Source: Bradyrhizobium sp. CCBAU 53340 (GTDB taxonomy: Bacteria; Pseudomonadota; Alphaproteobacteria; Rhizobiales; Xanthobacteraceae). From it: a DNA stretch of 64,000 nt. Below are positions 1-64,000 of the stretch, piece by piece; position 1 is the stretch's first letter, and each line of letters opens with the position of its first letter. Made by a program: the position numbers and the translations under genes. The notes under the pieces are model-generated. The model saw only the letters and a list, made by a program, of their open reading frames with translations, made no database searches and had not been told where the DNA came from. The DNA is taken from contig NZ_CP030055.1 of NCBI RefSeq assembly GCF_015291645.1, positions 186,001-250,000 on the forward strand. The letters are read 5' to 3'.

Positions 1-834
1 ATCGTCGAACAGCAGGCGAACGCGCTCCAGATCCTCAAGCGCGTGCAGGTCTTCCAGCAGATTGGCGTGGCCACGGACGATGAGCTGGCGGTCCTCGTTC
101 TCGCCGCCCGACCAGCTGGCAATCCCGGCCGAAATCACCTTTTGCGCCAATTGGTCGAGTTCGGCACGTGCCTCGCCGAGCGCGGTCTCCAGCTCGAGCC
201 GCGCCTCAGCGAGCGTCCGGCCGCGAATCCGCGCGTTGAGGAAATTGCCGGCCTCGGTGATGGCCGAGGAGGGAACCCCCGGCGGCAGCGTCAGCACGCG
301 GTTTTCGACCTGGCCGTCCTCGCCGACCAGGATCACCAGCGCTTTTTCCGGTTCCAGCCGGACGAATTCGATGTGTTTCAGCCGCGCATTGGATTTGGGC
401 GTCAGAACCACGGCTGCGGCGCGCGTGAGGCCGGAGAGCCGGGTCAGCGCCTGATCCAGCGCCGCTTCGACGGATTGGGCGTGGCCGACGGTCGCGAGCT
501 GGCTCTGGATCGACTGCCGTTCGGCCTCGTTGAGGTCGCCGACCTGCATCAGGGCGTCGACGAAGAAACGCAGGCCGAGTTCCGTCGGCAGCCGGCCGGC
601 CGAGGTGTGAGGCGCATAGATCAGGCCGAGCTGTTCCAAATCGGCCATGACATTGCGGACCGAGGCCGGCGACAGCGGCATCGCGATCAGGCGGGAAATG
701 TTGCGCGAGCCGACCGGCTCGCCGGTCGCGAGATAGCTTTCGACAATTTGACGAAAGATGTCGCGGGAACGCTCGTTGAGCTGGGCGAGGCCTGCGCGCG
801 GCGCGATCAGATGGATCGGATCGTGATGGGCCAC
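1..834 (-). CDS. hrcA: heat-inducible transcription repressor HrcA (3' end beyond window)
   Basis: Read on the minus strand, this gives the HrcA family: an N-terminal winged helix ([20 protein letters not shown], then a segment with [16 protein letters not shown]) followed by the GAF-like inducer-binding region. HrcA represses groESL and dnaK-type heat-shock genes by binding CIRCE operators with help from GroEL. The start chosen is GTG at 834-832, giving [10 protein letters not shown]; no ATG lies nearby. The frame stays open to position 1, so about 278 codons are present and the C-terminus is missing. rph lies divergently upstream, an arrangement common in Rhizobiales. No CIRCE element is visible in the short gap between them. 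Confidence 0.93.
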
Positions 835-1002
835 AGACGGCAACTCCTGTCAGATGCTCATAATTTGTCCATCCAGGACGGTTCTGACAAGCGTGGCGTT
901 TGCGGGGTGGGTATCAGGGGGTGAAAAAGCCTTGCTGCCCACCGTCACCCCCCCTACAAGCACCGCGAACAGCCCTACCCCATGAGTTCTGGAGGATTTC
1001 CC

Positions 1003-1716
1003 ATGCGGCCAAGCCGCCGTGCGCCCGACGAATTGCGCCCCGTGACGCTGGAGCGTGGCGTGGTCAAATATGCGGAAGGCTCCTGCCTGGTGAAATTCGG
1101 CGACACCCATGTGCTGGTGACCGCCACGCTGGAAGACCGCCTGCCGCCGTGGCTGAAGGGCCAGGGCCGTGGCTGGGTCACCGCCGAGTACGGCATGCTG
1201 CCGCGCGCGACCTCCGAACGCACCCGCCGCGAAGCCGCTGCTGGCAAGCAGAGCGGCCGCACCGTCGAGATCCAGCGCCTGATCGGCCGCTCATTGCGCA
1301 CCATCGTCGATCTCGAAGCGCTCGGCGAACGCCAGATTACGGTCGATTGCGACGTACTCCAGGCCGACGGCGGCACCCGCACGGCCTCGATCACCGGTGC
1401 CTGGGTCGCGCTCGCCGACTGCATCAACTGGATGAAGGCGCGCAACATGATCAAGGCCAATGTAATGCGCGACAACGTCGCCGCGATCTCCTGCGGGATC
1501 TACAACGGCACGCCAGTGCTGGATCTCGACTATGCCGAGGATTCGGAGGCCGAGACCGACGCCAATTTCGTCATGACCGGCGATGGCCGGATCATCGAGG
1601 TGCAGGGCACCGCGGAACGCGAGCCGTTCACGCAGGACGAGTTCCTGAAGTTGATCGCGCTGGCGCAGAAGGGCATCGCGCGTCTGGTGGACTTGCAGAA
1701 ACTGGCTGTCGCGTAG
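1003..1716 (+). CDS. rph: ribonuclease PH
   Basis: A 237-residue protein with the full RNase PH pattern: [19 protein letters not shown] at the N-terminus, then the phosphate- and RNA-binding core ([16 protein letters not shown]) and [18 protein letters not shown]. It trims the 3' ends of tRNA precursors by phosphorolysis. The ATG at 1003 is preferred over an ATG seven codons upstream because TGGAGGA lies just ahead of it. rdgB follows 11 bp downstream in the same direction, so the two are probably co-transcribed. Length is typical for the family. Confidence 0.97.
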
Positions 1717-1727
1717 TCAATAGGCCC

Positions 1728-2363
1728 ATGCACCGCCGAATCACCGGAAAGCTCGTCATCGCGACCCACAATCCCGGCAAGCTCGCCGAGATGAAGGAGC
1801 TGCTCGCGCCTCATGGCATCGAGGTGGTGTCGGCCGGTGAGCTTGGCTTGGGCGAGCCCGACGAGACCGGCAACGATTTCCGCAGCAATGCCGCAATCAA
1901 GGCGGTCGCGGCGGCGCAGGCGACCGGGCTGCCGTCCTTCGCCGACGATTCCGGCATCGTGGTCGACGCGCTCGACGGCGCGCCCGGCATCTACAGCGCG
2001 CGCTGGGCCGGTCCAAACAAAGACTTCGCTGCGGCGATGGCGCAGATCGAACGCCTGTTGCAGGAGCGCGGTGCCATCAAGCCCGACAAGCGCAAAGCTC
2101 ATTTCGTTTCCGCGCTCTGCGTCGCCTGGCCGGACAATCATCTCGAAGAGGTTGAGGCGCGTGTCGACGGGACATTGGTGTGGCCGCCGCGCGGTACCGC
2201 CGGCTTCGGTTACGATCCGATGTTCCTGCCCGACGGTCACAACAGAACCTTCGGCGAGATGGAAAGCATCGAGAAGCACGGCCTGCCGCCGCTCGGCCTC
2301 GGCCTGTCGCACCGCGCCCGCGCCTTCGTGAAACTGGCGGAGATCTGCCTTGAGCCGCGCTAA
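1728..2363 (+). CDS. rdgB: dITP/XTP pyrophosphatase (RdgB/HAM1)
   Basis: A 211-residue HAM1-family protein that hydrolyses non-canonical purine nucleoside triphosphates (ITP, dITP, XTP) to monophosphates and so keeps them out of DNA. Signature segments are [19 protein letters not shown] at the N-terminus, [20 protein letters not shown] with the catalytic Asp pair, and [15 protein letters not shown]. Its last 14 bases overlap the start of hemW, which indicates translational coupling in an rph-rdgB-hemW operon. Confidence 0.96.
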
Positions 2364-3507
2364 TAAGGATGCGTTCGGCGTCTACGTGCACTGGCCGTTC
2401 TGCCTGTCGAAGTGCCCGTATTGCGATTTCAACAGCCACGTCCGCCACGCCGCGATCGACGAAGCGCGCTTTGCCTCAGCTTTCGCCCGCGAGATCGCGA
2501 CGACCGCTGAGCGCGCACCCGGACGCGAGGTCACCTCGATCTTCCTCGGCGGCGGCACGCCGTCGCTGATGCAGCCTTCAACCGTCGGTGCCGTGCTTGA
2601 TGCCATCGGCAAGCACTGGACCGTCGCCAAGGATGTCGAAGTCACGCTGGAAGCGAACCCGACCAGCGTCGAAGCCACGCGCTTTGCCGGCTATCGCTCC
2701 GCCGGCGTCAACCGCGTCTCGCTCGGCGTGCAGGCGCTGGACGATGCCTCGCTGAAAGCGCTGGGCCGCATGCACAGCGCCCGCGAGGCGCTCGACGCCG
2801 TCGCCATCGCGCGCCGCTCGTTCGAGCGTTACTCGTTCGATCTGATCTACGCCCGTCCCGACCAGACACCGGCAATGTGGGCGGACGAACTGCGCCACGC
2901 CATCGATGAAGCCGCCGAGCATCTGTCGCTCTACCAGCTCACCATCGAGGAAGGCACGCCGTTCTTCGGCCTGCACCAGGCGGGCAAGTTGAAGACGCCC
3001 GACGAAGCGGTGGCGCGCGCGCTCTACGACGTGACGCAGGAGACCTGCGACAAGCTTGGTCTGCCCGCCTACGAGATTTCCAACCACGCGCGACGCGGCG
3101 CCGAATGCCGGCACAATCTGGTGTACTGGCGCGGCGAGGAATATGCCGGCATCGGTCCCGGCGCGCACGGCCGCCTCGATATCGACGGCATCAGGCATGC
3201 GACCGCCACCGAGAAGCGTCCCGAGGCCTGGCTGCTTCGGGTCGAGAGCAACGGCCACGGCGTCGTCACCGACGATCTGCTCAACAGCGAAGAACGTGCC
3301 GACGAATTCCTGCTGATGGGACTGCGTTTGGCCGAGGGCATCGACCCCGAGCGCTACGCTGCGCTCGCTGGCCGGCCGCTCGACCCCGGCCGCGTTGCGC
3401 TGCTGCGTGAGGAAGGCGCGATCACGGTGGATGCGACGGGGCGGCTACGCGTGACCAGCAGCGGATTCCCGGTATTGGATGCCGTGGTCGCTGATCTCGC
3501 GGCGTAG
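2350..3507 (+). CDS. hemW: radical SAM heme chaperone HemW
   Basis: A 385-residue radical SAM protein. The cluster motif reads [13 protein letters not shown] (CxxxCxxC) and is followed by [10 protein letters not shown], typical of HemW (formerly annotated as a coproporphyrinogen III oxidase-like protein). HemW is thought to bind heme and deliver it to target proteins. The extra cysteine of the HemW pattern is kept in CPYCDF. The start is a TTG inside the rdgB 3' end; the first ATG downstream would remove the SAM domain, so TTG is the reasonable choice. Confidence 0.93.
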
Positions 3508-3552
3508 CGCTGTCGTTGGATGAGTTATCGAGCTACGGCAGGCGCGATTCCG

Positions 3553-5778
3553 CTACACCGCCAGCTGCCGCGACGCGGTCAGTCCCGCCAGCGCTTCGTC
3601 CAGCTTCTCGCGATCGAGCGGCTTGATCAAGAACCCGTTCATGCCAGCCTCGAAACAGGCGTAGCGATCTTCCACCAATGTGTTCGCGGTCAGCGCGAGG
3701 ATTGGCGTGCGATGGTGGCCAGCCACGGCCTCATGGGCACGGATGCGCTTGGTCGCCTCGATGCCGTCGAGTTGCGGCATCTGGATGTCCATCAACACCA
3801 GATCATAGGGTGTGCCGGCGGAGCTGGCCGCAAGCCACGATTCCAGCGCAGCCTCACCATGGACGGCGATGACGACGCGGTGGCCGAGCTTGGTCAGGAG
3901 CGATCGCATCAAGAGCGCGTTGATCTCGTTGTCTTCGGCGACGAGGATCGAGAGGCTGTCGGCTGACGTCTTGATCACCGCCGGCTCGTCAGGCTCCGGG
4001 GCGAGATCGGGCGAGGCGACGTCCGGCGTCAGTGCCAGACGCGCGGCAAGTGAGGCCGCGCGCAGCGGCTTGACCAGGAAGCCGGTGAAGGCTTGCGAGA
4101 GCTTTTCATGACGCGAGCTCGGCGTCAGCAGCACGAGACGCTGCGTCGCATGGGCACGGGCAGCTTCGCCCAGGCGATCGGTGATGTCAGGGCCGAGCGC
4201 GCGATCGAGCAGCACCGCGTGCCAGGCGCGCTCCGGAAGCAGCGCTTCGGCGACAGTCGCATCCGCGACCAGGCAGGTCTGGGCGCCCCAGCGTTCGAGC
4301 CGCCGCGCGATCAGGGACGCTTCGATACCGTCGGCCAAAAGCAGGATCGACTTGCCCGCGAGGTCGGGGCTCGGGAATGTCGTCTGTCCGGCGCTTCCTT
4401 GCGAGGGCGCGAGCGGAATCGCGACCTCGAAGGTCGAGCCCTTGCCGGGTTCGCTCTCCAGGGTGATGCGGCCGCCCATGCGTTTGACGATGCGTTCGCT
4501 GATGGCGAGACCAAGCCCGGTGCCGCCATAGGTGCGGGCAACGCGATCGTCGGCCTGCTCGAATTCGCGGAAGATCCGCGACTGCGCCTCTTGCGCGATC
4601 CCGATGCCGGTGTCGCGGACCAGGAAGCTGATCTCGTTCGGCCAGATGCCGGGCTCGACGATCAGCGCGACACCGCCCGATGCCGTGAACTTGATGGCGT
4701 TGCCGGCGAGGTTGAGCAGAACCTGGCGCAGCCGCGCGGCATCGCCGGTGACCTCCAGCGGCAGCCGCTCGTCGACATAGGCTGCGATCTCGAGCTTCCT
4801 GGCCTGCGCGCGCGGCGCCAACAACTCGGTGACCTCCTCGATCAAGGTCGAGAGCGCAAAGGGACGCTGGTCGAGATCGAGCTTGCCGGCTTCGATCTTG
4901 GAATAATCGAGCAGCTCCTCGATCAGCGCCATCAGCGCTTCACCCGAGGTTTTCACCGCCCTGGCATAGGTCGTCTGCTCGGGTGTCAGCGTGGTGTCGA
5001 GCAGGAGGCCGCCCATGCCGATGATGCCGTTCAGGGGATTACGGATCTCGTGCGAGGCCATCGCGAGAAAGCGCGATTTGGCGCGGTTGGCGGCGTCGGC
5101 CTGATCGCGGGCATCGGACAGCGCGCGTTCGGACTCGGTGCGGTCGGTGACGTCGCGCCCGACGCTTTGCAATTCGGCGGGCTGGCCGGCATCGTGCCGC
5201 ACCAGGCCCTCGCGCCAGGCGATCCAGCGCGCCCCGACCGGTGTTGCGATCTTCTGGTCGTGGATGCGCGTCCCATTGCTTTCGCGCGCGCTGTCGCCCT
5301 GCTCCAGCACGTCGAAGTCGAACCGCGTGCCGATCAGTGCCCTTCGCGCCTGTCCAGCCAGCGTGCAATAGGCGTCATTGGCGAAGGTGATGCGGCCCTG
5401 ATGGTCGCGCAGCACGATGAGATCACCCTGCGATTCGAACAGGCTGCGAGCGCGCTCCTCGGCCTCCTTCAGTTCCCAATTGCGATCGATCAGCGCCTCG
5501 TTGTGGGCGGCGAGCTTCTTCATCCGCTTGTTGACGAAGCGCAGCCGCATGCTGAGCGTGGCCAGGCCAAGGCAGGCCAGCGCGAACAGGAAGCTCGCGC
5601 CGATCGCAAAAGTGTTGGGATCGTAGCCGGAATTTTCCGAGCGGCTGCCGGTGACGAAGCCATAGGCGCCGCCGAACGTCGCCGAGAAGATCATGAAGGA
5701 GCGGATCGCGAAGGCGATGCGCGGATGCTGTCGCCTGAAGCGGCGCATGCGCACCTTGATCCGGAACGTCCGACCCAT
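3553..5778 (-). CDS. membrane hybrid sensor histidine kinase/response regulator
   Basis: About 741 residues. Order of domains: an N-terminal basic stretch and two hydrophobic segments (roughly residues 20-75), a coiled-coil linker, a PAS domain (SLFESQGDLIVLRDHQGRI), a HisKA domain with the phospho-acceptor in FLAMASHEIRNPLNGI, and an HATPase_c domain (N box NLAGNAIKFT, G boxes DTGIGI and GGTGLGLAI). A degenerate receiver-like stretch follows, then a canonical receiver with ILVAEDNEIN, phospho-Asp in VLMDIQMP and Lys in LIKPLD. The signal and the output partner cannot be told from context. The ATG at 5778 is preferred to a GTG two codons upstream. The gene is monocistronic and convergent with hemW. 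Confidence 0.9.
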   Translation of the reverse strand: MGRTFRIKVRMRRFRRQHPRIAFAIRSFMIFSATFGGAYGFVTGSRSENSGYDPNTFAIGASFLFALACLGLATLSMRLRFVNKRMKKLAAHNEALIDRNWELKEAEERARSLFESQGDLIVLRDHQGRITFANDAYCTLAGQARRALIGTRFDFDVLEQGDSARESNGTRIHDQKIATPVGARWIAWREGLVRHDAGQPAELQSVGRDVTDRTESERALSDARDQADAANRAKSRFLAMASHEIRNPLNGIIGMGGLLLDTTLTPEQTTYARAVKTSGEALMALIEELLDYSKIEAGKLDLDQRPFALSTLIEEVTELLAPRAQARKLEIAAYVDERLPLEVTGDAARLRQVLLNLAGNAIKFTASGGVALIVEPGIWPNEISFLVRDTGIGIAQEAQSRIFREFEQADDRVARTYGGTGLGLAISERIVKRMGGRITLESEPGKGSTFEVAIPLAPSQGSAGQTTFPSPDLAGKSILLLADGIEASLIARRLERWGAQTCLVADATVAEALLPERAWHAVLLDRALGPDITDRLGEAARAHATQRLVLLTPSSRHEKLSQAFTGFLVKPLRAASLAARLALTPDVASPDLAPEPDEPAVIKTSADSLSILVAEDNEINALLMRSLLTKLGHRVVIAVHGEAALESWLAASSAGTPYDLVLMDIQMPQLDGIEATKRIRAHEAVAGHHRTPILALTANTLVEDRYACFEAGMNGFLIKPLDREKLDEALAGLTASRQLAV

Positions 5779-5908
5779 CGCCACCGACCCTGAACTCTTG
5801 TGCGAAACCCCACCACCGCCGTTTGCGACGATGTCTTGCCCACCTTGCGAACAGCTTGAAGCTTTAGAGCAGCCTCGAAACAGGGTTAATGAGATGTTAA
5901 CGGCTCAA

Positions 5909-6005
5909 GGCATGATCCGGACCCGAAGGGCCGCGTTAGCGCAAAGTGGCAGCGGTTTCCCCTCGCGACAAACGCGGAACGCGTTGGCGCGGAGATCATG
6001 CTCAA
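5909..6005. repeat. imperfect palindrome, GCATGATC...GATCATGC family
   Basis: The segment starts GGCATGATCCGGACC and ends GGAGATCATGCTC, forming inverted ends around a less conserved middle. The same end motif recurs at 34688-34736 and 49445-49494 in this window. It resembles intergenic palindromic repeats widespread in Bradyrhizobium. It lies between two convergently placed core genes and has no coding signal. Confidence 0.6.
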
Positions 6006-6008
6006 ACG

Positions 6009-6476
6009 TTAAAGCGAGGCGGCCTGGAGATGGCGGTGGCCGCCACGAGCGCCGACGATCAGCGCCGCGGCCTCCTGCTGCGAGAACGTCTTCGAGCGCA
6101 CATAGATGCGATAATCGGCCGGGCCTTCGGTGGTGAGATAGACCGTCGGACGGCCACCGCCACCCTGCCTGGAAATCGCGATCAGTTGCGTCGACGGATT
6201 GCCCTGGCAGGCGCTCGGTTCGTCGCTCGTGCCGTCATCGACCACGGCAAAGTCGGCCGCGTCGGCGTCGTCCGTGATCTGCACCCGCACGGTTGCCTGC
6301 GCGGGATCGTCGGTGAAGGCGATCTGGGTGCCGGCCGTCCAGAACAGGGAGGTGAGCTCGACCGAGGTGTCGCCAATGGCGACGCAGGGATGCGAGACCG
6401 ATCCGATCTCGCTGCGGGCGAACACCGCAGCCGCCAACAGGGGAACCACCGAGGCCAGGATCTTGAAACGCAACAT
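6009..6476 (-). CDS. small exported protein of unknown function
   Basis: A 155-residue protein with a signal peptide (MLRFKILASVVPLLAAAVFA, probable cleavage near residue 20). The mature part has two cysteines (in HPCVAIG and SACQGN) that could form a disulfide, and a beta-rich pattern. I do not recognise a named family; similar small exported proteins are common in Rhizobiales. It lies downstream of comM in the same orientation, with about 100 bp between them. Confidence 0.75.
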   Translation of the reverse strand: MLRFKILASVVPLLAAAVFARSEIGSVSHPCVAIGDTSVELTSLFWTAGTQIAFTDDPAQATVRVQITDDADAADFAVVDDGTSDEPSACQGNPSTQLIAISRQGGGGRPTVYLTTEGPADYRIYVRSKTFSQQEAAALIVGARGGHRHLQAASL

Positions 6477-6574
6477 GACGCTCTACTCGCCGGGCCCGGT
6501 ACGGGAACTTGTGGGCCTTATGGTTTGCAGAGCGTAAAGGAAACTCGTTACCGCCGGGTTGATGCGCGTTCACT

Positions 6575-8020
6575 TCACGCCATCTGGCGTACATCCTCCG
6601 CGAGTGCCCGGTAGGACAGCGCCTCGGCGAGATGCAGCCGGCCGATCTTCTCAGTGCCATCGAGGTCGGCGAGCGTGCGCGCCACCCGCAGCACCCGGTG
6701 ATAGCCGCGCGCCGACAGCCGCATGGTCTCGGCGGCATCGCGCAGCAGCTTTTGTCCTTGCGCATCCGGCTTGGCGATATCTTCGAGCACCGCGGCCGGC
6801 GCTTCGGCATTGGTGCGGACCTGCGGCATGCCGGCATCCTTGTAGCGCGCGAGCTGGATATCGCGCGCGGCCGCCACGCGCGCGGCGACTTCGGCGGAGC
6901 CTTCTGCCGGCGGCGGCAGGATCAGGTCGGCTGCAGTCACGGCCGGGACTTCGATGCGCAGATCGATGCGATCCATCAGCGGGCCGGAGATGCGCGCCTG
7001 GTAATCACCGGTGCAGCGATCGACGCGGCCGCGCTTGCAGGCATAGCCGGGCTCGAACGCATTGCCGCAGCGGCAAGGATTCATCGCCGCGACCAGCATG
7101 AAGCGCGCCGGATAGGTGACGCGGTGATTGGCGCGCGACACCGAGACCTCGCCGTTCTCCAGCGGCTGGCGCAGCGAATCCAGCACGCGCGGATCGAACT
7201 CCGGCAGCTCGTCGAGGAACAGCACACCCTGATGTGCCAGCGAGATCTCGCCGGGCTTTGCGCGCGCGCCGCCGCCGGTGAGCGCGGCCATGCTGGCGGA
7301 ATGATGCGGTGAGCGGAACGGCCGCCGCGAGGTCAGCGCGCCGCCTTCGATCTCGCCGGCGACGGAGGCGATCATCGAGACCTCGAGCAATTCGCTCGGC
7401 GACAGCGGCGGCAGGATCGAGGGCAGGCGGGCCGCCAGCATCGATTTGCCGGCACCGGGCGCGCCGATCATCAGCAGATGATGGCCACCGGCGGCCGCAA
7501 TCTCCAGCGCGCGCTTGGCGCTTTCCTGGCCCTTGATATCGCGCAGATCGAGCGGCGAGCTTGCGGCTTCATGCACCTTCGGCACCGGCCGCGACAGCAC
7601 CTGCGTGCCCTTGAAATGGTTGGCGATCTGAATCAGCGAATGCGCGGCGACGATCTGGATATCAGGGCTCGCCCATGCGGCTTCCGAGCCGCAGGCCGCC
7701 GGGCAGATCAAGCCCTCCTCGCGCGTGTTGGCACCGATCGCGGCGGGCAAAACACCGGCCACCGGCGCGATCGAACCGTCGAGGCCGAGCTCGCCGAGCA
7801 CGGTGAAACCGGTCAGCGCGTCCGGCGGAATGGCGCCGATCGCGGCCATCAGCCCGAGCGCGATCGGCAGATCGTAATGGCTGCCTTCCTTCGGCAGGTC
7901 GGCGGGCGCAAGATTGACGGTGATCCGCCGCGCGGGTAGCGCCAGTCCGGAGGCAATCAGTGCCGAGCGGACCCGCTCGCGCGCCTCCGACACCGCCTTG
8001 TCAGGCAGGCCGACGATGGC
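6575..8020 (-). pseudogene. comM: comM/yifB, C-terminal fragment (interrupted by island)
   Basis: This encodes the C-terminal 480 or so residues of a ComM/YifB Mg-chelatase-like AAA+ protein. It begins at the conserved GLPDKAVSEARERVRS segment and continues through Walker A (MIGAPGAGKSMLAARLP), Walker B (GVLFLDELPEF) and a C-terminal cysteine-containing region (MNPCRCG). ComM is a hexameric helicase that promotes branch migration during natural transformation. The upstream 31 codons are 26 kb away at 34131-34223. The fragment has no obvious start: a GTG at 7993 is possible, but a protein lacking the N-terminal domain is unlikely to be functional. Confidence 0.95.
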
Positions 8021-8036
8021 AATAGTGAGGACTATT
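8003..8036. other. attL, left island-chromosome junction
   Basis: The chromosomal half is comM sequence up to GACGATG; the crossover dinucleotide is GC at 8019-8020; the island half continues AATAGTGAGGACTATT. The only sequence shared with attR at 34129-34132 is GCAA, as expected for a large serine recombinase, whose overlap is 2 bp. Bases 8020-8036 are the right arm of the reconstructed attP. Confidence 0.85.
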
Positions 8037-8772
8037 GATCTGTGGAGCCCTCGAAGCAGTTCGAGATCTGCCTGTTCCGGTGGAGTATCGTGCCTGCGAG
8101 CAGCCCGAAATTACGGAAAGCGACGTGTTTACTGGCTTAAGCCAAACGAAGTGGGACGAGATATTCGCCGCGGCAGCCGTTTCCGAAGCATTCTATGAGA
8201 CGGGTCAGTCGGACATTGAGGATGCGATCGAAAAATATCTAAGGCGCCGGAGTGCGTCACGCCACGCCAGAACCAAAATCGACCAAGTCGTCAACGCTAG
8301 CGATAAGATCCATGGATTGGTGAAATCGCTGATTCAAGATGATGCCTTCATGTATTCCGGCGCAGTGGCAGAGGAAGACGAGCCGAATTTTCCAACCATC
8401 GTAGAAGGTATCGAAGGGCTCCTGAAACTGCGGCGAGAAATGGTGAGAGTTCGGGAAAGGTTTAAACGAGCGCACAAACTTCTCGATGTACCGGAGGAAG
8501 GAGCGCTTACTGACTTCGTATGCGACTTGCTGATGATTCAGGCAAATTGGCGTAATCAAGAGCCGCCAACGAGCAGCCGGGAATCCTCCTCGCATCCACG
8601 CTTCAGAAACTACGTGTTCATAACTGCTCAGGCTGCCGACAGCTCGGTTAAAGAGAGCGAGACTGAGTTCGCCCTCAACGCAGCGACGCGCTCTTTCAAG
8701 ATGATAAAATCCCGAAATGCCGATCTTTGGGCTGATCACTGGAAACGAACGCCTGTCAATCGGAAAAAGTAG
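8035..8772 (+). CDS. hypothetical protein, first island gene
   Basis: A 245-residue soluble, charged, mostly helical protein of no family I recognise. The reading frame is closed by a TGA at 8026, so the gene must start after that; the TTG at 8035 is the furthest upstream option and falls within the attL arm. The true start may be a little further in. It is the first of four genes in one direction (8035, 8880, 9593, 10237). In the circular form of the island its promoter region would abut the integrase promoter region. Confidence 0.6.
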   Translation: MICGALEAVRDLPVPVEYRACEQPEITESDVFTGLSQTKWDEIFAAAAVSEAFYETGQSDIEDAIEKYLRRRSASRHARTKIDQVVNASDKIHGLVKSLIQDDAFMYSGAVAEEDEPNFPTIVEGIEGLLKLRREMVRVRERFKRAHKLLDVPEEGALTDFVCDLLMIQANWRNQEPPTSSRESSSHPRFRNYVFITAQAADSSVKESETEFALNAATRSFKMIKSRNADLWADHWKRTPVNRKK

Positions 8773-8879
8773 GGGGGTCTCTCAGGATTTTCGATCGGAC
8801 CTCCCCCCTCATCCGGTGAAGCGGTGCGAAGGAGTGCGGGCTATCAGATCTTCGTCAAACGAGATCGCGAGTAGAGCCC

Positions 8880-9515
8880 TTGCCCAAATCGAACGTTCAT
8901 CCGGCTATACGGCTGGCAACTGCCACAGACGTAAAGAAGCCGTTTCCGAACGGAAACGCACCCGGCGCCCCCTACGAAGTCGTGATGACAACGTCCGAAG
9001 GGACGAAGGTGCACCGCTTCGACCCGGACAACTCGAAACGTAACGTCCTGTTCGCTCAGCCGCATCCGTATTTGGACGTCTCGCGGTTGCAGCCGCGATA
9101 CGAGCGCGATCCTACGTGGCTGTTCTACGCCAAGGAGTTCCTTTCTTCTCGCGCGTTGGCCGTTATCCTCACTTACCCCCCTGACGTGCAGAAGCTGAAG
9201 ACGCACCTCCTGCGACCGCTGGAATTCCGGGAGCCCTATCACGTGCTCGCGGTGAGCGAGCGAGTAGGGGCGCAAGCCAGTCACGCCGAAGTGCTTCTGT
9301 TGGCCCGGCGAGGAGAAGGGCTCATCGATCTCGACCTACGATTCTTGCCCGGCGAGCTACGCCTGCCCGTTCCGGTCGCGAAGCAGATCGCGCCGGAGGC
9401 GAAGAGCGCACTGCTTATGTTCAAGCGCAAAGGACGAGTCGAACTGGAATCCGAGCTGATGGACGCTCGGATCAACTTCTTCCGCGCAGACGATTGGGCA
9501 CCGTGGGAAGAGTAG
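8880..9515 (+). CDS. hypothetical protein
   Basis: A 211-residue protein with no recognised family. It is soluble, with an N-terminal Pro/Asn-rich segment and a central mixed alpha/beta pattern (segments SSRALAVILTYP and HAEVLLLARRG). A TTG start at 8880 is the furthest upstream; no ATG follows until inside the body (MTTSEGTKVHRF), which would give a shorter form. It stands 107 bp after the preceding gene and 77 bp before the next, suggesting one transcription unit. Confidence 0.6.
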   Translation: MPKSNVHPAIRLATATDVKKPFPNGNAPGAPYEVVMTTSEGTKVHRFDPDNSKRNVLFAQPHPYLDVSRLQPRYERDPTWLFYAKEFLSSRALAVILTYPPDVQKLKTHLLRPLEFREPYHVLAVSERVGAQASHAEVLLLARRGEGLIDLDLRFLPGELRLPVPVAKQIAPEAKSALLMFKRKGRVELESELMDARINFFRADDWAPWEE

Positions 9516-9592
9516 TCGGCACTCGATCCAGCTTGAGGCTCCGTAACGCTTACTCCACTCGTTTTCAATCTCGCCAGTTCACGAGAATTACC

Positions 9593-10237
9593 ATGCGGTT
9601 ACAGAGCAATGCCATAGCACCAGAAGACTTACCCGCGCCGCGCCCGAAAGCTTCTGGTCTTGACATCAGCACCTTTGTGGCTCGCATCCAGACAGTAAGC
9701 GCCAAATCCACACGGGCGACCCTAGAGCTTGCTGCAATCATCAGCGAAGCGAGAGAGGCGCTGGACCACGCGAGCTTTAGAAAGCTCGGCAGCGCCGTTG
9801 GTCTATCTGCGGCTACGCTCAACAAGTTCGTTACGATTCACTCTTCGCGAGATCGCTTCGTTGGACGAGAACGCGCGCTGCCGTGGACGGTCATGTATCA
9901 GGTCGCGAAGTTGCCGGATGGACACTACGAGTCATTGGCTGCATCCGGAAAATTCGGTCCCGAGTTGAGCGAGAAGGACGTGAAGAAGTTCGTCCTTCAG
10001 CGCGATGCGGCTGCTGACCTCAGCCAATGCGCCTCAGCACAGATGGATTACATCTCGGTCAAGGTGATCTTCCCGGGCCTCACCTCGCTTGAGAGGGAAG
10101 ACAGCATCCGCAAAAGGATCTTCGGTGCGCTTGAAGACGATCAGGAAATTTCGATCAAGGTCTCGCAGCGAAAAAAGCTCCCGGAGAGAAAGGACCAGCT
10201 CCGGACGGCTATCCCCATGGTCCGTAGCGGAGACTAA
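9593..10237 (+). CDS. hypothetical protein with a DUF3102/HTH-like helical segment
   Basis: A 214-residue protein starting at ATG 9593 (MRLQSNAIAPEDLPAP); the longer frame from 9494 overlaps the previous gene and looks non-coding. Residues about 50-85 read LELAAIISEAREALDHASFR then KLGSAVGLSAATLNKF, a pattern like DUF3102 and other DNA-binding helical modules in which a long helix precedes a helix-turn-helix. The C-terminal part is charged. Its TAA shares one base with the ATG of the next gene. Role unknown; regulator or partition-like function is conceivable but inferred only from the helical pattern. Confidence 0.65.
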   Translation: MRLQSNAIAPEDLPAPRPKASGLDISTFVARIQTVSAKSTRATLELAAIISEAREALDHASFRKLGSAVGLSAATLNKFVTIHSSRDRFVGRERALPWTVMYQVAKLPDGHYESLAASGKFGPELSEKDVKKFVLQRDAAADLSQCASAQMDYISVKVIFPGLTSLEREDSIRKRIFGALEDDQEISIKVSQRKKLPERKDQLRTAIPMVRSGD

Positions 10238-11025
10238 TGATGTTGAAAACAATAGCGCAGATGCACGAGGAGAGACTGAAAGGACTTCAGACTCGGCCGC
10301 TCGATGAGGAGGCGACGCGGCTCAGGCTCGAAACAACCTTCGACTTCTGGGCCAGGTGGCTGAGCGTCCTTAAGCCGTTGTCCGGAGGCGATTGCTTCGG
10401 CGGCCTTAGCGGAATCTTCGATTCGCGCGGGCGATCTGCGTATGACGAGGTCGCAGCCGGAATCAAATCGATGAAGAACGCGCTGGGAGTGGGGCGCCTG
10501 AACTTCAACACGTATTTCATCCTTCGGCATATCTTGGCCGACGCGTGCAAGCGAGCGCTGACCGAATCCGGTGTCGACACCGCGCTTTGCGCCGTGATGG
10601 CCTTCGCGACGCTCGAACTCGGAGGTGAGCTCGATCCGTCTTATGGACTTTTCCCGGAACGAAAGTTCCTCTCGGAGCGCGGCTTCAATGACGCGGAGCT
10701 TCCCGACAACGATGTCGAAGCCTTTTGGGAGCTGGAGGCGCGGCATGCCAGGCCTGAGTACGACGGGTCTGAATTCAGGGACATTCTCTGGTTAGGGCGA
10801 TGGGAACAGGTCCTCTCAACGCCCGAGGAGTTCGAGTGTCAATTCCCGGGAGCAAAAGCCAGTCAAGCGAACCTGATTCGGGTGGTGAAGCCCATCTTCG
10901 ATCGTTTGGAGCCGGTTATGGATAGCTGGGTTCTTCGGAACTTCTTGCTGTGGGTGGAGCCGCTGCTCCGTCACCCCCTGCAAGAACGTCTTTCCGGACG
11001 CGTGCCCCCGGCGCAGGCTGCGTGA
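10237..11025 (+). CDS. hypothetical protein coupled to the preceding gene
   Basis: A 262-residue, mostly helical, tryptophan-containing protein (DFWARWLSVLKPLSGGDCFG, EFRDILWLGRWEQVL). No family is recognised. The ATG overlaps the upstream stop (TAATG), so translation is probably coupled and the two proteins may act together. A strong intrinsic terminator at 11042-11073 closes the unit. Confidence 0.65.
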   Translation: MMLKTIAQMHEERLKGLQTRPLDEEATRLRLETTFDFWARWLSVLKPLSGGDCFGGLSGIFDSRGRSAYDEVAAGIKSMKNALGVGRLNFNTYFILRHILADACKRALTESGVDTALCAVMAFATLELGGELDPSYGLFPERKFLSERGFNDAELPDNDVEAFWELEARHARPEYDGSEFRDILWLGRWEQVLSTPEEFECQFPGAKASQANLIRVVKPIFDRLEPVMDSWVLRNFLLWVEPLLRHPLQERLSGRVPPAQAA

Positions 11026-11041
11026 CGTGAGGCGACACCAA

Positions 11042-11073
11042 GAAAGGGAGCTCGAACGCTCGGGCTCCCTTTC
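11042..11073. terminator. bidirectional intrinsic terminator between convergent genes
   Basis: A perfect 10-bp stem, GAAAGGGAGC paired with GCTCCCTTTC, separated by 12 bases. A-rich sequence lies on the left side and T-rich on the right. It sits exactly between the plus-strand gene ending at 11025 and the minus-strand gene ending at 11072. Confidence 0.8.
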
Positions 11074-11758
11074 AATGTTCAAGCTCGCTTCGCGCGCGAG
11101 GAAAGACCAACAAACCGTCATCGTAGGAAATACGCCCCCTGCGAACAGTCTTGAGGACGTAGTCAGTGGCCCGATCTGGATTGCGGTCTATCGACTGGAC
11201 GTGTATCCGCTCGATCTGCCTGGCGGCACGGATATACAGACCATGCTTTTCGCGAAAATAATCAGTCAGGCCCTGCTTCAGGCGCGAAGTGGGCGGCAAG
11301 AGAAGCAGCCCATGGAAATGGAGGCCCTCATTGTAAGCCGGCTCGTTCCTAGCCACTCGCCTGCGCTTGCTTACGGGTAGGTCAAGCGCTCCCAGCAGCA
11401 CGGGTAGTTGGTCAGTCGGCGCAGTTCTCGGCTTCCGGTGAACGTCGGTCACTAAGATGGAATACAGCCGAGCAACTTCGTCTCGCATCCTCTGCATCAC
11501 TGTTTGACTCGGCCCGGTGATGTTGGAGAACATGATTGTCAGCATGTATCCAGACCAGCCAACGTCGAGTCGGTCGGTAACTAACCCGGCGTAACCCGCT
11601 AGCCAGTGTTCTGGCCTTTGTATGGCGGTGCCGCCAATGCCGGTGATCTTACCCGATGGCTGGCGAGCCTCCGGATCGTCTGGTTTGGCGATATGAGTGC
11701 TTGGACTGGGTTGCTCTGTAGCAATAGTGGACCATATGCGGTCCTCGACGAGGTGCAT
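11072..11758 (-). CDS. HUH-type Rep-like protein
   Basis: A 228-residue protein carrying the three motifs of single-tyrosine HUH replication initiators in the right order: motif 1 GYMLTIMFSN, motif 2 GLHFHGLLLLP (the His-hydrophobic-His metal-binding motif), and motif 3 ATDYVLKTVRRG (Tyr with Lys three residues later). Proteins of this kind nick single-stranded DNA at an origin or transfer site. The assignment rests on motifs alone; the family also includes relatives that have lost activity. It is transcribed towards the left, convergent with the four-gene unit. No membrane segment is seen. Confidence 0.6.
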   Translation of the reverse strand: MHLVEDRIWSTIATEQPSPSTHIAKPDDPEARQPSGKITGIGGTAIQRPEHWLAGYAGLVTDRLDVGWSGYMLTIMFSNITGPSQTVMQRMRDEVARLYSILVTDVHRKPRTAPTDQLPVLLGALDLPVSKRRRVARNEPAYNEGLHFHGLLLLPPTSRLKQGLTDYFREKHGLYIRAARQIERIHVQSIDRNPDRATDYVLKTVRRGRISYDDGLLVFPRARSELEH

Positions 11759-12879
11759 TTAAAACATCCTATGGAGCAGGAGCGATCGAGTGGCCCATCC
11801 AACAAGTATCGGGAGCCTGCGATACATTTAGCGAGCGGGGCATGCTTCCATCGGCCACAGCCGAAAATATTTTGTCGGACGTAACCGACCTTCAATGCTT
11901 CGACCGAGGGGATGTGCTTCTCGCCCTCACTTCGTTCGGGCGAGCCTTCGGACCACAGGTAAGTTCGTTTGGTAGCTTTACGAAGCCTATTTTTATGTGC
12001 GGTTACGGAGGAGGTCATCACTTTGCCTTGCCGGCAAAATGATCCGTGCGTTTAGCGGCATCGGCATCATCGGACCAGAGGAACCACTCTCGTGGTCGGG
12101 GCCGGCAGTGCGGTGAGCCCCGTTACTCCTCTGCTTGTCTGCGCAGGGTCTCGGCAAGACCGGTCCGACGATCGTGCCACCCTTGACGGTCCAAAGCTTT
12201 CCCGTCTCTCGTCAGGCTTGGTTTAGCGACCGTTGCCTGCTTGGGTCGTTCATTTCCAGGAGTGGACCGGACGATGAGTCCAGGGCTCCGACCGGTGTCC
12301 CAGCCCACCGGGTTTCCGCAAGTACTCTTGCTCAGAGGTCGCGGTTCTAAGCCATGCTGGAATGTCCGATTACTTATCTGCGGACGGTCTTCTTCCCAGC
12401 TCCTCAAAACGGTGCGAGTTGTGAGCTAGGGGTTCGAGACACCTGCTGAGTTCATAAGGTGCGCGTCCGCAGTCCAACGGGGAGCAACGGACGGGCTAAC
12501 TGATAAGCCGCTATCTACAGTCGAAACGGATGAGCAGAAGCGTCAAAATGATCTTTTCGACGAACTGGACGCGCAAGGCCAAGTACGATTGCGAAGGGAA
12601 TCCGCTGCTCGGGTCCGCAGAAGAGCGGAAGGCATCGATGATCCTGAGGAAGGGAGATACTCGTCTTCGAACAAAACGACACCAAAGAGCCGACAGTGAC
12701 GACACTGAAACGCATGAGCGATTGATTGAGCGGCGTGGCTGGCGAGCGTTACGTATAGGTAACCCGTCAACGGGCTGGTGCCGTTGGACAACGAAGGAAC
12801 ACGACCGTAGATTCACGGTCTACGACGCGCGTTGGAATCGATATTATCGGGCCGTGCAACCTATCCGATTCGCTTCATC
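11759..12879. other. 1.1-kb region without a convincing gene
   Basis: Short frames exist on both strands, but none has consistent codon use or a recognisable sequence. At 11920-11944 there is a hairpin with a 7-bp stem (CTCGCCC / GGGCGAG). A smaller hairpin (ACCAC tctc GTGGT) lies near 12080-12100. The region is upstream of the HUH gene, so it could hold its promoter and a nicking origin, but no specific nick site is identifiable by eye. Confidence 0.4.
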
Positions 12880-13869
12880 ATGCGCCGCCCTCGCTATGGA
12901 TCCCTTGTCGAGAAAGCGACCCAAGCCGCCGTTGCGGCAATCGAGGTCTACAACAAACCCGGATTCAAGTACCGGGAGGAAACCTTTTCGATCCTGATGC
13001 TGAATGCGTGGGAGCTTCTGCTTAAGGCGCGCATCCTCAAGGCTAACCGGAACAAGCTCCGCTCTATCGAGGTATGGGAGCCGAGGATCACGAAGACAGG
13101 TAGCGGTAAGAGGCTAGCCCCGAAAAAGAACCGGGCCGGCAACACGATGACTATCGGCGTGCTGCCAGGGGCGAACATCGTGAGGCAGTACGCGCAGGAT
13201 TCGATTGATGACCACGCTATCGAGAACATCTCGCTCCTGATGGAGATCAGGGACAACGCGATCCACTTCCACAACGTGAGCCGGGACCTGCATAAGAGGG
13301 TGCAGGAGGTCGGAGCCGCGGCGCTGCGCAACTTCGCTTTCGCTGCAAGGAAATGGTTTAATTGCGACCTGTCCCAGTATCAGTTCGCGCTGATGCCCGT
13401 CGCCTTCGAGACACCGGCTGGAGTCATACAGACGGTCTTCAATGATGACACCAAAGGCGCCGCTGGCAAGCTCGCAAAGCTGTTGGCTGATCAGGAGCGG
13501 AAATTCCCCTTCGAGGCTGCTAAGCCCTTCAATGTCGGCGTGGAGGTCGAGCTGAAGTTCGTCCGGAACGCCAACGCGCAGGCGATACCGGTCATCGTCT
13601 CCCCCAACGATCCCAATGCCATTCGGGTGACGTTGAGCGAGGAGGACATGCTGAAGCGCTACCCCTGGGACTACCGGACGCTTTGCAAGGCGCTACGGAA
13701 GACACCCAACTTCAAAGAGAACGAGAGATTTCATAAGCTGCGCAGACCCCTTGAGGACGATCCGCGGCTTTGTCGCGTTCGTCTCCTCGATCCAAGGAAC
13801 AAGAAAAGCTCAAAGCAGCGATTTTACAGCCCGGCCATCCTCGACGAGATTGTGAAGCACTATGTTTGA
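12880..13869 (+). CDS. DUF3644 family protein, HEPN-like
   Basis: A 329-residue DUF3644 protein, recognised by YNKPGFKYREETFSILMLNA followed by WELLLKARILKANRNK. Residues 124-129 read RDNAIH, matching the R-x4-H catalytic pattern of HEPN ribonucleases, preceded by a helix ending in LLMEIRDN. The C-terminal half is basic. DUF3644 genes are often found in defence or mobile loci; a toxin or RNase role is inferred from the motif. The ATG at 12880 (MRRPRYGSLVEK) is preferred over an upstream start in another context. Confidence 0.75.
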   Translation: MRRPRYGSLVEKATQAAVAAIEVYNKPGFKYREETFSILMLNAWELLLKARILKANRNKLRSIEVWEPRITKTGSGKRLAPKKNRAGNTMTIGVLPGANIVRQYAQDSIDDHAIENISLLMEIRDNAIHFHNVSRDLHKRVQEVGAAALRNFAFAARKWFNCDLSQYQFALMPVAFETPAGVIQTVFNDDTKGAAGKLAKLLADQERKFPFEAAKPFNVGVEVELKFVRNANAQAIPVIVSPNDPNAIRVTLSEEDMLKRYPWDYRTLCKALRKTPNFKENERFHKLRRPLEDDPRLCRVRLLDPRNKKSSKQRFYSPAILDEIVKHYV

Positions 13870-14097
13870 GCGGCTGCGGCGTGATCAAACAATATGTTTC
13901 GAGAAATGCGGTCCGTCTTCAGCATGCGTCGGATAAGCGTCCGGACGTTCTTCGCGCCGCGCCAACTCCGAATCGGATGACGCGACTGTGATCATGGGCA
14001 AACCGTCCAAGAAGATCTTCGCATGCTTGCCGTTGGTACTAACGCGGTTGCCGATACCGAATCGCGTCTAGCTCGCTGGTCACCGCTTCCTTTTCGG

Positions 14098-14844
14098 TCA
14101 CTGGCACATTGCAAGGTGGCCGCCGTCTTCGCGCTCGTTAATGTCGATTTTGGCGTTGTCGACCGTTCGCGCAATCATCTTCCGCAACGTGCTGTCATGG
14201 CCCGGTGTCGTTTTCACGAGCAGGGTCCCGGCACCCGTGAAGAACACGTTGATTGAGTGACCAGTCCCTCTTGCTTCCGCGTACGGCGCGCTATCGGCCA
14301 CGACTGGCGCCGGGATGTCGCGCAAGAGCCGCAAGTCGTAATCACGACCGTCAGTGGTGACCACGGTGCCAGATTCCACGCCAGCAAAACCGGTATTGCG
14401 CATGGGCTCCGGAACCGTGCATTTCATGCCCAACAAGTTCAGGAAGCGCAGCACGTCCCCCGGGATTTCTTTCGGGCTCGCGCTGGATACCGTTCGTTGA
14501 GGAAGCCCGGCCCCGCAGTCCCCTCCGGTAGCAACCGCGAAGGCAACTTTGTCTGTCAGTGCTATGACGACGGCGCTAGCGCTGCGCGGGAAATAAAGCA
14601 GATACAGGCTATTCCTCGGAGTCTCAGCAACTGCTACCAGTGCACCAGCGCTAGCCAGCGCAGCGTTGCTGACTTTGTAAAACATCCCGAACACACCCGC
14701 TCTTGCGCCGTCTCCCAAGAACATAGTCCCCTCGCGCATGACCGCTCCGCCGCCGAAATTGCACATCATGCCGTCAGCTTTCGCGGCGGTAGCTGCCCAC
14801 GTCATGACGGTCATCATGCAAAGCGATATCAGCAGTTTCTTCAT
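14098..14844 (-). CDS. secreted protein of unknown function
   Basis: A 248-residue protein with a clear signal peptide (MKKLLISLCMMTVMTWAATA, cleavage probably after AKA). The mature protein has five or so cysteines (MMCNFGGG, GGDCGAG, GMKCTVP, and the C-terminal MCQ), suggesting disulfides in the periplasm. No family is recognised. It is followed upstream on the same strand by the DUF3892-like frame at 14875-15072 with only 30 bp between. Confidence 0.7.
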   Translation of the reverse strand: MKKLLISLCMMTVMTWAATAAKADGMMCNFGGGAVMREGTMFLGDGARAGVFGMFYKVSNAALASAGALVAVAETPRNSLYLLYFPRSASAVVIALTDKVAFAVATGGDCGAGLPQRTVSSASPKEIPGDVLRFLNLLGMKCTVPEPMRNTGFAGVESGTVVTTDGRDYDLRLLRDIPAPVVADSAPYAEARGTGHSINVFFTGAGTLLVKTTPGHDSTLRKMIARTVDNAKIDINEREDGGHLAMCQ

Positions 14845-14874
14845 TGTGTGGAACCTTTCGAAATTGGTTGCTGA

Positions 14875-15072
14875 TTACCTACACTCCGGTAGGCTCCATA
14901 GGTTGTCAGGCAGGAAGTCATCCGTCTCCGTTTTGAGGTAGTCGCGACTCTCATGCTTCGCGACTTTCACCCATACGGACTTGCCCTGCTCGCTTACGTA
15001 GTAGGAACGGGGATCCCGCTCGACGTTAGCGATCGCGGTTTCTTCAGAGTCTCGCCAGCCACTACCGTGCAT
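14875..15072 (-). CDS. DUF3892-like small protein, possibly N-terminally truncated
   Basis: The 65 residues resemble the C-terminal part of DUF3892 proteins: WRDSEETAIANVERDP, then SYYVSEQGKSVWVKVAK, then DYLKTETDDFLPDNLWSLPE. The same frame remains open upstream for about 50 codons (including SGIGDTNHRTAS) but offers no ATG, GTG or TTG, so either the ATG at 15072 is used or the 5' end is degraded. Function of the family is unknown. Confidence 0.55.
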   Translation of the reverse strand: MHGSGWRDSEETAIANVERDPRSYYVSEQGKSVWVKVAKHESRDYLKTETDDFLPDNLWSLPECR

Positions 15073-15207
15073 GTGATTTGACGAGCAGCTGTATGCTTTC
15101 CCATCGTTGCGGGGGCCGCTATTGACTGTTGACGAAGACGGACTCGCTGTCCTGTGGTTGGTATCTCCAATGCCACTAACGGCCCCTAAGCTGTGTCGCG
15201 GGGACGG

Positions 15208-15236
15208 AAGGCCACCCCCGCCAAGGTGGCCTTTTC
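15208..15236 (+). terminator. perfect intrinsic terminator with no known gene upstream
   Basis: A 9-bp perfect stem, AAGGCCACC paired with GGTGGCCTT, an 8-base loop and a run of T. It points along the plus strand, yet no plus-strand gene precedes it; both neighbours are on the minus strand. It overlaps a degenerate copy (15190-15222) of the island's dispersed repeat core. Confidence 0.6.
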
Positions 15237-15327
15237 CGACTCAGGGTTGAAACGGTGGATGATTCGCGCTGCAGAGTCGAATCCCGGAACCGTCTTACAG
15301 TGGATATCGGAGTCGCTCAGTACTCGG

Positions 15328-15912
15328 TCAAAGCTGCTGCACGACCCTTCGCTGCGCATCTGCATTCTCTTCGATGTATCGCTGTGTGGTCCGCAGGTTG
15401 GAGTGTCCGGCTAGGGCTTGAACGTCCCTGAGTGATCCGCCGACGGTGGAAATCTTCCGCGCAGCGCCAGTGATGAAGGTCCTTCGGCCGCTGTGACTGG
15501 AGCAGCCGACGAAGCCCAAGTGCCGATACCATCGCTGGAACATGTTCACGATCACTTGCGGTGATGTGCACGCCATTCGCTCAGTGCTGATCACGTAGTT
15601 GCCCGTCTCTCTGGTCAGAGTTTGTCGGCACGCGATGAGCGACGCCCTAATTTCGGGATGGATGGGAATTACACGGCCAGACGTTCCTTTGCTCGCATCA
15701 TCGGTTAGGTGGATGGCATGGCCGACTTGGCCAGTCGCGTCGCTGACCATGCGCCAAGTCAGGTGAGCGATCTCCTTCGCTCTAAGCCCGGCCTTTGTCG
15801 AGAGCAGGAAGATCAGCCTGTTCCGCTCCGGGTATCTGGTGGTTGAGAGATAGGCGAGGGTCGCCTCGGCTTGTCCTTTGCTCAACGTCTTTGCTTGCTT
15901 CCCCAAGCCCAT
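15328..15912 (-). CDS. small single-domain tyrosine recombinase
   Basis: A 194-residue protein that is only the catalytic domain of the phage-integrase family. The active-site set is visible: Arg44 in KAGLRAKEIAHLTW, a Lys near 75 in the beta-hairpin (DDASKGTSG), His140-x2-Arg143 (SSHSGRRTF), His170 (LAGHSNLRTTQ) and Tyr179 (QRYIEEN). It lacks the N-terminal SAM-like domain of XerC or typical integrases, like FimB/FimE-type enzymes. The dispersed repeat cores lie immediately on either side (15190 and 16035), so these are plausible substrates; that is inference. Confidence 0.88.
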   Translation of the reverse strand: MGLGKQAKTLSKGQAEATLAYLSTTRYPERNRLIFLLSTKAGLRAKEIAHLTWRMVSDATGQVGHAIHLTDDASKGTSGRVIPIHPEIRASLIACRQTLTRETGNYVISTERMACTSPQVIVNMFQRWYRHLGFVGCSSHSGRRTFITGAARKISTVGGSLRDVQALAGHSNLRTTQRYIEENADAQRRVVQQL

Positions 15913-16034
15913 CTCGTCCTCCAGGCGTCGGTCGACGGCTAACAGGACGCTGGACTGTAATCAGTTCGGATCATTGGTACATGCTTGCGTAGCAGGGCGG
16001 CCAGAAGGTCTACTTTCTAACCGGCTTTTTGCGA

Positions 16035-16077
16035 GCTGTGCTACCCTTTCCGGGGACCCAATTCGGCTACCCCCGCC
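16035..16077. repeat. dispersed repeat core, copy 1
   Basis: Core GCTGTGCTACCCTTTCCGGG followed by GACCCAATTCGGCTACCCCCGCC. Copies 2-4 are at 20076, 22871 and 25820, all in the same orientation. Within the core GCTACCC occurs twice, about 26 bp apart, and CCGGGG can pair with CCCCGG. Here only the core is conserved, unlike the other copies, which share 150-250 bp. Confidence 0.75.
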
Positions 16078-16145
16078 AGGGCGGCTGTACCCCGGTCCCT
16101 GCCACTCACCATGCGGATCGTTAGTCCGATAGGCGGGCGCTTTTT

Positions 16146-17141
16146 TTACGAGAGCGGGTCGACTTCCTCGTCAGGCTGCGGCTCGCCTTTGGCGACTAAC
16201 TCTTTCAGGAGTTCCAAATCGTCGTTCTTCAGGCCACCGCCGTACTTTGCCAGAAGCTTCGCATAAAACTGGTGAACGTCGGTATCATCGATGATCCAGC
16301 CAACTTGGTTGTTCTGCCCGGGGATTTTAATAAGGCGCTCCACCTGGGCGATGGTGAACTGCTCAAAAGCGTCGAGCTTTCCGATATAGCTATGCGTAGA
16401 GGCGAAACTGCCGCTATTGCTCAGGCTGTTGATGGCAAGATCGCTCTCAACCTGACTGGCTATCTTGATGTCAGGGAAACGGTCCTTAAAGAAATCGGAG
16501 ATCTTCGAGTAGTAATTAATGGACGATTTCTTCTCGGTCTCCCACTCGTCCCGCAGGAATTCATTGAAAGCGCCGTCGGAGAGCTGCGAGCGATAGTCCT
16601 TGTCCTCTGACACTAGATATAAGTCCGTACCTTTAGCGATAGTCGCCAACAACGTTTCCCAATTCATGGCATCTCCGAGGCTCTCGTTCTTTCCGGGCGG
16701 ATTGCCGAGCCGGACGCGCCGCAGCGCGTTCAGATAGTGCTCGTCATCGAACTCGGGCTTGGTCGCCACCTTGAAAAGGCCGGTCACGACCTCGTCGGCC
16801 TTGAGCGACATATTCTCGGCATCTTCTTTCATCTTACCAACCAGCTCAGCGTGGAGCTTGTCGGCCTTCTTCAAAGTGCCTCTCAGCTCCTCGTATTCCG
16901 AATAGTCTTTCGAGAACGCCGGAAAGGACGCATTGAACTTAGCTTCGCGCAGCTTTTTCATCGCGTCGGATATTTTCGCACCCCGATTGCGCCAGAACTC
17001 GTCCCCGACCTGCTTCGGAACTATGAGGCTGATCTCCTTATTCTTCACCAAAGCGACTAGCTTCTTCAGCTCTTCAATGTCCTCACTGGTGAGGTGATAG
17101 AAAGAAAGCAGGACGTTTGTGTCGATGAAAAGAGTGATCAT
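16146..17141 (-). CDS. PIN-like ribonuclease, DUF4935 family
   Basis: A 331-residue protein beginning at ATG 17141. The PIN fold is shown by MITLFIDTNVLLSFYH with the first catalytic Asp, SLIVPKQVGDEFWRNRGAKI with Glu, GDAMNWETLLA and DLYLVSEDKDYRSQL with the later acidic residues. A helical insert occupies the middle, as in DUF4935 proteins. Members of this group occur as toxin- or defence-associated nucleases. The upstream in-frame extension to 17411 has a different composition and is not counted. It is divergent from the DUF2235 gene. Confidence 0.75.
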   Translation of the reverse strand: MITLFIDTNVLLSFYHLTSEDIEELKKLVALVKNKEISLIVPKQVGDEFWRNRGAKISDAMKKLREAKFNASFPAFSKDYSEYEELRGTLKKADKLHAELVGKMKEDAENMSLKADEVVTGLFKVATKPEFDDEHYLNALRRVRLGNPPGKNESLGDAMNWETLLATIAKGTDLYLVSEDKDYRSQLSDGAFNEFLRDEWETEKKSSINYYSKISDFFKDRFPDIKIASQVESDLAINSLSNSGSFASTHSYIGKLDAFEQFTIAQVERLIKIPGQNNQVGWIIDDTDVHQFYAKLLAKYGGGLKNDDLELLKELVAKGEPQPDEEVDPLS

Positions 17142-17486
17142 GCGCCGACTCGCAAAAGACCGGCGCAGTGAAGAGTACCAGGAGAGCTTTTTCAAGGGCT
17201 CATCCGCAGGTTTAGTGCTGAGGGGCCTTGACGCGCCAGGTCTCGACAGAAACGTGGCCATCGCCCCAGCAGGGTTGACGGCAAGCTGGGCATGCCGAGC
17301 CGCCGGCCGTATGGCCGCCTTACCCTTCCCATGAGCATCGCCGATCTTATTGCGGAGTAATCCCGGCCCCGCAAAAGTAGCGAGATACGGAAACAATCGC
17401 GCTGCGTGCATTTGTGCGGCAAACGGATTACCCTCGGGCTATGGGTCGATTCGCTTTAGTTCAAGCGGACGAGGCGGGGTGTCATC
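17142..17486. other. divergent intergenic region between PIN and DUF2235 genes
   Basis: 345 bp that must hold promoters for both flanking genes. A minus-strand frame is open through much of it (up to 17411) but reads as low-complexity Ala/Gly/Arg sequence without a family match. No clear operator or sigma-70 box stands out by eye. Confidence 0.4.
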
Positions 17487-18785
17487 ATGAGAACGGCTTG
17501 GCGGATATTCGAGCGTTTTGCGCATTGGGTTGGTCTATTCATAGCCATCGTGGCCATCGTAGCGGTGGGCGTGATCATTGGTCGGCCAGCGGAGAAGAGC
17601 GGCTACCAGCCAAACTTTGCAAACGTCGAGCAACAGCAAAAGCGACTTGTGGTCTTCTTTGATGGCACCTGGAATAGCGTCGATAGCAACACAAATGTCT
17701 GGCGCATGCGGGCGCTGTGCGCGGCCAAGAGCAAGGATGGAAAATCCCAGCTTGTTTACTATTCCGTCGGCGTCAACGGCTTCTTGGGCGGAGTATTCGG
17801 CCAAGGTCTCGATGATAACATCCGTCTAGCGTACGAATGGCTTATCGAAAACTACAATGACGGGGATGAAATCTTCATCTTCGGATTTAGCCGAGGGGCC
17901 TTCACGGCTAGAAGCTTTGCGGGATTGATCGCCATTAATGGCATTCTGAAAGCTGGAGCGCCGATTGGAGTGGCTGAGTTGTTTGAGCGCTATAAGAAGG
18001 GAAACGAAGAGAGCATCTGGGATCTAAGGGACAAGGTAGCGGCTGGGGACACTAGCAAGATAACCCAGCAGGAGAAATGGCTGCTCAAATACTCATTGCC
18101 GACAAAGATAAAGGTAGTCGGTGTCTGGGACACAGTAGGATCAGTGGGATTGGCAGCTGGGAATATCCCCGGTGTTAGCCGTTCTTCGTTTGACTATCTG
18201 CAAACAGGACTTCGCATCCATATTCTGAATGGTTATCATGCTCTTGCTATTGACGAGCACCGCAAAGATTTCGCCCCAACGCTTTGGGACGTTCATCATA
18301 AAGACCCGAAGAATCTTTCGCAGGTCCGCCCCCTATCGGGGGTGGAGCAGCGGTGGTTCGTTGGCGCGCACGCAAATGTCGGGGGAGGCTATGAGACCGA
18401 TCTACTTGCGCAAGCACCACTGCGTTGGATGATGAAGAAGGCCGAGTCCCAAGGGCTTTCATTCCGTTCCGAAGTGGACCTTGATGGCGATGATATGACA
18501 GGAAAAATTGCCGACTCCTATAAGTCATTTGGATCGGGAGTGTATGCTTGGATTTTTCCGCCGCTTTATCGCACCATTGGACAAGAGCCGGACATTCGAG
18601 ACGACGGAAGCCATGTTAACGTAAACGAGACGATAGACGCCAGCGTGTTTAAGCGATGGCGCTCGGACCCCACGTATCGCCCGGCTAATCTTGTCGAGTG
18701 GGCGCAGCGCAAGAAAGTTGATCCGGCTCAATTTCAGACTTCCGTGCGGGCGGACGACCCTAGCGTTGGCGTATCGGACCCATAG
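17487..18785 (+). CDS. DUF2235 alpha/beta-hydrolase with N-terminal membrane anchor
   Basis: A 432-residue protein. Residues 13-31 form one membrane segment (WVGLFIAIVAIVAVGVIIG). The DUF2235 domain follows: KRLVVFFDGTWNSVDSNTNV, the nucleophile elbow GFSRGAFTARSFAG with Ser135, VVGVWDTVGSVG, and WFVGAHANVGGGYE near the C-terminus. The family includes Tle1-type phospholipase effectors of type VI secretion, but many members are free-standing and of unknown role. No VgrG or PAAR gene is near, so an effector function is not supported here. The DUF3883 gene follows on the same strand. Confidence 0.85.
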   Translation: MRTAWRIFERFAHWVGLFIAIVAIVAVGVIIGRPAEKSGYQPNFANVEQQQKRLVVFFDGTWNSVDSNTNVWRMRALCAAKSKDGKSQLVYYSVGVNGFLGGVFGQGLDDNIRLAYEWLIENYNDGDEIFIFGFSRGAFTARSFAGLIAINGILKAGAPIGVAELFERYKKGNEESIWDLRDKVAAGDTSKITQQEKWLLKYSLPTKIKVVGVWDTVGSVGLAAGNIPGVSRSSFDYLQTGLRIHILNGYHALAIDEHRKDFAPTLWDVHHKDPKNLSQVRPLSGVEQRWFVGAHANVGGGYETDLLAQAPLRWMMKKAESQGLSFRSEVDLDGDDMTGKIADSYKSFGSGVYAWIFPPLYRTIGQEPDIRDDGSHVNVNETIDASVFKRWRSDPTYRPANLVEWAQRKKVDPAQFQTSVRADDPSVGVSDP

Positions 18786-18905
18786 CCGACCTGCATCTGA
18801 GAGCTTGTTACTTCGACGGCGCGAGCTCAAGTGACGACGTCGGCTACGGACCCCGCCAAAGCGCGTCATCACGACAGACATAGAGAAGATTTCGTAGGAA
18901 AGACC

Positions 18906-19961
18906 ATGGCTCACGACAGTCCAGCGCGAAGCTTAAACAGGCTGACAAGCCCAACGGCGGTGAAAGCTGCTATCGCCGAGTGCGATCAATTAGGGCGGGA
19001 CGCTTTTCGTCGCCTGTATCACTTTAAGCCCGCGCGAGCGTATGCCCTTCATTTCTCGGACGGTGTTTATGACTCAAAAGCCATAGCGGCGGTCGCGTTT
19101 GGATATCAGTTTGGAACCGAGCCACTTGCGTGGGATGAATGTAGTGGCGGAAAGGTCAAGGGAAATGCTGCTTGGGCTTTAGATCGACTGGGCTTTCGCG
19201 TCATCGGGGTCAAGCACGTGGGGTGGTGGATCGAAGAAGCGGAAGCCGCAGTTGACGCCTATCTGGAGATGCTCGCGCTGCATCAAGCTGGCTTGCCCTT
19301 CAAGAAGAAGGACTACCACAGCAAATTGCACTCGCAGAGACCCACTCGCACAGCCAAGGCTTACGAATGGAAGCTACAAAACGTAAGCGCAGTGCTTCAA
19401 GAGATGGGGAGGGAATGGCTGCCCGGATACGCGCCGGCTCCGGGTTTCCAGACTCTTCTGCGGTACGTCTTGGAAGATCGCATTGGCCGGGATGTCGATA
19501 GCTCGGAAGCAGAGGCGATCCGTGCCGAGTCTCCGAGCAAGCCCCGACTGGTCAAAATCGACTGGGCGCTAAGAGACGCCGAAAATCGAGAACTCGGCAA
19601 GGCCGGCGAACGGTACGTCTTCGAGCAAGAGCGGCAAGCGCTGAAGGATGGCAAAAGGCCTGATTTGGCCGCGAAGGTGAAATGGGAGGCGAGTGAGGCG
19701 GATGGCCAGGGATACGACATCTCTTCGTTTGATCTTGATGGAAAGTCTATCCACATCGAAGTCAAGACGACAGCGCGTGGCGAGGCCACGCCCTTCTTCG
19801 TGTCTAGCAATGAAGTTCGCGTGTCATCCCGACTGAACGAATCGTATCGGCTCTATCGAGTGTACAATTTCCCGGCTTCGCCTGAGATTGCCGTCTATCG
19901 GGGAGCGCTTGAGAAATGCCTCGTGCTGAATCCTGCGTCCTATCGCGCGCAACGCAAATGA
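18906..19961 (+). CDS. DUF3883 nuclease with ScoMcrA-like head domain
   Basis: A 351-residue protein. The N-terminal part (YALHFSDGVYDSKAIAAVAF followed by GTEPLAWDECSGGK) resembles the DNA-recognition head of the Streptomyces McrA-type modification-dependent endonuclease. The C-terminal part is a DUF3883 domain, a PD-(D/E)xK-type fold, with DISSFDLDGKSIHIEVKTT giving the D...ExK residues. The combination predicts a Type IV restriction enzyme acting on modified DNA; that prediction is by family. The ATG at 18906 is preferred to the upstream GTG at 18831 because GGAAAG lies just before it. Confidence 0.78.
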   Translation: MAHDSPARSLNRLTSPTAVKAAIAECDQLGRDAFRRLYHFKPARAYALHFSDGVYDSKAIAAVAFGYQFGTEPLAWDECSGGKVKGNAAWALDRLGFRVIGVKHVGWWIEEAEAAVDAYLEMLALHQAGLPFKKKDYHSKLHSQRPTRTAKAYEWKLQNVSAVLQEMGREWLPGYAPAPGFQTLLRYVLEDRIGRDVDSSEAEAIRAESPSKPRLVKIDWALRDAENRELGKAGERYVFEQERQALKDGKRPDLAAKVKWEASEADGQGYDISSFDLDGKSIHIEVKTTARGEATPFFVSSNEVRVSSRLNESYRLYRVYNFPASPEIAVYRGALEKCLVLNPASYRAQRK

Positions 19962-19989
19962 AGTCGGTTGCCCTCTGGTGAGGGCTGTT

Positions 19990-20216
19990 CCGTCCGCTCG
20001 CGGCGTAGAGGCAGAAATAGACCGTAAGAGCGGGATCAGCGGCTTCTCGGATCTCGCGACGAAGGGTCCTTGCTTGCTGTGCTACCCTTGCCGGGGACCC
20101 AATTTCGGCTACCCCCGGGGCTAGGCAGTCGAGCGGCCGGCCGCCGTCATCTGCCACCGCAAGCTTAGGCGGATTTCCGTTGTGACCGCGCCGGCAACTT
20201 CTTCGGCGACGCGTCC
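19990..20216. repeat. dispersed repeat, copy 2 (long form)
   Basis: The core is at 20076-20118. The similarity with copy 3 runs further on both sides: from CCGTCCGCT on the left to GACGCGTCC on the right. On the minus strand the right part ends a small frame with LPARSQRKSA then stop (stop at 20165), the same ending as in copy 3. In copy 2 the frame has only a late ATG at 20233. Confidence 0.72.
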
Positions 20217-20411
20217 TTGGGCAACGCTTCCATCGGGCGGCAATATTCGCCGATTTGGTCCTCGCTTATAGTCTTGTTTGATGTATCGACGAAGGGCTCA
20301 CGGCGGTCTATGCGGCCATGGGTTCGCTCATCTCCCTCCTAGTCGGCATAATCGGATTTTTACTACGGGAAGGCTCGACCTGAGCCGGGGGCATTTACGC
20401 CCCGGAGAAGC

Positions 20412-20528
20412 TTAGTTCGAATTACAGCCGTTACCGCAGCCACCGGCCCCACACCCCCCACCGGTGCCGCAGCCGTCCAGTCGCGCTTGACAAGTCCGTG
20501 CATTTGCCAGATCGTTCAGAACGAGCAT
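20412..20528 (-). CDS. 38-residue Cys/Gly-rich peptide, possible RiPP precursor
   Basis: ATG at 20528, TAA at 20412. The first half reads MLVLNDLANARTCQARLD and the second half GCGTGGGCGAGGCGNGCNSN: five cysteines and ten glycines in the last 20 residues. A leader followed by a Cys/Gly core is the layout of ribosomally made, modified peptides such as microcin B17-type precursors. No cyclodehydratase, radical SAM or MNIO enzyme is seen in the island, so modification is speculative. A structural metal-binding role is possible. No strong ribosome-binding site precedes it. After the stop there is a GC-rich hairpin (CCGGGGC ... GCCCCCGG). The lipoprotein and protease genes start divergently 40 bp away. 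Confidence 0.5.
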   Translation of the reverse strand: MLVLNDLANARTCQARLDGCGTGGGCGAGGCGNGCNSN

Positions 20529-20568
20529 TTTTTATAGCGGCTCTTTTTGGTTGTTGGGGGCGGCAACC

Positions 20569-21636
20569 GTGTCAATTGTCTTACGCGCGAAGCGCATGGG
20601 CGCAGCTAGCATCGCTGCGACTTTGACGGCTTGTACCGGACTAAACGTTGTCCATGACCCGCAGGGCGTCATGGATCGGCAACAAGTGCAGGGGCTCGTC
20701 AAATCAGTCAAATGCGAATTGATTACATATCTCGAAGCAAATCGTCGTCGGAAGACAGACTACTTCGATGTATCTGAGCAGCTGTTCGGCAACGTGATCC
20801 TCGATCTGAACGTTGTTGATATCGCGGGCTTTGCGAGCGGAAGCACCAGTATTGACCGTCTTCGCACGGTCAATGATAGCGAAAACTTCACATGGCATTT
20901 TGGTCCTACGCTTAATGGGCAGGGGACCTATGACATGATCCTGAGTTTCCTTCTGCCGCAGAATGCGAGGATTAGCTTCGCGGCGACTAAGGACGATTCT
21001 GTCCGATGTTACAGCGGCCCACTCAATAGCGACTTCGAGGGCTTGGCGCGCGGTGATTACAGTGACAGTGAGCAATTCGTCCGTATTCGGGTGAATGGTG
21101 TGAAGCCGCTTGCCAGTTGGCTTCTCGATCTCGGCAAGGATATGTGGTCTGGCATGGAGGCCGCCAAGCTAGGGGAAACCGCGTATCCGGCTCAAATGGC
21201 TTACACCTTCACCGTTCAAGTCACGGCCGGACTTGAAGTGAAATATTCGCTTATAAACCCGATGTGGAACCCCCTTGGCATCGGCGGGGCGGCATCGACG
21301 CAACAGACGAATAAACTCCAATTCACACTCAACGGCGCAGATGCATCCCTGGCGTCCGGTGCGAGTACTGGCCTCGCCGCTATTGGTGGTGGGACGCCGC
21401 CTTATCAACCACCTCAGCCACCACGGGCTCGCGTACCAACCGCAGCACCGCCGGCCTCAGCACCTCTTGCCGCGCCCTCGGGACAAGAGGCAGCGCCGCC
21501 GCAAGCGGCGCCATCAGAAAAGACCGAGCGCCGCACTCGACATCGCCGGCCAGCGTCGGCAGCCCCGCCCAGAGGGATGCCGCAGGGCTATCTGCTTGCG
21601 CCAGTCCCGATTATTGCACCACGCCCCGTACATTAA
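20569..21636 (+). CDS. putative lipoprotein with proline-rich C-terminus
   Basis: About 355 residues from GTG 20569. That start gives a basic n-region (VLRAKR), a short hydrophobic stretch and a lipobox LTAC at the expected distance; an internal ATG at 20596 would lose the basic residues. The middle is a beta-rich domain of unknown type (FGNVILDLNVVDIAGF, TVQVTAGLEVKYSL). The last 90 residues are rich in Pro, Ala and Arg and probably disordered. It is followed 23 bp later by the metalloprotease gene, so the two form a pair acting in the envelope. Confidence 0.68.
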   Translation: MSIVLRAKRMGAASIAATLTACTGLNVVHDPQGVMDRQQVQGLVKSVKCELITYLEANRRRKTDYFDVSEQLFGNVILDLNVVDIAGFASGSTSIDRLRTVNDSENFTWHFGPTLNGQGTYDMILSFLLPQNARISFAATKDDSVRCYSGPLNSDFEGLARGDYSDSEQFVRIRVNGVKPLASWLLDLGKDMWSGMEAAKLGETAYPAQMAYTFTVQVTAGLEVKYSLINPMWNPLGIGGAASTQQTNKLQFTLNGADASLASGASTGLAAIGGGTPPYQPPQPPRARVPTAAPPASAPLAAPSGQEAAPPQAAPSEKTERRTRHRRPASAAPPRGMPQGYLLAPVPIIAPRPVH

Positions 21637-21659
21637 TCGCGTAGCATTGGGAGAGACCT

Positions 21660-22652
21660 GTGCTGAAACGTGTGACCCTTTCGGTTATCCTACTGGCGAC
21701 ACTTGGATCTATTGCGACCGCATGGGCGCATTCGCTCGAGAAGGTCGGCACTGACAACACGGTTCAATGGAAGCCGGAGCGGCTCAACTATCTACCGCTC
21801 GATCGTATCCCTCGACCGACACTTGATGTCGGCCATGCCGGGTTAGAGTCGGTCGTTGTGCTTCCCAATCGATGGGCGCAAACTCAAGCTATTCATGTAT
21901 GCTTCGTGGGCGGTACGCCAGAGTTACGCAACAAGATCATCGGGATCGCCAAGACTTGGCTGCAGTACATCAATCTTAGTCTGGCAGCTGGAAGCGAGAA
22001 CGGCCCTGATTGCGTCGATCACGACAAAAGCGAAGTGCGCATAGGCTTCTCGGAGCCTGGCTACTGGTCTTACATCGGCACCGACGGCATCGCCACCGAG
22101 CTTGTCGACAAAAACCTCACCTCGATGAACTTTGAAGGGTTCGACAAGAACGCGCCGGCAGAGCCTCGCTTCACGGGTATTGTGCTTCATGAATGGGGAC
22201 ACGCCCTTGGTCTACATCATGAACATCAGAGCCCAGCGAGCGGCTGCGACGCCGAATATGATTGGCCGAAATTGTATGCCTACTACAAGAGCAACTATAA
22301 CTGGGACAAACCGAAGGTCGATGCCAATGTGAAGCAGCTCGCGGCAGACAGATCAGCTTACGACTGGTCCCAGCGGGATCCGGATTCCATCATGATCTAT
22401 GGCAGCGATCCACAATTTCTAAAGAAGGGCACCCATAGCAAATGTTACTTTCACGACAACAATTCGCTCTCCAAACTTGACATAACGGGCATTCAAAGGA
22501 CCTATCCAAAGACAGGCGCGGACGCCGCACTAAAATTTCAGTCTGTAACGCTGCCAATTGTTCTCGAGATGCAGATTCCGGACAATCTCCGGTCAGCACT
22601 GACGATCCAGCAGTCCCTTACAAAGACGCAGCTAAATCTCAAGGCTCAATAG
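21660..22652 (+). CDS. secreted astacin/matrixin-like zinc metalloprotease
   Basis: A 330-residue protein from GTG 21660 with GGAGAGA just upstream. A signal peptide (VTLSVILLATLGSIATAWA) precedes a zincin domain. The zinc site is VLHEWGHALGLHHEHQSP, that is HExxHxxGxxHE with His177, Glu178, His181 and His187; the Met-turn is DSIMIYGSD. This fits the metzincin group, closest to astacins by the HE ending. Substrate unknown. The neighbours are a lipoprotein and, divergently, a Cys/Gly-rich peptide; cleavage of that peptide is a tempting but untested idea. Confidence 0.85.
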   Translation: MLKRVTLSVILLATLGSIATAWAHSLEKVGTDNTVQWKPERLNYLPLDRIPRPTLDVGHAGLESVVVLPNRWAQTQAIHVCFVGGTPELRNKIIGIAKTWLQYINLSLAAGSENGPDCVDHDKSEVRIGFSEPGYWSYIGTDGIATELVDKNLTSMNFEGFDKNAPAEPRFTGIVLHEWGHALGLHHEHQSPASGCDAEYDWPKLYAYYKSNYNWDKPKVDANVKQLAADRSAYDWSQRDPDSIMIYGSDPQFLKKGTHSKCYFHDNNSLSKLDITGIQRTYPKTGADAALKFQSVTLPIVLEMQIPDNLRSALTIQQSLTKTQLNLKAQ

Positions 22653-22767
22653 GACTGACGCGAAGCAGAGCATTGCATCGGGTCCGAATCCCACCGGCCG
22701 CAAGGCAGGCTACGCGAGTGCAGCCAAATCGATCATAATCTGAGAGGATCAAGCGGGGCTCGCTTCC

Positions 22768-23024
22768 TCGTCCGCTGCTTCCCGAGAGCAGACGTTGAAC
22801 CTTGCATTTGAAGCTTCTGAGAACGCGGGATCAATGGCTCGAAGGATCTCGCAACGAAGGATCATTGATTGCTGTGCTACCCTTTCCGGGGACCCATTTT
22901 CGGCTACCCCCGGCCCCCGTTCGGTCCAGCGGCTGGCTGCGACCAAGTCCGTCATCCAGCGTCACCTGGCCTTCACGCCGATTTCCGTTGCGACCTCGCC
23001 GGCAACTCCTTCACCGACGCGTCC
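22768..23024. repeat. dispersed repeat, copy 3 (long form)
   Basis: Core at 22871-22913: GCTGTGCTACCCTTTCCGGG followed by GACCCATTTTCGGCTACCCCCGG. The left flank (CTCGTCCGCTGCTTCCC...GAGAGCAGACGTT and CTCGCAACGAAGGATC) is shared with copies 2 and 4; the right flank to GACGCGTCC is shared with copy 2. On the minus strand GTAGCC GAA AAT GGG TCC gives a frame also kept in copies 2 and 4, but it is short and without a consistent start. Confidence 0.78.
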
Positions 23025-23140
23025 GTGGCTGGCCCCTTCTTCCCCGCGATTGGCATCAGCATCTCCTTCTGCCCGGCGGACGTCTTCTTCGGCTTCTTGG
23101 GCGGCTTGGCGGACTTTGCCGACGCGTTCCGGAAGACCAC
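22973..23140 (-). CDS. small basic protein, doubtful
   Basis: A 55-residue frame from GTG 23140 with a Lys/Pro-rich middle (SAKPPKKPKKTSAGQKEM) and the ending LPARSQRKSA. The third codon positions are rich in G and C. The same ending occurs in repeat copy 2, which argues that the sequence was once coding or that the repeat includes a gene end. It lies 33 bp after the small membrane protein frame at 23174-23398. Confidence 0.35.
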   Translation of the reverse strand: MVFRNASAKSAKPPKKPKKTSAGQKEMLMPIAGKKGPATDASVKELPARSQRKSA

Positions 23141-23173
23141 TGAGACTCGACAGGGTACGCAGCGATCGCCGGA

Positions 23174-23398
23174 TTACCCCCCGGATAGCCAGGACAGCCC
23201 GTATTTTCCAAGCCAAGCCGTTGCTGCCGAACTAATGAGCGAAACCAAGCCGGCCCAGAACCAAGAGCGTCCTCGTGCCGCACTTATCGAGCGCAAATAG
23301 AGGAAGGCTCCTAGCAGCGGTCCGTAATTCCTCCGGAAGTCTCCGTTGAGCTTGGCTATCTTCGACAGCTCCGGAGAGGTTTCATGTCCATCAGGCAC
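23174..23398 (-). CDS. small membrane protein, doubtful
   Basis: A 74-residue frame from GTG 23398. The C-terminal half has a membrane segment (WFWAGLVSLISSAATAWLG) and the N-terminal half is charged (SPELSKIAKLNGDFRRNYG). No family is known to me. It may form a two-gene unit with the next frame. Confidence 0.4.
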   Translation of the reverse strand: MPDGHETSPELSKIAKLNGDFRRNYGPLLGAFLYLRSISAARGRSWFWAGLVSLISSAATAWLGKYGLSWLSGG

Positions 23399-23776
23399 GT
23401 GCTGGCTCCCATATCGAGTACCAGCACCCTATCAACCACTGTTTTGCCCGACGGCGCAAGAGATATTTCGGTTTATCGAAATCTGAGTCCCTCGCTTCGA
23501 GTCAGGCTCTGACCATCATGGCTGCGAAATGGCGTCTGAGAGGGAACAAAGAGAAAGTTGTGCGAGCGATCGTACCCGTTAGGCGAACCAGGATCTGATG
23601 TCGGCCATCAGGGGCAGAGCGGACACGGGGTTACGCTCGCTCCGACCGCTGCTTGTGACCCATTGCAGACTATCCGTGTTCATTCAGTATTGAGCATCTG
23701 GCGAACGGATGATTGACGCTCCGGGATCACGCAACCATAAGGGATAATTGGCTAGGGTCGCTTGGGCGAATACGAC
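23399..23776. other. 378-bp region without a gene
   Basis: No frame of note and no strong hairpin. A short imperfect palindrome, ATTTCGGTTTATCGAAAT, lies near 23468-23485. The right end must carry the promoter of the small membrane protein at 23777. Confidence 0.35.
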
Positions 23777-23986
23777 ATGATGATCCATGACGACCCTTGG
23801 TTTGCGCTCTATTTCACTTTCCTTGTGTTCATCCACGAACTTGTGCGTGATCCCGGCAAATTCGTGCCTTTCTTCATCGTTCTCACGATGCTCAGCTATA
23901 TCGGCTTCGAATTCATCCGCGCCTATCGTCGTCGACGCCGATCGGCCGATGACCACAATCAAGAGCCGCCTCGAAGCCAATCTTGA
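23777..23986 (+). CDS. small membrane protein
   Basis: A 69-residue protein from ATG 23777 (a TTG at 23762 would add five residues). It has one or two hydrophobic stretches (WFALYFTFLVFIHELV and FVPFFIVLTMLSYIGFEF) followed by a basic, hydrophilic tail (RRRRRSADD). Topology suggests the tail is cytoplasmic. Family unknown. Confidence 0.5.
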   Translation: MMIHDDPWFALYFTFLVFIHELVRDPGKFVPFFIVLTMLSYIGFEFIRAYRRRRRSADDHNQEPPRSQS

Positions 23987-24122
23987 TTTCCCCTGTTGGC
24001 CCTATGCTGCCTATGTTTAAGTTCGTTCAAGTGTCGGCTGTCGAGTGTAGACCGGAAGCGCTTTGCGGGGAGCCAGACCGCCAATTTTGACCCTTAGCGG
24101 AAATTAACGTTGTGCGATCAAG

Positions 24123-24539
24123 ATGACCGACATGCACTCCGAATTGCTTCATCAACAGCCCTATTTGGTCCACACCAACAGAGAACTGGGCCTGATGCTG
24201 AGGGGTGCAAAGCCCCTCGCGTATTTTATGGACATCATCGGTCGTGAGCCAGACGTCTGTTTACGGTATTGGCGCATGTTCGATAGGCATGTTGATCTGG
24301 GGCGCCTGATAAGGCGCGAGGTATTCGAACCATGCCCTGGCCTGCCGCAACTCAAATACCGAAGGCTATTCTACGCCTTACCGGGCCACGAGTGGCGGAT
24401 AGATGCCATGCTTGCGCTCCTAAACGAACTCGAAGCGTGGTCCGAAGATCACGAACGGCGCTCTTGTGAATTGCTTGGCTACGAAGGCTGGCAGATTGAC
24501 TATTGGTTGGCGCACCGTCGCTCGCGTGTGAACGCTTAG
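24123..24539 (+). CDS. hypothetical protein
   Basis: A 138-residue soluble protein, rich in Leu, Arg and Trp (YFMDIIGREPDVCLRYWRMF, HEWRIDAMLALLNELEAWSE). It has a helical pattern and no recognised domain. The ATG at 24123 follows a run without other frames. It is separate from the solute-binding protein gene by 173 bp of sequence with no clear frame. Confidence 0.6.
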   Translation: MTDMHSELLHQQPYLVHTNRELGLMLRGAKPLAYFMDIIGREPDVCLRYWRMFDRHVDLGRLIRREVFEPCPGLPQLKYRRLFYALPGHEWRIDAMLALLNELEAWSEDHERRSCELLGYEGWQIDYWLAHRRSRVNA

Positions 24540-24712
24540 TCCCCTTGTGGCCCATCGCGACAAACTCGGTCCGCGCGTCGATGTCGGCGATGAGGGCTAA
24601 ACCGGACCCGGCATTGACCGGGTCAAACCGACGCCATTGACCCGCTGCGGACATGAGCCCTAGCCGCCATTTCTGTTTCTCGGTACTATTTAAGCGCCAA
24701 GAGGGGGGATGC

Positions 24713-25672
24713 ATGAACAGGCGGGATTTTATTGTAGGAATTGCGTTGCTGCCCAACTTCGACCGAGCTAGTGCGCAAGGCCGTGTGCGACGCGTCGGAG
24801 CCCTTATTGCGGAGCCAGCGCAGGCTAACTTTCTTGAAGGTCCTCTTAGGGAAAAGGGCTGGACGCTCGGACGGGACCTCCAAATCGACTATCGCATAAC
24901 GCGCGGCGATACCAATCTCTCACAGGCATATGCCCGTGAGCTGCTCGCGTTGCAGCCTGATGTCCTGTTTGCAATTACCAACACGTCGATGGCCGCGCTG
25001 TATGCCGAACACTCTAACGTTCCGATCGTTTTCGCAATGGTAAGCGATCCAGTCGGAATGCGTTACGTCGAGAGCTTCCCGAAGCCTGGCGGTACTGTGA
25101 CAGGCTTTACGCCATTTGAGCCTTCTCTGGGCGGCAAATGGGTGTCGCTTATCAAGGAAGTGGCATCAAACGTCGAGCACGTGGGCATCATATACAACCC
25201 TGAACCGGGCAACAATTCTTCAGCGTTCCGCCAGTCAATTGACGATGTTGCCCGCAAGACGGGCATCGTCTCGATTGAGACGCCGCGCGGCGATAGCTCG
25301 GACATTGATCGGCTTATTCGCTACCTCAAGGACAAACCAAACAGCGGTCTCATTTTCTTGCCAGACGCGATTACATTTGTGCGACGTGCCCAGATTGTTG
25401 CGCTGGTTGCAGAATGCAAGTTACCCGCAATCTATCCGTTTCGTGCCTTCTGTGATGCAGGAGGCCTCGTGTCGTACGGGGTAATAATCGAGAGGATCAT
25501 TGCGGGCGCCGCATCATATGTTGACCGGGTTTTACGTGGTGCCAATCCTGCTGAACTCCCGGTTCAGGCGCCAACGGAATTTGAGTTGATCGTGAACCAA
25601 AAAGCCGCATGGCAATTCGGCCTGCAACTTCCGCCCACTTTGCTCGCTCGTGCGGACGCCGTGATTGAGTAG
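24713..25672 (+). CDS. ABC-type substrate-binding protein (ABC_sub_bind family)
   Basis: A 319-residue protein of the TrpX-like ABC_sub_bind family. The N-terminus MNRRDFIVGIALLPN looks like an export signal with a twin Arg. Family segments are RVGALIAEPAQANFLEGPLR, LLALQPDVLFAITNTSMAAL, NVPIVFAMVSDPVGM and GLIFLPDA. No permease or ATPase gene is adjacent, so it is an orphan; many such orphan genes occur in Bradyrhizobium. The ATG at 24713 has GAGGGGGGA upstream. Confidence 0.85.
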   Translation: MNRRDFIVGIALLPNFDRASAQGRVRRVGALIAEPAQANFLEGPLREKGWTLGRDLQIDYRITRGDTNLSQAYARELLALQPDVLFAITNTSMAALYAEHSNVPIVFAMVSDPVGMRYVESFPKPGGTVTGFTPFEPSLGGKWVSLIKEVASNVEHVGIIYNPEPGNNSSAFRQSIDDVARKTGIVSIETPRGDSSDIDRLIRYLKDKPNSGLIFLPDAITFVRRAQIVALVAECKLPAIYPFRAFCDAGGLVSYGVIIERIIAGAASYVDRVLRGANPAELPVQAPTEFELIVNQKAAWQFGLQLPPTLLARADAVIE

Positions 25673-25718
25673 TTGACTTCTGCTTATGGCCCTTAGGCGA
25701 CATGGCGGAGCGCGGACT

Positions 25719-25877
25719 AGCCGTCCGCTACTTGGTCGAAAGCAGACGTTCACAGGTGAATATTCTGGACAGCGGGGAGGAAATGGCTTGAAGGGTCTCG
25801 CAACGAAGGATCTTTGGTTGCTGTGCTATCCTTTCCGGGGACCCATTTTCGGCTACCCCCCGGCCCCGTTCGGTCCA
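25719..25877. repeat. dispersed repeat, copy 4
   Basis: Core at 25820-25863, with one change (CTATCC for CTACCC) and one extra C. The left flank (CCGTCCGCTACTTGGTCGAA, then AGCAGACGTT and TCTCGCAACGAAGGATC) matches copies 2 and 3. The right side matches copy 3 to CCCGTTCGGTCCA and then diverges. Confidence 0.78.
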
Positions 25878-26029
25878 TAGCTCGATGTGACGAGACGAGC
25901 CTTGCGCCTCACCAGCTCGGGCGACCTGTTATGAAACGCCCGGTCAATGCTGAATTGTAATCGGTCCGAGAAGGGGGCGCTTCTCCGCGGTCTTCAAAAC
26001 GCCCACCGGTCAGGGACTTGTAGGGACTT

Positions 26030-26053
26030 ATGATAGAAGGGTTATTCTATCAT
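26030..26053. promoter_or_regulatory. perfect inverted repeat, operator or hairpin
   Basis: ATGATAGAA and TTCTATCAT are a perfect 9-bp inverted pair with a 6-base spacer. It lies 100 bp beyond the stop of the minus-strand operon that ends at 26155, in an A/T-rich stretch. It could be an operator or a transcript-end hairpin; neither is certain. The rest of 25878-26154 shows no gene. Confidence 0.45.
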
Positions 26054-26154
26054 CTGTCGGGATCGCCTCGCAGCCAGAGAATGTCCTGGCACAACTGGCG
26101 ATGCGGATCGCCCAGGGCACGACCGTCAGCCACGTTCAATTGTGCCTGGTCGAA

Positions 26155-27168
26155 TTAGTTCTCACGAATCCAATCATCGACTGCGATCATGAGGCTACGG
26201 CTGCTTGCAATAGCGGGTCTTATCAAATCGGATGTGTTTTGACCATCCAATCTGATCCTTTCACCCTTGTCCGCTTTTGGAATTGCTAGGAATTTTTGCT
26301 GCCTGACATACTCGTCATCCGCGACTGCGGCCCTGTGTAGTAGCGCATTCCTTACTGCACTGAGGGCATCCATCGACTTGTTCGCGATCGCGGTCTCGAC
26401 CCTAGAGGACTTCTCGGAAAACGCTCTCATGTATGCCTCTCTTGCACCAGAGAGACGGGCAAATTCGAAGCGTCTCGCAGAACGCAAAATCGATCCCATG
26501 TGCACACGGAGGTCGAAACCGTGTTTGGCGACTACGTTTAGGTCGAGCTTCTTATCTTGATCGCTGGGGTTCTTATCATACTGATTCTTGTCAGCATCTT
26601 TTTTTGGCTTTCCATTCAGTGATGCAAGCGTCCTTGGGTGAGCGTTTAGTGCAGCTTCCCATAAATCGGCAAGCATCGTTTCGATAGCGGTCCACGTGCC
26701 TGTTATGCAGCCGGATAGCAGGGGAATGAATCCATACGCGCCGATCGGCGTATCGGCAAAGCTGCTCAAGGATCGCGCCGCATTAAGATGATAGTCCAGA
26801 ACATGACCATCCCAACCTGGAGTCTGGCGTAGCTCTTCGTTTCGATTTCTTTCCTTATCGAGCATTTCCTTAGCGATTAGTGCGGCCTTGATATTCTCAT
26901 CCTCGGTCAACGTGTTGCCGAGTTGTCCCGTTACCTGAAATTCTGCTAGGTCGTGACATCGTTGCGTAAGTGCCATGGCGGAAACGATCGACGTCGGAAG
27001 GGACATCATAAATCGCACGGTCGCTATATTGGCTCTGAAACTCGTTGCAACGCCTTCTAGGGGTGAACCTTCAAGCCTCGGAATGTCCCAATTTTCCTGA
27101 CCCAAGCGTGCAAGCGCTTCTAGCTTCAAGTCGCGAACGGGAAATTCTGGAACCGGTGGGACCGCCAT
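26155..27168 (-). CDS. HEPN-like protein, last gene of SIR2-HerA operon
   Basis: A 337-residue helical protein from ATG 27168. Residues 273-278 read RNALLH, in the segment SMDALSAVRNALLHRAAV, matching the R-x4-H motif of HEPN RNases. A hydrophobic helix (GFIPLLSGCITGTWTAIETM) is followed by a charged linker. I do not recognise a named family. Only 35 bp separate it from the KTSC gene, so it should be on the same transcript. Alternative: a structural HEPN relative without catalysis. Confidence 0.6.
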   Translation of the reverse strand: MAVPPVPEFPVRDLKLEALARLGQENWDIPRLEGSPLEGVATSFRANIATVRFMMSLPTSIVSAMALTQRCHDLAEFQVTGQLGNTLTEDENIKAALIAKEMLDKERNRNEELRQTPGWDGHVLDYHLNAARSLSSFADTPIGAYGFIPLLSGCITGTWTAIETMLADLWEAALNAHPRTLASLNGKPKKDADKNQYDKNPSDQDKKLDLNVVAKHGFDLRVHMGSILRSARRFEFARLSGAREAYMRAFSEKSSRVETAIANKSMDALSAVRNALLHRAAVADDEYVRQQKFLAIPKADKGERIRLDGQNTSDLIRPAIASSRSLMIAVDDWIREN

Positions 27169-27203
27169 GACTAAGCATTCCGACGTCGAGCCGAGCACAC
27201 GCC

Positions 27204-27416
27204 TTACCCGACACGAGAAAATGGGTAGGCGTTCTTGATGTAGGCGTTAAGAAATTGACCCTTGGATGGAGCCATCATCAGTTGATCATATAACGCGGCA
27301 TTGACGTTATAATACTGATAAACTGAACCTGAGCTAAACTCGACCTCAAGCGTTTCGGAACCGGCATCGTAACCCAACGAGAGGATATTGGTCGATGCCA
27401 CGGGCTCTCGCATCAT
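27204..27416 (-). CDS. KTSC domain protein
   Basis: A 70-residue protein that is a complete KTSC domain: SLGYDAGSETLEVEFSSGSV, YQYYNVNAALYDQLM, then QFLNAYIKNAYPFSRVG. KTSC domains are small beta-barrel-like modules, sometimes fused to Lys-tRNA synthetase-like or nucleic-acid-linked proteins; the function is unknown. The start overlaps the stop of the HerA gene by 4 bases, so it is translationally coupled. Confidence 0.82.
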   Translation of the reverse strand: MMREPVASTNILSLGYDAGSETLEVEFSSGSVYQYYNVNAALYDQLMMAPSKGQFLNAYIKNAYPFSRVG

Positions 27417-29254
27417 TGGTCGGTCTCCGGCACTTCAGTCTCGTCAACTACAGTTCTTGAGATGTCGATCTGGCGTGCTACTGCGGTAGTGCGTTGAGCT
27501 CTCCATGACGCAACGACGCGATCGTATCCTTCTGCGACGCGTCGTTTCCGCCAAGCCTCACTCACAGCGGGATCACGGCTGTTCGGCAACCGGTCTGCTC
27601 GAGGAAGGGATATGCGGCATCGCACTGGCAACCTGGCTGCTTCGCCTGCAATAATCGCTTCTCCGGTACGGAGCACGGGGAGAAGGTCCATGAGTCCCGA
27701 CAAGTTATCGGGTAGCGCGCCCTTTACTCTGGATCGGTCGGCTGGGTTCGAGAGCCTCAAACCAATCAGAGTTCCGCACTGAGAGAGCACCGTTTCATCG
27801 ATCTCCGCCGGTCGCTGTGACACCAACATGGCCCCAACACCGTATTTGCGACCTTCTTTGGCGATACGTTTTACCATGTCCGCGGCTACGTTGCCGCTCT
27901 CGGGCGAAACGTAGCGATGCGCCTCTTCCATAACAACGAGCAACGGCCGGAGAACCCCGCCTTCGGTTTTTTCTCGGCTCCAAAATAGCGCCTCATACGT
28001 GATCCGCAGAATGGAGCCAATCAGTCTCACCAACACTGCACTCGGGACGCCTGAGAGGTCGAGAATTGTCAGCGGCTTATCGTGACCGAGCCATCCTTGA
28101 AGCAGTGTATCCAAGTCCTGCTCGGTGACTCCTGTGGCGTCCGGCTCCCACGGTCCGGGATGCAGAATAAAGTCGAAACGGCGATCTAACAAACGCGATC
28201 GGAGGAGGTTGAGTTGTCGACGAATCCCCTTCGCTGCCTGATTAAGGAACGGTCCCGTATTGCCCATAGCATGCGGCTTGTACTTAGGGGGCTTAAGTGA
28301 ATCGGGATCGCCTGGGTTCTCCAGCGCCGGTTGATCACGCTGCGGCCCGGTGAATGTCATTGTTTCGAAGTCGACTAGTTCGTACCAAAGCTGTTTGAGG
28401 GAGAAGGGGACCGGGCTATCGACGGTCAGGGATTGCGGGTCAAGTCCAGGCAAACCGGCGACAGCAATTCGCCGCTCCTTCAGCTCCTGAATTTTGTCCG
28501 TGAAGGCAATCGATTGATTATCTCCGAGGTCGCCCGCTACAAAATCAAGTAACTCACCCGCCTCCAGTGCCCAGAAGGGTACGAAAAGGGGCTGTTCTCC
28601 CGGCTGGGGCGTCGCGCTAAAGACCTTGGCGACGTCGGCGAGCGCGGCGGCATATTCGCCGTGTAAGTCTAGGAGAAGAATCCGAGCACCGGATGCTCCA
28701 CTAGTAGCAATGGGTTGAACGATTGACCGTAGCAGACTTGCAACCGTTGTAGACTTGCCCGAGCCGGTGGAGCCGAGAATTGCGCTGTGACGCGTTACGA
28801 GCCCATCGAGCGATAGTCTAACTTCGATATTCTCGGCACTTGAAAGCGTTCCGATCATGATCTGATCATCCTGCGTGCCTCCGTAGATCCTGCGGAGATC
28901 TCGTTCGGTAACGAGATGCACAGTATCATCAATGTTCGGATGTTGACTTAGGCCTCGCTCAAATCTCTCTCCGATCGCTTCTCCCGCAAGTTCAACCCGC
29001 ATCCAGCGTCCAGTCTCGATTTCCGACACTGGAGCGCTCAACGGAGCTGCGGTTGCACCGACCTCGGCTACCACGCCAAAAAGATCTTGGTAGCCAAGCG
29101 GTATCCGCACGAAGCTACCGACTTGGCCTACGCGATAAGTATGCCCATCAATGATGGCAAGGCCCGACGCGAGAGACTCGGCAAGTTTCACGGTTACAGA
29201 TGCGCCCGAAACGGCGCTGACGTGGCCGAGGTACGTGGGGTCCAATCCCTTCAT
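27413..29254 (-). CDS. HerA-type ATPase of a SIR2-HerA defence pair
   Basis: A 613-residue HerA/FtsK-type ATPase. An N-terminal beta-barrel (HAS) domain occupies about the first 100 residues. Walker A is GSTGSGKSTTVASLL (residues 161-168), Walker B LLLDLHGEY, and the second acidic motif LLVVMEEAHRYV, followed by KEGRKYGVGAMLVSQRP. It should form a hexamer. In known SIR2-HerA systems HerA assembles with SIR2 into a large complex that depletes NAD+ or degrades DNA upon infection. Its start overlaps the SIR2 stop by 4 bases. Confidence 0.88.
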   Translation of the reverse strand: MKGLDPTYLGHVSAVSGASVTVKLAESLASGLAIIDGHTYRVGQVGSFVRIPLGYQDLFGVVAEVGATAAPLSAPVSEIETGRWMRVELAGEAIGERFERGLSQHPNIDDTVHLVTERDLRRIYGGTQDDQIMIGTLSSAENIEVRLSLDGLVTRHSAILGSTGSGKSTTVASLLRSIVQPIATSGASGARILLLDLHGEYAAALADVAKVFSATPQPGEQPLFVPFWALEAGELLDFVAGDLGDNQSIAFTDKIQELKERRIAVAGLPGLDPQSLTVDSPVPFSLKQLWYELVDFETMTFTGPQRDQPALENPGDPDSLKPPKYKPHAMGNTGPFLNQAAKGIRRQLNLLRSRLLDRRFDFILHPGPWEPDATGVTEQDLDTLLQGWLGHDKPLTILDLSGVPSAVLVRLIGSILRITYEALFWSREKTEGGVLRPLLVVMEEAHRYVSPESGNVAADMVKRIAKEGRKYGVGAMLVSQRPAEIDETVLSQCGTLIGLRLSNPADRSRVKGALPDNLSGLMDLLPVLRTGEAIIAGEAARLPVRCRISLPRADRLPNSRDPAVSEAWRKRRVAEGYDRVVASWRAQRTTAVARQIDISRTVVDETEVPETDQ

Positions 29255-30468
29255 TCTTCCGTCGTGCCGCTTAGTGCACTCTCCGTTTCAATTGTCTCTT
29301 TCGGCCTCACCATCTCTGAGGAATGCGACAGTGAACAAAATCGGCAGAAGCTCGTAAAATCACCAAGCAGGAATACTGGTTCGCCGGCGCCCCAACGCTG
29401 TCCCCAGAAACTCGCCCGGATTTCGGCCCAGTTCTTTGGCAAATCGCCAGGGCGCCATTTGCCTGAAACCCCACTGATAACTGCACCATCTGCCGCATAC
29501 ACTGACAGATTCGGCCGGTCGAACGCGAGCGCGCGCGCTGCATCCTCTTGCTCTAGATTTTGAAATTGGAACGCGAAAACGGCAGCGTTGGCATTCATCG
29601 CGAGAGCTTCATCCAGCACGGCGCAAATATGGGCGTCGCGAAACGAGAAGCCCGCGGTCAAAAGCAGCGTGTCCGGCTGAAGTAGGAAGTGTTTGAGGCG
29701 TTCGAATAAAGCTGCGTAGGGCTGCTTCTGGGTTAAATCGTATTTCAGATGATCCGGGTATACGAGTTCGGTACAATCGTATCCGCCTGAGCGCACTACG
29801 ACCTCGTGATCGACCTTCCAGCCAAGCGATCCGTGAAGCTTCCATAAACGCGACCAACGAGGCGGAAGGTCATTACCAGCCACTGTGACCGGGTCAAAGA
29901 AGGGCGCATGCCCGCCAGTAAAGCCGTCGAAATATGGTGTCTTGGCACCCTCAAACGCCTCCTCAAGGAGAAGATCGTAGTTCGTCGTAAAAATCTCTAC
30001 AGGATGTGGCCGTTGGGTCCCGCTTATCCATGTGACCAACTCATTGTAGGCGCATCGGTCCTTCGGCAATTTCGCGCCTACGACCCCACCTATGGCGCTG
30101 CAAACACGTGCGCCGAGCGCCTTGTAACCGGCGCCGTCAAGCCCATTGACTTGTGTTCCACCGATAGCCTCTTGTAGCAAGCGGATGCGAGATAGAATCG
30201 ATTCTATATTGCCACCCCCCGGCAAACCGGAGCGAATTGCATCCGCCGCAATCCGGTCTTGCCCATCTAGTCCATTGATCACATGAGTGGTGAGTGCATC
30301 GACGCCCGGGATGAGCGGCTTTCCTTTAGGATCAATTCTTGAATTGGCGTCGACGCGAATTGACAGCGGGGCGCCAGCGCCAAGCAGCAGTCCAATTCGC
30401 TTTCGTCCTTGTGACAAAATCTGTCGCAGATCGGCCATGAACCGATCTGGATTATGAACCGAATCCAT
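29251..30468 (-). CDS. SIR2-family protein of a SIR2-HerA defence pair
   Basis: A 405-residue protein from ATG 30468 with a SIR2 fold: IGLLLGAGAPLSI at residues 25-37 (the NAD-binding GAG motif), VEIFTTNYDLLLEEAF, and LWKLHGSLGW with the catalytic-type His. The C-terminal part is specific to this branch. It probably hydrolyses NAD+ on phage sensing, or acts as a nuclease when bound to HerA; both have been reported for the family. Frames upstream of 30468 lack support. It is divergent from the DUF6641 gene across a 188-bp gap that must hold both promoters. Confidence 0.86.
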   Translation of the reverse strand: MDSVHNPDRFMADLRQILSQGRKRIGLLLGAGAPLSIRVDANSRIDPKGKPLIPGVDALTTHVINGLDGQDRIAADAIRSGLPGGGNIESILSRIRLLQEAIGGTQVNGLDGAGYKALGARVCSAIGGVVGAKLPKDRCAYNELVTWISGTQRPHPVEIFTTNYDLLLEEAFEGAKTPYFDGFTGGHAPFFDPVTVAGNDLPPRWSRLWKLHGSLGWKVDHEVVVRSGGYDCTELVYPDHLKYDLTQKQPYAALFERLKHFLLQPDTLLLTAGFSFRDAHICAVLDEALAMNANAAVFAFQFQNLEQEDAARALAFDRPNLSVYAADGAVISGVSGKWRPGDLPKNWAEIRASFWGQRWGAGEPVFLLGDFTSFCRFCSLSHSSEMVRPKETIETESALSGTTEE

Positions 30469-30656
30469 ATCACCCCCGGAAGCACAGGCCAGCCTACACG
30501 GAAATGCAACTAAAGCGATATTCTCCAAATGATTGATAATGTGGGTAAGGCAATGGCTTTTTGAGCCGCGACCGCGGTAGCCACGGACGACTGGCATGTA
30601 CAGTGCGGTCCAGCGCGTTAGGATCGGGCGGGTTTATCCAACAACGGAGAACCCGC

Positions 30657-31085
30657 ATGCCGATCCTCAAGTCCCTCTCCTTCACCGCGCTGCCCAAGGC
30701 TGGCAACGATCCGGTCCAGCTGCGCCGGACCAAGTTCATCACCAAGCTGGAAGAGCAGAAGCTGCTCCTCTCCGACCCCAATCACGTCCGGACCGTCCAA
30801 CGCTGGACGAAGGTTAATGGGGAGCGCCAGGCAACGACCAAGCAGCAGGCCGTTCGGCCCTGGTGGAAGACCGACGCGAGCGGACAGGTGGTCATGTCCA
30901 TCAAGTTCGGGTCTAAGCCGATCGAGTTCGAGAAGGGCAAGGCCGGCATCGTGGTCGGCTCCAGGGACAAGCTGTCGGCCGTTATCGATGCCCTGATCGG
31001 AGCCGTCCGGGCTGGGGAGCTGGACGAGCACTTCAGCCATGCCGCCAAGACCGGCGGCATCGGTAAGTCCCGCAAAGCTGCCTGA
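30657..31085 (+). CDS. DUF6641 family protein
   Basis: A 142-residue protein from ATG 30657 with CGGAG ahead of it. The sequence pattern (RRTKFITKLEEQKLLL, RPWWKTDASGQVVMSIKFGS, IEFEKGKAGIVVGS) matches DUF6641 proteins, common in Bradyrhizobium islands and phages. Its function is unknown. A strong terminator follows at 31097-31126. Confidence 0.72.
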   Translation: MPILKSLSFTALPKAGNDPVQLRRTKFITKLEEQKLLLSDPNHVRTVQRWTKVNGERQATTKQQAVRPWWKTDASGQVVMSIKFGSKPIEFEKGKAGIVVGSRDKLSAVIDALIGAVRAGELDEHFSHAAKTGGIGKSRKAA

Positions 31086-31096
31086 CCCCTGCAGTC

Positions 31097-31126
31097 GGGC
31101 TGGGTAGCAGTAGCACTCCCCAGCCC
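31097..31126 (+). terminator. intrinsic terminator after DUF6641 gene
   Basis: An 8-bp stem GGGCTGGG paired with CCCAGCCC, a 14-base loop, and CTTTTG a few bases later. It lies 11 bp after the stop of the DUF6641 gene. Confidence 0.65.
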
Positions 31127-31336
31127 TCTCACCTTTTGTTGCTTTGAATATTGCCCCGCCCGGCCCGCCTAACTCGCCTTTCCGGGTAGTCAAACTTTCC
31201 GCCGGACACACGTTGCTTCCGCGAAGGTTCGATCACCCAAGTCCTCCACCGCGTTCGTCCGACCATTGGCAGCACGAAACAAGCCAGAGATGCCGGACGT
31301 AGCTTGCTTCCGCGCATGAAAGTCCCAGACGTCTTC

Positions 31337-31510
31337 TCATCCACCCAGCGGCCGACCTTGGCTGAGATGGTCGTCCGTGTCCCAAAAACGAAAGTTTGCG
31401 ACGCGAGGGAGTCGTTCGTCGCAGGTGGCTCCATGAGCAGCCTGGACGTGCAACCCAGGTTCGGCCTTGTGGGCCTTGATACAGTGGACGTCATCCGAGC
31501 TCGGAGGAAG
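31337..31510 (-). pseudogene. possible degraded coding remnant
   Basis: One minus-strand frame (DDVHCIKAHKAEPGLHVQAA, then RLPRVANFRFWDTDDHLSQG) has G or C at most third codon positions and reads like protein, but it ends at a TGA at 31337 and has no start. Two other frames overlap it. The rest of 31127-31589 holds no gene I can support. Confidence 0.25.
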
Positions 31511-31589
31511 GCGGAGGTAAGCCAGGGCGGGGCGGGATTAGTCCAATCCCAGCCCAAAGCCCGGTAAGCTGGAAGGGGCCGGAAAGGGT

Positions 31590-31829
31590 TCAGCCGACTT
31601 TCCGGCGGGCACCGGCCCGGGTCGGTTTTTGGAAGAACTCGGCCGGGTCAACGTCCAGGATCTTAGCCAGCTTTTCGACGATCTCCAGGCCGACGTAGGT
31701 CACGGCCCGCTCGACCCTGCTTAGGTAGGCCCGGTCCACCCCAGCATCGTTAGCCAACCGCTCCTGGGACAGCTTCCGGTCATGCCGGATGCGCCTGAGG
31801 TTGGTCGCGAAAACTTGGCGAAGGTCCAT
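31590..31829 (-). CDS. XRE-family transcriptional regulator
   Basis: A 79-residue protein that is a single Cro/CI-type helix-turn-helix domain: FATNLRRIRHDRKLSQERLA then DAGVDRAYLSRVERAVTYVG. Small free-standing regulators of this type often control the mobile element they are on. A perfect 12-bp palindrome lies 37 bp upstream of its start, consistent with autoregulation. Confidence 0.88.
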   Translation of the reverse strand: MDLRQVFATNLRRIRHDRKLSQERLANDAGVDRAYLSRVERAVTYVGLEIVEKLAKILDVDPAEFFQKPTRAGARRKVG

Positions 31830-31865
31830 GTACGGACCAGACCAACCTGTGGTTTATTCGCCCAC

Positions 31866-31877
31866 GGCTTTAAAGCC
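31866..31877. promoter_or_regulatory. candidate operator GGCTTTAAAGCC
   Basis: A perfect palindrome in the gap between the XRE gene (minus) and the small plus-strand gene at 31930. Position and symmetry suit binding by the XRE dimer. A second short inverted pair (GGTCC atgtac GGACC) covers the XRE start codon itself at 31825-31840. Confidence 0.45.
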
Positions 31878-31929
31878 TCAAAAACTTTCGGGTATTTTCC
31901 GGGCTCGGGCAAAACGGTGGAGCAGGTAA

Positions 31930-32259
31930 GTGGGAAAGATCTTAGGCGCTCTGTGCCTTGCGGTGGTTGGTCTCGGCGCTCATGTGGTTTGGTACGCGAA
32001 TACGCACCATAGCTCAGGCAGGCCCTGGTTAAATTCCGCCGGTCTTTGGTCGTCCGACCTATTTGACTACGCCCCTGACTATTGTAACGCGGCGCCGATT
32101 GCTTGGGATTTCTGCGCAAGCGCACTCGAAGCCGGCAAGTATTTCGGGCTTCGCACCAGTTCGAAGGACGTTGTGCGCCGAGGTGGCCTGCTGGATCCGG
32201 ATTCAGACGAACGCCGGAATATGGAAGGCTCGCGCGCTCCTCAGAAAGCAGTTCGGTAA
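31930..32259 (+). CDS. small exported or membrane-anchored protein, doubtful
   Basis: A 109-residue frame from GTG 31930. The N-terminus (MGKILGALCLAVVGLGAHVVW) looks like a signal or anchor segment; the rest has aromatic residues and two Cys (DYCNAAPIAWDFCAS). No family is recognised. It is divergent from the XRE gene and converges on the integrase gene. Confidence 0.45.
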   Translation: MGKILGALCLAVVGLGAHVVWYANTHHSSGRPWLNSAGLWSSDLFDYAPDYCNAAPIAWDFCASALEAGKYFGLRTSSKDVVRRGGLLDPDSDERRNMEGSRAPQKAVR

Positions 32260-32296
32260 GGTCGATCTTGGCACTAGCCGTCCCAGTCAGCGTTCA

Positions 32297-34060
32297 TCAG
32301 ATAAGACCGCGTGCCCGCGCGGTCTCCAACATTTCGGCCTGTTCGGCCTCGATCTCTTCTTCGGTCCTGTAGTCGGGGTCGCCTTCCCGGCGGGTGAAGA
32401 TCAGCTGCTCGTATTCAAGTGGCGCGTCTTCTTTAGGGTAGACCACCCGAACTCGACCGTTGCGGAAAGCCACTGAGAAATAGCGTCGCTCTTGAAAGCG
32501 GCCGTCTCTCATGTACTGGTCCACGTAATATGCTTCCCGATTGTCTGGACTGATGGGCTTATCGGGACGATAGCCGACAAAACCGACTTTTATCTCGCCC
32601 ATCAAGGTTGTGAGATGCGACGCGACCTTGGCTCTTAGGGTATACGCATCTTGCCCCCGCGCGTGCTGGATGCGTTTGATGAGAGCTTTGATCTCCTCGG
32701 TGCTTCTCTGTTGGCGGTTCGCCCCAGCCGCAAGCTCATCCCGATCAACCGACTTCGCACGGATCGCCGATTCGAGCGCAGCTCTGCGAGTCGCTTGCTC
32801 GTTCAGTTTCGTCCTGATGAAGTCCATAGCTGCGCCATCATTCAGCAGACTGTAGGTCTTCTCCATCAAGTCCGAGACCGCCCCAAGCTCCCCCTGCAAG
32901 GCCTCTATTTCATTCTCTAGGTCGTGAAGCCCGTTCGTCTGCGACGAAGGATCGACTACGCTAGCAAGGTCAATTTCTTCGACAAAACGCAGGAACGAAG
33001 TCTCGAAATCCTGATAGCGCCACCGGGTGCTGGGACAACCGAGTCGGCGCTTCGCGCTGTCACACGCAAGATACGCACCGCCCTTTGGCCCATACCCCTT
33101 GTTCTCGAACAGAACTTTCGACCCGCAATACGCGCAGCGAGCAAGACCTGAGAACAGATTGCTGTACGCACTGCCCTTGCGGCCCTTACCTGAGATCTTT
33201 CGTTGAGCCTTAGCCACCTGAGCCCGATAGAAAAGCTGCTCATCAACGATCGCTGGAAAATAATCTCTCACGGGATCGCCTTTCGGGACCCTTTTGCCAC
33301 CCTCCCGCACGTGCGGCTGAAATTCGCCGAGCACTGACCGATTCGCTAGAATTTTGGCGATATACGTATGGTGCCAACCATTCGGACTTCCAAAAGTAGG
33401 CACGCCCGCTTCATTCAAGCGGCTTGCCTGCTTTTGCAGCCCCACGCCGGAAACGCTGTCTTTGAAAATTTGCTGAACGATTTTGACCCGTTCTGGAATC
33501 GCCACGTACCGCGAGCGATCCTCTGCCAGTTTCAGCCAAGCCGGGCACCACTTCGTCATTGGCTTCTGTCTGGCGCCCGCTCGCTTGTTGGCCCAGGCGG
33601 CGGAAAGCCTATGGCTCTTCGTAAGCGACTCCTCGTGAGCCCTGCTCATCGTGACCATCGAGACAATGAGGTCTCCGAGGTCCACTTGGCCGGCCCTATA
33701 GACCCGCCGATCTACCAAGGTCACGAGATTGATTCCTGCTTGGACGATCCGCAGAAATAGGGATTGCGCCGCTAAGATTTGCTCGCGGCTAAGTCTGTCG
33801 AGCGATTCAACGATCAGGTAGGAGCCCGACGCAATCTTCTTGGTTTCTATAGCCTCAAGGAACGATCCGAGGCTCCCCTCGCGCAAATTGTCGCCTCTGA
33901 AGGCCGATACCCCGATGTCTTTGTACTCGTCACGCTCTGCGAGCTCGAGGCCATTTTCCTGAGCATAAGCTCGTGATGCCTCCAGCTGTCGCCTACGGCT
34001 GTCCCCGTCCAGCTGCGGAGCAGTCGACATGCGAAGATAGGAAAAAGCTCGTGGTTTCAA
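32297..34060 (-). CDS. large serine recombinase, island integrase
   Basis: A 587-residue protein. Resolvase-type catalytic domain at the N-terminus (FSYLRMSTAPQ with nucleophile Ser12, and ESLDRLSREQI), then the recombinase domain, then a zinc ribbon (CAYCGSKVLF ... YLACDSAKRRLGCPS), then a coiled-coil stretch (about residues 375-450) and a C-terminal tail. This is the standard order of phage-type large serine integrases. It lies 69 bp from the right crossover point, and its direction is away from attR. Excision would normally need a directionality factor; none is recognised, though the small genes nearby are candidates. Confidence 0.93.
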   Translation of the reverse strand: MKPRAFSYLRMSTAPQLDGDSRRRQLEASRAYAQENGLELAERDEYKDIGVSAFRGDNLREGSLGSFLEAIETKKIASGSYLIVESLDRLSREQILAAQSLFLRIVQAGINLVTLVDRRVYRAGQVDLGDLIVSMVTMSRAHEESLTKSHRLSAAWANKRAGARQKPMTKWCPAWLKLAEDRSRYVAIPERVKIVQQIFKDSVSGVGLQKQASRLNEAGVPTFGSPNGWHHTYIAKILANRSVLGEFQPHVREGGKRVPKGDPVRDYFPAIVDEQLFYRAQVAKAQRKISGKGRKGSAYSNLFSGLARCAYCGSKVLFENKGYGPKGGAYLACDSAKRRLGCPSTRWRYQDFETSFLRFVEEIDLASVVDPSSQTNGLHDLENEIEALQGELGAVSDLMEKTYSLLNDGAAMDFIRTKLNEQATRRAALESAIRAKSVDRDELAAGANRQQRSTEEIKALIKRIQHARGQDAYTLRAKVASHLTTLMGEIKVGFVGYRPDKPISPDNREAYYVDQYMRDGRFQERRYFSVAFRNGRVRVVYPKEDAPLEYEQLIFTRREGDPDYRTEEEIEAEQAEMLETARARGLI

Positions 34061-34100
34061 GATGTTGAAGGCCCGCCTAACACATCGGTGAGGCAGTACC

Positions 34101-34223
34101 CTACATCAAATTAATAGTAAACACTATTGCAAACGCCGGCAGACCCGGCGCGACCTGCACCTGCACGTCGACCGCGCGGGCCTCGATCCCCTCAAAGGCG
34201 ACTGTCGAAACCCGCTGAACCAT
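34101..34223 (-). pseudogene. comM: comM/yifB, N-terminal fragment
   Basis: From ATG 34223: MVQRVSTVAFEGIEARAVDV and then QVQVAPGLPAFAIV, the first 34 residues of ComM. At the junction the frame runs into island DNA and stops at 34101 after FTINLM. The intact gene would continue with GLPDKAVSEARERV encoded at 8018 and below. Confidence 0.95.
34113..34147. other. attR, right island-chromosome junction
   Basis: The island half is AATAGTAAACACTATTG (34113-34129), the crossover dinucleotide is GC at 34129-34130, and the chromosomal half begins AAACGCCGGCAGACC, which is comM codons on the minus strand. The island half is the left arm of attP and matches the other arm (8020-8036, reversed) at 14 of 17 positions. 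Confidence 0.85.
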
Positions 34224-34439
34224 GCTGCCCCCTCGCACAATCAAGGGTAGCAGACCGGGATCGCCCTGACAAGAACAATACAAGAACAAAAGCGAGGGCG
34301 GCGCAAGCCCTAACCAAACGTAAACAGGGTGCCGACACTACGCTTCGAATGCGAGCAGCTCTCCTCAGCACATTCCAACGAATGTCCGCTACTCCTACGG
34401 CTGCGGGATGGGCCGTGATCTAACGGGTGAAGAATTCAA

Positions 34440-34685
34440 ATGCTTGCAAATCGCCGCAGAAGCGAACGACGGGTGTGCAGCCGGCTGGCCAAGATTCATT
34501 TCGGTGCGGGCTCGCTGCCGCGGGACTGCACGATCACGGATATCTCGGACGGTGGCGTGAAGGTCGTGGCGGAGTTTCTGGAAGTGCCGCCGCAGTTCAC
34601 CATCATCTTCGCTCCCGACTATTCGCGTCAGTGCCGCCTGCGCTGGCGCATCGGCTGCGAGTTCGGTGCGGAATTTACGGACTAA
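34440..34685 (+). CDS. PilZ domain protein
   Basis: An 81-residue single PilZ domain. The c-di-GMP-binding motifs are visible: RRRSERR near the N-terminus (RxxxR) and DISDGGVKVV (D/NxSxxG). The C-terminal QCRLRWRIGCEFGAEF is typical of rhizobial short PilZ proteins. It probably senses c-di-GMP. It stands alone, next to tadD/cpa genes, so a link to pilus or surface control is possible. Confidence 0.88.
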   Translation: MLANRRRSERRVCSRLAKIHFGAGSLPRDCTITDISDGGVKVVAEFLEVPPQFTIIFAPDYSRQCRLRWRIGCEFGAEFTD

Positions 34686-34687
34686 GG

Positions 34688-34736
34688 GCGCATGATCCGG
34701 AAAAGTGTGAAGCGGTTTTCCGAAAAGATCATGCGC
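34688..34736. repeat. palindromic repeat, GCGCATGATC...GATCATGCGC
   Basis: Ends are a perfect 10-bp inverted pair; the middle holds a second pair (CCGGAAAA / TTTTCCG). Same family as 5909-6005 and 49445-49494. It lies just after the PilZ stop and could act as a transcript-end hairpin. Confidence 0.75.
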
Positions 34737-34827
34737 AAAATGCAGTTCTGCAGGCCGGCGTCCTTAACCGGACTTTAGCGTTAATCGGCAAAGCATCTCT
34801 GATCAGTCCGCCGGCGGTGATCAGAGT

Positions 34828-35607
34828 ATGTCCAAGCGTTCCCCCCTTGCCTCCTCCCCGGCGAGATTCCTGCTTCCCGCGCTCGCGGTGCTTGCCCTCG
34901 GTGGCTGCCAGACCACGGGCCTGGAGGACGTCACCGGCGCGCTCGGCGGCAAGCCTGAACCTGTCGCCAGGGCCGACGGCAAGCCGGGCATGGACGCTCT
35001 GCGCGAGCGCTATCGCGCCAAGCCGAACGATCCCGCTATCGTCCTCGAATATGGCAAGGCGCTGCGAGAGGGCGGCCAGCGCGCCCAGGCGGTCGCCGTC
35101 TTCGAGCAGGCCGTGCTCGCCCATCCCAGCAACAAGGCGCTGCTCGCCGGCTATGGCCGTGCGCTCGCCGACAATGGAAATTTCCAGCAGGCCTTTGACG
35201 TGCTGGGCCGCGCGCATACGCCTGAGGATCCCGATTGGCGCATCCTGTCGGCGCAGGGTGCGGCGCTCGACCAGCTCGGCCGCAACGAGGAAGCGCAGCA
35301 ATATTACGCCGCGGCGCTGAAGATCGTGCCCGACGAGCCGACCGTGCTGTCCAATCTCGGCCTGTCCTATGTGCTGCAAAACAACCTGCCGAAGGCCGAA
35401 CAGGTGCTCGGCCGCGCCTATCAACGGGATCAGAACAATGCGCGGGTCCGCGCCAATCTCGCGCTGGTGCTGGGATTGCAGGGCCGCCAGGCCGAGGCTG
35501 AAATCCTGGTGAAGGCCGATCTGCCGCCGGATCAGGCCGCGGCCAAGATCACGGCGCTGCGCCAGCTGCTATCGAAGAAGCAGCAGGAGCAGCGGGCGGA
35601 GAAATAG
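34828..35607 (+). CDS. tadD: TPR lipoprotein, TadD-like
   Basis: A 259-residue protein with a lipobox (VLALGGCQTTG, Cys near residue 27) and at least four tetratricopeptide repeats (for example PAIVLEYGKALREGGQRAQA and PTVLSNLGLSYVLQNNLPKA). TadD is the pilotin-like lipoprotein of the Tad pilus secretion system, needed for the outer-membrane secretin. It converges with the cpaE gene, so the Tad genes here are on two strands. Confidence 0.85.
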   Translation: MSKRSPLASSPARFLLPALAVLALGGCQTTGLEDVTGALGGKPEPVARADGKPGMDALRERYRAKPNDPAIVLEYGKALREGGQRAQAVAVFEQAVLAHPSNKALLAGYGRALADNGNFQQAFDVLGRAHTPEDPDWRILSAQGAALDQLGRNEEAQQYYAAALKIVPDEPTVLSNLGLSYVLQNNLPKAEQVLGRAYQRDQNNARVRANLALVLGLQGRQAEAEILVKADLPPDQAAAKITALRQLLSKKQQEQRAEK

Positions 35608-35628
35608 TCCGCCGCCGCTGTTTGGTGC

Positions 35629-36918
35629 CTACGACGCCTTGCGATGCGGTGCCGATCCGCGGCCCGATCTGCCCTTCAGCTTCTTCAGGAGCGGCGCCAG
35701 CAGCGAGCGCTTCGGCTTGCGCACCTCGCCGCGCCCGGCGAGGCGGTTGGCCATGGTCTGGAACAGCTCGGTGGTGCGATGGCTCTTGGAGACTTCCGCG
35801 ATCATCTGGCCGTTATTGGCCGCGGTCGAGAACAGCTTTGAATCGAACGGGATCACCGCGAGCGGCTGGCTTTCCATCGTCTTGGCGAACGACTTGACGT
35901 CGATCTCGGCCCGCTTGTGCATGCCGACCTGGTTGATGCAGTAGAGCGGCGGCCGATCGTTCGGCCGTGCCGTCTTGAGCACGGTCAGCATGTTCTTGGT
36001 GTTGCGCAGATTTGCGAGATCAGGCTCGGCCACGATGACGATGTCGTCGGCATTGACCAGCGCCCGCTTGGTCCAGGCCGACCATTGATGCGGCACGTCG
36101 AGCACGATGCACGGCGTCGTCATGCGCAGCGTGTCGAAGATCGCATCGAAGGCTTCCGCGCCGAAATCATAGACGCGATCCAGCGTGGCCGGTGCAGCCA
36201 GCAGGCTGAGATGCTCGCTGCATTTGGCGAGCAGGCGCTCCATTAGCGCCGTATCAGGCCTGTCAGGCGACAGCACCGCGTTGGCGATGCCCTGCGCCGG
36301 ATCCTGGTTGTAGTCGAGGCCGGCGGTGCCGAAGGCGAGGTCGAGATCGATCACGACGGAATCGAGCGCGAGGTCGCGCGCGATGGTCCAGGCCACGTTG
36401 TGCGCGACGGTGGAGGCGCCGACGCCGCCCTTGGCGCCGACCACCGCGATGATGCGGCCGGTGATGATGGCTTCGGAGGCCGAGAACAGGCTGCAGATCG
36501 AGCGCACCACGTCGATGGTCTCGACCGGTCCGACCACGTAATCGTTGACGCCGCGACGCACCAGCTCGCGGTAGGGCGCGGTGTCGTTGGGATTGCCGAT
36601 CACCACGACGCGCGTGCCGGGATCGCAGACGCCGGCGAGATCGTCGAGCCCTTCGAGGATGTCGCGCGTGCCGTCGGATTCGATCACGATGACGTTCGGC
36701 GTCGGCATCGTGTCATAGACTTCGATCGCAGCGGCGAGACCGCCGCCTTTCGCGGTGAGATGGGCCTTGGCGAGACGGCGGTCCTGGCCGGCGGCGGTCA
36801 CCGCGGCTAGCGTCTGCTCGGTCTCGCAAAAAGCCTGCACCGAGATGCGGGGAACCGGCGCAATGTGTTCCTCGGGGTGCTGCGGATCGTCCGCCTCTTC
36901 GTCGTCGATGCCCGTCAT
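35629..36918 (-). CDS. cpaE: Tad pilus assembly protein CpaE/TadZ
   Basis: A 429-residue protein with an N-terminal receiver-like domain without a clear phospho-Asp and a C-terminal ParA/MinD-type ATPase domain. The deviant Walker A reads VVGAKGGVGASTVAHN (no second Lys), as in other CpaE proteins; switch residues lie in VIDLDLAFGTAG. CpaE localises the pilus machine at the pole. Its ATG overlaps the cpaD stop. Confidence 0.92.
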   Translation of the reverse strand: MTGIDDEEADDPQHPEEHIAPVPRISVQAFCETEQTLAAVTAAGQDRRLAKAHLTAKGGGLAAAIEVYDTMPTPNVIVIESDGTRDILEGLDDLAGVCDPGTRVVVIGNPNDTAPYRELVRRGVNDYVVGPVETIDVVRSICSLFSASEAIITGRIIAVVGAKGGVGASTVAHNVAWTIARDLALDSVVIDLDLAFGTAGLDYNQDPAQGIANAVLSPDRPDTALMERLLAKCSEHLSLLAAPATLDRVYDFGAEAFDAIFDTLRMTTPCIVLDVPHQWSAWTKRALVNADDIVIVAEPDLANLRNTKNMLTVLKTARPNDRPPLYCINQVGMHKRAEIDVKSFAKTMESQPLAVIPFDSKLFSTAANNGQMIAEVSKSHRTTELFQTMANRLAGRGEVRKPKRSLLAPLLKKLKGRSGRGSAPHRKAS

Positions 36919-37652
36919 TTGCCTGTTTCGCTGAGTTTGGCCTTGTCAGCCTCGGGATAGGTGGTCGTGGTCGTCATGCCCTTGCGGTAACGATCGAAAG
37001 CGATGTCGCGCCGTGCCGTATAGGCCGGCGTCTCCGCGCGCGGCTGCTCGAGATCGGCCGGGTTGTCGATCATGGCCGCGAGGTTGCGCTGGCTGGCGCA
37101 GCCGAGATTGAAGTAGGGCTGGTTCTCGTTGTAGCCGGGATCGAGGATCGACGGGCCCATGTCCTCAGGCCACAACCCGCAAGGGCCGGCGACCGCCTTG
37201 ATCTTGGAATAGCTCAGCCGGATGGTCGGCAGCAGGCCGGGATCCTCGGGGCGATAGGGATGCTGGACGATGGCGCGTGACGGCACGCCGCCGCTGCCGA
37301 GCACGGCGCGGATCTCGTGATAGGTCGCGGCAGCCGCGCGTGAATTGGCCGTGTCGATGGGGACGTCGACGACGACGGAGCCGGTGCCTTCGCGCACCCA
37401 GTCCTGGGCAATACCCATCACGTCCGCATGCTGCTCGGGCGAGAGGCCGCCCCGCGCCTTGCCGACGAAGATCACGATCGAGCGCTTGCCTTCCTGCACC
37501 GCGATCGGGTGGCGCAGGCGGTAGTCGGTCGGCACCGTCTGGGTGGTGACGACGTCACCCGTGGTGTTGCAGGCTCCCAGCATGACGGAGAGTCCCGTCA
37601 GCGCGAGCGCGATGCGCAGATTGCGGCGTCGATCGGCGGATGTCTTCGTCAT
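36915..37652 (-). CDS. cpaD: Tad pilus assembly lipoprotein CpaD
   Basis: A 245-residue protein with a lipoprotein signal (LTGLSVMLGACNTTG). The CpaD family segments TDYRLRHPIAVQEGKRSIVI and CASQRNLAAMIDNPADLEQP are present. It assists the secretin CpaC in the outer membrane. It overlaps cpaE by 4 bases and lies 51 bp after cpaC. Confidence 0.93.
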   Translation of the reverse strand: MTKTSADRRRNLRIALALTGLSVMLGACNTTGDVVTTQTVPTDYRLRHPIAVQEGKRSIVIFVGKARGGLSPEQHADVMGIAQDWVREGTGSVVVDVPIDTANSRAAAATYHEIRAVLGSGGVPSRAIVQHPYRPEDPGLLPTIRLSYSKIKAVAGPCGLWPEDMGPSILDPGYNENQPYFNLGCASQRNLAAMIDNPADLEQPRAETPAYTARRDIAFDRYRKGMTTTTTYPEADKAKLSETGK

Positions 37653-37703
37653 CGCCTGGTCCCCTCTTCCCCGTGTCTTGCCCCGGTCCCCAAACCGCCC
37701 GTG

Positions 37704-39221
37704 TCAGTCGATGATGAAGCCGAAATCCCCGCGATCGCCGTCGATCGGATCGACGCGGCGCGCGATGCCGTAGAGGCGGTTCATGCGCCCGAGCAGCGCC
37801 GATTGCGCATCCGAGGAGGGCGCGAAGCCGTCGTCGGGCCGCGACAATTCCTTCTGGGCGACCGCGCGCACCACATAGGGCGTCACGATCACCATCAGCT
37901 CGGTCTCGTTGTTGACGTAGTCCTGGCTGCGGAACAGCGCGCCGAGGATCGGCACCTGATCAAGGCCGGGCAGGCCGTTGATCGCCTGCTTGGTCTGCTG
38001 CTGGATCAGGCCGGCCATCGCCATCGAGCCGCCCGACGGGATTTCCAGCGTGGTCTCGGCGCGGCGGGTCTGGATCGAGGGGATGGTGATCGAATTGTTG
38101 GTGTTGCCGGACACCGCCTGGGTCAACGTGATCGCATTCGTATTCGACAGCTCCGAGACCTCGGTCATCACGCGCAGGCTGATGCGGCCTTCGCTCAGCA
38201 CGACCGGGGTGAAGTTCAGGGAGATGCCGAACTTCTTGTAGGTGACCTGGGTGGTACAGACATGGGTGACCGGATCGCAGGCATAGCCCCCGGGAATCGG
38301 GAATTCGCCGCCGGCGACGAAGGTCGCGGATTCACCCGAGATTGCGGTCAGGCTCGGTTCGGCCAGGGTCCGCATCACGCCCGCGGTCTCCATCGCGCGC
38401 ATCGTGGCGTTGACCGTCGCCACGCCCTTGGCGAGGCCGGTGACACCGAGGCCGTTGCTGCCGACCAGCGGTCCGCCGCTCGCCGTGAACGGGTTGGAGT
38501 TGTTGAAATTCACAACCGCGGTGCCGGCGTTCAGGCTGGCGCTGAGATCGACGCCGAGCTGCTTGATGATGTCGCGGCGGACTTCACCGACAACGACCTT
38601 GAGCATCACCTGATCGCGGCCGCGCACGACGATGTTGTTGACGACCTTTTCCGCTCCGCCGACCAGCTTGGCGGCGACGTCGCCGGCCTGCTGTGCCTCG
38701 ACCGGGCTCGACACCGAGCCCGTCAGCATCACGCTGTCGCCGATGCCTTCGATCTGCACGCCCGGCAGCGCCTGGCGGAGCGCCGCACGCATGCCGTTGA
38801 GATCGCGCTTCACGGCGATGTCGTAGGAGGCGACCTGCTGGCCGTCGGCGGTGAAGAACACCACGTTGGTCTGGCCGACCTGGGAGCCGATGATATAGGC
38901 GCGCTGCGACGAGCGGATCACGGCGTTGGCGATCTTGGGATCGGCCACCAGCACGTCCTTGACCTCGCGCGGCAGGTCGATGACGACCGACTTGCCGATG
39001 CCGAGCGACAGGAAACGCGTTCTGGCCGGCGCGATGGTCGCGACCGGCGACACGCCGAGGTCCGGCGCCTGCATCGGCGCCTGGTCACCGACCGGCGCAT
39101 CCGCAGCGCGGACGAAATCGGGGGCTGCGACCAGCCCCAGCATCAGCATTGCCCCTGCCCAGAACGAACCAGCGCGCTTCCCCCGAATGCGCAGGCCCGT
39201 CCGATATTCCCCGTAGTTCAT
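37704..39221 (-). CDS. cpaC: Tad pilus secretin CpaC/RcpA
   Basis: A 505-residue outer-membrane secretin. Signal sequence near residues 15-40, a pilus N-domain (FLSLGIGKSVVIDLPREVKD), a BON-like domain (EGIGDSVMLTGSVSSPVEAQ), and the secretin core with ISLRVMTEVSEL and a C-terminal VPILGALFRSQDY. It forms the channel through which the Flp pilus passes. cpaB is 10 bp upstream. Confidence 0.94.
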   Translation of the reverse strand: MNYGEYRTGLRIRGKRAGSFWAGAMLMLGLVAAPDFVRAADAPVGDQAPMQAPDLGVSPVATIAPARTRFLSLGIGKSVVIDLPREVKDVLVADPKIANAVIRSSQRAYIIGSQVGQTNVVFFTADGQQVASYDIAVKRDLNGMRAALRQALPGVQIEGIGDSVMLTGSVSSPVEAQQAGDVAAKLVGGAEKVVNNIVVRGRDQVMLKVVVGEVRRDIIKQLGVDLSASLNAGTAVVNFNNSNPFTASGGPLVGSNGLGVTGLAKGVATVNATMRAMETAGVMRTLAEPSLTAISGESATFVAGGEFPIPGGYACDPVTHVCTTQVTYKKFGISLNFTPVVLSEGRISLRVMTEVSELSNTNAITLTQAVSGNTNNSITIPSIQTRRAETTLEIPSGGSMAMAGLIQQQTKQAINGLPGLDQVPILGALFRSQDYVNNETELMVIVTPYVVRAVAQKELSRPDDGFAPSSDAQSALLGRMNRLYGIARRVDPIDGDRGDFGFIID

Positions 39222-39231
39222 GCTGTCCCCA

Positions 39232-40053
39232 TCACTTTTGTGACGTTAGTTGTCGCGCCTGCACGCCGTAGCGGATCACGTTCACGCCGCCGGGGCGCTT
39301 CAGCGCCTGGTCCTCCGCCGAGCCGTCAACCGCATTGGCGTCGGTGATGCTGCGCAGTGCGAGTGTGAGCGTGCCGCTCTGGCGCGCGCCCGAGAGCGTG
39401 GCGACCTGGTCGGGCCGGAGCTCGATCGTCACGGTCTTGCCGATCACGGCCGTCTGGCCGTCCTTTTCCTTCGGCGCCTGGTCGATCGCGAGCACGCGGA
39501 TGTTGGTCAGGATGACCTCTGACAGGACCAGGTCATTGCCGCCGGTCGGGCCGTTGGTGTTGGCGCCATCGGGGTTCTTCAGGCGGCGCGTCAGCACGAT
39601 GTCGACGTGGTCGTTCGGCAGGATGAAGCCGCCGGCGGCGGTCTCGGCTGAAATCTCGGTGGACACGGCCCGCATGCCTGATGGCAGGATCGCGGCCATG
39701 AAGCCGGAGCCGTCAGCCTTCACCAGCTTCTGCTCGCGGATCGGCTCGCCCTGCATCAAGGGCACGCGCGCGATCGAGCCGGCGATTTGCGTCTGGGCGT
39801 CGGGCCTGTTGTCGCGGCGAATAAAGGCGCTGCTGGCCGTCGATTGCGGCCAGGTCTGCCATTGCAGGTCTTCGGCCTTCACGGCCTGGCCGAGCTGGAT
39901 GTCGGATTTGGCGACCAGCACCTCGACCGTCGGCAGCTTCTCGGCCACCGCGAGTGGGGCTGCGGGCTTGTTGTCGTAGTTGCTCGCCAGATACGCAGCG
40001 ACGCCGCCGGCGCCCAGCGCGATGACGAGAACGACAATGCGTGCGGTATTCAT
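39232..40053 (-). CDS. cpaB: Tad pilus assembly protein CpaB/RcpC
   Basis: A 273-residue protein with an N-terminal membrane anchor (IVVLVIALGAGGVAAYLA), a SAF domain (VEVLVAKSDIQLGQAVKAED), and the RcpC/CpaB C-terminal domain (GGFILPNDHVDIVLTRRLKN). It is the first gene of a cpaB-C-D-E operon. The prepilin (pilA), peptidase (cpaA), ATPase (cpaF) and tadBC genes are not in the window. Confidence 0.93.
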   Translation of the reverse strand: MNTARIVVLVIALGAGGVAAYLASNYDNKPAAPLAVAEKLPTVEVLVAKSDIQLGQAVKAEDLQWQTWPQSTASSAFIRRDNRPDAQTQIAGSIARVPLMQGEPIREQKLVKADGSGFMAAILPSGMRAVSTEISAETAAGGFILPNDHVDIVLTRRLKNPDGANTNGPTGGNDLVLSEVILTNIRVLAIDQAPKEKDGQTAVIGKTVTIELRPDQVATLSGARQSGTLTLALRSITDANAVDGSAEDQALKRPGGVNVIRYGVQARQLTSQK

Positions 40054-40344
40054 ACGCTTCTACTCTTACGCGAGGCACTCGAACCGCACGTGGCGGGTCC
40101 CCCCGCATCGATGAGTAGGGAGTAAAAGTATAAGGGGTGTTGCGAGGCCGAATGTGGGGCCCCGGGACAGCCAGCGTTTTAGGCAGATGGTGAACGTCGC
40201 GTTATCTGGTCGGCCAGTGGCCCCGTAGATTCACGCAGACGTCCTCATGCGTTCGTATAAGAACGCAAGCCATCATGGTGAACGGGTGGTTAGTGAAGGA
40301 CGGAGTGAGGTCGCGCCGGTCATCAAGACTGCGGTGGTCATTCC

Positions 40345-40483
40345 GTCATCCTGAGGTGCGAGGCTTGCGATGCATGGCATCGCAAGGTGAGCCTCGAAGG
40401 ATGAACGGCCACCGCTGATGCGCGGAGAGAGCCGGGCCGTCGCCCTTCGAGGGCCGCTGTAGAAGCGGCCACCTCAGGGTGAC
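40345..40483. repeat. imperfect inverted repeat, TCATCCTGAGGTG...CACCTCAGGGTGA
   Basis: Both ends are inverted copies, with internal inverted parts CTCGAAGG and CCTTCGAG and a hairpin CTTGCGATG catgg CATCGCAAG. It belongs to the class of Bradyrhizobium intergenic palindromes. The rest of 40054-40514 shows no gene; the left part carries the cpaB promoter region. Confidence 0.7.
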
Positions 40484-40514
40484 GGTCATGGTTTGGCGCT
40501 TCTGGCTACGAAAA

Positions 40515-41459
40515 CTACTTCGCCCGCTTCTGCTCGATCGTGTCCCAGATCTTCGCCGCAACATCAGGGCCGCCGAGGCGGGCGATGGCGCGGATGCCGG
40601 TCGGCGAGGTCACGTTGATCTCGGTGAGGTTGCCATTGATGACATCGATGCCGACGAACAACAGGCCGCGCTCGCGCAGCGCCGGCCCGACCGTGGCGCA
40701 GATCTCGCGCTCGCGCGGCGTCAGCTCGGTCTCCTGCGCGGCGCCGCCGCGCACCATGTTGGAGCGGAGATCGTCGGCCGCCGGCACGCGGTTCACGGCG
40801 CCGGCGAACTCGCCATTGACCAGGATGATGCGCTTGTCGCCGTGCTTCACCTCAGGGATGAACTGCTGGATCACCCAGGGCTCCCGAAACGTCACCGAGA
40901 ACATGTCGTACAGCGAGCCGAAATTCATGTCCTGCGGCATCACGCGGAACACCGCGGCGCCGCCATGGCCGTGCAACGGCTTCATGACCACGGCGCCGTA
41001 TTTGTCGCGGAATGCGTTGATCTCGTCGAGGTCGCGCGAAATCAAGGTCGGCGGCATCAACTGCGGAAAATTCATCACGAACAGTTTTTCCGGCGCATTG
41101 CGCACCGAGGCCGGATCGTTGACGACCAGCGTCTTGGGATGGATGCGTTCCAGCAGATGCGTCGAGGTGATATAGGCGAGGTCAAACGGCGGGTCCTGGC
41201 GCAGCAGCACCACGTCAAAGCCGTTCAGCGCCTCGCGCCTGGGCTCGCCGAGCGTGAAATGATCGCCGGGCTCGTCGCGCACGGTCAGGAGCTGGACCGG
41301 CGCCACGATCTCCTCGCCGACCATCGAGAGCTTGTCGGGCGTGTAATAAGACAGGCCATGGCCGCGCTTTTGCGCCTCCAGCAGCAGCGCAAAGGTGGAA
41401 TCGCCCTTGATGTTGATGCGGGCGATCGGGTCCATCTGGACGGCAACGTTCAGTTTCAT
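40515..41459 (-). CDS. gshB: glutathione synthetase
   Basis: A 314-residue ATP-grasp enzyme starting [20 protein letters not shown], joining gamma-glutamylcysteine and glycine. Family segments include [31 protein letters not shown] and [12 protein letters not shown]. The ATG at 41459 fits the family length; an upstream extension does not. yraN lies 10 bp upstream, so gshB, yraN and rsmI form one operon. Confidence 0.97.
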
Positions 41460-41469
41460 GGTCTGCCTT

Positions 41470-41871
41470 TCAGGTCGAGGCGTCGAATGCCGCCAACACA
41501 TGGCGTGGAAGCGAGCGCGGCGCAATCAGCATGGCGTCGAATCGCAATTCGAATTCCGCATGTTCGGGATGCGCTACAAGCCAGCCCTGCGCGGCGTCGA
41601 TGATGCGCCGCTGCTGGCGCGGCGTCACCGCATAGGCGGCGTCATCGAGGCTGGCGCGCGCCTTGACCTCGACGAAGGCGATCAGGTTGCGGCGTCGCGC
41701 CACGAGGTCGATCTCGCCATGCGCCGTGCGGTAGCGTTTGGCGAGGATGCGGTAGCCCTTGGCCATGAGGTAGGCGGCGGCGCGGCTCTCGGCGGAAATG
41801 CCGGTGCGGAACGCGGCAACGCGTTCGGGCGAGGCAATTTTCGGTTCCACCGGGAGCCTAGTCTTCGCCAT
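41470..41871 (-). CDS. yraN: YraN/UPF0102 family protein, PD-(D/E)xK-like
   Basis: A 133-residue UPF0102 protein from ATG 41871. The nuclease-like core reads [20 protein letters not shown], with Asp, Glu and Lys of the PD-(D/E)xK pattern. Its exact function is unknown. Its start overlaps the rsmI stop by 14 bases. The rsmI-yraN order is widely kept. Confidence 0.93.
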
Positions 41872-42808
41872 CGCCGCCCCGCAAACCTTTTGCGAGCTCG
41901 AGCGCCCGGGCATAGACCTCGCGCCGGGAGCGCCCGGAGAGTGCAACCGCGTGCGCCACGGCATCCTTGACACTGTGCGCGGCAAGCTGTTCGCGCAGCA
42001 GATCATCGAGCGCATCGGACGTCAGCGTCTCGGCATCGGCGGCGGGCGGGCCGATCACCAGCACGAACTCGCCGCGCGTTTCCGGCGCATCCGCCTGTCG
42101 CGCGAGCTCGGCCAGGGGCGCGCGCCTGACCTCCTCATGCAGCTTGGTCAGTTCGCGGCAGACCGCGGCATCGCGATCACCCATGATCTCGGCGAGATCG
42201 GTCAAGGTCGCCTGCATCCGGTTGCCGGATTCGAACATCACCAGCGTGGCGTCGATACGCGCGAGGTCCGTCAGGCGCGACCTCCGCGCCGCCGATTTCG
42301 CCGGCAAGAAACCTTCGAAGAAGAAACGGTCGGTCGGCAGCGCCGCGACCGACAGCGCCGCCAGCACCGAGGAAGGACCGGGCAGCGCATGGACGGCGTG
42401 GCCGGCAGCACAGACCTCGCGCACCAGCTTGAAGCCGGGGTCGGAGATCAGCGGCGTCCCGGCGTCCGAGACCAGCGCGATCGATCCGCCCGCCGCTAGC
42501 GCCTCCAGGATTTTTGGGCGCGCAGCTTCCGCGTTGTGCTCGTGGTACTGCTTGAGCTGCGCCGTGATGGCGTAGCGCTCGGTCAGGCGGCGCGTGATGC
42601 GGGTGTCCTCGCAGGCGATGACGTCGACGCCGGCAAGCGTCTGCAGCGCCCGCAGCGTGATATCGCCGAGATTGCCGATGGGGGTTGCGACCAGATGGAG
42701 GCCGGGCGCGGCCTTAGGCACCGCAATGCGATGGGCGTCGATGGAGAACCCACGCGAGGCGGCGTCTAGGGCTTCAGGCGTATTTATCGGGGCCGGCTTT
42801 GCGCGCAT
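41858..42808 (-). CDS. rsmI: 16S rRNA (cytidine-1402 2'-O)-methyltransferase
   Basis: A 316-residue tetrapyrrole-methylase-fold protein with [34 protein letters not shown] and [19 protein letters not shown], all hallmarks of RsmI. It methylates C1402 of 16S rRNA with SAM. The N-terminal 35 residues are an extension seen in Rhizobiales. It is divergent from the LpoA-like gene, matching the widespread yraL-yraM layout. Confidence 0.95.
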
Positions 42809-42907
42809 AATGAGTTCAACTTAGGCACGATCCGAAGGGCTGGGAACCGGTCCTCCGAAAAAGATCGTGCTGAGGCCAAGGGGTGAGGCAAGGGTGAAGA
42901 AGGACGA

Positions 42908-42934
42908 GAATGTGATCCAGTAGGGATCACATTC
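42908..42934. promoter_or_regulatory. perfect 11-bp inverted repeat in the rsmI/lpoA-like gap
   Basis: GAATGTGATCC and GGATCACATTC are separated by 5 bases. It lies in the 274-bp divergent gap. It may be an operator or a member of the dispersed palindromes; its perfect symmetry makes it stand out. Confidence 0.5.
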
Positions 42935-43082
42935 GAGAGGGAATGAAGCGCTCACGCCATATTCGCGGCGGAAACGCCGCCTTGATGCTGCGGTACGGAC
43001 GGCCGGTGGCTGGCCAGGACGGGAGGAGCGAGGTGCTAAGCGGTCATTATCCTTTTGTTTTGGTTAACTATTTGCCGACAAT

Positions 43083-44399
43083 ATGCCTGAATCCGCGGCT
43101 TGTGTCGCGGCAAGCGTCAAGAGTGTCGTGACGGGCTGGCAACGGCCGGTCAGAAGAGAAGCTGCCATGCTGGGCCCGCGTGATCCAAAGTCTCCCGTTC
43201 CGGGGCCCCGTTTATCCGGGGCGACCCGGCGAAGCGCGCTTGGCCTGCTGCTCGGCACGCCCCTGCTGTCGGCCTGCGCCGGCGTGCAGCAGAGCCTCAG
43301 CCAGTTTTCCAACCCGTTCTCCAGCTCCTCGCCGCCGGCCCAACCGGCCGGTCCGCCGCAGCAGGCGACGACCGCGGGCACTGGCGGGGTCAAGGTCGGA
43401 GTGATCCTGCCGCTTTCGGCCGCCGGCAACGCCGGTCTCGCCGCGCAATCCATGCGCAACGCCGCCGAGATGGCGCTGGCCGAGTTCCAGAACCCGAACA
43501 TCCAACTCCTGATCAAGGACGACAATGGCAGCCCGCAGGGCGCGCAAGCCGGCGCGCAGCAGGCGGTCGACGAAGGCGCCGAGATCATTCTGGGGCCGCT
43601 GTTCGCGCAGTCCGTGCCGGCGGTGGCGCAGGTCGCGCGCGCTCGCGGCATCTCGGTGATGGCGTTCTCGACCGATTCGAGCATCGCCGGTCGCGGCGTC
43701 TATCTCTTGAGCTTCCTGCCGGAGTCCGACGTCAACCGCATTGTCGAATATTCCGCCGGCATCGGAAAGCACTCCGTCGCCGTGCTGGTGCCCGACAATG
43801 CCTATGGCAACGTTGTCGAAGCGACCGTGAAATCGGCGGTGCCACGGCGCGGCGGCCGCATCGTCGCGTTCGAGAAATACGGCGCCGACCGCGCCACGCC
43901 GGCACGCAACGTCGCGCAAGCGCTCGGCAGCGCGGATGCGCTGTTCATCGCCGATGACGGCGATGCGGTCGTTGCGGTCGCGGATGCGATGACCGTAGCG
44001 GGCGCAAACCTGCGCAACATCCAACTGCTCGGCACCGGCCTGTGGGACAATCCGCGCGTCTATGCCAGCCCTGCCCTGCAGGGCGGTCTCTACGCCGCGC
44101 CGGATCCGGCAGGTTTTCGTGCTTTCTCCGGCCGCTACCGCACCAAATACGGCGCCGAGCCGATCCGGACCGCGACCCTCGCCTACGATGCGGTCGCCCT
44201 CGTTGCCGCGCTTGCGCGCACGCAGGGCACCGCGCGTTTCTCTCCCGACGTGCTCACCAATCCATCGGGTTTCGCCGGCATTGATGGCCTGTTCCGCTTC
44301 CGCGCCGACGGCACAAATGAGCGCGGGCTTGCGGTGATGAAGGTGACGACCGGTGGCGGTGTGGCCGTTGCCGGCTCGCCGAAGAGCTTTGGCGCGTAA
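43083..44399 (+). CDS. LpoA-like penicillin-binding protein activator (periplasmic-binding fold)
   Basis: A 438-residue lipoprotein: a signal with a lipobox (LLGTPLLSACAG), a Ser/Pro/Gln-rich linker, then a type I periplasmic-binding domain (VKVGVILPLSAAGNAGLAAQ, AVDEGAEIILGPLFAQSV, HSVAVLVPDNAYGNVV). By gene order (divergent from rsmI) it is the counterpart of LpoA (YraM), though it lacks the N-terminal TPR part of the E. coli protein. The ATG at 43083 or at 43167 could be the start; the latter still leaves a signal. Confidence 0.85.
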   Translation: MPESAACVAASVKSVVTGWQRPVRREAAMLGPRDPKSPVPGPRLSGATRRSALGLLLGTPLLSACAGVQQSLSQFSNPFSSSSPPAQPAGPPQQATTAGTGGVKVGVILPLSAAGNAGLAAQSMRNAAEMALAEFQNPNIQLLIKDDNGSPQGAQAGAQQAVDEGAEIILGPLFAQSVPAVAQVARARGISVMAFSTDSSIAGRGVYLLSFLPESDVNRIVEYSAGIGKHSVAVLVPDNAYGNVVEATVKSAVPRRGGRIVAFEKYGADRATPARNVAQALGSADALFIADDGDAVVAVADAMTVAGANLRNIQLLGTGLWDNPRVYASPALQGGLYAAPDPAGFRAFSGRYRTKYGAEPIRTATLAYDAVALVAALARTQGTARFSPDVLTNPSGFAGIDGLFRFRADGTNERGLAVMKVTTGGGVAVAGSPKSFGA

Positions 44400-44503
44400 C
44401 GAGTTGCCGCCCAAGCGTTCCGCTTCCGGCAATCACTTTGGACAATGCAGATAGTCGGTGGGCTCGGCGCCATGCGCCTTTGCCCACCCGACGACATCAC
44501 GAT

Positions 44504-45460
44504 TCACAGCCGCCTGAGCGCCACGCTCTCCACGGCATGATCCGCCCCCTTCTTCAGGATCAGCGTCGCGCGGGGGCGGGTGGGTAGAATGTTGTCCTCG
44601 AGATTGGCGAGGTTGGTGCGCTCCCAGATCGCGGTGGCGGTGGCGATCGCCTCCTCGTCGGACAGCAACGCGTAGCGGTTGAAATAGGACTTTGGATTGG
44701 TGAACGCGGTGTCGCGCAGCGCCAGGAAGCGCTTGATGTACCATTGCCGCAGCGCCTCCTCCTCCGCGTCGATATAGACCGAGAAGTCGAAGAAGTCGGA
44801 GACGACGGGCACCGCCTTGCCGTCGCGCGGCAGCTTGCCGGTCTGCAGCACGTTGACGCCCTCGACGATCAGGATGTCGGGCTGGTCGACCTCGGCCCAT
44901 TCGTTCGGCACGATGTCATAGGTCAGATGCGAATAAACAGGCGAGCGCACATGGCGGCGGCCCGACTTGATATCGGACAGGAAGCTGAGCAGCAGCGGCA
45001 GGTCGTAGCTCTCCGGAAAGCCCTTCTTCTGCAGGATGCCTTGCTGCTCGAGCAGCGCCTTCGGATAGAGGAAACCGTCGGTGGTGATCAGCTCGACCTT
45101 CGGACGCGGCGACCAGCGCGCCAGCAAGGCCTGGAGCACGCGGGCCGTGGTGGACTTGCCGACCGCGACGGAACCCGCGACCCCGATGATGTAGGGCACC
45201 TTGCGGTCCCTGATATTGAGGAATTGGCGCTCGGCGTAATACAGGCGCTGCATCGCATCGACATAGATCGACAGCAGGCGCGACAGCGGAAGGTAGATGT
45301 CCTCGACTTCCTTGAGATCGAGGCGATCGTGCAGCGAACGCAGCCGGTCGAACTCGCCCGGCTCCAGCGTCATCGGCGTATCGTCACGCAGCCGCGCCCA
45401 CTCTTCGCGCGTATAGACGCGGTAGGGGTTATATTGCTGCTCGGGTGCGCGGATATCCAT
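44504..45460 (-). CDS. coaA: type I pantothenate kinase
   Basis: A 318-residue CoaA enzyme, first step of coenzyme A synthesis. Walker A is [17 protein letters not shown]; other signatures are [32 protein letters not shown] and [11 protein letters not shown]. It is the last gene of the his cluster strand, 37 bp after hisE, an order common in Rhizobiales. Confidence 0.97.
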
Positions 45461-45497
45461 GTCGCCGCCTTCTCCGTTGCGATCTGATCGGCCTGAT

Positions 45498-45821
45498 CTA
45501 GCCGCCTTTGCGCGAAGCTTTCTCTTCCAACCCTGACATATTCGTGCGCTTGTCCAGCGCCGCTTCCACCTCTTCCAGCTTTACGCCGCGGGCCTTGAGC
45601 AGCACAAGGAAATGGTAGAGCAGGTCGGCACTTTCGGCGATCAGATGCGCGCGATCGTTTTCGACTGCTGCGATTACGGTTTCGACTGCCTCCTCACCGA
45701 ACTTCTTGGCGCAATGCTCGGCGCCCTTGTCGAGAAGCTTGCGGGTATAGGAGCCCTCGCCACCGGAGGCCGCGCGGGCATCGATGGTCTCGGCGAGGTC
45801 GTGGATAGTGAAACGCGGCAT
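45498..45821 (-). CDS. hisE: phosphoribosyl-ATP pyrophosphatase
   Basis: A 107-residue all-helical HisE (MazG-like fold): [37 protein letters not shown] and [13 protein letters not shown] with the Mg-binding acidic residues. Second step of histidine synthesis. hisF is 78 bp upstream. Confidence 0.96.
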
Positions 45822-45899
45822 ACGGAATACTCAGAAACACATCCGGCCAGACAGGCCATTTCCCACCGGCCTGTTTAGCATTTTTATCAACGGGAGTCG

Positions 45900-46673
45900 T
45901 CAGGCATCCATGCGCATGGGCAAGCCCCGCCGCGCCATGTGCTCCTTGGCTTCGCGGATGGTGAATTCCCCGAAATGGAAGATGGAGGCAGCCAGCACGG
46001 CGGTGGCGTGCCCGTCGCGGATACCATCGACGAGGTGGTCGAGATTGCCGACGCCGCCCGAGGCGATCACGGGAACGGGAACGCTGTCGGCGATCGCCCG
46101 CGTCAGCGGGATGTCAAAACCCTGCCTGGTGCCGTCGCGGTCCATCGAGGTGAGCAGGATTTCGCCAGCCCCGAGCGAGACCACCTCCTGGGCATATTCG
46201 ATGGCGTCGATGCCGGTCGAGTTGCGCCCGCCATGGGTGAAGATCTCCCAGCGGTCGCCGCCCGGGCGCTTGACCCGCTTGGCGTCGATCGCGACCACGA
46301 CGCATTGCTCGCCGAACTTTTCGGCGGCTTCCTTGACGAACTCGCGCCGCGACACCGCAGCGCTGTTGATCGAGACCTTGTCCGCGCCGGCGCGCAGCAG
46401 TGTCTTGATATCGTTGACCTCGCGCACGCCGCCACCGACGGTGACGGGCATGAAGCAGGCCTCCGCCGTGCGCCTGACGACATCGAGCATGATGCCGCGG
46501 TTCTCATGGGTCGCGGTGATGTCGAGAAAGGTCAGCTCGTCGGCGCCGGCGGCGTCGTAGGCAATCGCGGCCTCGACGGGATCGCCGGCATCGCGCAGAT
46601 CGACGAAGTTGACGCCCTTGACGACCCGGCCGTCCTTGACGTCGAGGCAGGGGATCACACGCACCTTGAACAT
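45900..46673 (-). CDS. hisF: imidazole glycerol phosphate synthase, cyclase subunit
   Basis: A 257-residue TIM barrel: [20 protein letters not shown] with the catalytic Asp, [30 protein letters not shown] and [17 protein letters not shown]. It works with HisH, which is encoded two genes upstream. Only 3 bp separate it from hisA. Confidence 0.98.
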
Positions 46674-46676
46674 GTG

Positions 46677-47414
46677 TCAGCTCCTGCGCGCGTCGCGGAT
46701 CAGGGTGAGGGCGGCAGCGGGATCGAGCCGGCCGTCATAGAGCGCGCGGCCGGCGATCGCACCGGCGAGCTTTTTCGCGCGCGGCGCCAGCATCGCCTTG
46801 ACGTCCTCGATCGAGGCGAGACCGCCCGAGGCGATCACCGGGATCGAGATCGCGTCGGCAAGAGCAATGGTCGCATCCAGGTTCAGCCCTTTGAGCAGGC
46901 CGTCGCGCGCGATGTCGGTGAAGATGATGGCGGCAACGCCGGCATCCTCGAAGCGCTGTGCGATCTCCAGCACCGTCACCTGCGAGGTCTCGGCCCAGCC
47001 TTCGACCGCGACCTTGCCGTCGCGGGCATCGAGGCCAACAGCAACGCGGCCGGGGAATTTTTTCGCCGCGGCTTTCACCAGCTCAGGATCGCGCACCGCC
47101 GCGGTGCCGATGATGACGCGGGTGATGCCCTTGTCGAGCCAGGCTTCGACGGTCTTGAGATCGCGAATGCCGCCGCCGAGCTGCACCGGGATCTTGATCG
47201 TCTTCAGCATCGCCTCGACGGCCTGCGCATTGACAGGCTTGCCGGCAAAGGCGCCGTCGAGATCGACGACGTGGAGATACTCAAAACCCTGCGCAACGAA
47301 GCTCTGCGCTTGAGCTGCGGGATCGAGGTTGAACACGGTGGCGCGCGCCATGTCGCCTTGCTCGAGGCGCACGCACTGGCCGTTCTTGAGATCGATGGCA
47401 GGAAAGAGAATCAT
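46677..47414 (-). CDS. hisA: ProFAR isomerase
   Basis: A 245-residue HisA TIM barrel: [20 protein letters not shown] with catalytic Asp, [20 protein letters not shown], and [19 protein letters not shown]. It isomerises phosphoribosyl-formimino-AICAR-phosphate. It is followed directly by hisF. Confidence 0.98.
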
Positions 47415-47468
47415 GTCAGACCTTCTGCCGTCCCGCGCTTGGGGACGGAACTGTCACCTATGCACTCC

Positions 47469-47552
47469 GTCATTGCGAGAAGCGAAGCGACGAAGCAATC
47501 CAGGCTGCCGCCGCGGAAAGATTCTGGATTGCTTCGCTGCGCTCGCAATGAC
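47469..47552. repeat. imperfect palindrome GTCATTGCGAG...CTCGCAATGAC
   Basis: Perfect inverted ends with further inner pairing (GAAGCAATCCAG / CTGGATTGCTTC). It sits between hisH and hisA. This type of element is frequent between genes of Bradyrhizobium. Confidence 0.8.
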
Positions 47553-47574
47553 GAGGTGGAAACCGAAGCGACCA

Positions 47575-48225
47575 TCACGGTTTCCATCGCAAAAAGTTCG
47601 AGATCAGGGCCAGCCCAAAGCGCTGGCTCTTCTCGGGGTGAAACTGCGTGCCGATGGCGGTGTCCTTGCCGACGATCGCGGTGACGGGACCGCCGTAATC
47701 GGCGCGCGCGAGGACATCAGCCTCATTGGCCGCGTTGAGGTGATAGGAGTGCACGAAATAAGCGTGCTGGCCCTTGGGACCGAGCGGCAGCTTGTTCAGC
47801 ACCGGATGCTCCTGCAGCAGCTCGAGCGTATTCCAGCCCATGTGCGGGATCTTCAGGCTCTCGTCACGCGGCGTGATCTTCTCGACGTCGCCGCCGATCC
47901 AGTTCAGGCCTTCGGTGATGACATGCTCCTTGCCGCGGCTCGCCATCAGCTGCATGCCGACGCAGATGCCGAAGAACGGCCGCGCCTTGACACGCACGGC
48001 TTCGGTGATCGCCTCGACCATGCCGTTGACGGCATCGAGGCCGCGCCGGCAATCGGCGAAGGCGCCGACACCCGGCAGCACCAGGCGGTCAGCCTCATAG
48101 GCTTGATCCGGATCGCTGGTGACGAAGACCTTCTGCGGATTTTCCAGGCTGCGCGCGGCGCGCTCGAACGCCTTGGCGGCGGAATGCAAATTCCCGGAAC
48201 CGTAATCGATGATGGCGACGCTCAT
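47575..48225 (-). CDS. hisH: imidazole glycerol phosphate synthase, glutaminase subunit
   Basis: A 216-residue class I glutamine amidotransferase starting [20 protein letters not shown]. The catalytic Cys is in [14 protein letters not shown]; the His and Glu are in [10 protein letters not shown]. It supplies ammonia to HisF. Its ATG overlaps the stop of the DUF2628 gene by 4 bases. Confidence 0.98.
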
Positions 48226-48755
48226 CTTGATGACCCTCCCGGTTCTGGAAACAATCCAATGATGCCGCCGGCCGGAATCGGCGGCGGGTTCGAAAATGGC
48301 TGACCCGGCACGCTGCGGGTCGGTGGCGGACCGCCGCGATCGACGGCCCATTGATCGTTGACGATGCCGCGCTGCTTTTCGCTCCAGCGCTCGAAGAAAC
48401 GCCGCTCGGCGGTGTCGTGGTCGTCGGCGACGACGATGTCGAGCTGCCGCCACTTGCCGCGCGACAGGGTCCAGCGGCGCAGGCTCGAGGCTTCAAAACC
48501 CATCAGCAGCGCGACGATGATGTTGGCGAGGAAGATCGAGCGGCGACCGACCCCGAGGCTATGCAGTCCGGCATCGAACGCGGCGAGAAAGATGATCCAG
48601 CCGATCAGCGCCAGCCAGAGCCTGTTCCAGGCCAGCCAAAGCGGGCCAAAGATCATCGCCCAGAAATGGAATCCGTCGCGCACGAACACGAACTTGTCGG
48701 TCGCGCGCAGATCGGCCCCGCCTGGGGTGGGAGCATGAACTGTGTAGACAGGCAT
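48222..48755 (-). CDS. DUF2628 membrane protein in the his operon
   Basis: A 177-residue protein with a DUF2628 domain. Membrane segments are [20 protein letters not shown] with [12 protein letters not shown], and [14 protein letters not shown]. The C-terminus is proline-rich. Its function is unknown, but its place between hisB and hisH is widely kept in Rhizobiales. ATG at 48755. Confidence 0.88.
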
Positions 48756-48825
48756 TTTCGATGCCCCGTTCTCGAGAATTGAAGTCAATGCCGGCGGCAG
48801 CGCTTGGCCACCGAGACGACAGATA

Positions 48826-49419
48826 TCAGCCGCCAAGCGAGCCCTTGGTGGACGGGATTTCGCCCGCCGCCTTCGGGTCGATCGCGACCGCCGTGCGCAG
48901 CGCCCGCGCCAGGCCCTTGAAGCAGGACTCGGCGATATGGTGGCTATTATCGCCATATAGGGTCTCGACGTGGAGAGTCACGCCGGCGTTCATGGCGAAG
49001 GCCTGGAACCACTCGCGCACCAGCTCGGTGTCGAACTCACCGATCTTGTCGCGGGGGAAGTCGGCCTTGAACACCAGGAACGGGCGTCCCGAGATGTCGA
49101 TGACCACGCGCGTCAGCGTCTCGTCCATGGGCATGTGCACGCCGGCATAGCGGGTGATGCCCGCCATGTTGCCGAGCGCCTGCTTGACCGCCTGGCCGAG
49201 CGCGATGCCGGTGTCTTCGGTGGTATGGTGATAATCAATGTGCAGGTCGCCCACCGCCTTGACCGTGAGGTCGATGCGGGAATGGCGGGCGAGGAGATCG
49301 AGCATATGGTCGAAAAAGCCGATGCCGGTCGCGATATTGGCCACGCCTGATCCATCGAGGTTCACGGAGACCTCGATGTCGGTTTCCTTGGTCTTGCGCT
49401 TGATCGTCGCGGTGCGCAT
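48826..49419 (-). CDS. hisB: imidazoleglycerol-phosphate dehydratase
   Basis: A 197-residue HisB without the phosphatase domain. Metal-binding motifs are [34 protein letters not shown], and [18 protein letters not shown]. The ATG at 49419 is chosen; the 36 codons upstream overlap a palindromic repeat and are not coding. First gene of the hisB-DUF2628-hisH-hisA-hisF-hisE-coaA strand. Confidence 0.97.
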
Positions 49420-49444
49420 TGAAAGCTGGCTTTCGCTTCGTTTT

Positions 49445-49494
49445 GAGCATGATCTGACCCGGAAAATCGGTACCCACTTTTCCGGATCATGCTC
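49445..49494. repeat. palindromic repeat GAGCATGATC...GATCATGCTC
   Basis: Perfect 10-bp inverted ends and an inner pair (CCGGAAAA / TTTTCCGG). It lies in the hisB/hslV divergent gap, just upstream of hisB. Confidence 0.8.
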
Positions 49495-49673
49495 GGGGCC
49501 CGAAAACGCCAGTCTCTTAACAGCCAAATGACGCCTTCGCTACTGCGGGAACGGCCGGCCGGGCCTTTACTTCTGCCTATGGTGAGCGAAATTCGGCCCG
49601 GAACGGCCCGTTGTGCCCCTGTTGTCGCCTTGCCCCCGACCGCCTAAATCAGGCCGGACAACGAGGATCATTC

Positions 49674-50234
49674 ATGCAGGATTCCCAGAACAGCCCGCCG
49701 GTCTGGCACGGCACCACGATCTTGACGGTCCGCAAGGGCGGCAAGGTGGTGGTCGGCGGCGACGGCCAGGTCTCGATCGGCCAGACCGTGATCAAGTCCA
49801 ACGCCAAAAAGGTCCGGAAACTCGGCAAGGGCGACGTGATCGGCGGCTTTGCCGGCGCCACCGCCGATGCCTTCACCCTGTTTGAGCGGCTGGAGAGCAA
49901 GCTCGAGCAATATCCGGGCCAGCTGACCCGGGCGGCCGTGGAGCTTGCCAAGGACTGGCGCACCGACCGCTACCTCCGCCGGCTGGAGGCCATGATGATC
50001 GTGGCCGACAAGGACGTCTCCCTGGTGCTGACAGGCACCGGCGACGTGCTCGAGCCCGAGGCCGGCGTGATGGCGATCGGCTCCGGCGGCAATTACGCGT
50101 TGGCCGCGGCCCGCGCCCTTGTTGACACCGACAAGGACGCCGAGACCATCGTCCGCCGCTCCCTCGACATCGCCGCCGACATCTGCGTCTACACCAACCG
50201 CAACGTCACTATCGAAGCGCTGTCCACCGGTTAG
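49674..50234 (+). CDS. hslV: ATP-dependent protease subunit HslV
   Basis: A 186-residue threonine protease. The catalytic Thr follows a 13-residue propeptide ([13 protein letters not shown] then [16 protein letters not shown]); the segments [17 protein letters not shown] and [15 protein letters not shown] are typical. It forms the proteolytic core of the HslUV complex. The longer-than-usual prosequence is seen in relatives of this group. GNAT, DUF2585 and hslU follow on the same strand. Confidence 0.97.
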
Positions 50235-50237
50235 GTC

Positions 50238-50723
50238 GTGGAGACCGGCTACACCTTCCGCCCCCTGACCACCGCCGATCTGCCGCTGGTCCGGCGGTGG
50301 CTGGGCGAAGCCCAGGTATGCCAGTGGTGGGGCGATCCGGATGAACAGTTTGCGCTGGTGAGCGGCGATCTCGACGAACCGGCGATGGACCAGTTCATCG
50401 TGTTGGCCGGCAACCGGCCGTTCGGCTATCTTCAATGTTACCGCCTGACCGCCTGGAATACGGGCTTCGGGCCGCAACCCGAGGGCACGCGTGGGATCGA
50501 CCAGTTCATCGGCGAAAGCGACATGATCGGGCGCGGTCACGGCTCGGCGTTCATCCGCAAATTTGTCGATGAGCAGTTCGGAAACGGCCTGCCGCGCATG
50601 GTCACCGATCCTGATCCGCTCAATGCACGTGCCCTGCGGGCCTACGAGAAATCAGGCTTCGTCCGCGACCGCATGGTCGAGACGCCGGATGGGCCTGCGC
50701 TGTTGATGGTGCGCGAGCCGTGA
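50238..50723 (+). CDS. GNAT acetyltransferase, AAC(6')-like
   Basis: A 161-residue GNAT-fold protein from GTG 50238. [40 protein letters not shown] (acetyl-CoA-binding motif with RGHG) and [13 protein letters not shown] are typical of the RimJ/AacA4-type branch. Its substrate is unknown; resistance should not be assumed from similarity. It sits 3 bp after hslV and overlaps the next gene by 4 bases. Confidence 0.85.
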
Positions 50724-51340
50724 CGCTGGCCCACAGGCACGAAAGCAAGCTCGAGATCCCGCCGCTCGCCTGGGTCGGTATCGCACTGTTGCTGCTGGCG
50801 CTGCAGGCTTCGATCCTGTTTGCGATGGGGCGGGTGCCGATCTGCACCTGCGGCTACGTCAAGCTCTGGCACGGCGTGGTGAACAGCTCGGAGAATTCCC
50901 AGCACATCGCCGACTGGTACAGCTTTTCGCACGTGCTGCACGGCTTCCTGTTCTACGGATTGACGTGGCTGTTGCTCTCGGGACGCTTTTCCCTTTTGCA
51001 GCTCTCCTGGCCCGCCCGGCTGATCGTCGCCATGCTGATCGAGGGCGCCTGGGAGATCGTCGAGAATTCGCCATTCATCATCGAGCGCTACCGCGCCGGC
51101 ACGATCTCGCTGGATTATTACGGCGACAGCATCGTCAATTCGGTCTCGGACACGTTGTTCATGGTGCTGGGGTTCCTCACCGCGCGCGTGCTGCCGATAT
51201 CTGCAACCATCGCACTGGGGCTCGCCTTCGAGATCATGCTGGCGCTGCACATTCGCGACAATCTGACGCTCAATATTCTGATGCTGATTCACCCGGTCGA
51301 GGCCGTGAAGCAATGGCAATCCGGTCCGCCGATCATCTGA
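50720..51340 (+). CDS. UPF0314/DUF2585 membrane protein
   Basis: A 206-residue integral membrane protein of DUF2585. It has about four to five membrane segments (for example [19 protein letters not shown] and [20 protein letters not shown]), and the family mark [13 protein letters not shown], followed by [16 protein letters not shown]. Function unknown. The gene lies between hslV and hslU in many Rhizobiales. Confidence 0.88.
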
Positions 51341-51392
51341 TGACCCAAAAAGCGGCTTGTCCCCGCCGGTTTCCAATCCTAGCTAAGGTGCC

Positions 51393-52697
51393 ATGACAGA
51401 CTTCTCTCCCCGCGAAATCGTATCCGAACTCGACCGTTTCATCGTCGGCCAGGGCGACGCCAAGCGCGCCGTCTCGATCGCGCTGCGCAACCGCTGGCGC
51501 CGGCAGCAGCTCACCGGCTCGCTGCGCGAAGAGGTGCTGCCCAAGAACATCCTGATGATCGGTCCCACCGGCGTCGGCAAAACCGAGATCGCGCGGCGAT
51601 TGGCAAAGCTCGCCAACGCGCCGTTCCTGAAGGTCGAGGCCACGAAGTTCACCGAGGTCGGCTATGTCGGCCGCGACGTCGAGCAGATCGTGCGCGATCT
51701 CGTCGAGGTCGCGATCGCCCAGGTCCGCGAGAAGAAGCGCAAGGACGTGCAGGCGCGGGCCCAGCTCGCCGCCGAGGAGCGCGTGCTCGATGCGCTGGTC
51801 GGCGCCAATTCCAGCTCCGCGACCCGGGAATCCTTCCGCAAGAAGCTGCGCGCGGGTGAACTGAACGACAAGGAAATCGAGATCGAGACGCAGTCGTCAG
51901 GCGGCGGCATGCCGATGTTCGAGATCCCGGGCATGCCGGGCGCGCAGATGGGCGCGATCTCGATCGGCGACATCTTCGGCAAGCTGGGCGGCCGCAGCAA
52001 GACGCGGCGGCTGACGGTGGAAGGCTCGCACGAGATCCTCGTCAACGAGGAATCCGACAAGCTGCTCGACACCGACCAGCTAACGCTGGAGGCGATCAGC
52101 GCGGTTGAGAACAACGGCATCGTCTTCCTCGACGAGATCGACAAGATCTGTGCTCGCGAAGGCCGCGCCGCCGGCGACGTCTCGCGCGAGGGCGTGCAGC
52201 GCGACCTGCTGCCGCTGATCGAGGGCACCACGGTCTCGACCAAGCATGGCGCGGTCAAGACCGACCACATCCTGTTCATTGCCTCCGGCGCCTTCCACGT
52301 CGCCAAGCCGTCCGATCTGCTGCCGGAATTGCAGGGCCGCCTGCCGATCCGCGTCGAATTGCAGGCGCTGACCCGCGACGACATGCGCCGCATCCTGACC
52401 GAGCCCGAGGCCTCGCTGATCAAGCAATATGTCGCCTTGATGCAGACCGAAGGCGTCACGCTCGACATCACCGACAGCGCCATCGACGCGCTCGCCGACG
52501 TCGCGGTCGCCGTCAACTCCACGGTCGAGAACATTGGCGCGCGCAGGCTCCAGACCGTGATGGAGCGGGTGCTGGACGAGATCTCCTTCACCGCCCCCGA
52601 CCGCAATGGCGAGACCGTCAGGGTCGACGCCGATTTCGTGCAGAAGCACGTCGGCGACCTCGCCAAGAACGCGGATCTGAGCCGGTTCATTTTGTAA
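51393..52697 (+). CDS. hslU: ATP-dependent protease ATPase subunit HslU
   Basis: A 434-residue AAA+ unfoldase. It begins [20 protein letters not shown]; Walker A is [17 protein letters not shown]; Walker B is [15 protein letters not shown]; the C-terminal [15 protein letters not shown] is the tail that inserts into HslV. The I-domain lies in between. Confidence 0.98.
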
Positions 52698-52725
52698 TTT
52701 CGAGCTGCCGCGCTATCAATCGGTT

Positions 52726-52856
52726 GTCGTCCCTGCGAAAGCAGGGACCCATAACCACCAGCGGTTATTGTTAGAACAGATAGCGGCTCCAGCTTTGGCT
52801 CAAACAGCATTCTGTGGTTATGGGTCCCGGGTCGCGCTTCGCTTGCCCGGGACGAC
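52726..52856. repeat. inverted repeat GTCGTCCCTGCG...CCCGGGACGAC with inner ACCCATAACCAC
   Basis: GGGACCCATAACCAC on the left and GTGGTTATGGGTCCC on the right are exact inverse copies of 15 bp. The outer parts also pair imperfectly. It stands just upstream of the membrane protein gene and is a common Bradyrhizobium intergenic element. Confidence 0.85.
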
Positions 52857-52867
52857 GGCGGAGTTTG

Positions 52868-54010
52868 ATGCGCCGCGGGGGCCAGGTGCCCGCTAACATC
52901 CTGAAAAATCCCTGGCGGCTCCTGCTCGCCATCGACGCCGCAATCATCGTCGGCGTGTTCGTCCACAAGATCCAGCTGCCGCCTTACGTCCCCTATATCC
53001 ACCTGCTCGTCGACTACCATTTCGGCTTCATCAAGCGCGCGCTGATCGGGGCGGTTGTCGCGCTGTTCACCGACAAGGTGCCGGTGTGGCTGGTGTTCGC
53101 GCTGGGCGGCGCAACGTGGCTGGTGACGCTTGGACTTTACGCACGTCTATTCCAGAAGACGTTCGGCTTCACTGCGAAGACGCTGCCGCTGTTCGTCTTC
53201 ATCGCGGGCTCGCCGTTCTTCCTGAAGAACTTCATGCACACGCTCGGCCATTTCGACATCTATGGCTGTGCGCTGGCGATCATCCTGCTGCTGATGCCGG
53301 CGGGCTCATTGCTGTTCGTGGCGACGGCGGCGCTGTTCTCGATCATTCTCATCCTGATCCACCACATCCATCTCCTGATGTATGTGCCGACGATCATCAC
53401 CATTGTCGTCACCAGGCACTATCTCGTCTACGGCTGCAATCGCAGCAACGTCGCCTTCGGCATTGTCGCTTTCGTCATGGTCTCCGCGCTGTTCTTCGCC
53501 GCGCAATTCCTGGGAACGATGCCGATCCCGGAAGCGGATTTCGTCGCCTATCTGAAGACAAGGATGGTCGATCCGGCGCGCACCGATCTCTTGCAATTCG
53601 CCTACATCTGGTATCAGCCGCTGGCAAAGGAGATTGCGGACACCTGGGCCTGGCTGCCGCACAACAGCCTCGGCCTTCCCGTCTTCGCGCTGCTGATCTG
53701 GCTGCACGCGCCGCTGTGGCGTGTCTTCGCAAACCTGATCCGCGCGCTCGCACACGAGACACATCGCCACCTCGTGATCGCGGCGCTGATCGGCGTCAGC
53801 CTCGGCTATCTCGTGATGTTCGCGATGGTGTTCGACTATTCGCGCTGGATCTCGAACTGGGCGGTCTGCATGTTCCTGATGCTGCATGCGGTGAAGATGC
53901 TGCCGGCGAAGCACGAGACGCCACTGATCCCGGAAGAGGACCGGAAGACCAACATCTTCGGCCTGATCGTCACCCTGATCCCGCGCGTCGGAATCGTGCG
54001 GCCGTTCTAA
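52868..54010 (+). CDS. multi-pass membrane protein of unknown function
   Basis: A 380-residue protein from ATG 52868 with about nine hydrophobic segments (for example LLLAIDAAIIVGVFV, LLFVATAALFSIILILI and VAFGIVAFVMVSALFFAAQF). The layout and Trp/Tyr-rich loops resemble membrane glycosyltransferase-like or polymer-synthesis proteins, but no motif confirms this. It converges with the Smr gene; the two ends overlap by 4 bases. Confidence 0.75.
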   Translation: MRRGGQVPANILKNPWRLLLAIDAAIIVGVFVHKIQLPPYVPYIHLLVDYHFGFIKRALIGAVVALFTDKVPVWLVFALGGATWLVTLGLYARLFQKTFGFTAKTLPLFVFIAGSPFFLKNFMHTLGHFDIYGCALAIILLLMPAGSLLFVATAALFSIILILIHHIHLLMYVPTIITIVVTRHYLVYGCNRSNVAFGIVAFVMVSALFFAAQFLGTMPIPEADFVAYLKTRMVDPARTDLLQFAYIWYQPLAKEIADTWAWLPHNSLGLPVFALLIWLHAPLWRVFANLIRALAHETHRHLVIAALIGVSLGYLVMFAMVFDYSRWISNWAVCMFLMLHAVKMLPAKHETPLIPEEDRKTNIFGLIVTLIPRVGIVRPF

Positions 54011-54597
54011 TATCTCGCCCGGCGGATCCGCACATAGAGCGCGCCCTCGCCGCCATGGCCGATGCTGGCTTCCTCGAACCCGACCACGAAGGCGCGGAAT
54101 TCCGGCAGGCTCAGCCATTCCGGCACCTGGCGGCGAAGCACACCGCTTTCGCCGCCGCTGCGGCCCTTGCCGGTGATGACGAGCACGAAGGTCAGGCCGT
54201 CGTGATGGGCACGGTGCAGGAAGCCGGTGAGGGCGCGGTGGGCGCGCATCTGGGTCATGCCGTGCAGATCAAGCCGCGCCTCGATCTCGCTACGGCCCCG
54301 CGACAGTTTTGTCCGCTCGCGCTTGCCGAGCGGAGCCAGCGGCGGCATCGCCGGTTTTGACGGACGCGGGACCGGGGTGGCGGCCAATGGACGCGGCGAC
54401 AGCGCGGGCTTTGCAAGATGCGCTGCAGGCGCAGGCTCGGCGCGCGACGCGGCGTGAAGCTTCGCCGCGCGGTGCTTTCGCAGCGGCTTGACCTGTTTTG
54501 CGACGAGGTCCCACAGCTCGCGGTCTTCCTCGCTTAAGCCACGACGGCGCGGCGAGGGACGCGGATCCAGCACGGGCGGACGAGACGATCGCTTCAT
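54007..54597 (-). CDS. Smr/MutS2-type domain protein
   Basis: A 196-residue protein. The first half is a Pro/Ala/Lys-rich linker; the second half is a Smr domain with RLDLHGMTQMRAHRALTGFL and the loop VLVITGKGRSGGESGVLRRQ then VPEWLSLPEFRAF. Smr domains are endonucleases on nucleic acid. The ATG at 54597 overlaps the mltA stop. mltA-smr order is usual in the order. Confidence 0.9.
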   Translation of the reverse strand: MKRSSRPPVLDPRPSPRRRGLSEEDRELWDLVAKQVKPLRKHRAAKLHAASRAEPAPAAHLAKPALSPRPLAATPVPRPSKPAMPPLAPLGKRERTKLSRGRSEIEARLDLHGMTQMRAHRALTGFLHRAHHDGLTFVLVITGKGRSGGESGVLRRQVPEWLSLPEFRAFVVGFEEASIGHGGEGALYVRIRRARY

Positions 54598-56123
54598 TGC
54601 TGGTGGGAACGACTTTTCATGTGCCTGCGCGGTTCGCGGACAGGCTCTATCACAGGACGCGGTGCCGGCAATGGCACCGGCCCGGCAATGGCCACAGTCT
54701 CGTCCTTGCTGGGCGCTGGAGCGACCGGTTTGGCTGCGGGCGCTTGCGGAAACAGCTTTGCGATTTTCTCCGACGGCCGCGGATCCGGCACCGGCAGTCG
54801 CGCGGCACGCACATTGGGATCGAGGCTCTTCGGCACCAGCATCACGAAATGCATGGGATGGCGCAGCCGGCCCGAGACGCGGCCGGCCTCGGCGCCCGCG
54901 CCAAAATAGAGATCGGCGCGCGCAGGGCCGATGATGGCCGAGCCGGTATCCTGCGCGATCATCAGGCGATGGAACGCCGTCTTGGCGCGATCGGACTCGA
55001 TCGGCAGCTCGCCCTCGATGAAAAACGGCGTGCCGTAGACGTGGAGTGACTTGTCGACTGCGATCGAGCGGCCAGCGGTCAGCGGGATGCCCTGCGCGCC
55101 AACGGCCTCGTCCTTGTCGGACAGATTGACCTCGTGGAAGAAGATGTAGGAGCGGTTCTGCCGCCGCAGCTCCTTGGCGCCGTCGGGGTTCTGCGTCATC
55201 CACTCTCTGATCTTCTGCATCGACATCTCTTCCTTGGGAATGATGCCGCGCTCGATCAGGACACGTCCGACAGCGGTGTAGGGATAGCCGTTGTAGGAAT
55301 CGTAGTTGATTCGGATAGTGGCGCCGTCGTCGAACTTGATCCGCGCCGAGCCCTGGATCTGCGCGAACAAGAGATCGGTCGGGTCCTTCAGCCAGGCGAT
55401 TTCGAGCCCACGGCCGGCGATCTTGCCGTCCTCGATCTCGCCGCGGTCGTAATAGGGCACGAGCTTGCGGCGGCCGATCTTGCGATAGACCGGCCCCTTG
55501 TTGGGCAGGCTGACGGAAGCCTGATTGAATCCGCGCACGAACAGGTTGGAGGGGCGGCGATAGACCGGCACGTTATAGACATCGGTCTGCGTGCGCGATC
55601 CGTCCAGCACCGGCTCGTAATAGCCGGTGACGAAACCGTCGGGCTCCCCTAGGCGCGAGATGCGCAGCGGCGAAAAGTTGGTCTCGAAGAAGGTCTTTGC
55701 GCTCGCATCGTCGATCGGCTCGCGCGATTTGGCGGCGCGACAGGGCTCGGCCAACGAGCCGGCCAGGGCCTTTTGTTCAAGAGCCTTGGGCTCGAGCGCG
55801 CCGGTTTGCGCATTGATCGAACGGCAACTGGCGCGGAACGTCTTGTAGGCCGCGAGATGATCGTCCTCGCTCCAGCCTTTCACGTCGGCCCAGGCCAGCG
55901 GCAGATATTGCGCGCCGGGTATTTCAAACGGAAGCGGGAGCTGCGGATAGGGCAAAGCCCTCGGCGGTATCGCGGCGACCTCGGGAATGCGATGATGATG
56001 GCTGCGGTAATGACGCCGCGCAGCCTCGGCGCCGAGCGAAAACGAAGCCAGCACGACGAGGCCCGCGCAAAGCGCCGTCGCGCCGTTCTTCAGAAGGATC
56101 TTAATTCGCGCTTCCGGTGCCAA
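54594..56123 (-). CDS. mltA: membrane-bound lytic transglycosylase A
   Basis: A 509-residue protein. A signal segment (ALCAGLVVLASFSLGAEA) lies near residues 17-34. The MltA domain holds FVTGYYEPVLDGSRTQTDVY and LLFAQIQGSARIKFDDG; the 3D domain contains LMIAQDTGSAIIGPARADLY with the catalytic Asp. It cleaves peptidoglycan to anhydromuropeptides. The C-terminal 60 residues are proline-rich. The start is TTG 56123, overlapping the Tim44-like gene by 23 bases. Confidence 0.93.
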   Translation of the reverse strand: MAPEARIKILLKNGATALCAGLVVLASFSLGAEAARRHYRSHHHRIPEVAAIPPRALPYPQLPLPFEIPGAQYLPLAWADVKGWSEDDHLAAYKTFRASCRSINAQTGALEPKALEQKALAGSLAEPCRAAKSREPIDDASAKTFFETNFSPLRISRLGEPDGFVTGYYEPVLDGSRTQTDVYNVPVYRRPSNLFVRGFNQASVSLPNKGPVYRKIGRRKLVPYYDRGEIEDGKIAGRGLEIAWLKDPTDLLFAQIQGSARIKFDDGATIRINYDSYNGYPYTAVGRVLIERGIIPKEEMSMQKIREWMTQNPDGAKELRRQNRSYIFFHEVNLSDKDEAVGAQGIPLTAGRSIAVDKSLHVYGTPFFIEGELPIESDRAKTAFHRLMIAQDTGSAIIGPARADLYFGAGAEAGRVSGRLRHPMHFVMLVPKSLDPNVRAARLPVPDPRPSEKIAKLFPQAPAAKPVAPAPSKDETVAIAGPVPLPAPRPVIEPVREPRRHMKSRSHQQ

Positions 56124-56805
56124 CCAGCTTCCAGTTCGGATCGCGAGAGGTGGTGTCGCGGGCGAAAGTCCAGATATCGGTGATGTCGGCGACCTTGTCG
56201 GCGTTGCCGTCGACGATGTTGCCGGCCTTGTCGCGGGTGACCGAGATCATCTGCGAGACGAAGCGCACGGTCAGCTGCGCCGTGCGGTCGCGCAGCTCGG
56301 CGCCGACCAGCTCGGCCTTGTCGATCGAGACGAAGCGGGTCTCGGTCTTCTGGTCGTTCTTCTCGCGTTCCCTGATCGCGGAATCAAAGCTCTCATAGAC
56401 CTCGGACGACAAGAGGTCGCGCAGCGCGCGGCGATCGCCATTGGCAAAGGCCAGCACGATCATCTCATAGGCGCCGCGGGCGCCGGACAGGAAGTGACGC
56501 GGATCGAAGGTGGAATCCTTGTCGACGATGGCGTCGAGACCCTGGGCCAGCGCGGTGCCGGGCTCGGTCAGGCCTTTCCAGCGGTCGGAAGGCGGGGTCG
56601 GCTCGGCTGTCGGCGCCAGCGGCGGCTGATCGATCACCTTGCCCGGCATGGTCACGACGTTCTTGTCCGGAGCACCGCCGAGCGCATTGCGAGCTGTGCG
56701 GTCGAACGGCGGCCGCTCATTGCCAGTCCGCTGTCCCAGCACGCTACGCAGCCGCAGGAAGATAAAGACCGCCAGCGCAAGGAAGATGATGGTGTAGATA
56801 TCCAC
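56101..56805 (-). CDS. Tim44-like domain protein
   Basis: A 234-residue protein from GTG 56805 with an N-terminal membrane anchor (VDIYTIIFLALAVFIFLRLR), a Pro-rich linker and a C-terminal Tim44 domain (SGARGAYEMIVLAFANGDRR, VSQMISVTRDKAGNIVDG). It is the bacterial relative of mitochondrial Tim44 (often called TimA), thought to act in membrane-protein handling. It heads the Tim44-mltA-smr operon. Confidence 0.9.
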   Translation of the reverse strand: MDIYTIIFLALAVFIFLRLRSVLGQRTGNERPPFDRTARNALGGAPDKNVVTMPGKVIDQPPLAPTAEPTPPSDRWKGLTEPGTALAQGLDAIVDKDSTFDPRHFLSGARGAYEMIVLAFANGDRRALRDLLSSEVYESFDSAIREREKNDQKTETRFVSIDKAELVGAELRDRTAQLTVRFVSQMISVTRDKAGNIVDGNADKVADITDIWTFARDTTSRDPNWKLVGTGSAN

Positions 56806-57215
56806 GTCGTATCGCTTTCTGGTCTTTACTGAGGTCGTCTTTGAGGTCGCTGCCGGGGAAAATCGATCCGGCCAGTAGACCGTTCCATACCGGAACGGCA
56901 AGATGACATCATCATTTTAGGCCCGCGTGTCACGTCCGTCGGATGTAGGCACGAAACTTAGCCCGGCCAATGGCGCCTTTTGGCACAGCATCAAGTGTAG
57001 CGCGTTTTATGCTTAAGGGGAAACCCGATCGTGGGCGGAAATCGCGCATCTTCAAGCGTTTAACCTGCGGTTTGGCGTCCGGGGCGGGTCAAACGTCACA
57101 GTTGCAGAAAAGGCCGGATCGGCGCTCCGGAGCCGTTCGTCCTTGTGGAATGAGGCGGCCCTATGTTAGCCAACCGCCGCGAAATTCAGCCCCAATCGGG
57201 TAAGGAGATACTTTG
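56806..57215. other. divergent gap between Tim44-like gene and secB
   Basis: 410 bp holding promoters for both sides. No further gene is supported; the fxsA gene often found here in relatives is absent. AAGGAG lies 10 bp before secB and serves as its ribosome-binding site. Confidence 0.5.
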
Positions 57216-57701
57216 ATGACCAACGGTAACGGCACCCCTCCCGAGGCGGCCCAGGCTCCCCAGCTCAATGTGCTGGCGCAATACACCAAGGATCTCTCGT
57301 TCGAAAATCCGAACGCACCGAGCTCGCTGCAGCAGCAGAGCCAGCCGCCCCAGATCAACATCCAGATCAATGTCGGCGCCAACAACCTCAGCGAAACCGA
57401 GTTCGAGGTGACGCTGTCGGTCGAGGGCAAGGCCGAGACCGCGGGCAAGGTGATGTTCTCGTTCGAGCTCGCCTATGCCGGCGTGTTCCGCATCGCCAAT
57501 GTGCCGAAGGAGAACCTGCATCCGCTGGTCATGATCGAATGCCCGCGCCTGCTGTTCCCGTTCGCCCGTGAAATCATCGCAACCGCCGTGCGCGATGGCG
57601 GGTTCCCGCCCCTGATGCTGGATCCGGTCGATTTCGTCGGCCTTTACCGCCAGAACATGGAGCGGCAGATGGCCGCCCAGCAGCCGGCCGGTCAGGCCTG
57701 A
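57216..57701 (+). CDS. secB: protein-export chaperone SecB
   Basis: A 161-residue Sec[40 protein letters not shown], and [20 protein letters not shown] with the conserved Leu/Phe surface. It holds preproteins unfolded and hands them to SecA as a tetramer. The ATG at 57216 follows AAGGAG. Confidence 0.98.
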
Positions 57702-57710
57702 CCGGCAAAA

Positions 57711-58427
57711 CTACCCGGCCGGAGGCGCAACTGGAGCGGGCAAGAACTCGTTCCAGATCGCCTTGTCGCCCATCGTTGCAATGAAGGCCCGATGGGCCTC
57801 GCGCTCGGCGTCCGACACCCGCGGCGCAAGGGCTACCGGCCGCTGCCGCCGCGGTGCATCGCCGGCGGCATTGACGCGGATCTCCTGGGTTTCCGACGCC
57901 AGCAGCAGCTGCGATTGCCGCGCCCCGACCAGATCGACATAGACTTCCGCGAGCAGCTCGGAATCCAGCAACGCGCCATGCTTGGTGCGGTGTGAATTGT
58001 CGATCGCGTAGCGTGAGCAGAGATCGTCGAGCCGGTTCGACACGCCGGGATGCTTGCGCCGCGCCAGCAGCAGCGTATCGACCAGGCGCTCGCGCGGGAT
58101 CGCCGGACGCTTGATCCGGTCAAGCTCGGCATTGATGAAGCTGATGTCGAACGAGGCGTTGTGGATCACGAGCGGCGCATCGCCGATGAATTCCAGGAAA
58201 GCGTCGACGATCTCGTGGAACAGCGGCTTGGTCGAGAGAAACTCGGCCGAGAGCCCGTGCACGGCAAAGGCTTCCGCCGGCATGTCCCGTTCGGGGTTGA
58301 TGTAGACGTGATAGGTCTGTCCAGTCGGCATGCGGTTGAAGATCTCGACGCAGCCGATTTCGACCAGCCGATCGCCGCGCAAGGGATCGAGGCCGGTGGT
58401 TTCGGTATCGAGAACGATTTCACGCAT
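57711..58427 (-). CDS. dnaQ: DNA polymerase III epsilon subunit
   Basis: A 238-residue 3'-5' exonuclease of the DEDDh class: IVLDTETTGLDPLRGDRLVE (Exo I), VIHNASFDISFINAELDR (Exo II), TKHGALLDSELLAEVYVDL (Exo III with His and Asp). It is the proofreading subunit. It converges with secB at a 9-bp gap and follows coaE. Confidence 0.97.
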   Translation of the reverse strand: MREIVLDTETTGLDPLRGDRLVEIGCVEIFNRMPTGQTYHVYINPERDMPAEAFAVHGLSAEFLSTKPLFHEIVDAFLEFIGDAPLVIHNASFDISFINAELDRIKRPAIPRERLVDTLLLARRKHPGVSNRLDDLCSRYAIDNSHRTKHGALLDSELLAEVYVDLVGARQSQLLLASETQEIRVNAAGDAPRRQRPVALAPRVSDAEREAHRAFIATMGDKAIWNEFLPAPVAPPAG

Positions 58428-58468
58428 GATTTTAAGACGCCGTGCAGGAAGCCGTAAAGGTCGGCGAA

Positions 58469-59068
58469 TCAGCTTCGCCGCTGCGGCATCTTAGCGACCT
58501 CGGCCAGGATGTGCGTGATTTGCGCGCGCACCGGCTCAAGTCCGTGTGACGTATCCACCACGAAATCGGCCCGCTTGCGCTTTTCGGCATCGGGCGTCTG
58601 CTTGGCGATGATGGCGTCCAGCTTGGCCTCGTCCATTGTTCCCCGCGCCAGCACACGCTCGCGCTGCAGCTCCGGCGAGGTCGAGACCACGACCACGGCA
58701 TCGACGCGCTTCTCGCCGCCGGTCTCGAACAGCAGCGGAATGTCCAGCACCACGACCGGGGCCTTGGCGGCTTCCGCGTCGGCGAAGAATTTCTGTCGGG
58801 ACGCACCGAGCATCGGATGGACGATCTGCTCGAGCTGCTTGATCGCGGCGGGATCATGCACCACACGCGCCGACAGCTTTTGGCGGTCGACCTTGCCATT
58901 CACAGTGGTGCCGGGGAAGGCGGCCTCGATCGCCGGCGCCGCCTCGCCTTCATAGAGCTGATGGACGGCGGCATCGGCGTCGTAGACCGGCACGCCCGCC
59001 TCCGCGAATAATTTCGCGGTGGTGGATTTGCCCATCCCGATCGAGCCTGTCAGTCCGAGAATCCGCAT
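58469..59068 (-). CDS. coaE: dephospho-CoA kinase
   Basis: A 199-residue P-loop kinase: [20 protein letters not shown], the CoaE segment [20 protein letters not shown], and [20 protein letters not shown]. Last step of coenzyme A synthesis. 25 bp lie between it and maf upstream. Confidence 0.97.
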
Positions 59069-59093
59069 CGGCGCCTAGCCATCTCTCAATCCG

Positions 59094-59702
59094 TCACATC
59101 GCAACTAGCCGCTCGCGCCGCAGGAACGCAAGCAGCGGCAAGAGCGGCAGGCCGAGAATGGTGAAATGATCGCCCTCGATGCGCTCGAACAGATGGATGC
59201 CGAGGCCCTCGAGCTGATAGGCGCCGACGCTCCTGGTGACGGCCTCACCAGCGGCGTCGAGATAGACCGAAAGCTCGCCCTCGGACATCTGCCGCATGGT
59301 CATGCGGGCGATTGAGACATAATCGAAGACAATCCTGCCGTCATGGGCCACGGCAACGGCGGAATTCAGCTCGTGAGTGCCGCCGGCAAGATCGCGCAAT
59401 TGCGCCAGTGCCTGGGCGCGGCCCGCAGGCTTGTTGAACAGACGATCGCCTAGCGCCAGCGTCTGGTCAGCGCCGATCACATAGCTGCCGGGACGGAGCG
59501 CCGAAACCGCCTTGGCCTTTTCACGGGCCAGCAGCAGACCGATCTCGCGCGGGTTCGAAAGCTTTGACGCAGCCTGGATGCCGCGCTCGTCGATGTCTGC
59601 CGCCACAGCTTCGAATTCGAGCCCGGCATTGGCCAGCAGCATTTTGCGCGCGCCGCTCTGCGATGCCAGGATCAACGGAGATGTGCCGCGCCAGAGAGCC
59701 AT
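59094..59702 (-). CDS. maf: Maf-family nucleotide pyrophosphatase
   Basis: A 202-residue Maf protein: LILASQSGARKMLLANAGLE, YVIGADQTLALGDRLFNKPA, and GAYQLEGLGIHLFERIEGDH. Maf proteins hydrolyse dTTP/UTP or modified nucleotides. It follows ppsR with no gap. Confidence 0.95.
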   Translation of the reverse strand: MALWRGTSPLILASQSGARKMLLANAGLEFEAVAADIDERGIQAASKLSNPREIGLLLAREKAKAVSALRPGSYVIGADQTLALGDRLFNKPAGRAQALAQLRDLAGGTHELNSAVAVAHDGRIVFDYVSIARMTMRQMSEGELSVYLDAAGEAVTRSVGAYQLEGLGIHLFERIEGDHFTILGLPLLPLLAFLRRERLVAM

Positions 59703-60548
59703 TTATTCGGAGGGCCGGTTGCGCTGGCGATCGCTGTAAAGCTTCATGATCGCCGCAGCGGTTTCCTCGATCGAGCGCCGCGTCACATCGAGCAGCGGCC
59801 AGTCGTGCTTGGCGCTCAGCTTGCGCGCAAACGCGACCTCCTCAGTCACCGATTGCTTGTCGGTATAGGTGTCGCTGCCAGATCCGGATTCGGCACCCAT
59901 CGAGAGCAGGCGGTTCTGACGGATCTGAATCAGGCGTTCCGGCGTCGCGTGCAGGCTCACCACCAGCGGCCGGGTCAGCGTCTCCAATTGCGCCGGCACG
60001 GGAATGCCGGGAACCAGCGGCACGTTGGCGGTGCGGATGCCGCGATTGGCGAGATAGATCGACGTCGGCGTTTTCGAGGTACGGGAGACACCGACCAGGA
60101 CGACGTCGGCTTCCTCGAGCCCTTCGACATGCTGGCCGTCGTCATGGATCATCGTGTAGTTCAACGCGTCGATGCGCTTGAAATATTCAGCATTGAGCAC
60201 GTGCTGGGCGCCGACGCGGCCCGTCGTCGCCGCGCCGAGATAAGCTTCGAACAATTGCATGACCGGGCCGATGATGGAGAGGCTCGGAACATTGATCGCC
60301 TTGCACTTGTCCTCGAGCCTGGAGACCAGATCCTTCTCCAAAAGCGTGAACAGCACGATCCCTGGCGCCTCCTCGATCTCGTCGAGCACGCGATCGAGCT
60401 GCTTCTGGCTGCGCACCAGCGGATAGACATGCTCAACCGGCGTGACGTTGGCGTATTGCGCGGCGACGGCGCGTGCGACCGTGATCAGGGTCTCGCCGGT
60501 GGAGTCGGAGACGAGGTGCAGATGGAAATAATTGTTCGAGGTCGGCAC
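59703..60548 (-). CDS. ppsR: pyruvate, phosphate dikinase/PEP synthase regulatory protein (DUF299)
   Basis: A 281-residue bifunctional kinase/phosphorylase of DUF299: [20 protein letters not shown], the P-loop [20 protein letters not shown], and [20 protein letters not shown]. It regulates PPDK or PEP synthase by Thr phosphorylation. In several alphaproteobacteria the gene lies directly beside the chromosomal origin, which matters for the adjacent gap. Confidence 0.95.
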
Positions 60549-61008
60549 AAAAACTCTTTGAATTTCGCTGGGGCGGTTTGTGGATTTCTGTGGAGCTTAA
60601 CCCCTCGGAAAGGGATGCGCGACACCAGGGGCGGGATAAGTGCCGATTTTCTTCACACTGCTGACCGTCAGGACAAGTCCGGCGCCTCAGGCAGACAGAA
60701 ACGGGATTGCGCGGACAACCCCCTTGATAAGCTGCGGATGAAAACGCGCAAGCCTTTGAGCTCGGATGATTTATCCGGGCAGGCTAGAACCATCAGGGAC
60801 ATGTTGAGCGATGTGAACAAGCGCGCGCGGAGCGGCGGACTTCATTGCGTGAGTCCAATCCACGGTCACTCAGACTCAAACCTTTAAGAATCTAAGATTC
60901 TAGATTTGAGGAAGGCGCTACGGACAGATATGTGTGCAGGCGAGACCTTAACGAGTTCTTACTATCCCCAGACCGATCAATGGCTGGGCGCAAAGTCGGG
61001 CGGCGGAC
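60549..61008. other. candidate chromosomal replication origin
   Basis: A 460-bp gap flanked by ppsR-maf-coaE-dnaQ-secB and hemJ-rho-mnmE, the neighbourhood of Caulobacter oriC. It holds DnaA-box-like TGTGGATTT (60579-60587), TGTGGAGCT (60589-60597) and TTATCCGGG (60771-60779), an A/T-rich stretch with the hairpin AGAATC taa GATTCT near 60886-60902, and a CtrA-like TTAA-N7-TTAC (60948-60962). The boxes deviate from consensus, and hemE, which usually lies next to this origin, is absent. A frame through part of it on the plus strand is an extension of antisense sequence. Confidence 0.45.
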
Positions 61009-61443
61009 ATGTTTGAAGACGTCTATCTCTGGATCAAGGCGCTGCATGTGATCGCGGTCATCTCCTGGATGGCCGGCATGCTCTATCTGCCCAGGCTGTT
61101 CGTTTATCACTGCGAAGCCGAGATCGGCTCGAAGCAGTCCGAAACCTTCAAGGTGATGGAACGCCGCCTGTTCAAGGCGATCATCAATCCCGCCATGATC
61201 ATCACCTGGCTGGCCGGACTCTACCTCGCCTGGTCCGGCCATTGGTTCAGCTTCGGCTGGCTGCACGTAAAACTGGCAATGGTGCTGGCGATGTCCGCGG
61301 TCCACGGCTTTTTTTCCCGCTGGCTCAAGGACTTCGCGGCCGACCGGCGCCCCCACAGCCAGAAATTCTTCCGGATTATCAATGAGGTGCCGACCATCCT
61401 GATGATTATCATCGTCATCATGGTGATCGTGAAGCCGTTCTAG
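61009..61443 (+). CDS. hemJ: protoporphyrinogen oxidase HemJ
   Basis: A 144-residue HemJ (UPF0093) with four membrane helices. The conserved His is in WIKALHVIAVISWMAGMLYL; LPRLFVYHCEAEIG holds the second; the C-terminus ends in IIIVIMVIVKPF. It oxidises protoporphyrinogen IX in bacteria without HemG or HemY. rho follows 247 bp downstream. Confidence 0.93.
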   Translation: MFEDVYLWIKALHVIAVISWMAGMLYLPRLFVYHCEAEIGSKQSETFKVMERRLFKAIINPAMIITWLAGLYLAWSGHWFSFGWLHVKLAMVLAMSAVHGFFSRWLKDFAADRRPHSQKFFRIINEVPTILMIIIVIMVIVKPF

Positions 61444-61690
61444 GCAGCAATCGTGAACGATCGCTCAGCGCTTCGGCTTGCGGAGTGGAAAGCGATTTTC
61501 TATATTATCGATATCCCACCCAACGCAGGCGGATGTGGTTGTGTCTGAGCTTTTCAGAGGCCGGACACCGCATCAGGTTTCAAGCCCCACCGGCACTTAA
61601 CCTTGCCAGACCTGCGGACCTTACCTTCTCACGTCCGCATTTCAGAGCCTCCTCGCACCCCTCCCAAGGTTACCCCACAGGACCACCCCA

Positions 61691-62956
61691 ATGCGGGAAA
61701 TCAAACTCGAAGACCTCAAATCCAAAACACCCGCCGAGCTCGTCTCGTTCGCGGAGGAGAATGGGGTCGAGAATGCCAGCACCATGCGCAAGCAGGAGCT
61801 GCTGTTCGCCATCCTCAAGCAGCTCGCACTCGCCGAGACCGACATCGTCGGCCAGGGCGTCGTCGAGGTGCTCTCCGACGGCTTCGGCTTCCTCCGCTCG
61901 CCCGACGCCAATTATCTGCCGGGCCCGGACGATATCTACGTTTCGCCCTCGCAGATCCGCCGTTTCGGCCTACGCACCGGCGACACCATCGAAGGCCATA
62001 TTCGCAGCCCGAAAGAGGGCGAGCGCTATTTCGCGCTGCTGAAGGTCAACACGCTCAATTTCGAGGACCCGGAAAAGGCCAAGCACAAGGTCAATTTCGA
62101 CAACCTCACGCCGCTGTTTCCGAACCAGCGATTCCGGATGGAAATCGACGATCCGACGCGGAAAGACTTGTCTGCAAGGGTGATCGACATCGTCGCCCCG
62201 ATCGGCAAGGGCCAGCGCGCCTTGATCGTCGCGCCGCCGCGCACGGGTAAGACCGTGCTGATGCAGAACATCGCGCATTCAATCACGCACAATCATCCCG
62301 AATGCTATCTGATCGTGCTTCTGATCGACGAGCGTCCGGAAGAAGTCACTGATATGCAGCGCTCGGTGAAGGGCGAGGTCGTGTCCTCGACCTTTGACGA
62401 GCCGGCCGTGCGTCACGTTCAGGTCGCCGAGATGGTGATCGAGAAGGCCAAGCGTCTCGTCGAGCACGGCCGCGATGTCGTCATCTTGCTCGATTCGATC
62501 ACGCGCCTCGGTCGCGCCTACAACACCGTGGTGCCGTCGTCGGGCAAGGTGCTGACCGGCGGTGTCGACGCCAACGCGCTGCAGCGGCCGAAGCGCTTCT
62601 TCGGTGCCGCCCGCAACATCGAGGAGGGCGGCTCGCTGACCATCATCGCGACCGCGCTGGTCGATACCGGCAGCCGCATGGACGAGGTCATCTTCGAAGA
62701 GTTCAAGGGCACCGGTAACTCCGAACTGATCCTTGACCGCAAGGTCTCGGACAAGCGTACCTTCCCGGCGATCGATATCTCGCGCTCCGGCACCCGCAAG
62801 GAGGAGCTCATCACCGATCCGCAGGTGCTCAAGAAGATGTACGTGCTCCGCCGCATCCTGAACCCGATGGGCACCATGGACGCGATCGACTTCCTGCTCG
62901 ACAAGCTGCGCTCGACCAAGAGCAATTCGGAGTTCTTCGACTCCATGAACACCTGA
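61691..62956 (+). CDS. rho: transcription termination factor Rho
   Basis: A 421-residue Rho helicase: [20 protein letters not shown], the RNA-binding cold-shock-like domain [20 protein letters not shown], Walker [21 protein letters not shown], Walker [21 protein letters not shown] (with the Q-loop region [14 protein letters not shown]). The 247-bp leader upstream contains no gene and may serve in Rho autoregulation. Confidence 0.98.
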
Positions 62957-62978
62957 GTGCAGTGCAACAAGAGATCAG

Positions 62979-63002
62979 AGGGCGCCTCCGGGCGCCCTTT
63001 TC
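62979..63002 (+). terminator. intrinsic terminator after rho
   Basis: An 8-bp perfect stem, AGGGCGCC paired with GGCGCCCT, a 4-base loop TCCG and TTTT. It lies 22 bp after the rho stop. Confidence 0.9.
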
Positions 63003-63271
63003 ATTTGCAGGCTTTGCTGCGGGGAGAGTGCAGCATGGAAGCCGGTTTTTCGAGCGACATCGATTATCCTTTAATATGTTGATATCTCGACATAATACTT
63101 GAAATCTGACGAGCCTCGTTTTTCCCGAATGGCTTGGATTGCAGCAAAAATGCTGCGGATATATTGCGGTGCAATATAGTGTTTGCTGCGGGATTCGTTG
63201 CAGCAAAATCCTGCTCCTGGCCGGCAGAAACGAGACGTTTGCCTTTTCGCAGCGAGCCGGACAAATAAGCC
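63003..63271. other. A/T-rich structured gap between rho and mnmE
   Basis: Holds GCAGCA aaaa TGCTGC (63141-63156), TATATTGC ggt GCAATATA (63160-63178) and a further GTTGCAGCAAAAT near 63199. No parS site is visible. It must carry the mnmE promoter; the stacked hairpins may be regulatory. Confidence 0.45.
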
Positions 63272-64000
63272 ATGCATCCGCGAGACCAGACCATCTTTGC
63301 GTTGTCGTCCGGCCGGGCGCCGAGCGCCATCGCGATCGTTCGGGTCTCGGGCTCGCAGGCAGCGGCGGTTCTGACCGCGCTTGCGGGCAAGCTGCCGGCA
63401 CCGCGACAAGCCAGCCGGCGGCTGCTCCGTGACGCGACGGGCCAGCCGATCGACGATGCAGTCGTGCTCTGGTTTCCCGGCCCGACAAGCGCAACGGGCG
63501 AAGACGTTGCCGAATTTCACGTCCATGGCGGTCGCGCCGTGCTGGCCGCCCTCTTCGTCGCTATTTCTTTAATTCCGAATTCACGTGCTGCCGAACCCGG
63601 TGAGTTCACCCGGCGCGCGTTCGAGAACGGCAAGCTCGATCTCACCGAGGCCGAGGGGCTCGACGATCTCATTCACGCCGACACCGATCGCCAGCGCCGC
63701 CAGGCGCTGCGCCAGCTGCAGGGCCTGCTCGGCGATCGCGCGCGCGACTGGCGCGAACGCATCATCGAGGCGTCGGCGCTGATCGAGGCCGGAATCGATT
63801 TTTCCGATGAAGGCGATGTGCCCGCGGAATTGCGTGCGCCGGCAGTGAAAGCAATCAGATCGCTGCACGATGAAATCACAAAGGTCCTTGCGGCACAGGG
63901 ACATTCTGAACGCCTGCGCGAAGGCCTAGTGGTCGCGATCGCCGGCGAGCCGAATGTCGGCAAGTCGACGCTGATGAACCAGCTCGCGCGCCGCGAGGTC
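63272..64000 (+). CDS. mnmE: tRNA modification GTPase MnmE (3' end beyond window)
   Basis: From ATG 63272, [20 protein letters not shown] then [20 protein letters not shown], with [20 protein letters not shown], and the start of the G domain [20 protein letters not shown]. MnmE with MnmG forms cmnm5U34 in tRNA. 243 codons are in the window. The frame runs to the right edge. Confidence 0.97.

Follow-up and report, generated by a model that had tools for sequence, protein, structure and literature searches.

A candidate site-specific cassette array beside a small tyrosine recombinase in a low-GC island of Bradyrhizobium

Integrons are the textbook gene-capture system, their attC sites carry the motif GTTRRRY, and their special character is commonly ascribed to the folded single-strand form of the site. 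Xer recombination offers another comparison, with dif and pdif sites that are two-armed, about 30 bp long and built around a 6-bp centre. In CIME/IME elements, direct-repeat sites bound modules that have no recombinase of their own, and one recombinase may serve many of them. Solitary integron sites without a recombinase (CALIN) also occur, as described in PMC8618304. In the literature searched, which excluded most subscription journals and all bioRxiv preprints, we found no description of a cassette array with the recombinase reported here. The locus lies in a 64,000-nucleotide stretch of the Bradyrhizobium sp. CCBAU 53340 genome (NZ_CP030055.1; hereafter the window), and we consider it probable that it is a site-specific cassette array composed of this recombinase (int), an attI-like site and attC-like cassette ends.

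The int gene (15328..15912, minus strand) encodes a 194-aa tyrosine recombinase consisting of the catalytic domain only. As an initial annotation made from the sequence alone had proposed, it belongs to this class, with a Pfam Phage_integrase match over residues 9–183 (9.6e-17). R44, K75, H140, R143, H170 and Y179, which we take to be the catalytic set, are invariant in alignments of 7 and 37 sequences. Against the homologue in genome G192, dN is 0.069 and dS 0.951; by this measure int is under purifying selection, and because dS is near 0.95 the compared arrays are old. Assignment to the IntI-type integrases was rejected, considering the absence of an IntI match, the length of 194 aa and the best NCBIfam matches, XerC and XerA-like, whose 45 bits fall short of the cut-offs (335 and 220). 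Scores this far below the cut-offs also led us to reject int as a XerC/XerD equivalog, a difference from Xer systems; its distant similarity to XerC-like, XerA and XerD chains is a likeness to them.

Four copies of a core of about 41 bp start at 16035, 20076, 22871 and 25820, every one on the plus strand and spaced 4041, 2795 and 2949 bp apart, in agreement with the positions, single orientation and intervals (4.0, 2.8 and 2.9 kb) of the initial annotation. Its additional degenerate copy at 15190 was discarded (E=190 against a profile of the four cores). A 29-base pattern (up to 3 mismatches) gave four forward, no reverse and no control matches in the 8.7-Mb genome, all within one 10-kb stretch. 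With a 39-base pattern (up to 3 mismatches), three of the four were matched, where 0.00 were expected (100 shuffles); the core at 16035 escaped because it is one base short. The exact core pattern matched nothing in the named genome collection or in viral contigs. Sites 2–4 have more than the core in common: over 96 nt, identity to the reference copy is 75% and 93%. Core identity among them is 93–98% and that of the adjoining left 40 bp is 70–85%, falling to 28–33% when these 40 bp are compared with site 1; further left, and right of the core, sites 2–4 are 12–45% identical. That site 1 has one left flank and the other sites another is as expected from exchange inside the core. Copies vary at the core centre (AATT-C, AATTTC, ATTTTC, AGATTC), a variability that would be disfavoured under strict double-strand exchange.

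Each core belongs to a larger site on the plus strand. The int leader and the left half of the attI-like site occupy 15913..16034, as placed by alignment and by the palindrome positions of the wider int family; the dyad at the family's palindrome position is degenerate in the window and clearer in G192. Core 1, of attI type, follows at 16035..16074, where homology with G192 and with genome G106 stops (16074 and 16073, respectively). Site 2 (20030..20116, from repeat comparison and the core profile) joins a left arm to the core at 20076–20116. Site 3 (22762..22911, core 22871–22911) is homologous to G192 47417–47566, and site 4 (25682..25860, core 25820–25860), whose left arm begins AATGGCTTG, has flanks matching two G192 sites. 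Beyond the last core lies a conserved right border (25861..26057, plus strand) of leader-like DNA, which can be aligned with int leaders and ends in a 32-bp palindrome (26026–26057), the site type of related recombinases. Neither the right border nor the int region had a match in plasmid DNA.

The expectation that each interval would hold a distinct gene group was borne out by open reading frames and Pfam. Cassette 1 (16075..20075, plus) encodes a PIN protein (on the minus strand), a Tle1-like hydrolase and a NOV_C protein, and has PADLOC matches (PDC-S36). The genes initially labelled DUF2235 and DUF3883 are T6SS_Tle1-like_cat and NOV_C by Pfam, presumably the same families under other names. 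Cassette 2 (20117..22870, plus) encodes a 361-aa protein that matches nothing in Pfam and a second one weakly matching metalloproteases, and cassette 3 (22912..25819, plus) a 138-aa protein and, by Pfam, an ABC substrate-binding protein; its segment 23171–23484 is also present in a G192 cassette. For cassettes 2 and 3, none of the proteins scanned had a PADLOC match. The G192 intervals encode both proteins of a type III-A retron, plus a restriction-helicase. Blocks are 1.9–8.2 kb long, several of them multi-gene.

Among 265 genomes, the window-type core was found in five (the window genome G000, G192, G106, G128 and G263) and an int at least 84% identical in three (G000; G192, 87%; G106, 84%), all of which carry the core (hypergeometric p=3.3e-6). 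In these three the first core lies 123–129 bp upstream of the int start, and the two form one block of 81–83% identical DNA with homology ending at the core end, beyond which the cargo differs. In G106 only one core is present, and its right border lacks one. G192 has six cores (two partial, all plus; the left part of the core is missing at two sites) and has in common with the window the right border that follows the last core, the DNA between being mostly different. Core 25820 of the window has the left flank of G192 site 47526 and the right flank of the next, last G192 site. Since these flanks match consecutive cores, G192 is longer by 2942 bp, core to core, and this extra DNA carries the restriction-helicase gene; it is the only clean core-to-core insertion found.

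The initial annotation had looked to other strains for the core beside different cargo, near int homologues and with breakpoints in the core. G192, G106 and this 2.94-kb difference agree with that picture. G128 and G263 do not, having window-type cores and no int relative within the 22.7 and 60 kb examined, and to this extent cores without recombinase homologues, which it had taken to point to an inert repeat, do occur. No core was detected in G041 (int 73% identical) or G107 (64%). In G174, G062 and G139 the site next to int is the palindrome, and related cores are found on the opposite side of the gene. A pattern for diverged cores, allowing up to 3 mismatches, matched 6/265 genomes and its reversed control 10/265, so that the pattern is weak alone. 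Of its matches we retained those supported by a profile, in G062, G139, G174 (contig C19) and G263; those in G037 and G135 and the one on contig C56 of G174 were discarded. The supporting profile itself included the G062, G139 and G174 copies, and a window-only profile gives these copies E values of 0.0028 to 0.21. The wider association of core and int (6 genomes shared between 8 with core and 8 with int, p=1.7e-9) leans on this pattern and is not our main evidence.

If the locus is a cassette array, int would own the attI-like site immediately upstream of its start, and each cassette would end in a longer attC-like site formed by a left arm (the AATGGCTTG arm at site 4) and the 41-bp core. 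A circular cassette would be placed beside int by strand exchange within the common core, with its own site and the attI-like one as partners; successive insertions would build head-to-tail blocks, some carrying phage-defence genes, and exchange between two sites would lose a block. The comparisons show conserved ends, differing contents, one clean core-to-core difference and purifying selection on int. We infer int's role in moving the cassettes, a circular intermediate, the precise base of crossover and continuing activity; neither circles nor recent exchanges were observed.

Direct-repeat boundaries and a single int are also compatible with tandem accretion of decayed, CIME-like integrative elements, in which the blocks would be former elements that kept their att sites and lost their recombinase, int coming from the youngest. 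CIME tandems are on record in PMC5704250, the alignment of the right border with int leaders fits, and partial int copies lie close to sites in G042 and G303. Against this, the three window intervals contain no int remnant (tblastn, E <= 1e-6), the scanned cassette proteins of the window and G192 include no mobility gene, and none of the sites falls within the terminus of a conserved host gene, the first lying beside int instead, so that we regard accretion as unlikely.

Less probable still is that the cores are substrates of RecA-dependent homologous recombination, an old repeat in a defence hotspot with int as a bystander. Homology past the core (matches up to 189–237 bp long) could serve RecA, and G128 and G263 have cores with no int nearby, but the drop in identity outside the core in sites 2–4, the 84–94% identity at which most cores match those of G192 and G106 despite an int dS of 0.95, the distance of 123–129 bp between the first core and int in the three genomes and the single orientation of all copies argue otherwise. 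The core might also be suspected of serving gene control, as promoter, terminator or operator, and of travelling with the genes while playing no part in recombination, as sites 2–4 lie 115–219 bp past the end of plus-strand genes and an inverted repeat, CCGGGG/CCCCGG, is present in five of nine core copies examined. This seems very improbable: genes beside the cores face both ways, 12 sequences folded like their shuffles (z -1.1 to 1.9), and the core-to-core difference would be left unexplained.

The preferred cassette array resembles integrons in its recombinase gene beside a primary site, its head-to-tail cassettes in one orientation that each end in a site, its conserved platform with variable contents and, in one case only, the gain or loss of a cassette that breaks at the site; the core-only genomes recall CALIN. 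It is not an integron, as IntI match and hairpin signal are both absent: the core was rejected as an attC-like hairpin for want of excess folding in the 12 sequences, and its 41 bp contain no GTT and so no GTTRRRY, consistent with the initial view that neither IntI nor attC is involved. The recombinase is a 194-aa protein that does not fit IntI, and the blocks are 1.9–8.2 kb long, several with more than one gene. Tentatively, and with a little less than even confidence, we suggest an integron-analogous gene-capture platform that evolved independently, out of a family of catalytic-domain-only recombinases, using a two-armed double-strand site beside the recombinase, taking whole gene systems, some for defence, as cassettes, and having clade-specific sites (here the 41-bp core, in Afipia and relatives a 32-bp palindrome carrying a AATGGCTTG-like box). 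A second platform of the same layout, combining a minimal recombinase with a site of ordinary appearance, would point to more than one origin of cassette capture; if true, it would provide a mechanism for the gathering and turnover of multi-gene systems, including defence, in genomic islands. With a small recombinase and short sites, the prediction lends itself to standard plasmid assays.

The array is enclosed by a low-GC island (8030..34120; GC 0.52–0.61, against 0.64–0.69 in the flanking 7–10 kb) inserted at the 5' end of a gene (6575–7993) that we take to be comM-like; window positions 8020 and 34129 correspond to the adjacent bases 14500 and 14501 in G139. This insertion is a property of the whole island, the array itself lying between int and the right border. 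An open reading frame at 32297..34060 (minus strand) encodes what we take to be a large serine-recombinase-like protein, with homologues in the G139, G174 and G451 islands, and is the probable mover of the island.

Relatives of int number at least 7619 in public data (E <= 1e-40), including recombinases of other Bradyrhizobium strains at 85–90% identity (P0004, P0009, P0010, P0013, P0018). The best palindrome (about 32 bp) is centred at -127 to -133 from the int start in 18 of 54 distinct loci (binomial p 1e-10), and seven palindrome sites from five other family genomes match one another over 32–52 bp in most pairs found, with mostly unrelated flanks. In their two arms, length of about 30 bp and 6-bp centre, the family's sites resemble dif; a palindrome adjoining the recombinase gene and repeats in a single orientation differ from it. 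A same-direction second copy of int-upstream DNA occurs in 6/41 genome_contigs loci (E <= 0.01; L081, L085, L094, L096, L101, L107) and in none of the six does this copy correspond to the palindrome (about -110 to -146), so the family does not generally form arrays. L094 was rejected as an array, its repeated 116-nt pieces being ends of a different, 402-aa recombinase gene. Plasmid relatives comprise 156 records (149 from Piscirickettsia), all below 60% identity; one plasmid region with a relative is rich in transposase genes. Related tyrosine recombinases in Caulobacter, Sphingobium and other phages are annotated simply as 'tyrosine recombinase' or 'integrase'. Viral contigs hold six loci with an int relative, and 58 of 50,697 phage records have int matches, at 37.5–42.5% identity among the ten listed.

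The four copies of the core repeat (about 41 bp) that the initial annotation had placed at window positions 16035, 20076, 22871 and 25820 (sites 1–4), all in a single orientation, were borne out. A 29-base pattern allowing up to three mismatches found these and no others across the 8.7-Mb genome; neither the reverse strand nor the control gave a match. A profile search gave no support to the proposed fifth, degenerate copy at 15190 (E = 190). The similarity among sites 2–4, which are attC-like, extends beyond the core to 96 nt. In ungapped comparisons among these three, identity is 93–98% in the core and 70–85% in the 40 bp adjoining it on the left (left arm C), falling to only 12–45% beyond those 40 bp or to the right of the core. 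Site 1, the attI-like site beside the 194-residue tyrosine recombinase gene (int, 15328–15912, minus strand), is 96–100% identical to them over the core's first 26 bp and 28–33% over the left 40 bp (left arm I).

We assessed exchange at the cores by comparing the window with two other genomes of the genus, G192 and G106. From int rightwards, the window matches both at 81–83% identity (15328–16074 for G192, to 16073 for G106), and the match ends with the first core; from the last core rightwards, 25820–26054 again matches G192. Between the end of the first core and the last core, only the site arms and one 315-bp piece of a cassette (23171–23484) are common to the window and G192 (blastn, E ≤ 1e-3). 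Base by base, the window aligns with G192 on the left through the end of the G192 core starting at 47526, and on the right from the middle of the last G192 core (in-register start 50468). Window core 25820 thus corresponds to the first of these cores on its left and to the second on its right, and G192 is longer by 2942 bp, core to core; the extra DNA encodes an 822-residue restriction-helicase (ResIII, Helicase_C, Mrr_cat_2). This is the only clean insertion case found. The arrays under comparison are old ones, and the system may or may not still be active.

Exchange within the core would join the left arm I site beside int to a cassette site carrying left arm C. The predicted product begins with left arm I and carries left arm C at each later junction, which matches the order observed in the window. 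Two readings of the crossover fit, neither placing it to the base: it would lie either at a dyad ending in GCTGT or at the inverted pair GGGGACCC-AATTTC-GGCTACCCC, the latter being the part that survives in truncated and diverged copies.

The window-type core pattern occurs in 4/265 genus genomes (four copies in the window's own genome, three in G192 and one each in G106 and G128). A second pattern picked up a fifth, G263 (E = 4e-8 to a profile not containing it), and by profile G192 has six cores, two of them partial, all on the plus strand. Relatives of int match at E ≤ 1e-45 in 32 of the 265 genomes, including G192 (87%), G106 (84%, with one internal stop), G174 and G041 (both 73%), G139 (70%), G062 (66%) and G107 (64%). 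Several observations count against the proposed system: G128 and G263 carry the core without an int relative nearby, and G041 and G107 carry int with no core detected. G106 has a single core and none at its right border, the related cores of G174, G062 and G139 lie at the far side of int, the centre of the core varies among copies, and the clean insertion described above is a single case. Weighing both sides, we consider it well supported that this is a cassette array whose breakpoints fall at the core, and it is likely that the adjacent int drives it. The array works much as an integron does, but two defining integron features fail, so we do not class it as one. We recognised no description of such an array in the literature searched, whose scope excluded most subscription-journal papers and bioRxiv.

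The cargo is only partly defensive: cassette 1 matches the PADLOC families PDC-S36 and, weakly, PDC-S34, and the scanned proteins of cassettes 2 and 3 have no PADLOC match. The G192 interval 42653–45601 encodes both proteins of a type III-A retron (PADLOC).

Int matches Phage_integrase, reaches no NCBIfam cut-off, and resembles XerC-like, XerA and XerD chains among PDB sequences; between the window and G192, dN is 0.069 and dS 0.951. At least 7619 proteins are related at E ≤ 1e-40 (scoring was confined to the 7998 candidates with the most shared words). The 41 wider-family loci include Rhodobacteraceae, Sphingomonadales, SUP05, SAR116 and other groups. Relatives also occur on 156 plasmid records (149 from Piscirickettsia) and in 58 phage records, all below 60% identity. 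At one Rhodobacteraceae locus (L094, HTCC2083, 3549–16637), repeated stretches accompany a gene for a 402-residue recombinase, and several bear 116-nt copies of its 3' end, possibly another accretion system. Repeat pairs at L087 (5736/13878), L096 (1486/10130) and L085 (2326/18418), which resemble tRNA gene ends, bound stretches of 8–16 kb, each with an int relative.

Of 54 distinct int-family loci, 18 have their best imperfect palindrome upstream of int centred between −127 and −133 (binomial p = 1e-10); its arms, in several Bradyrhizobium genomes, are 13 bp long and flank 6 bp. The window's clade has a different dyad at about the same position; it is clearest in G192, and its right end is formed by the start of the core. 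A palindrome of the wider-family type lies at 26026–26057, roughly 165 bp beyond the last core on the right, and the DNA preceding it aligns with int leaders. G041 and G139 each have another palindrome with the same orientation, 4.1 and 5.9 kb further on, respectively; no second copy was found around the 41 wider-family loci (E ≤ 0.01), which counts against the proposed system. The family-wide pattern occurs in 10/391 genomes, with no control matches. Seven palindrome sites compared in 3-kb pieces (three from G501, one each from G303, G443, G451 and G397) gave mutual matches of 32–52 bp in most pairs found; longer matches link two G501 sites (72 bp) and a G501 site with one in G139 (81 bp at 80%). 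A short motif recurs right of some sites, and the box AATGGCTTG stands left of the palindrome in three of the seven, with a near form in two; it is also present in window site 4 and the G192 site at 47526, and with one change in window site 3.

The array lies within a low-GC island (about 8.03–34.1 kb of the window), both ends of which map to adjacent bases of G139, 14500 and 14501; that junction is therefore unoccupied in G139. The gene with the island at its 5' end is presumably comM-like, and we take the large gene at the right end (32297–34060) to be serine-recombinase-like. Stretches related to this one in G139, G174 and G451 include a comM-like gene and a serine recombinase resembling that of the window. 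An element of about 360 nt (11985–12360, plus strand), conserved in six related islands, folds into a 95-pair consensus structure in which 16 pairs change on both sides, a number matched by 0/500 shuffles and reduced to 2–5 by sliding the partner; further pair types were not above shuffles (330/500). It has no Rfam match at E ≤ 1 and is a candidate structured RNA not listed there. Two further blocks are conserved in related islands, 30593–31085 (six genomes, 81–88% DNA identity) and 31575–31884 (four genomes, 76–90%), and the three minus-strand ORFs tested there have no Pfam match. Left of int, a DUF3644 protein (12832–13869, plus strand) matches PDC-S19, a candidate defence family in PADLOC (E = 1e-124). 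A SIR2/HerA anti-phage pair (27413–30597, minus strand), both proteins of which match PADLOC strongly (E = 4e-161 and 2e-157), lies past the right border of the array but still inside the island.
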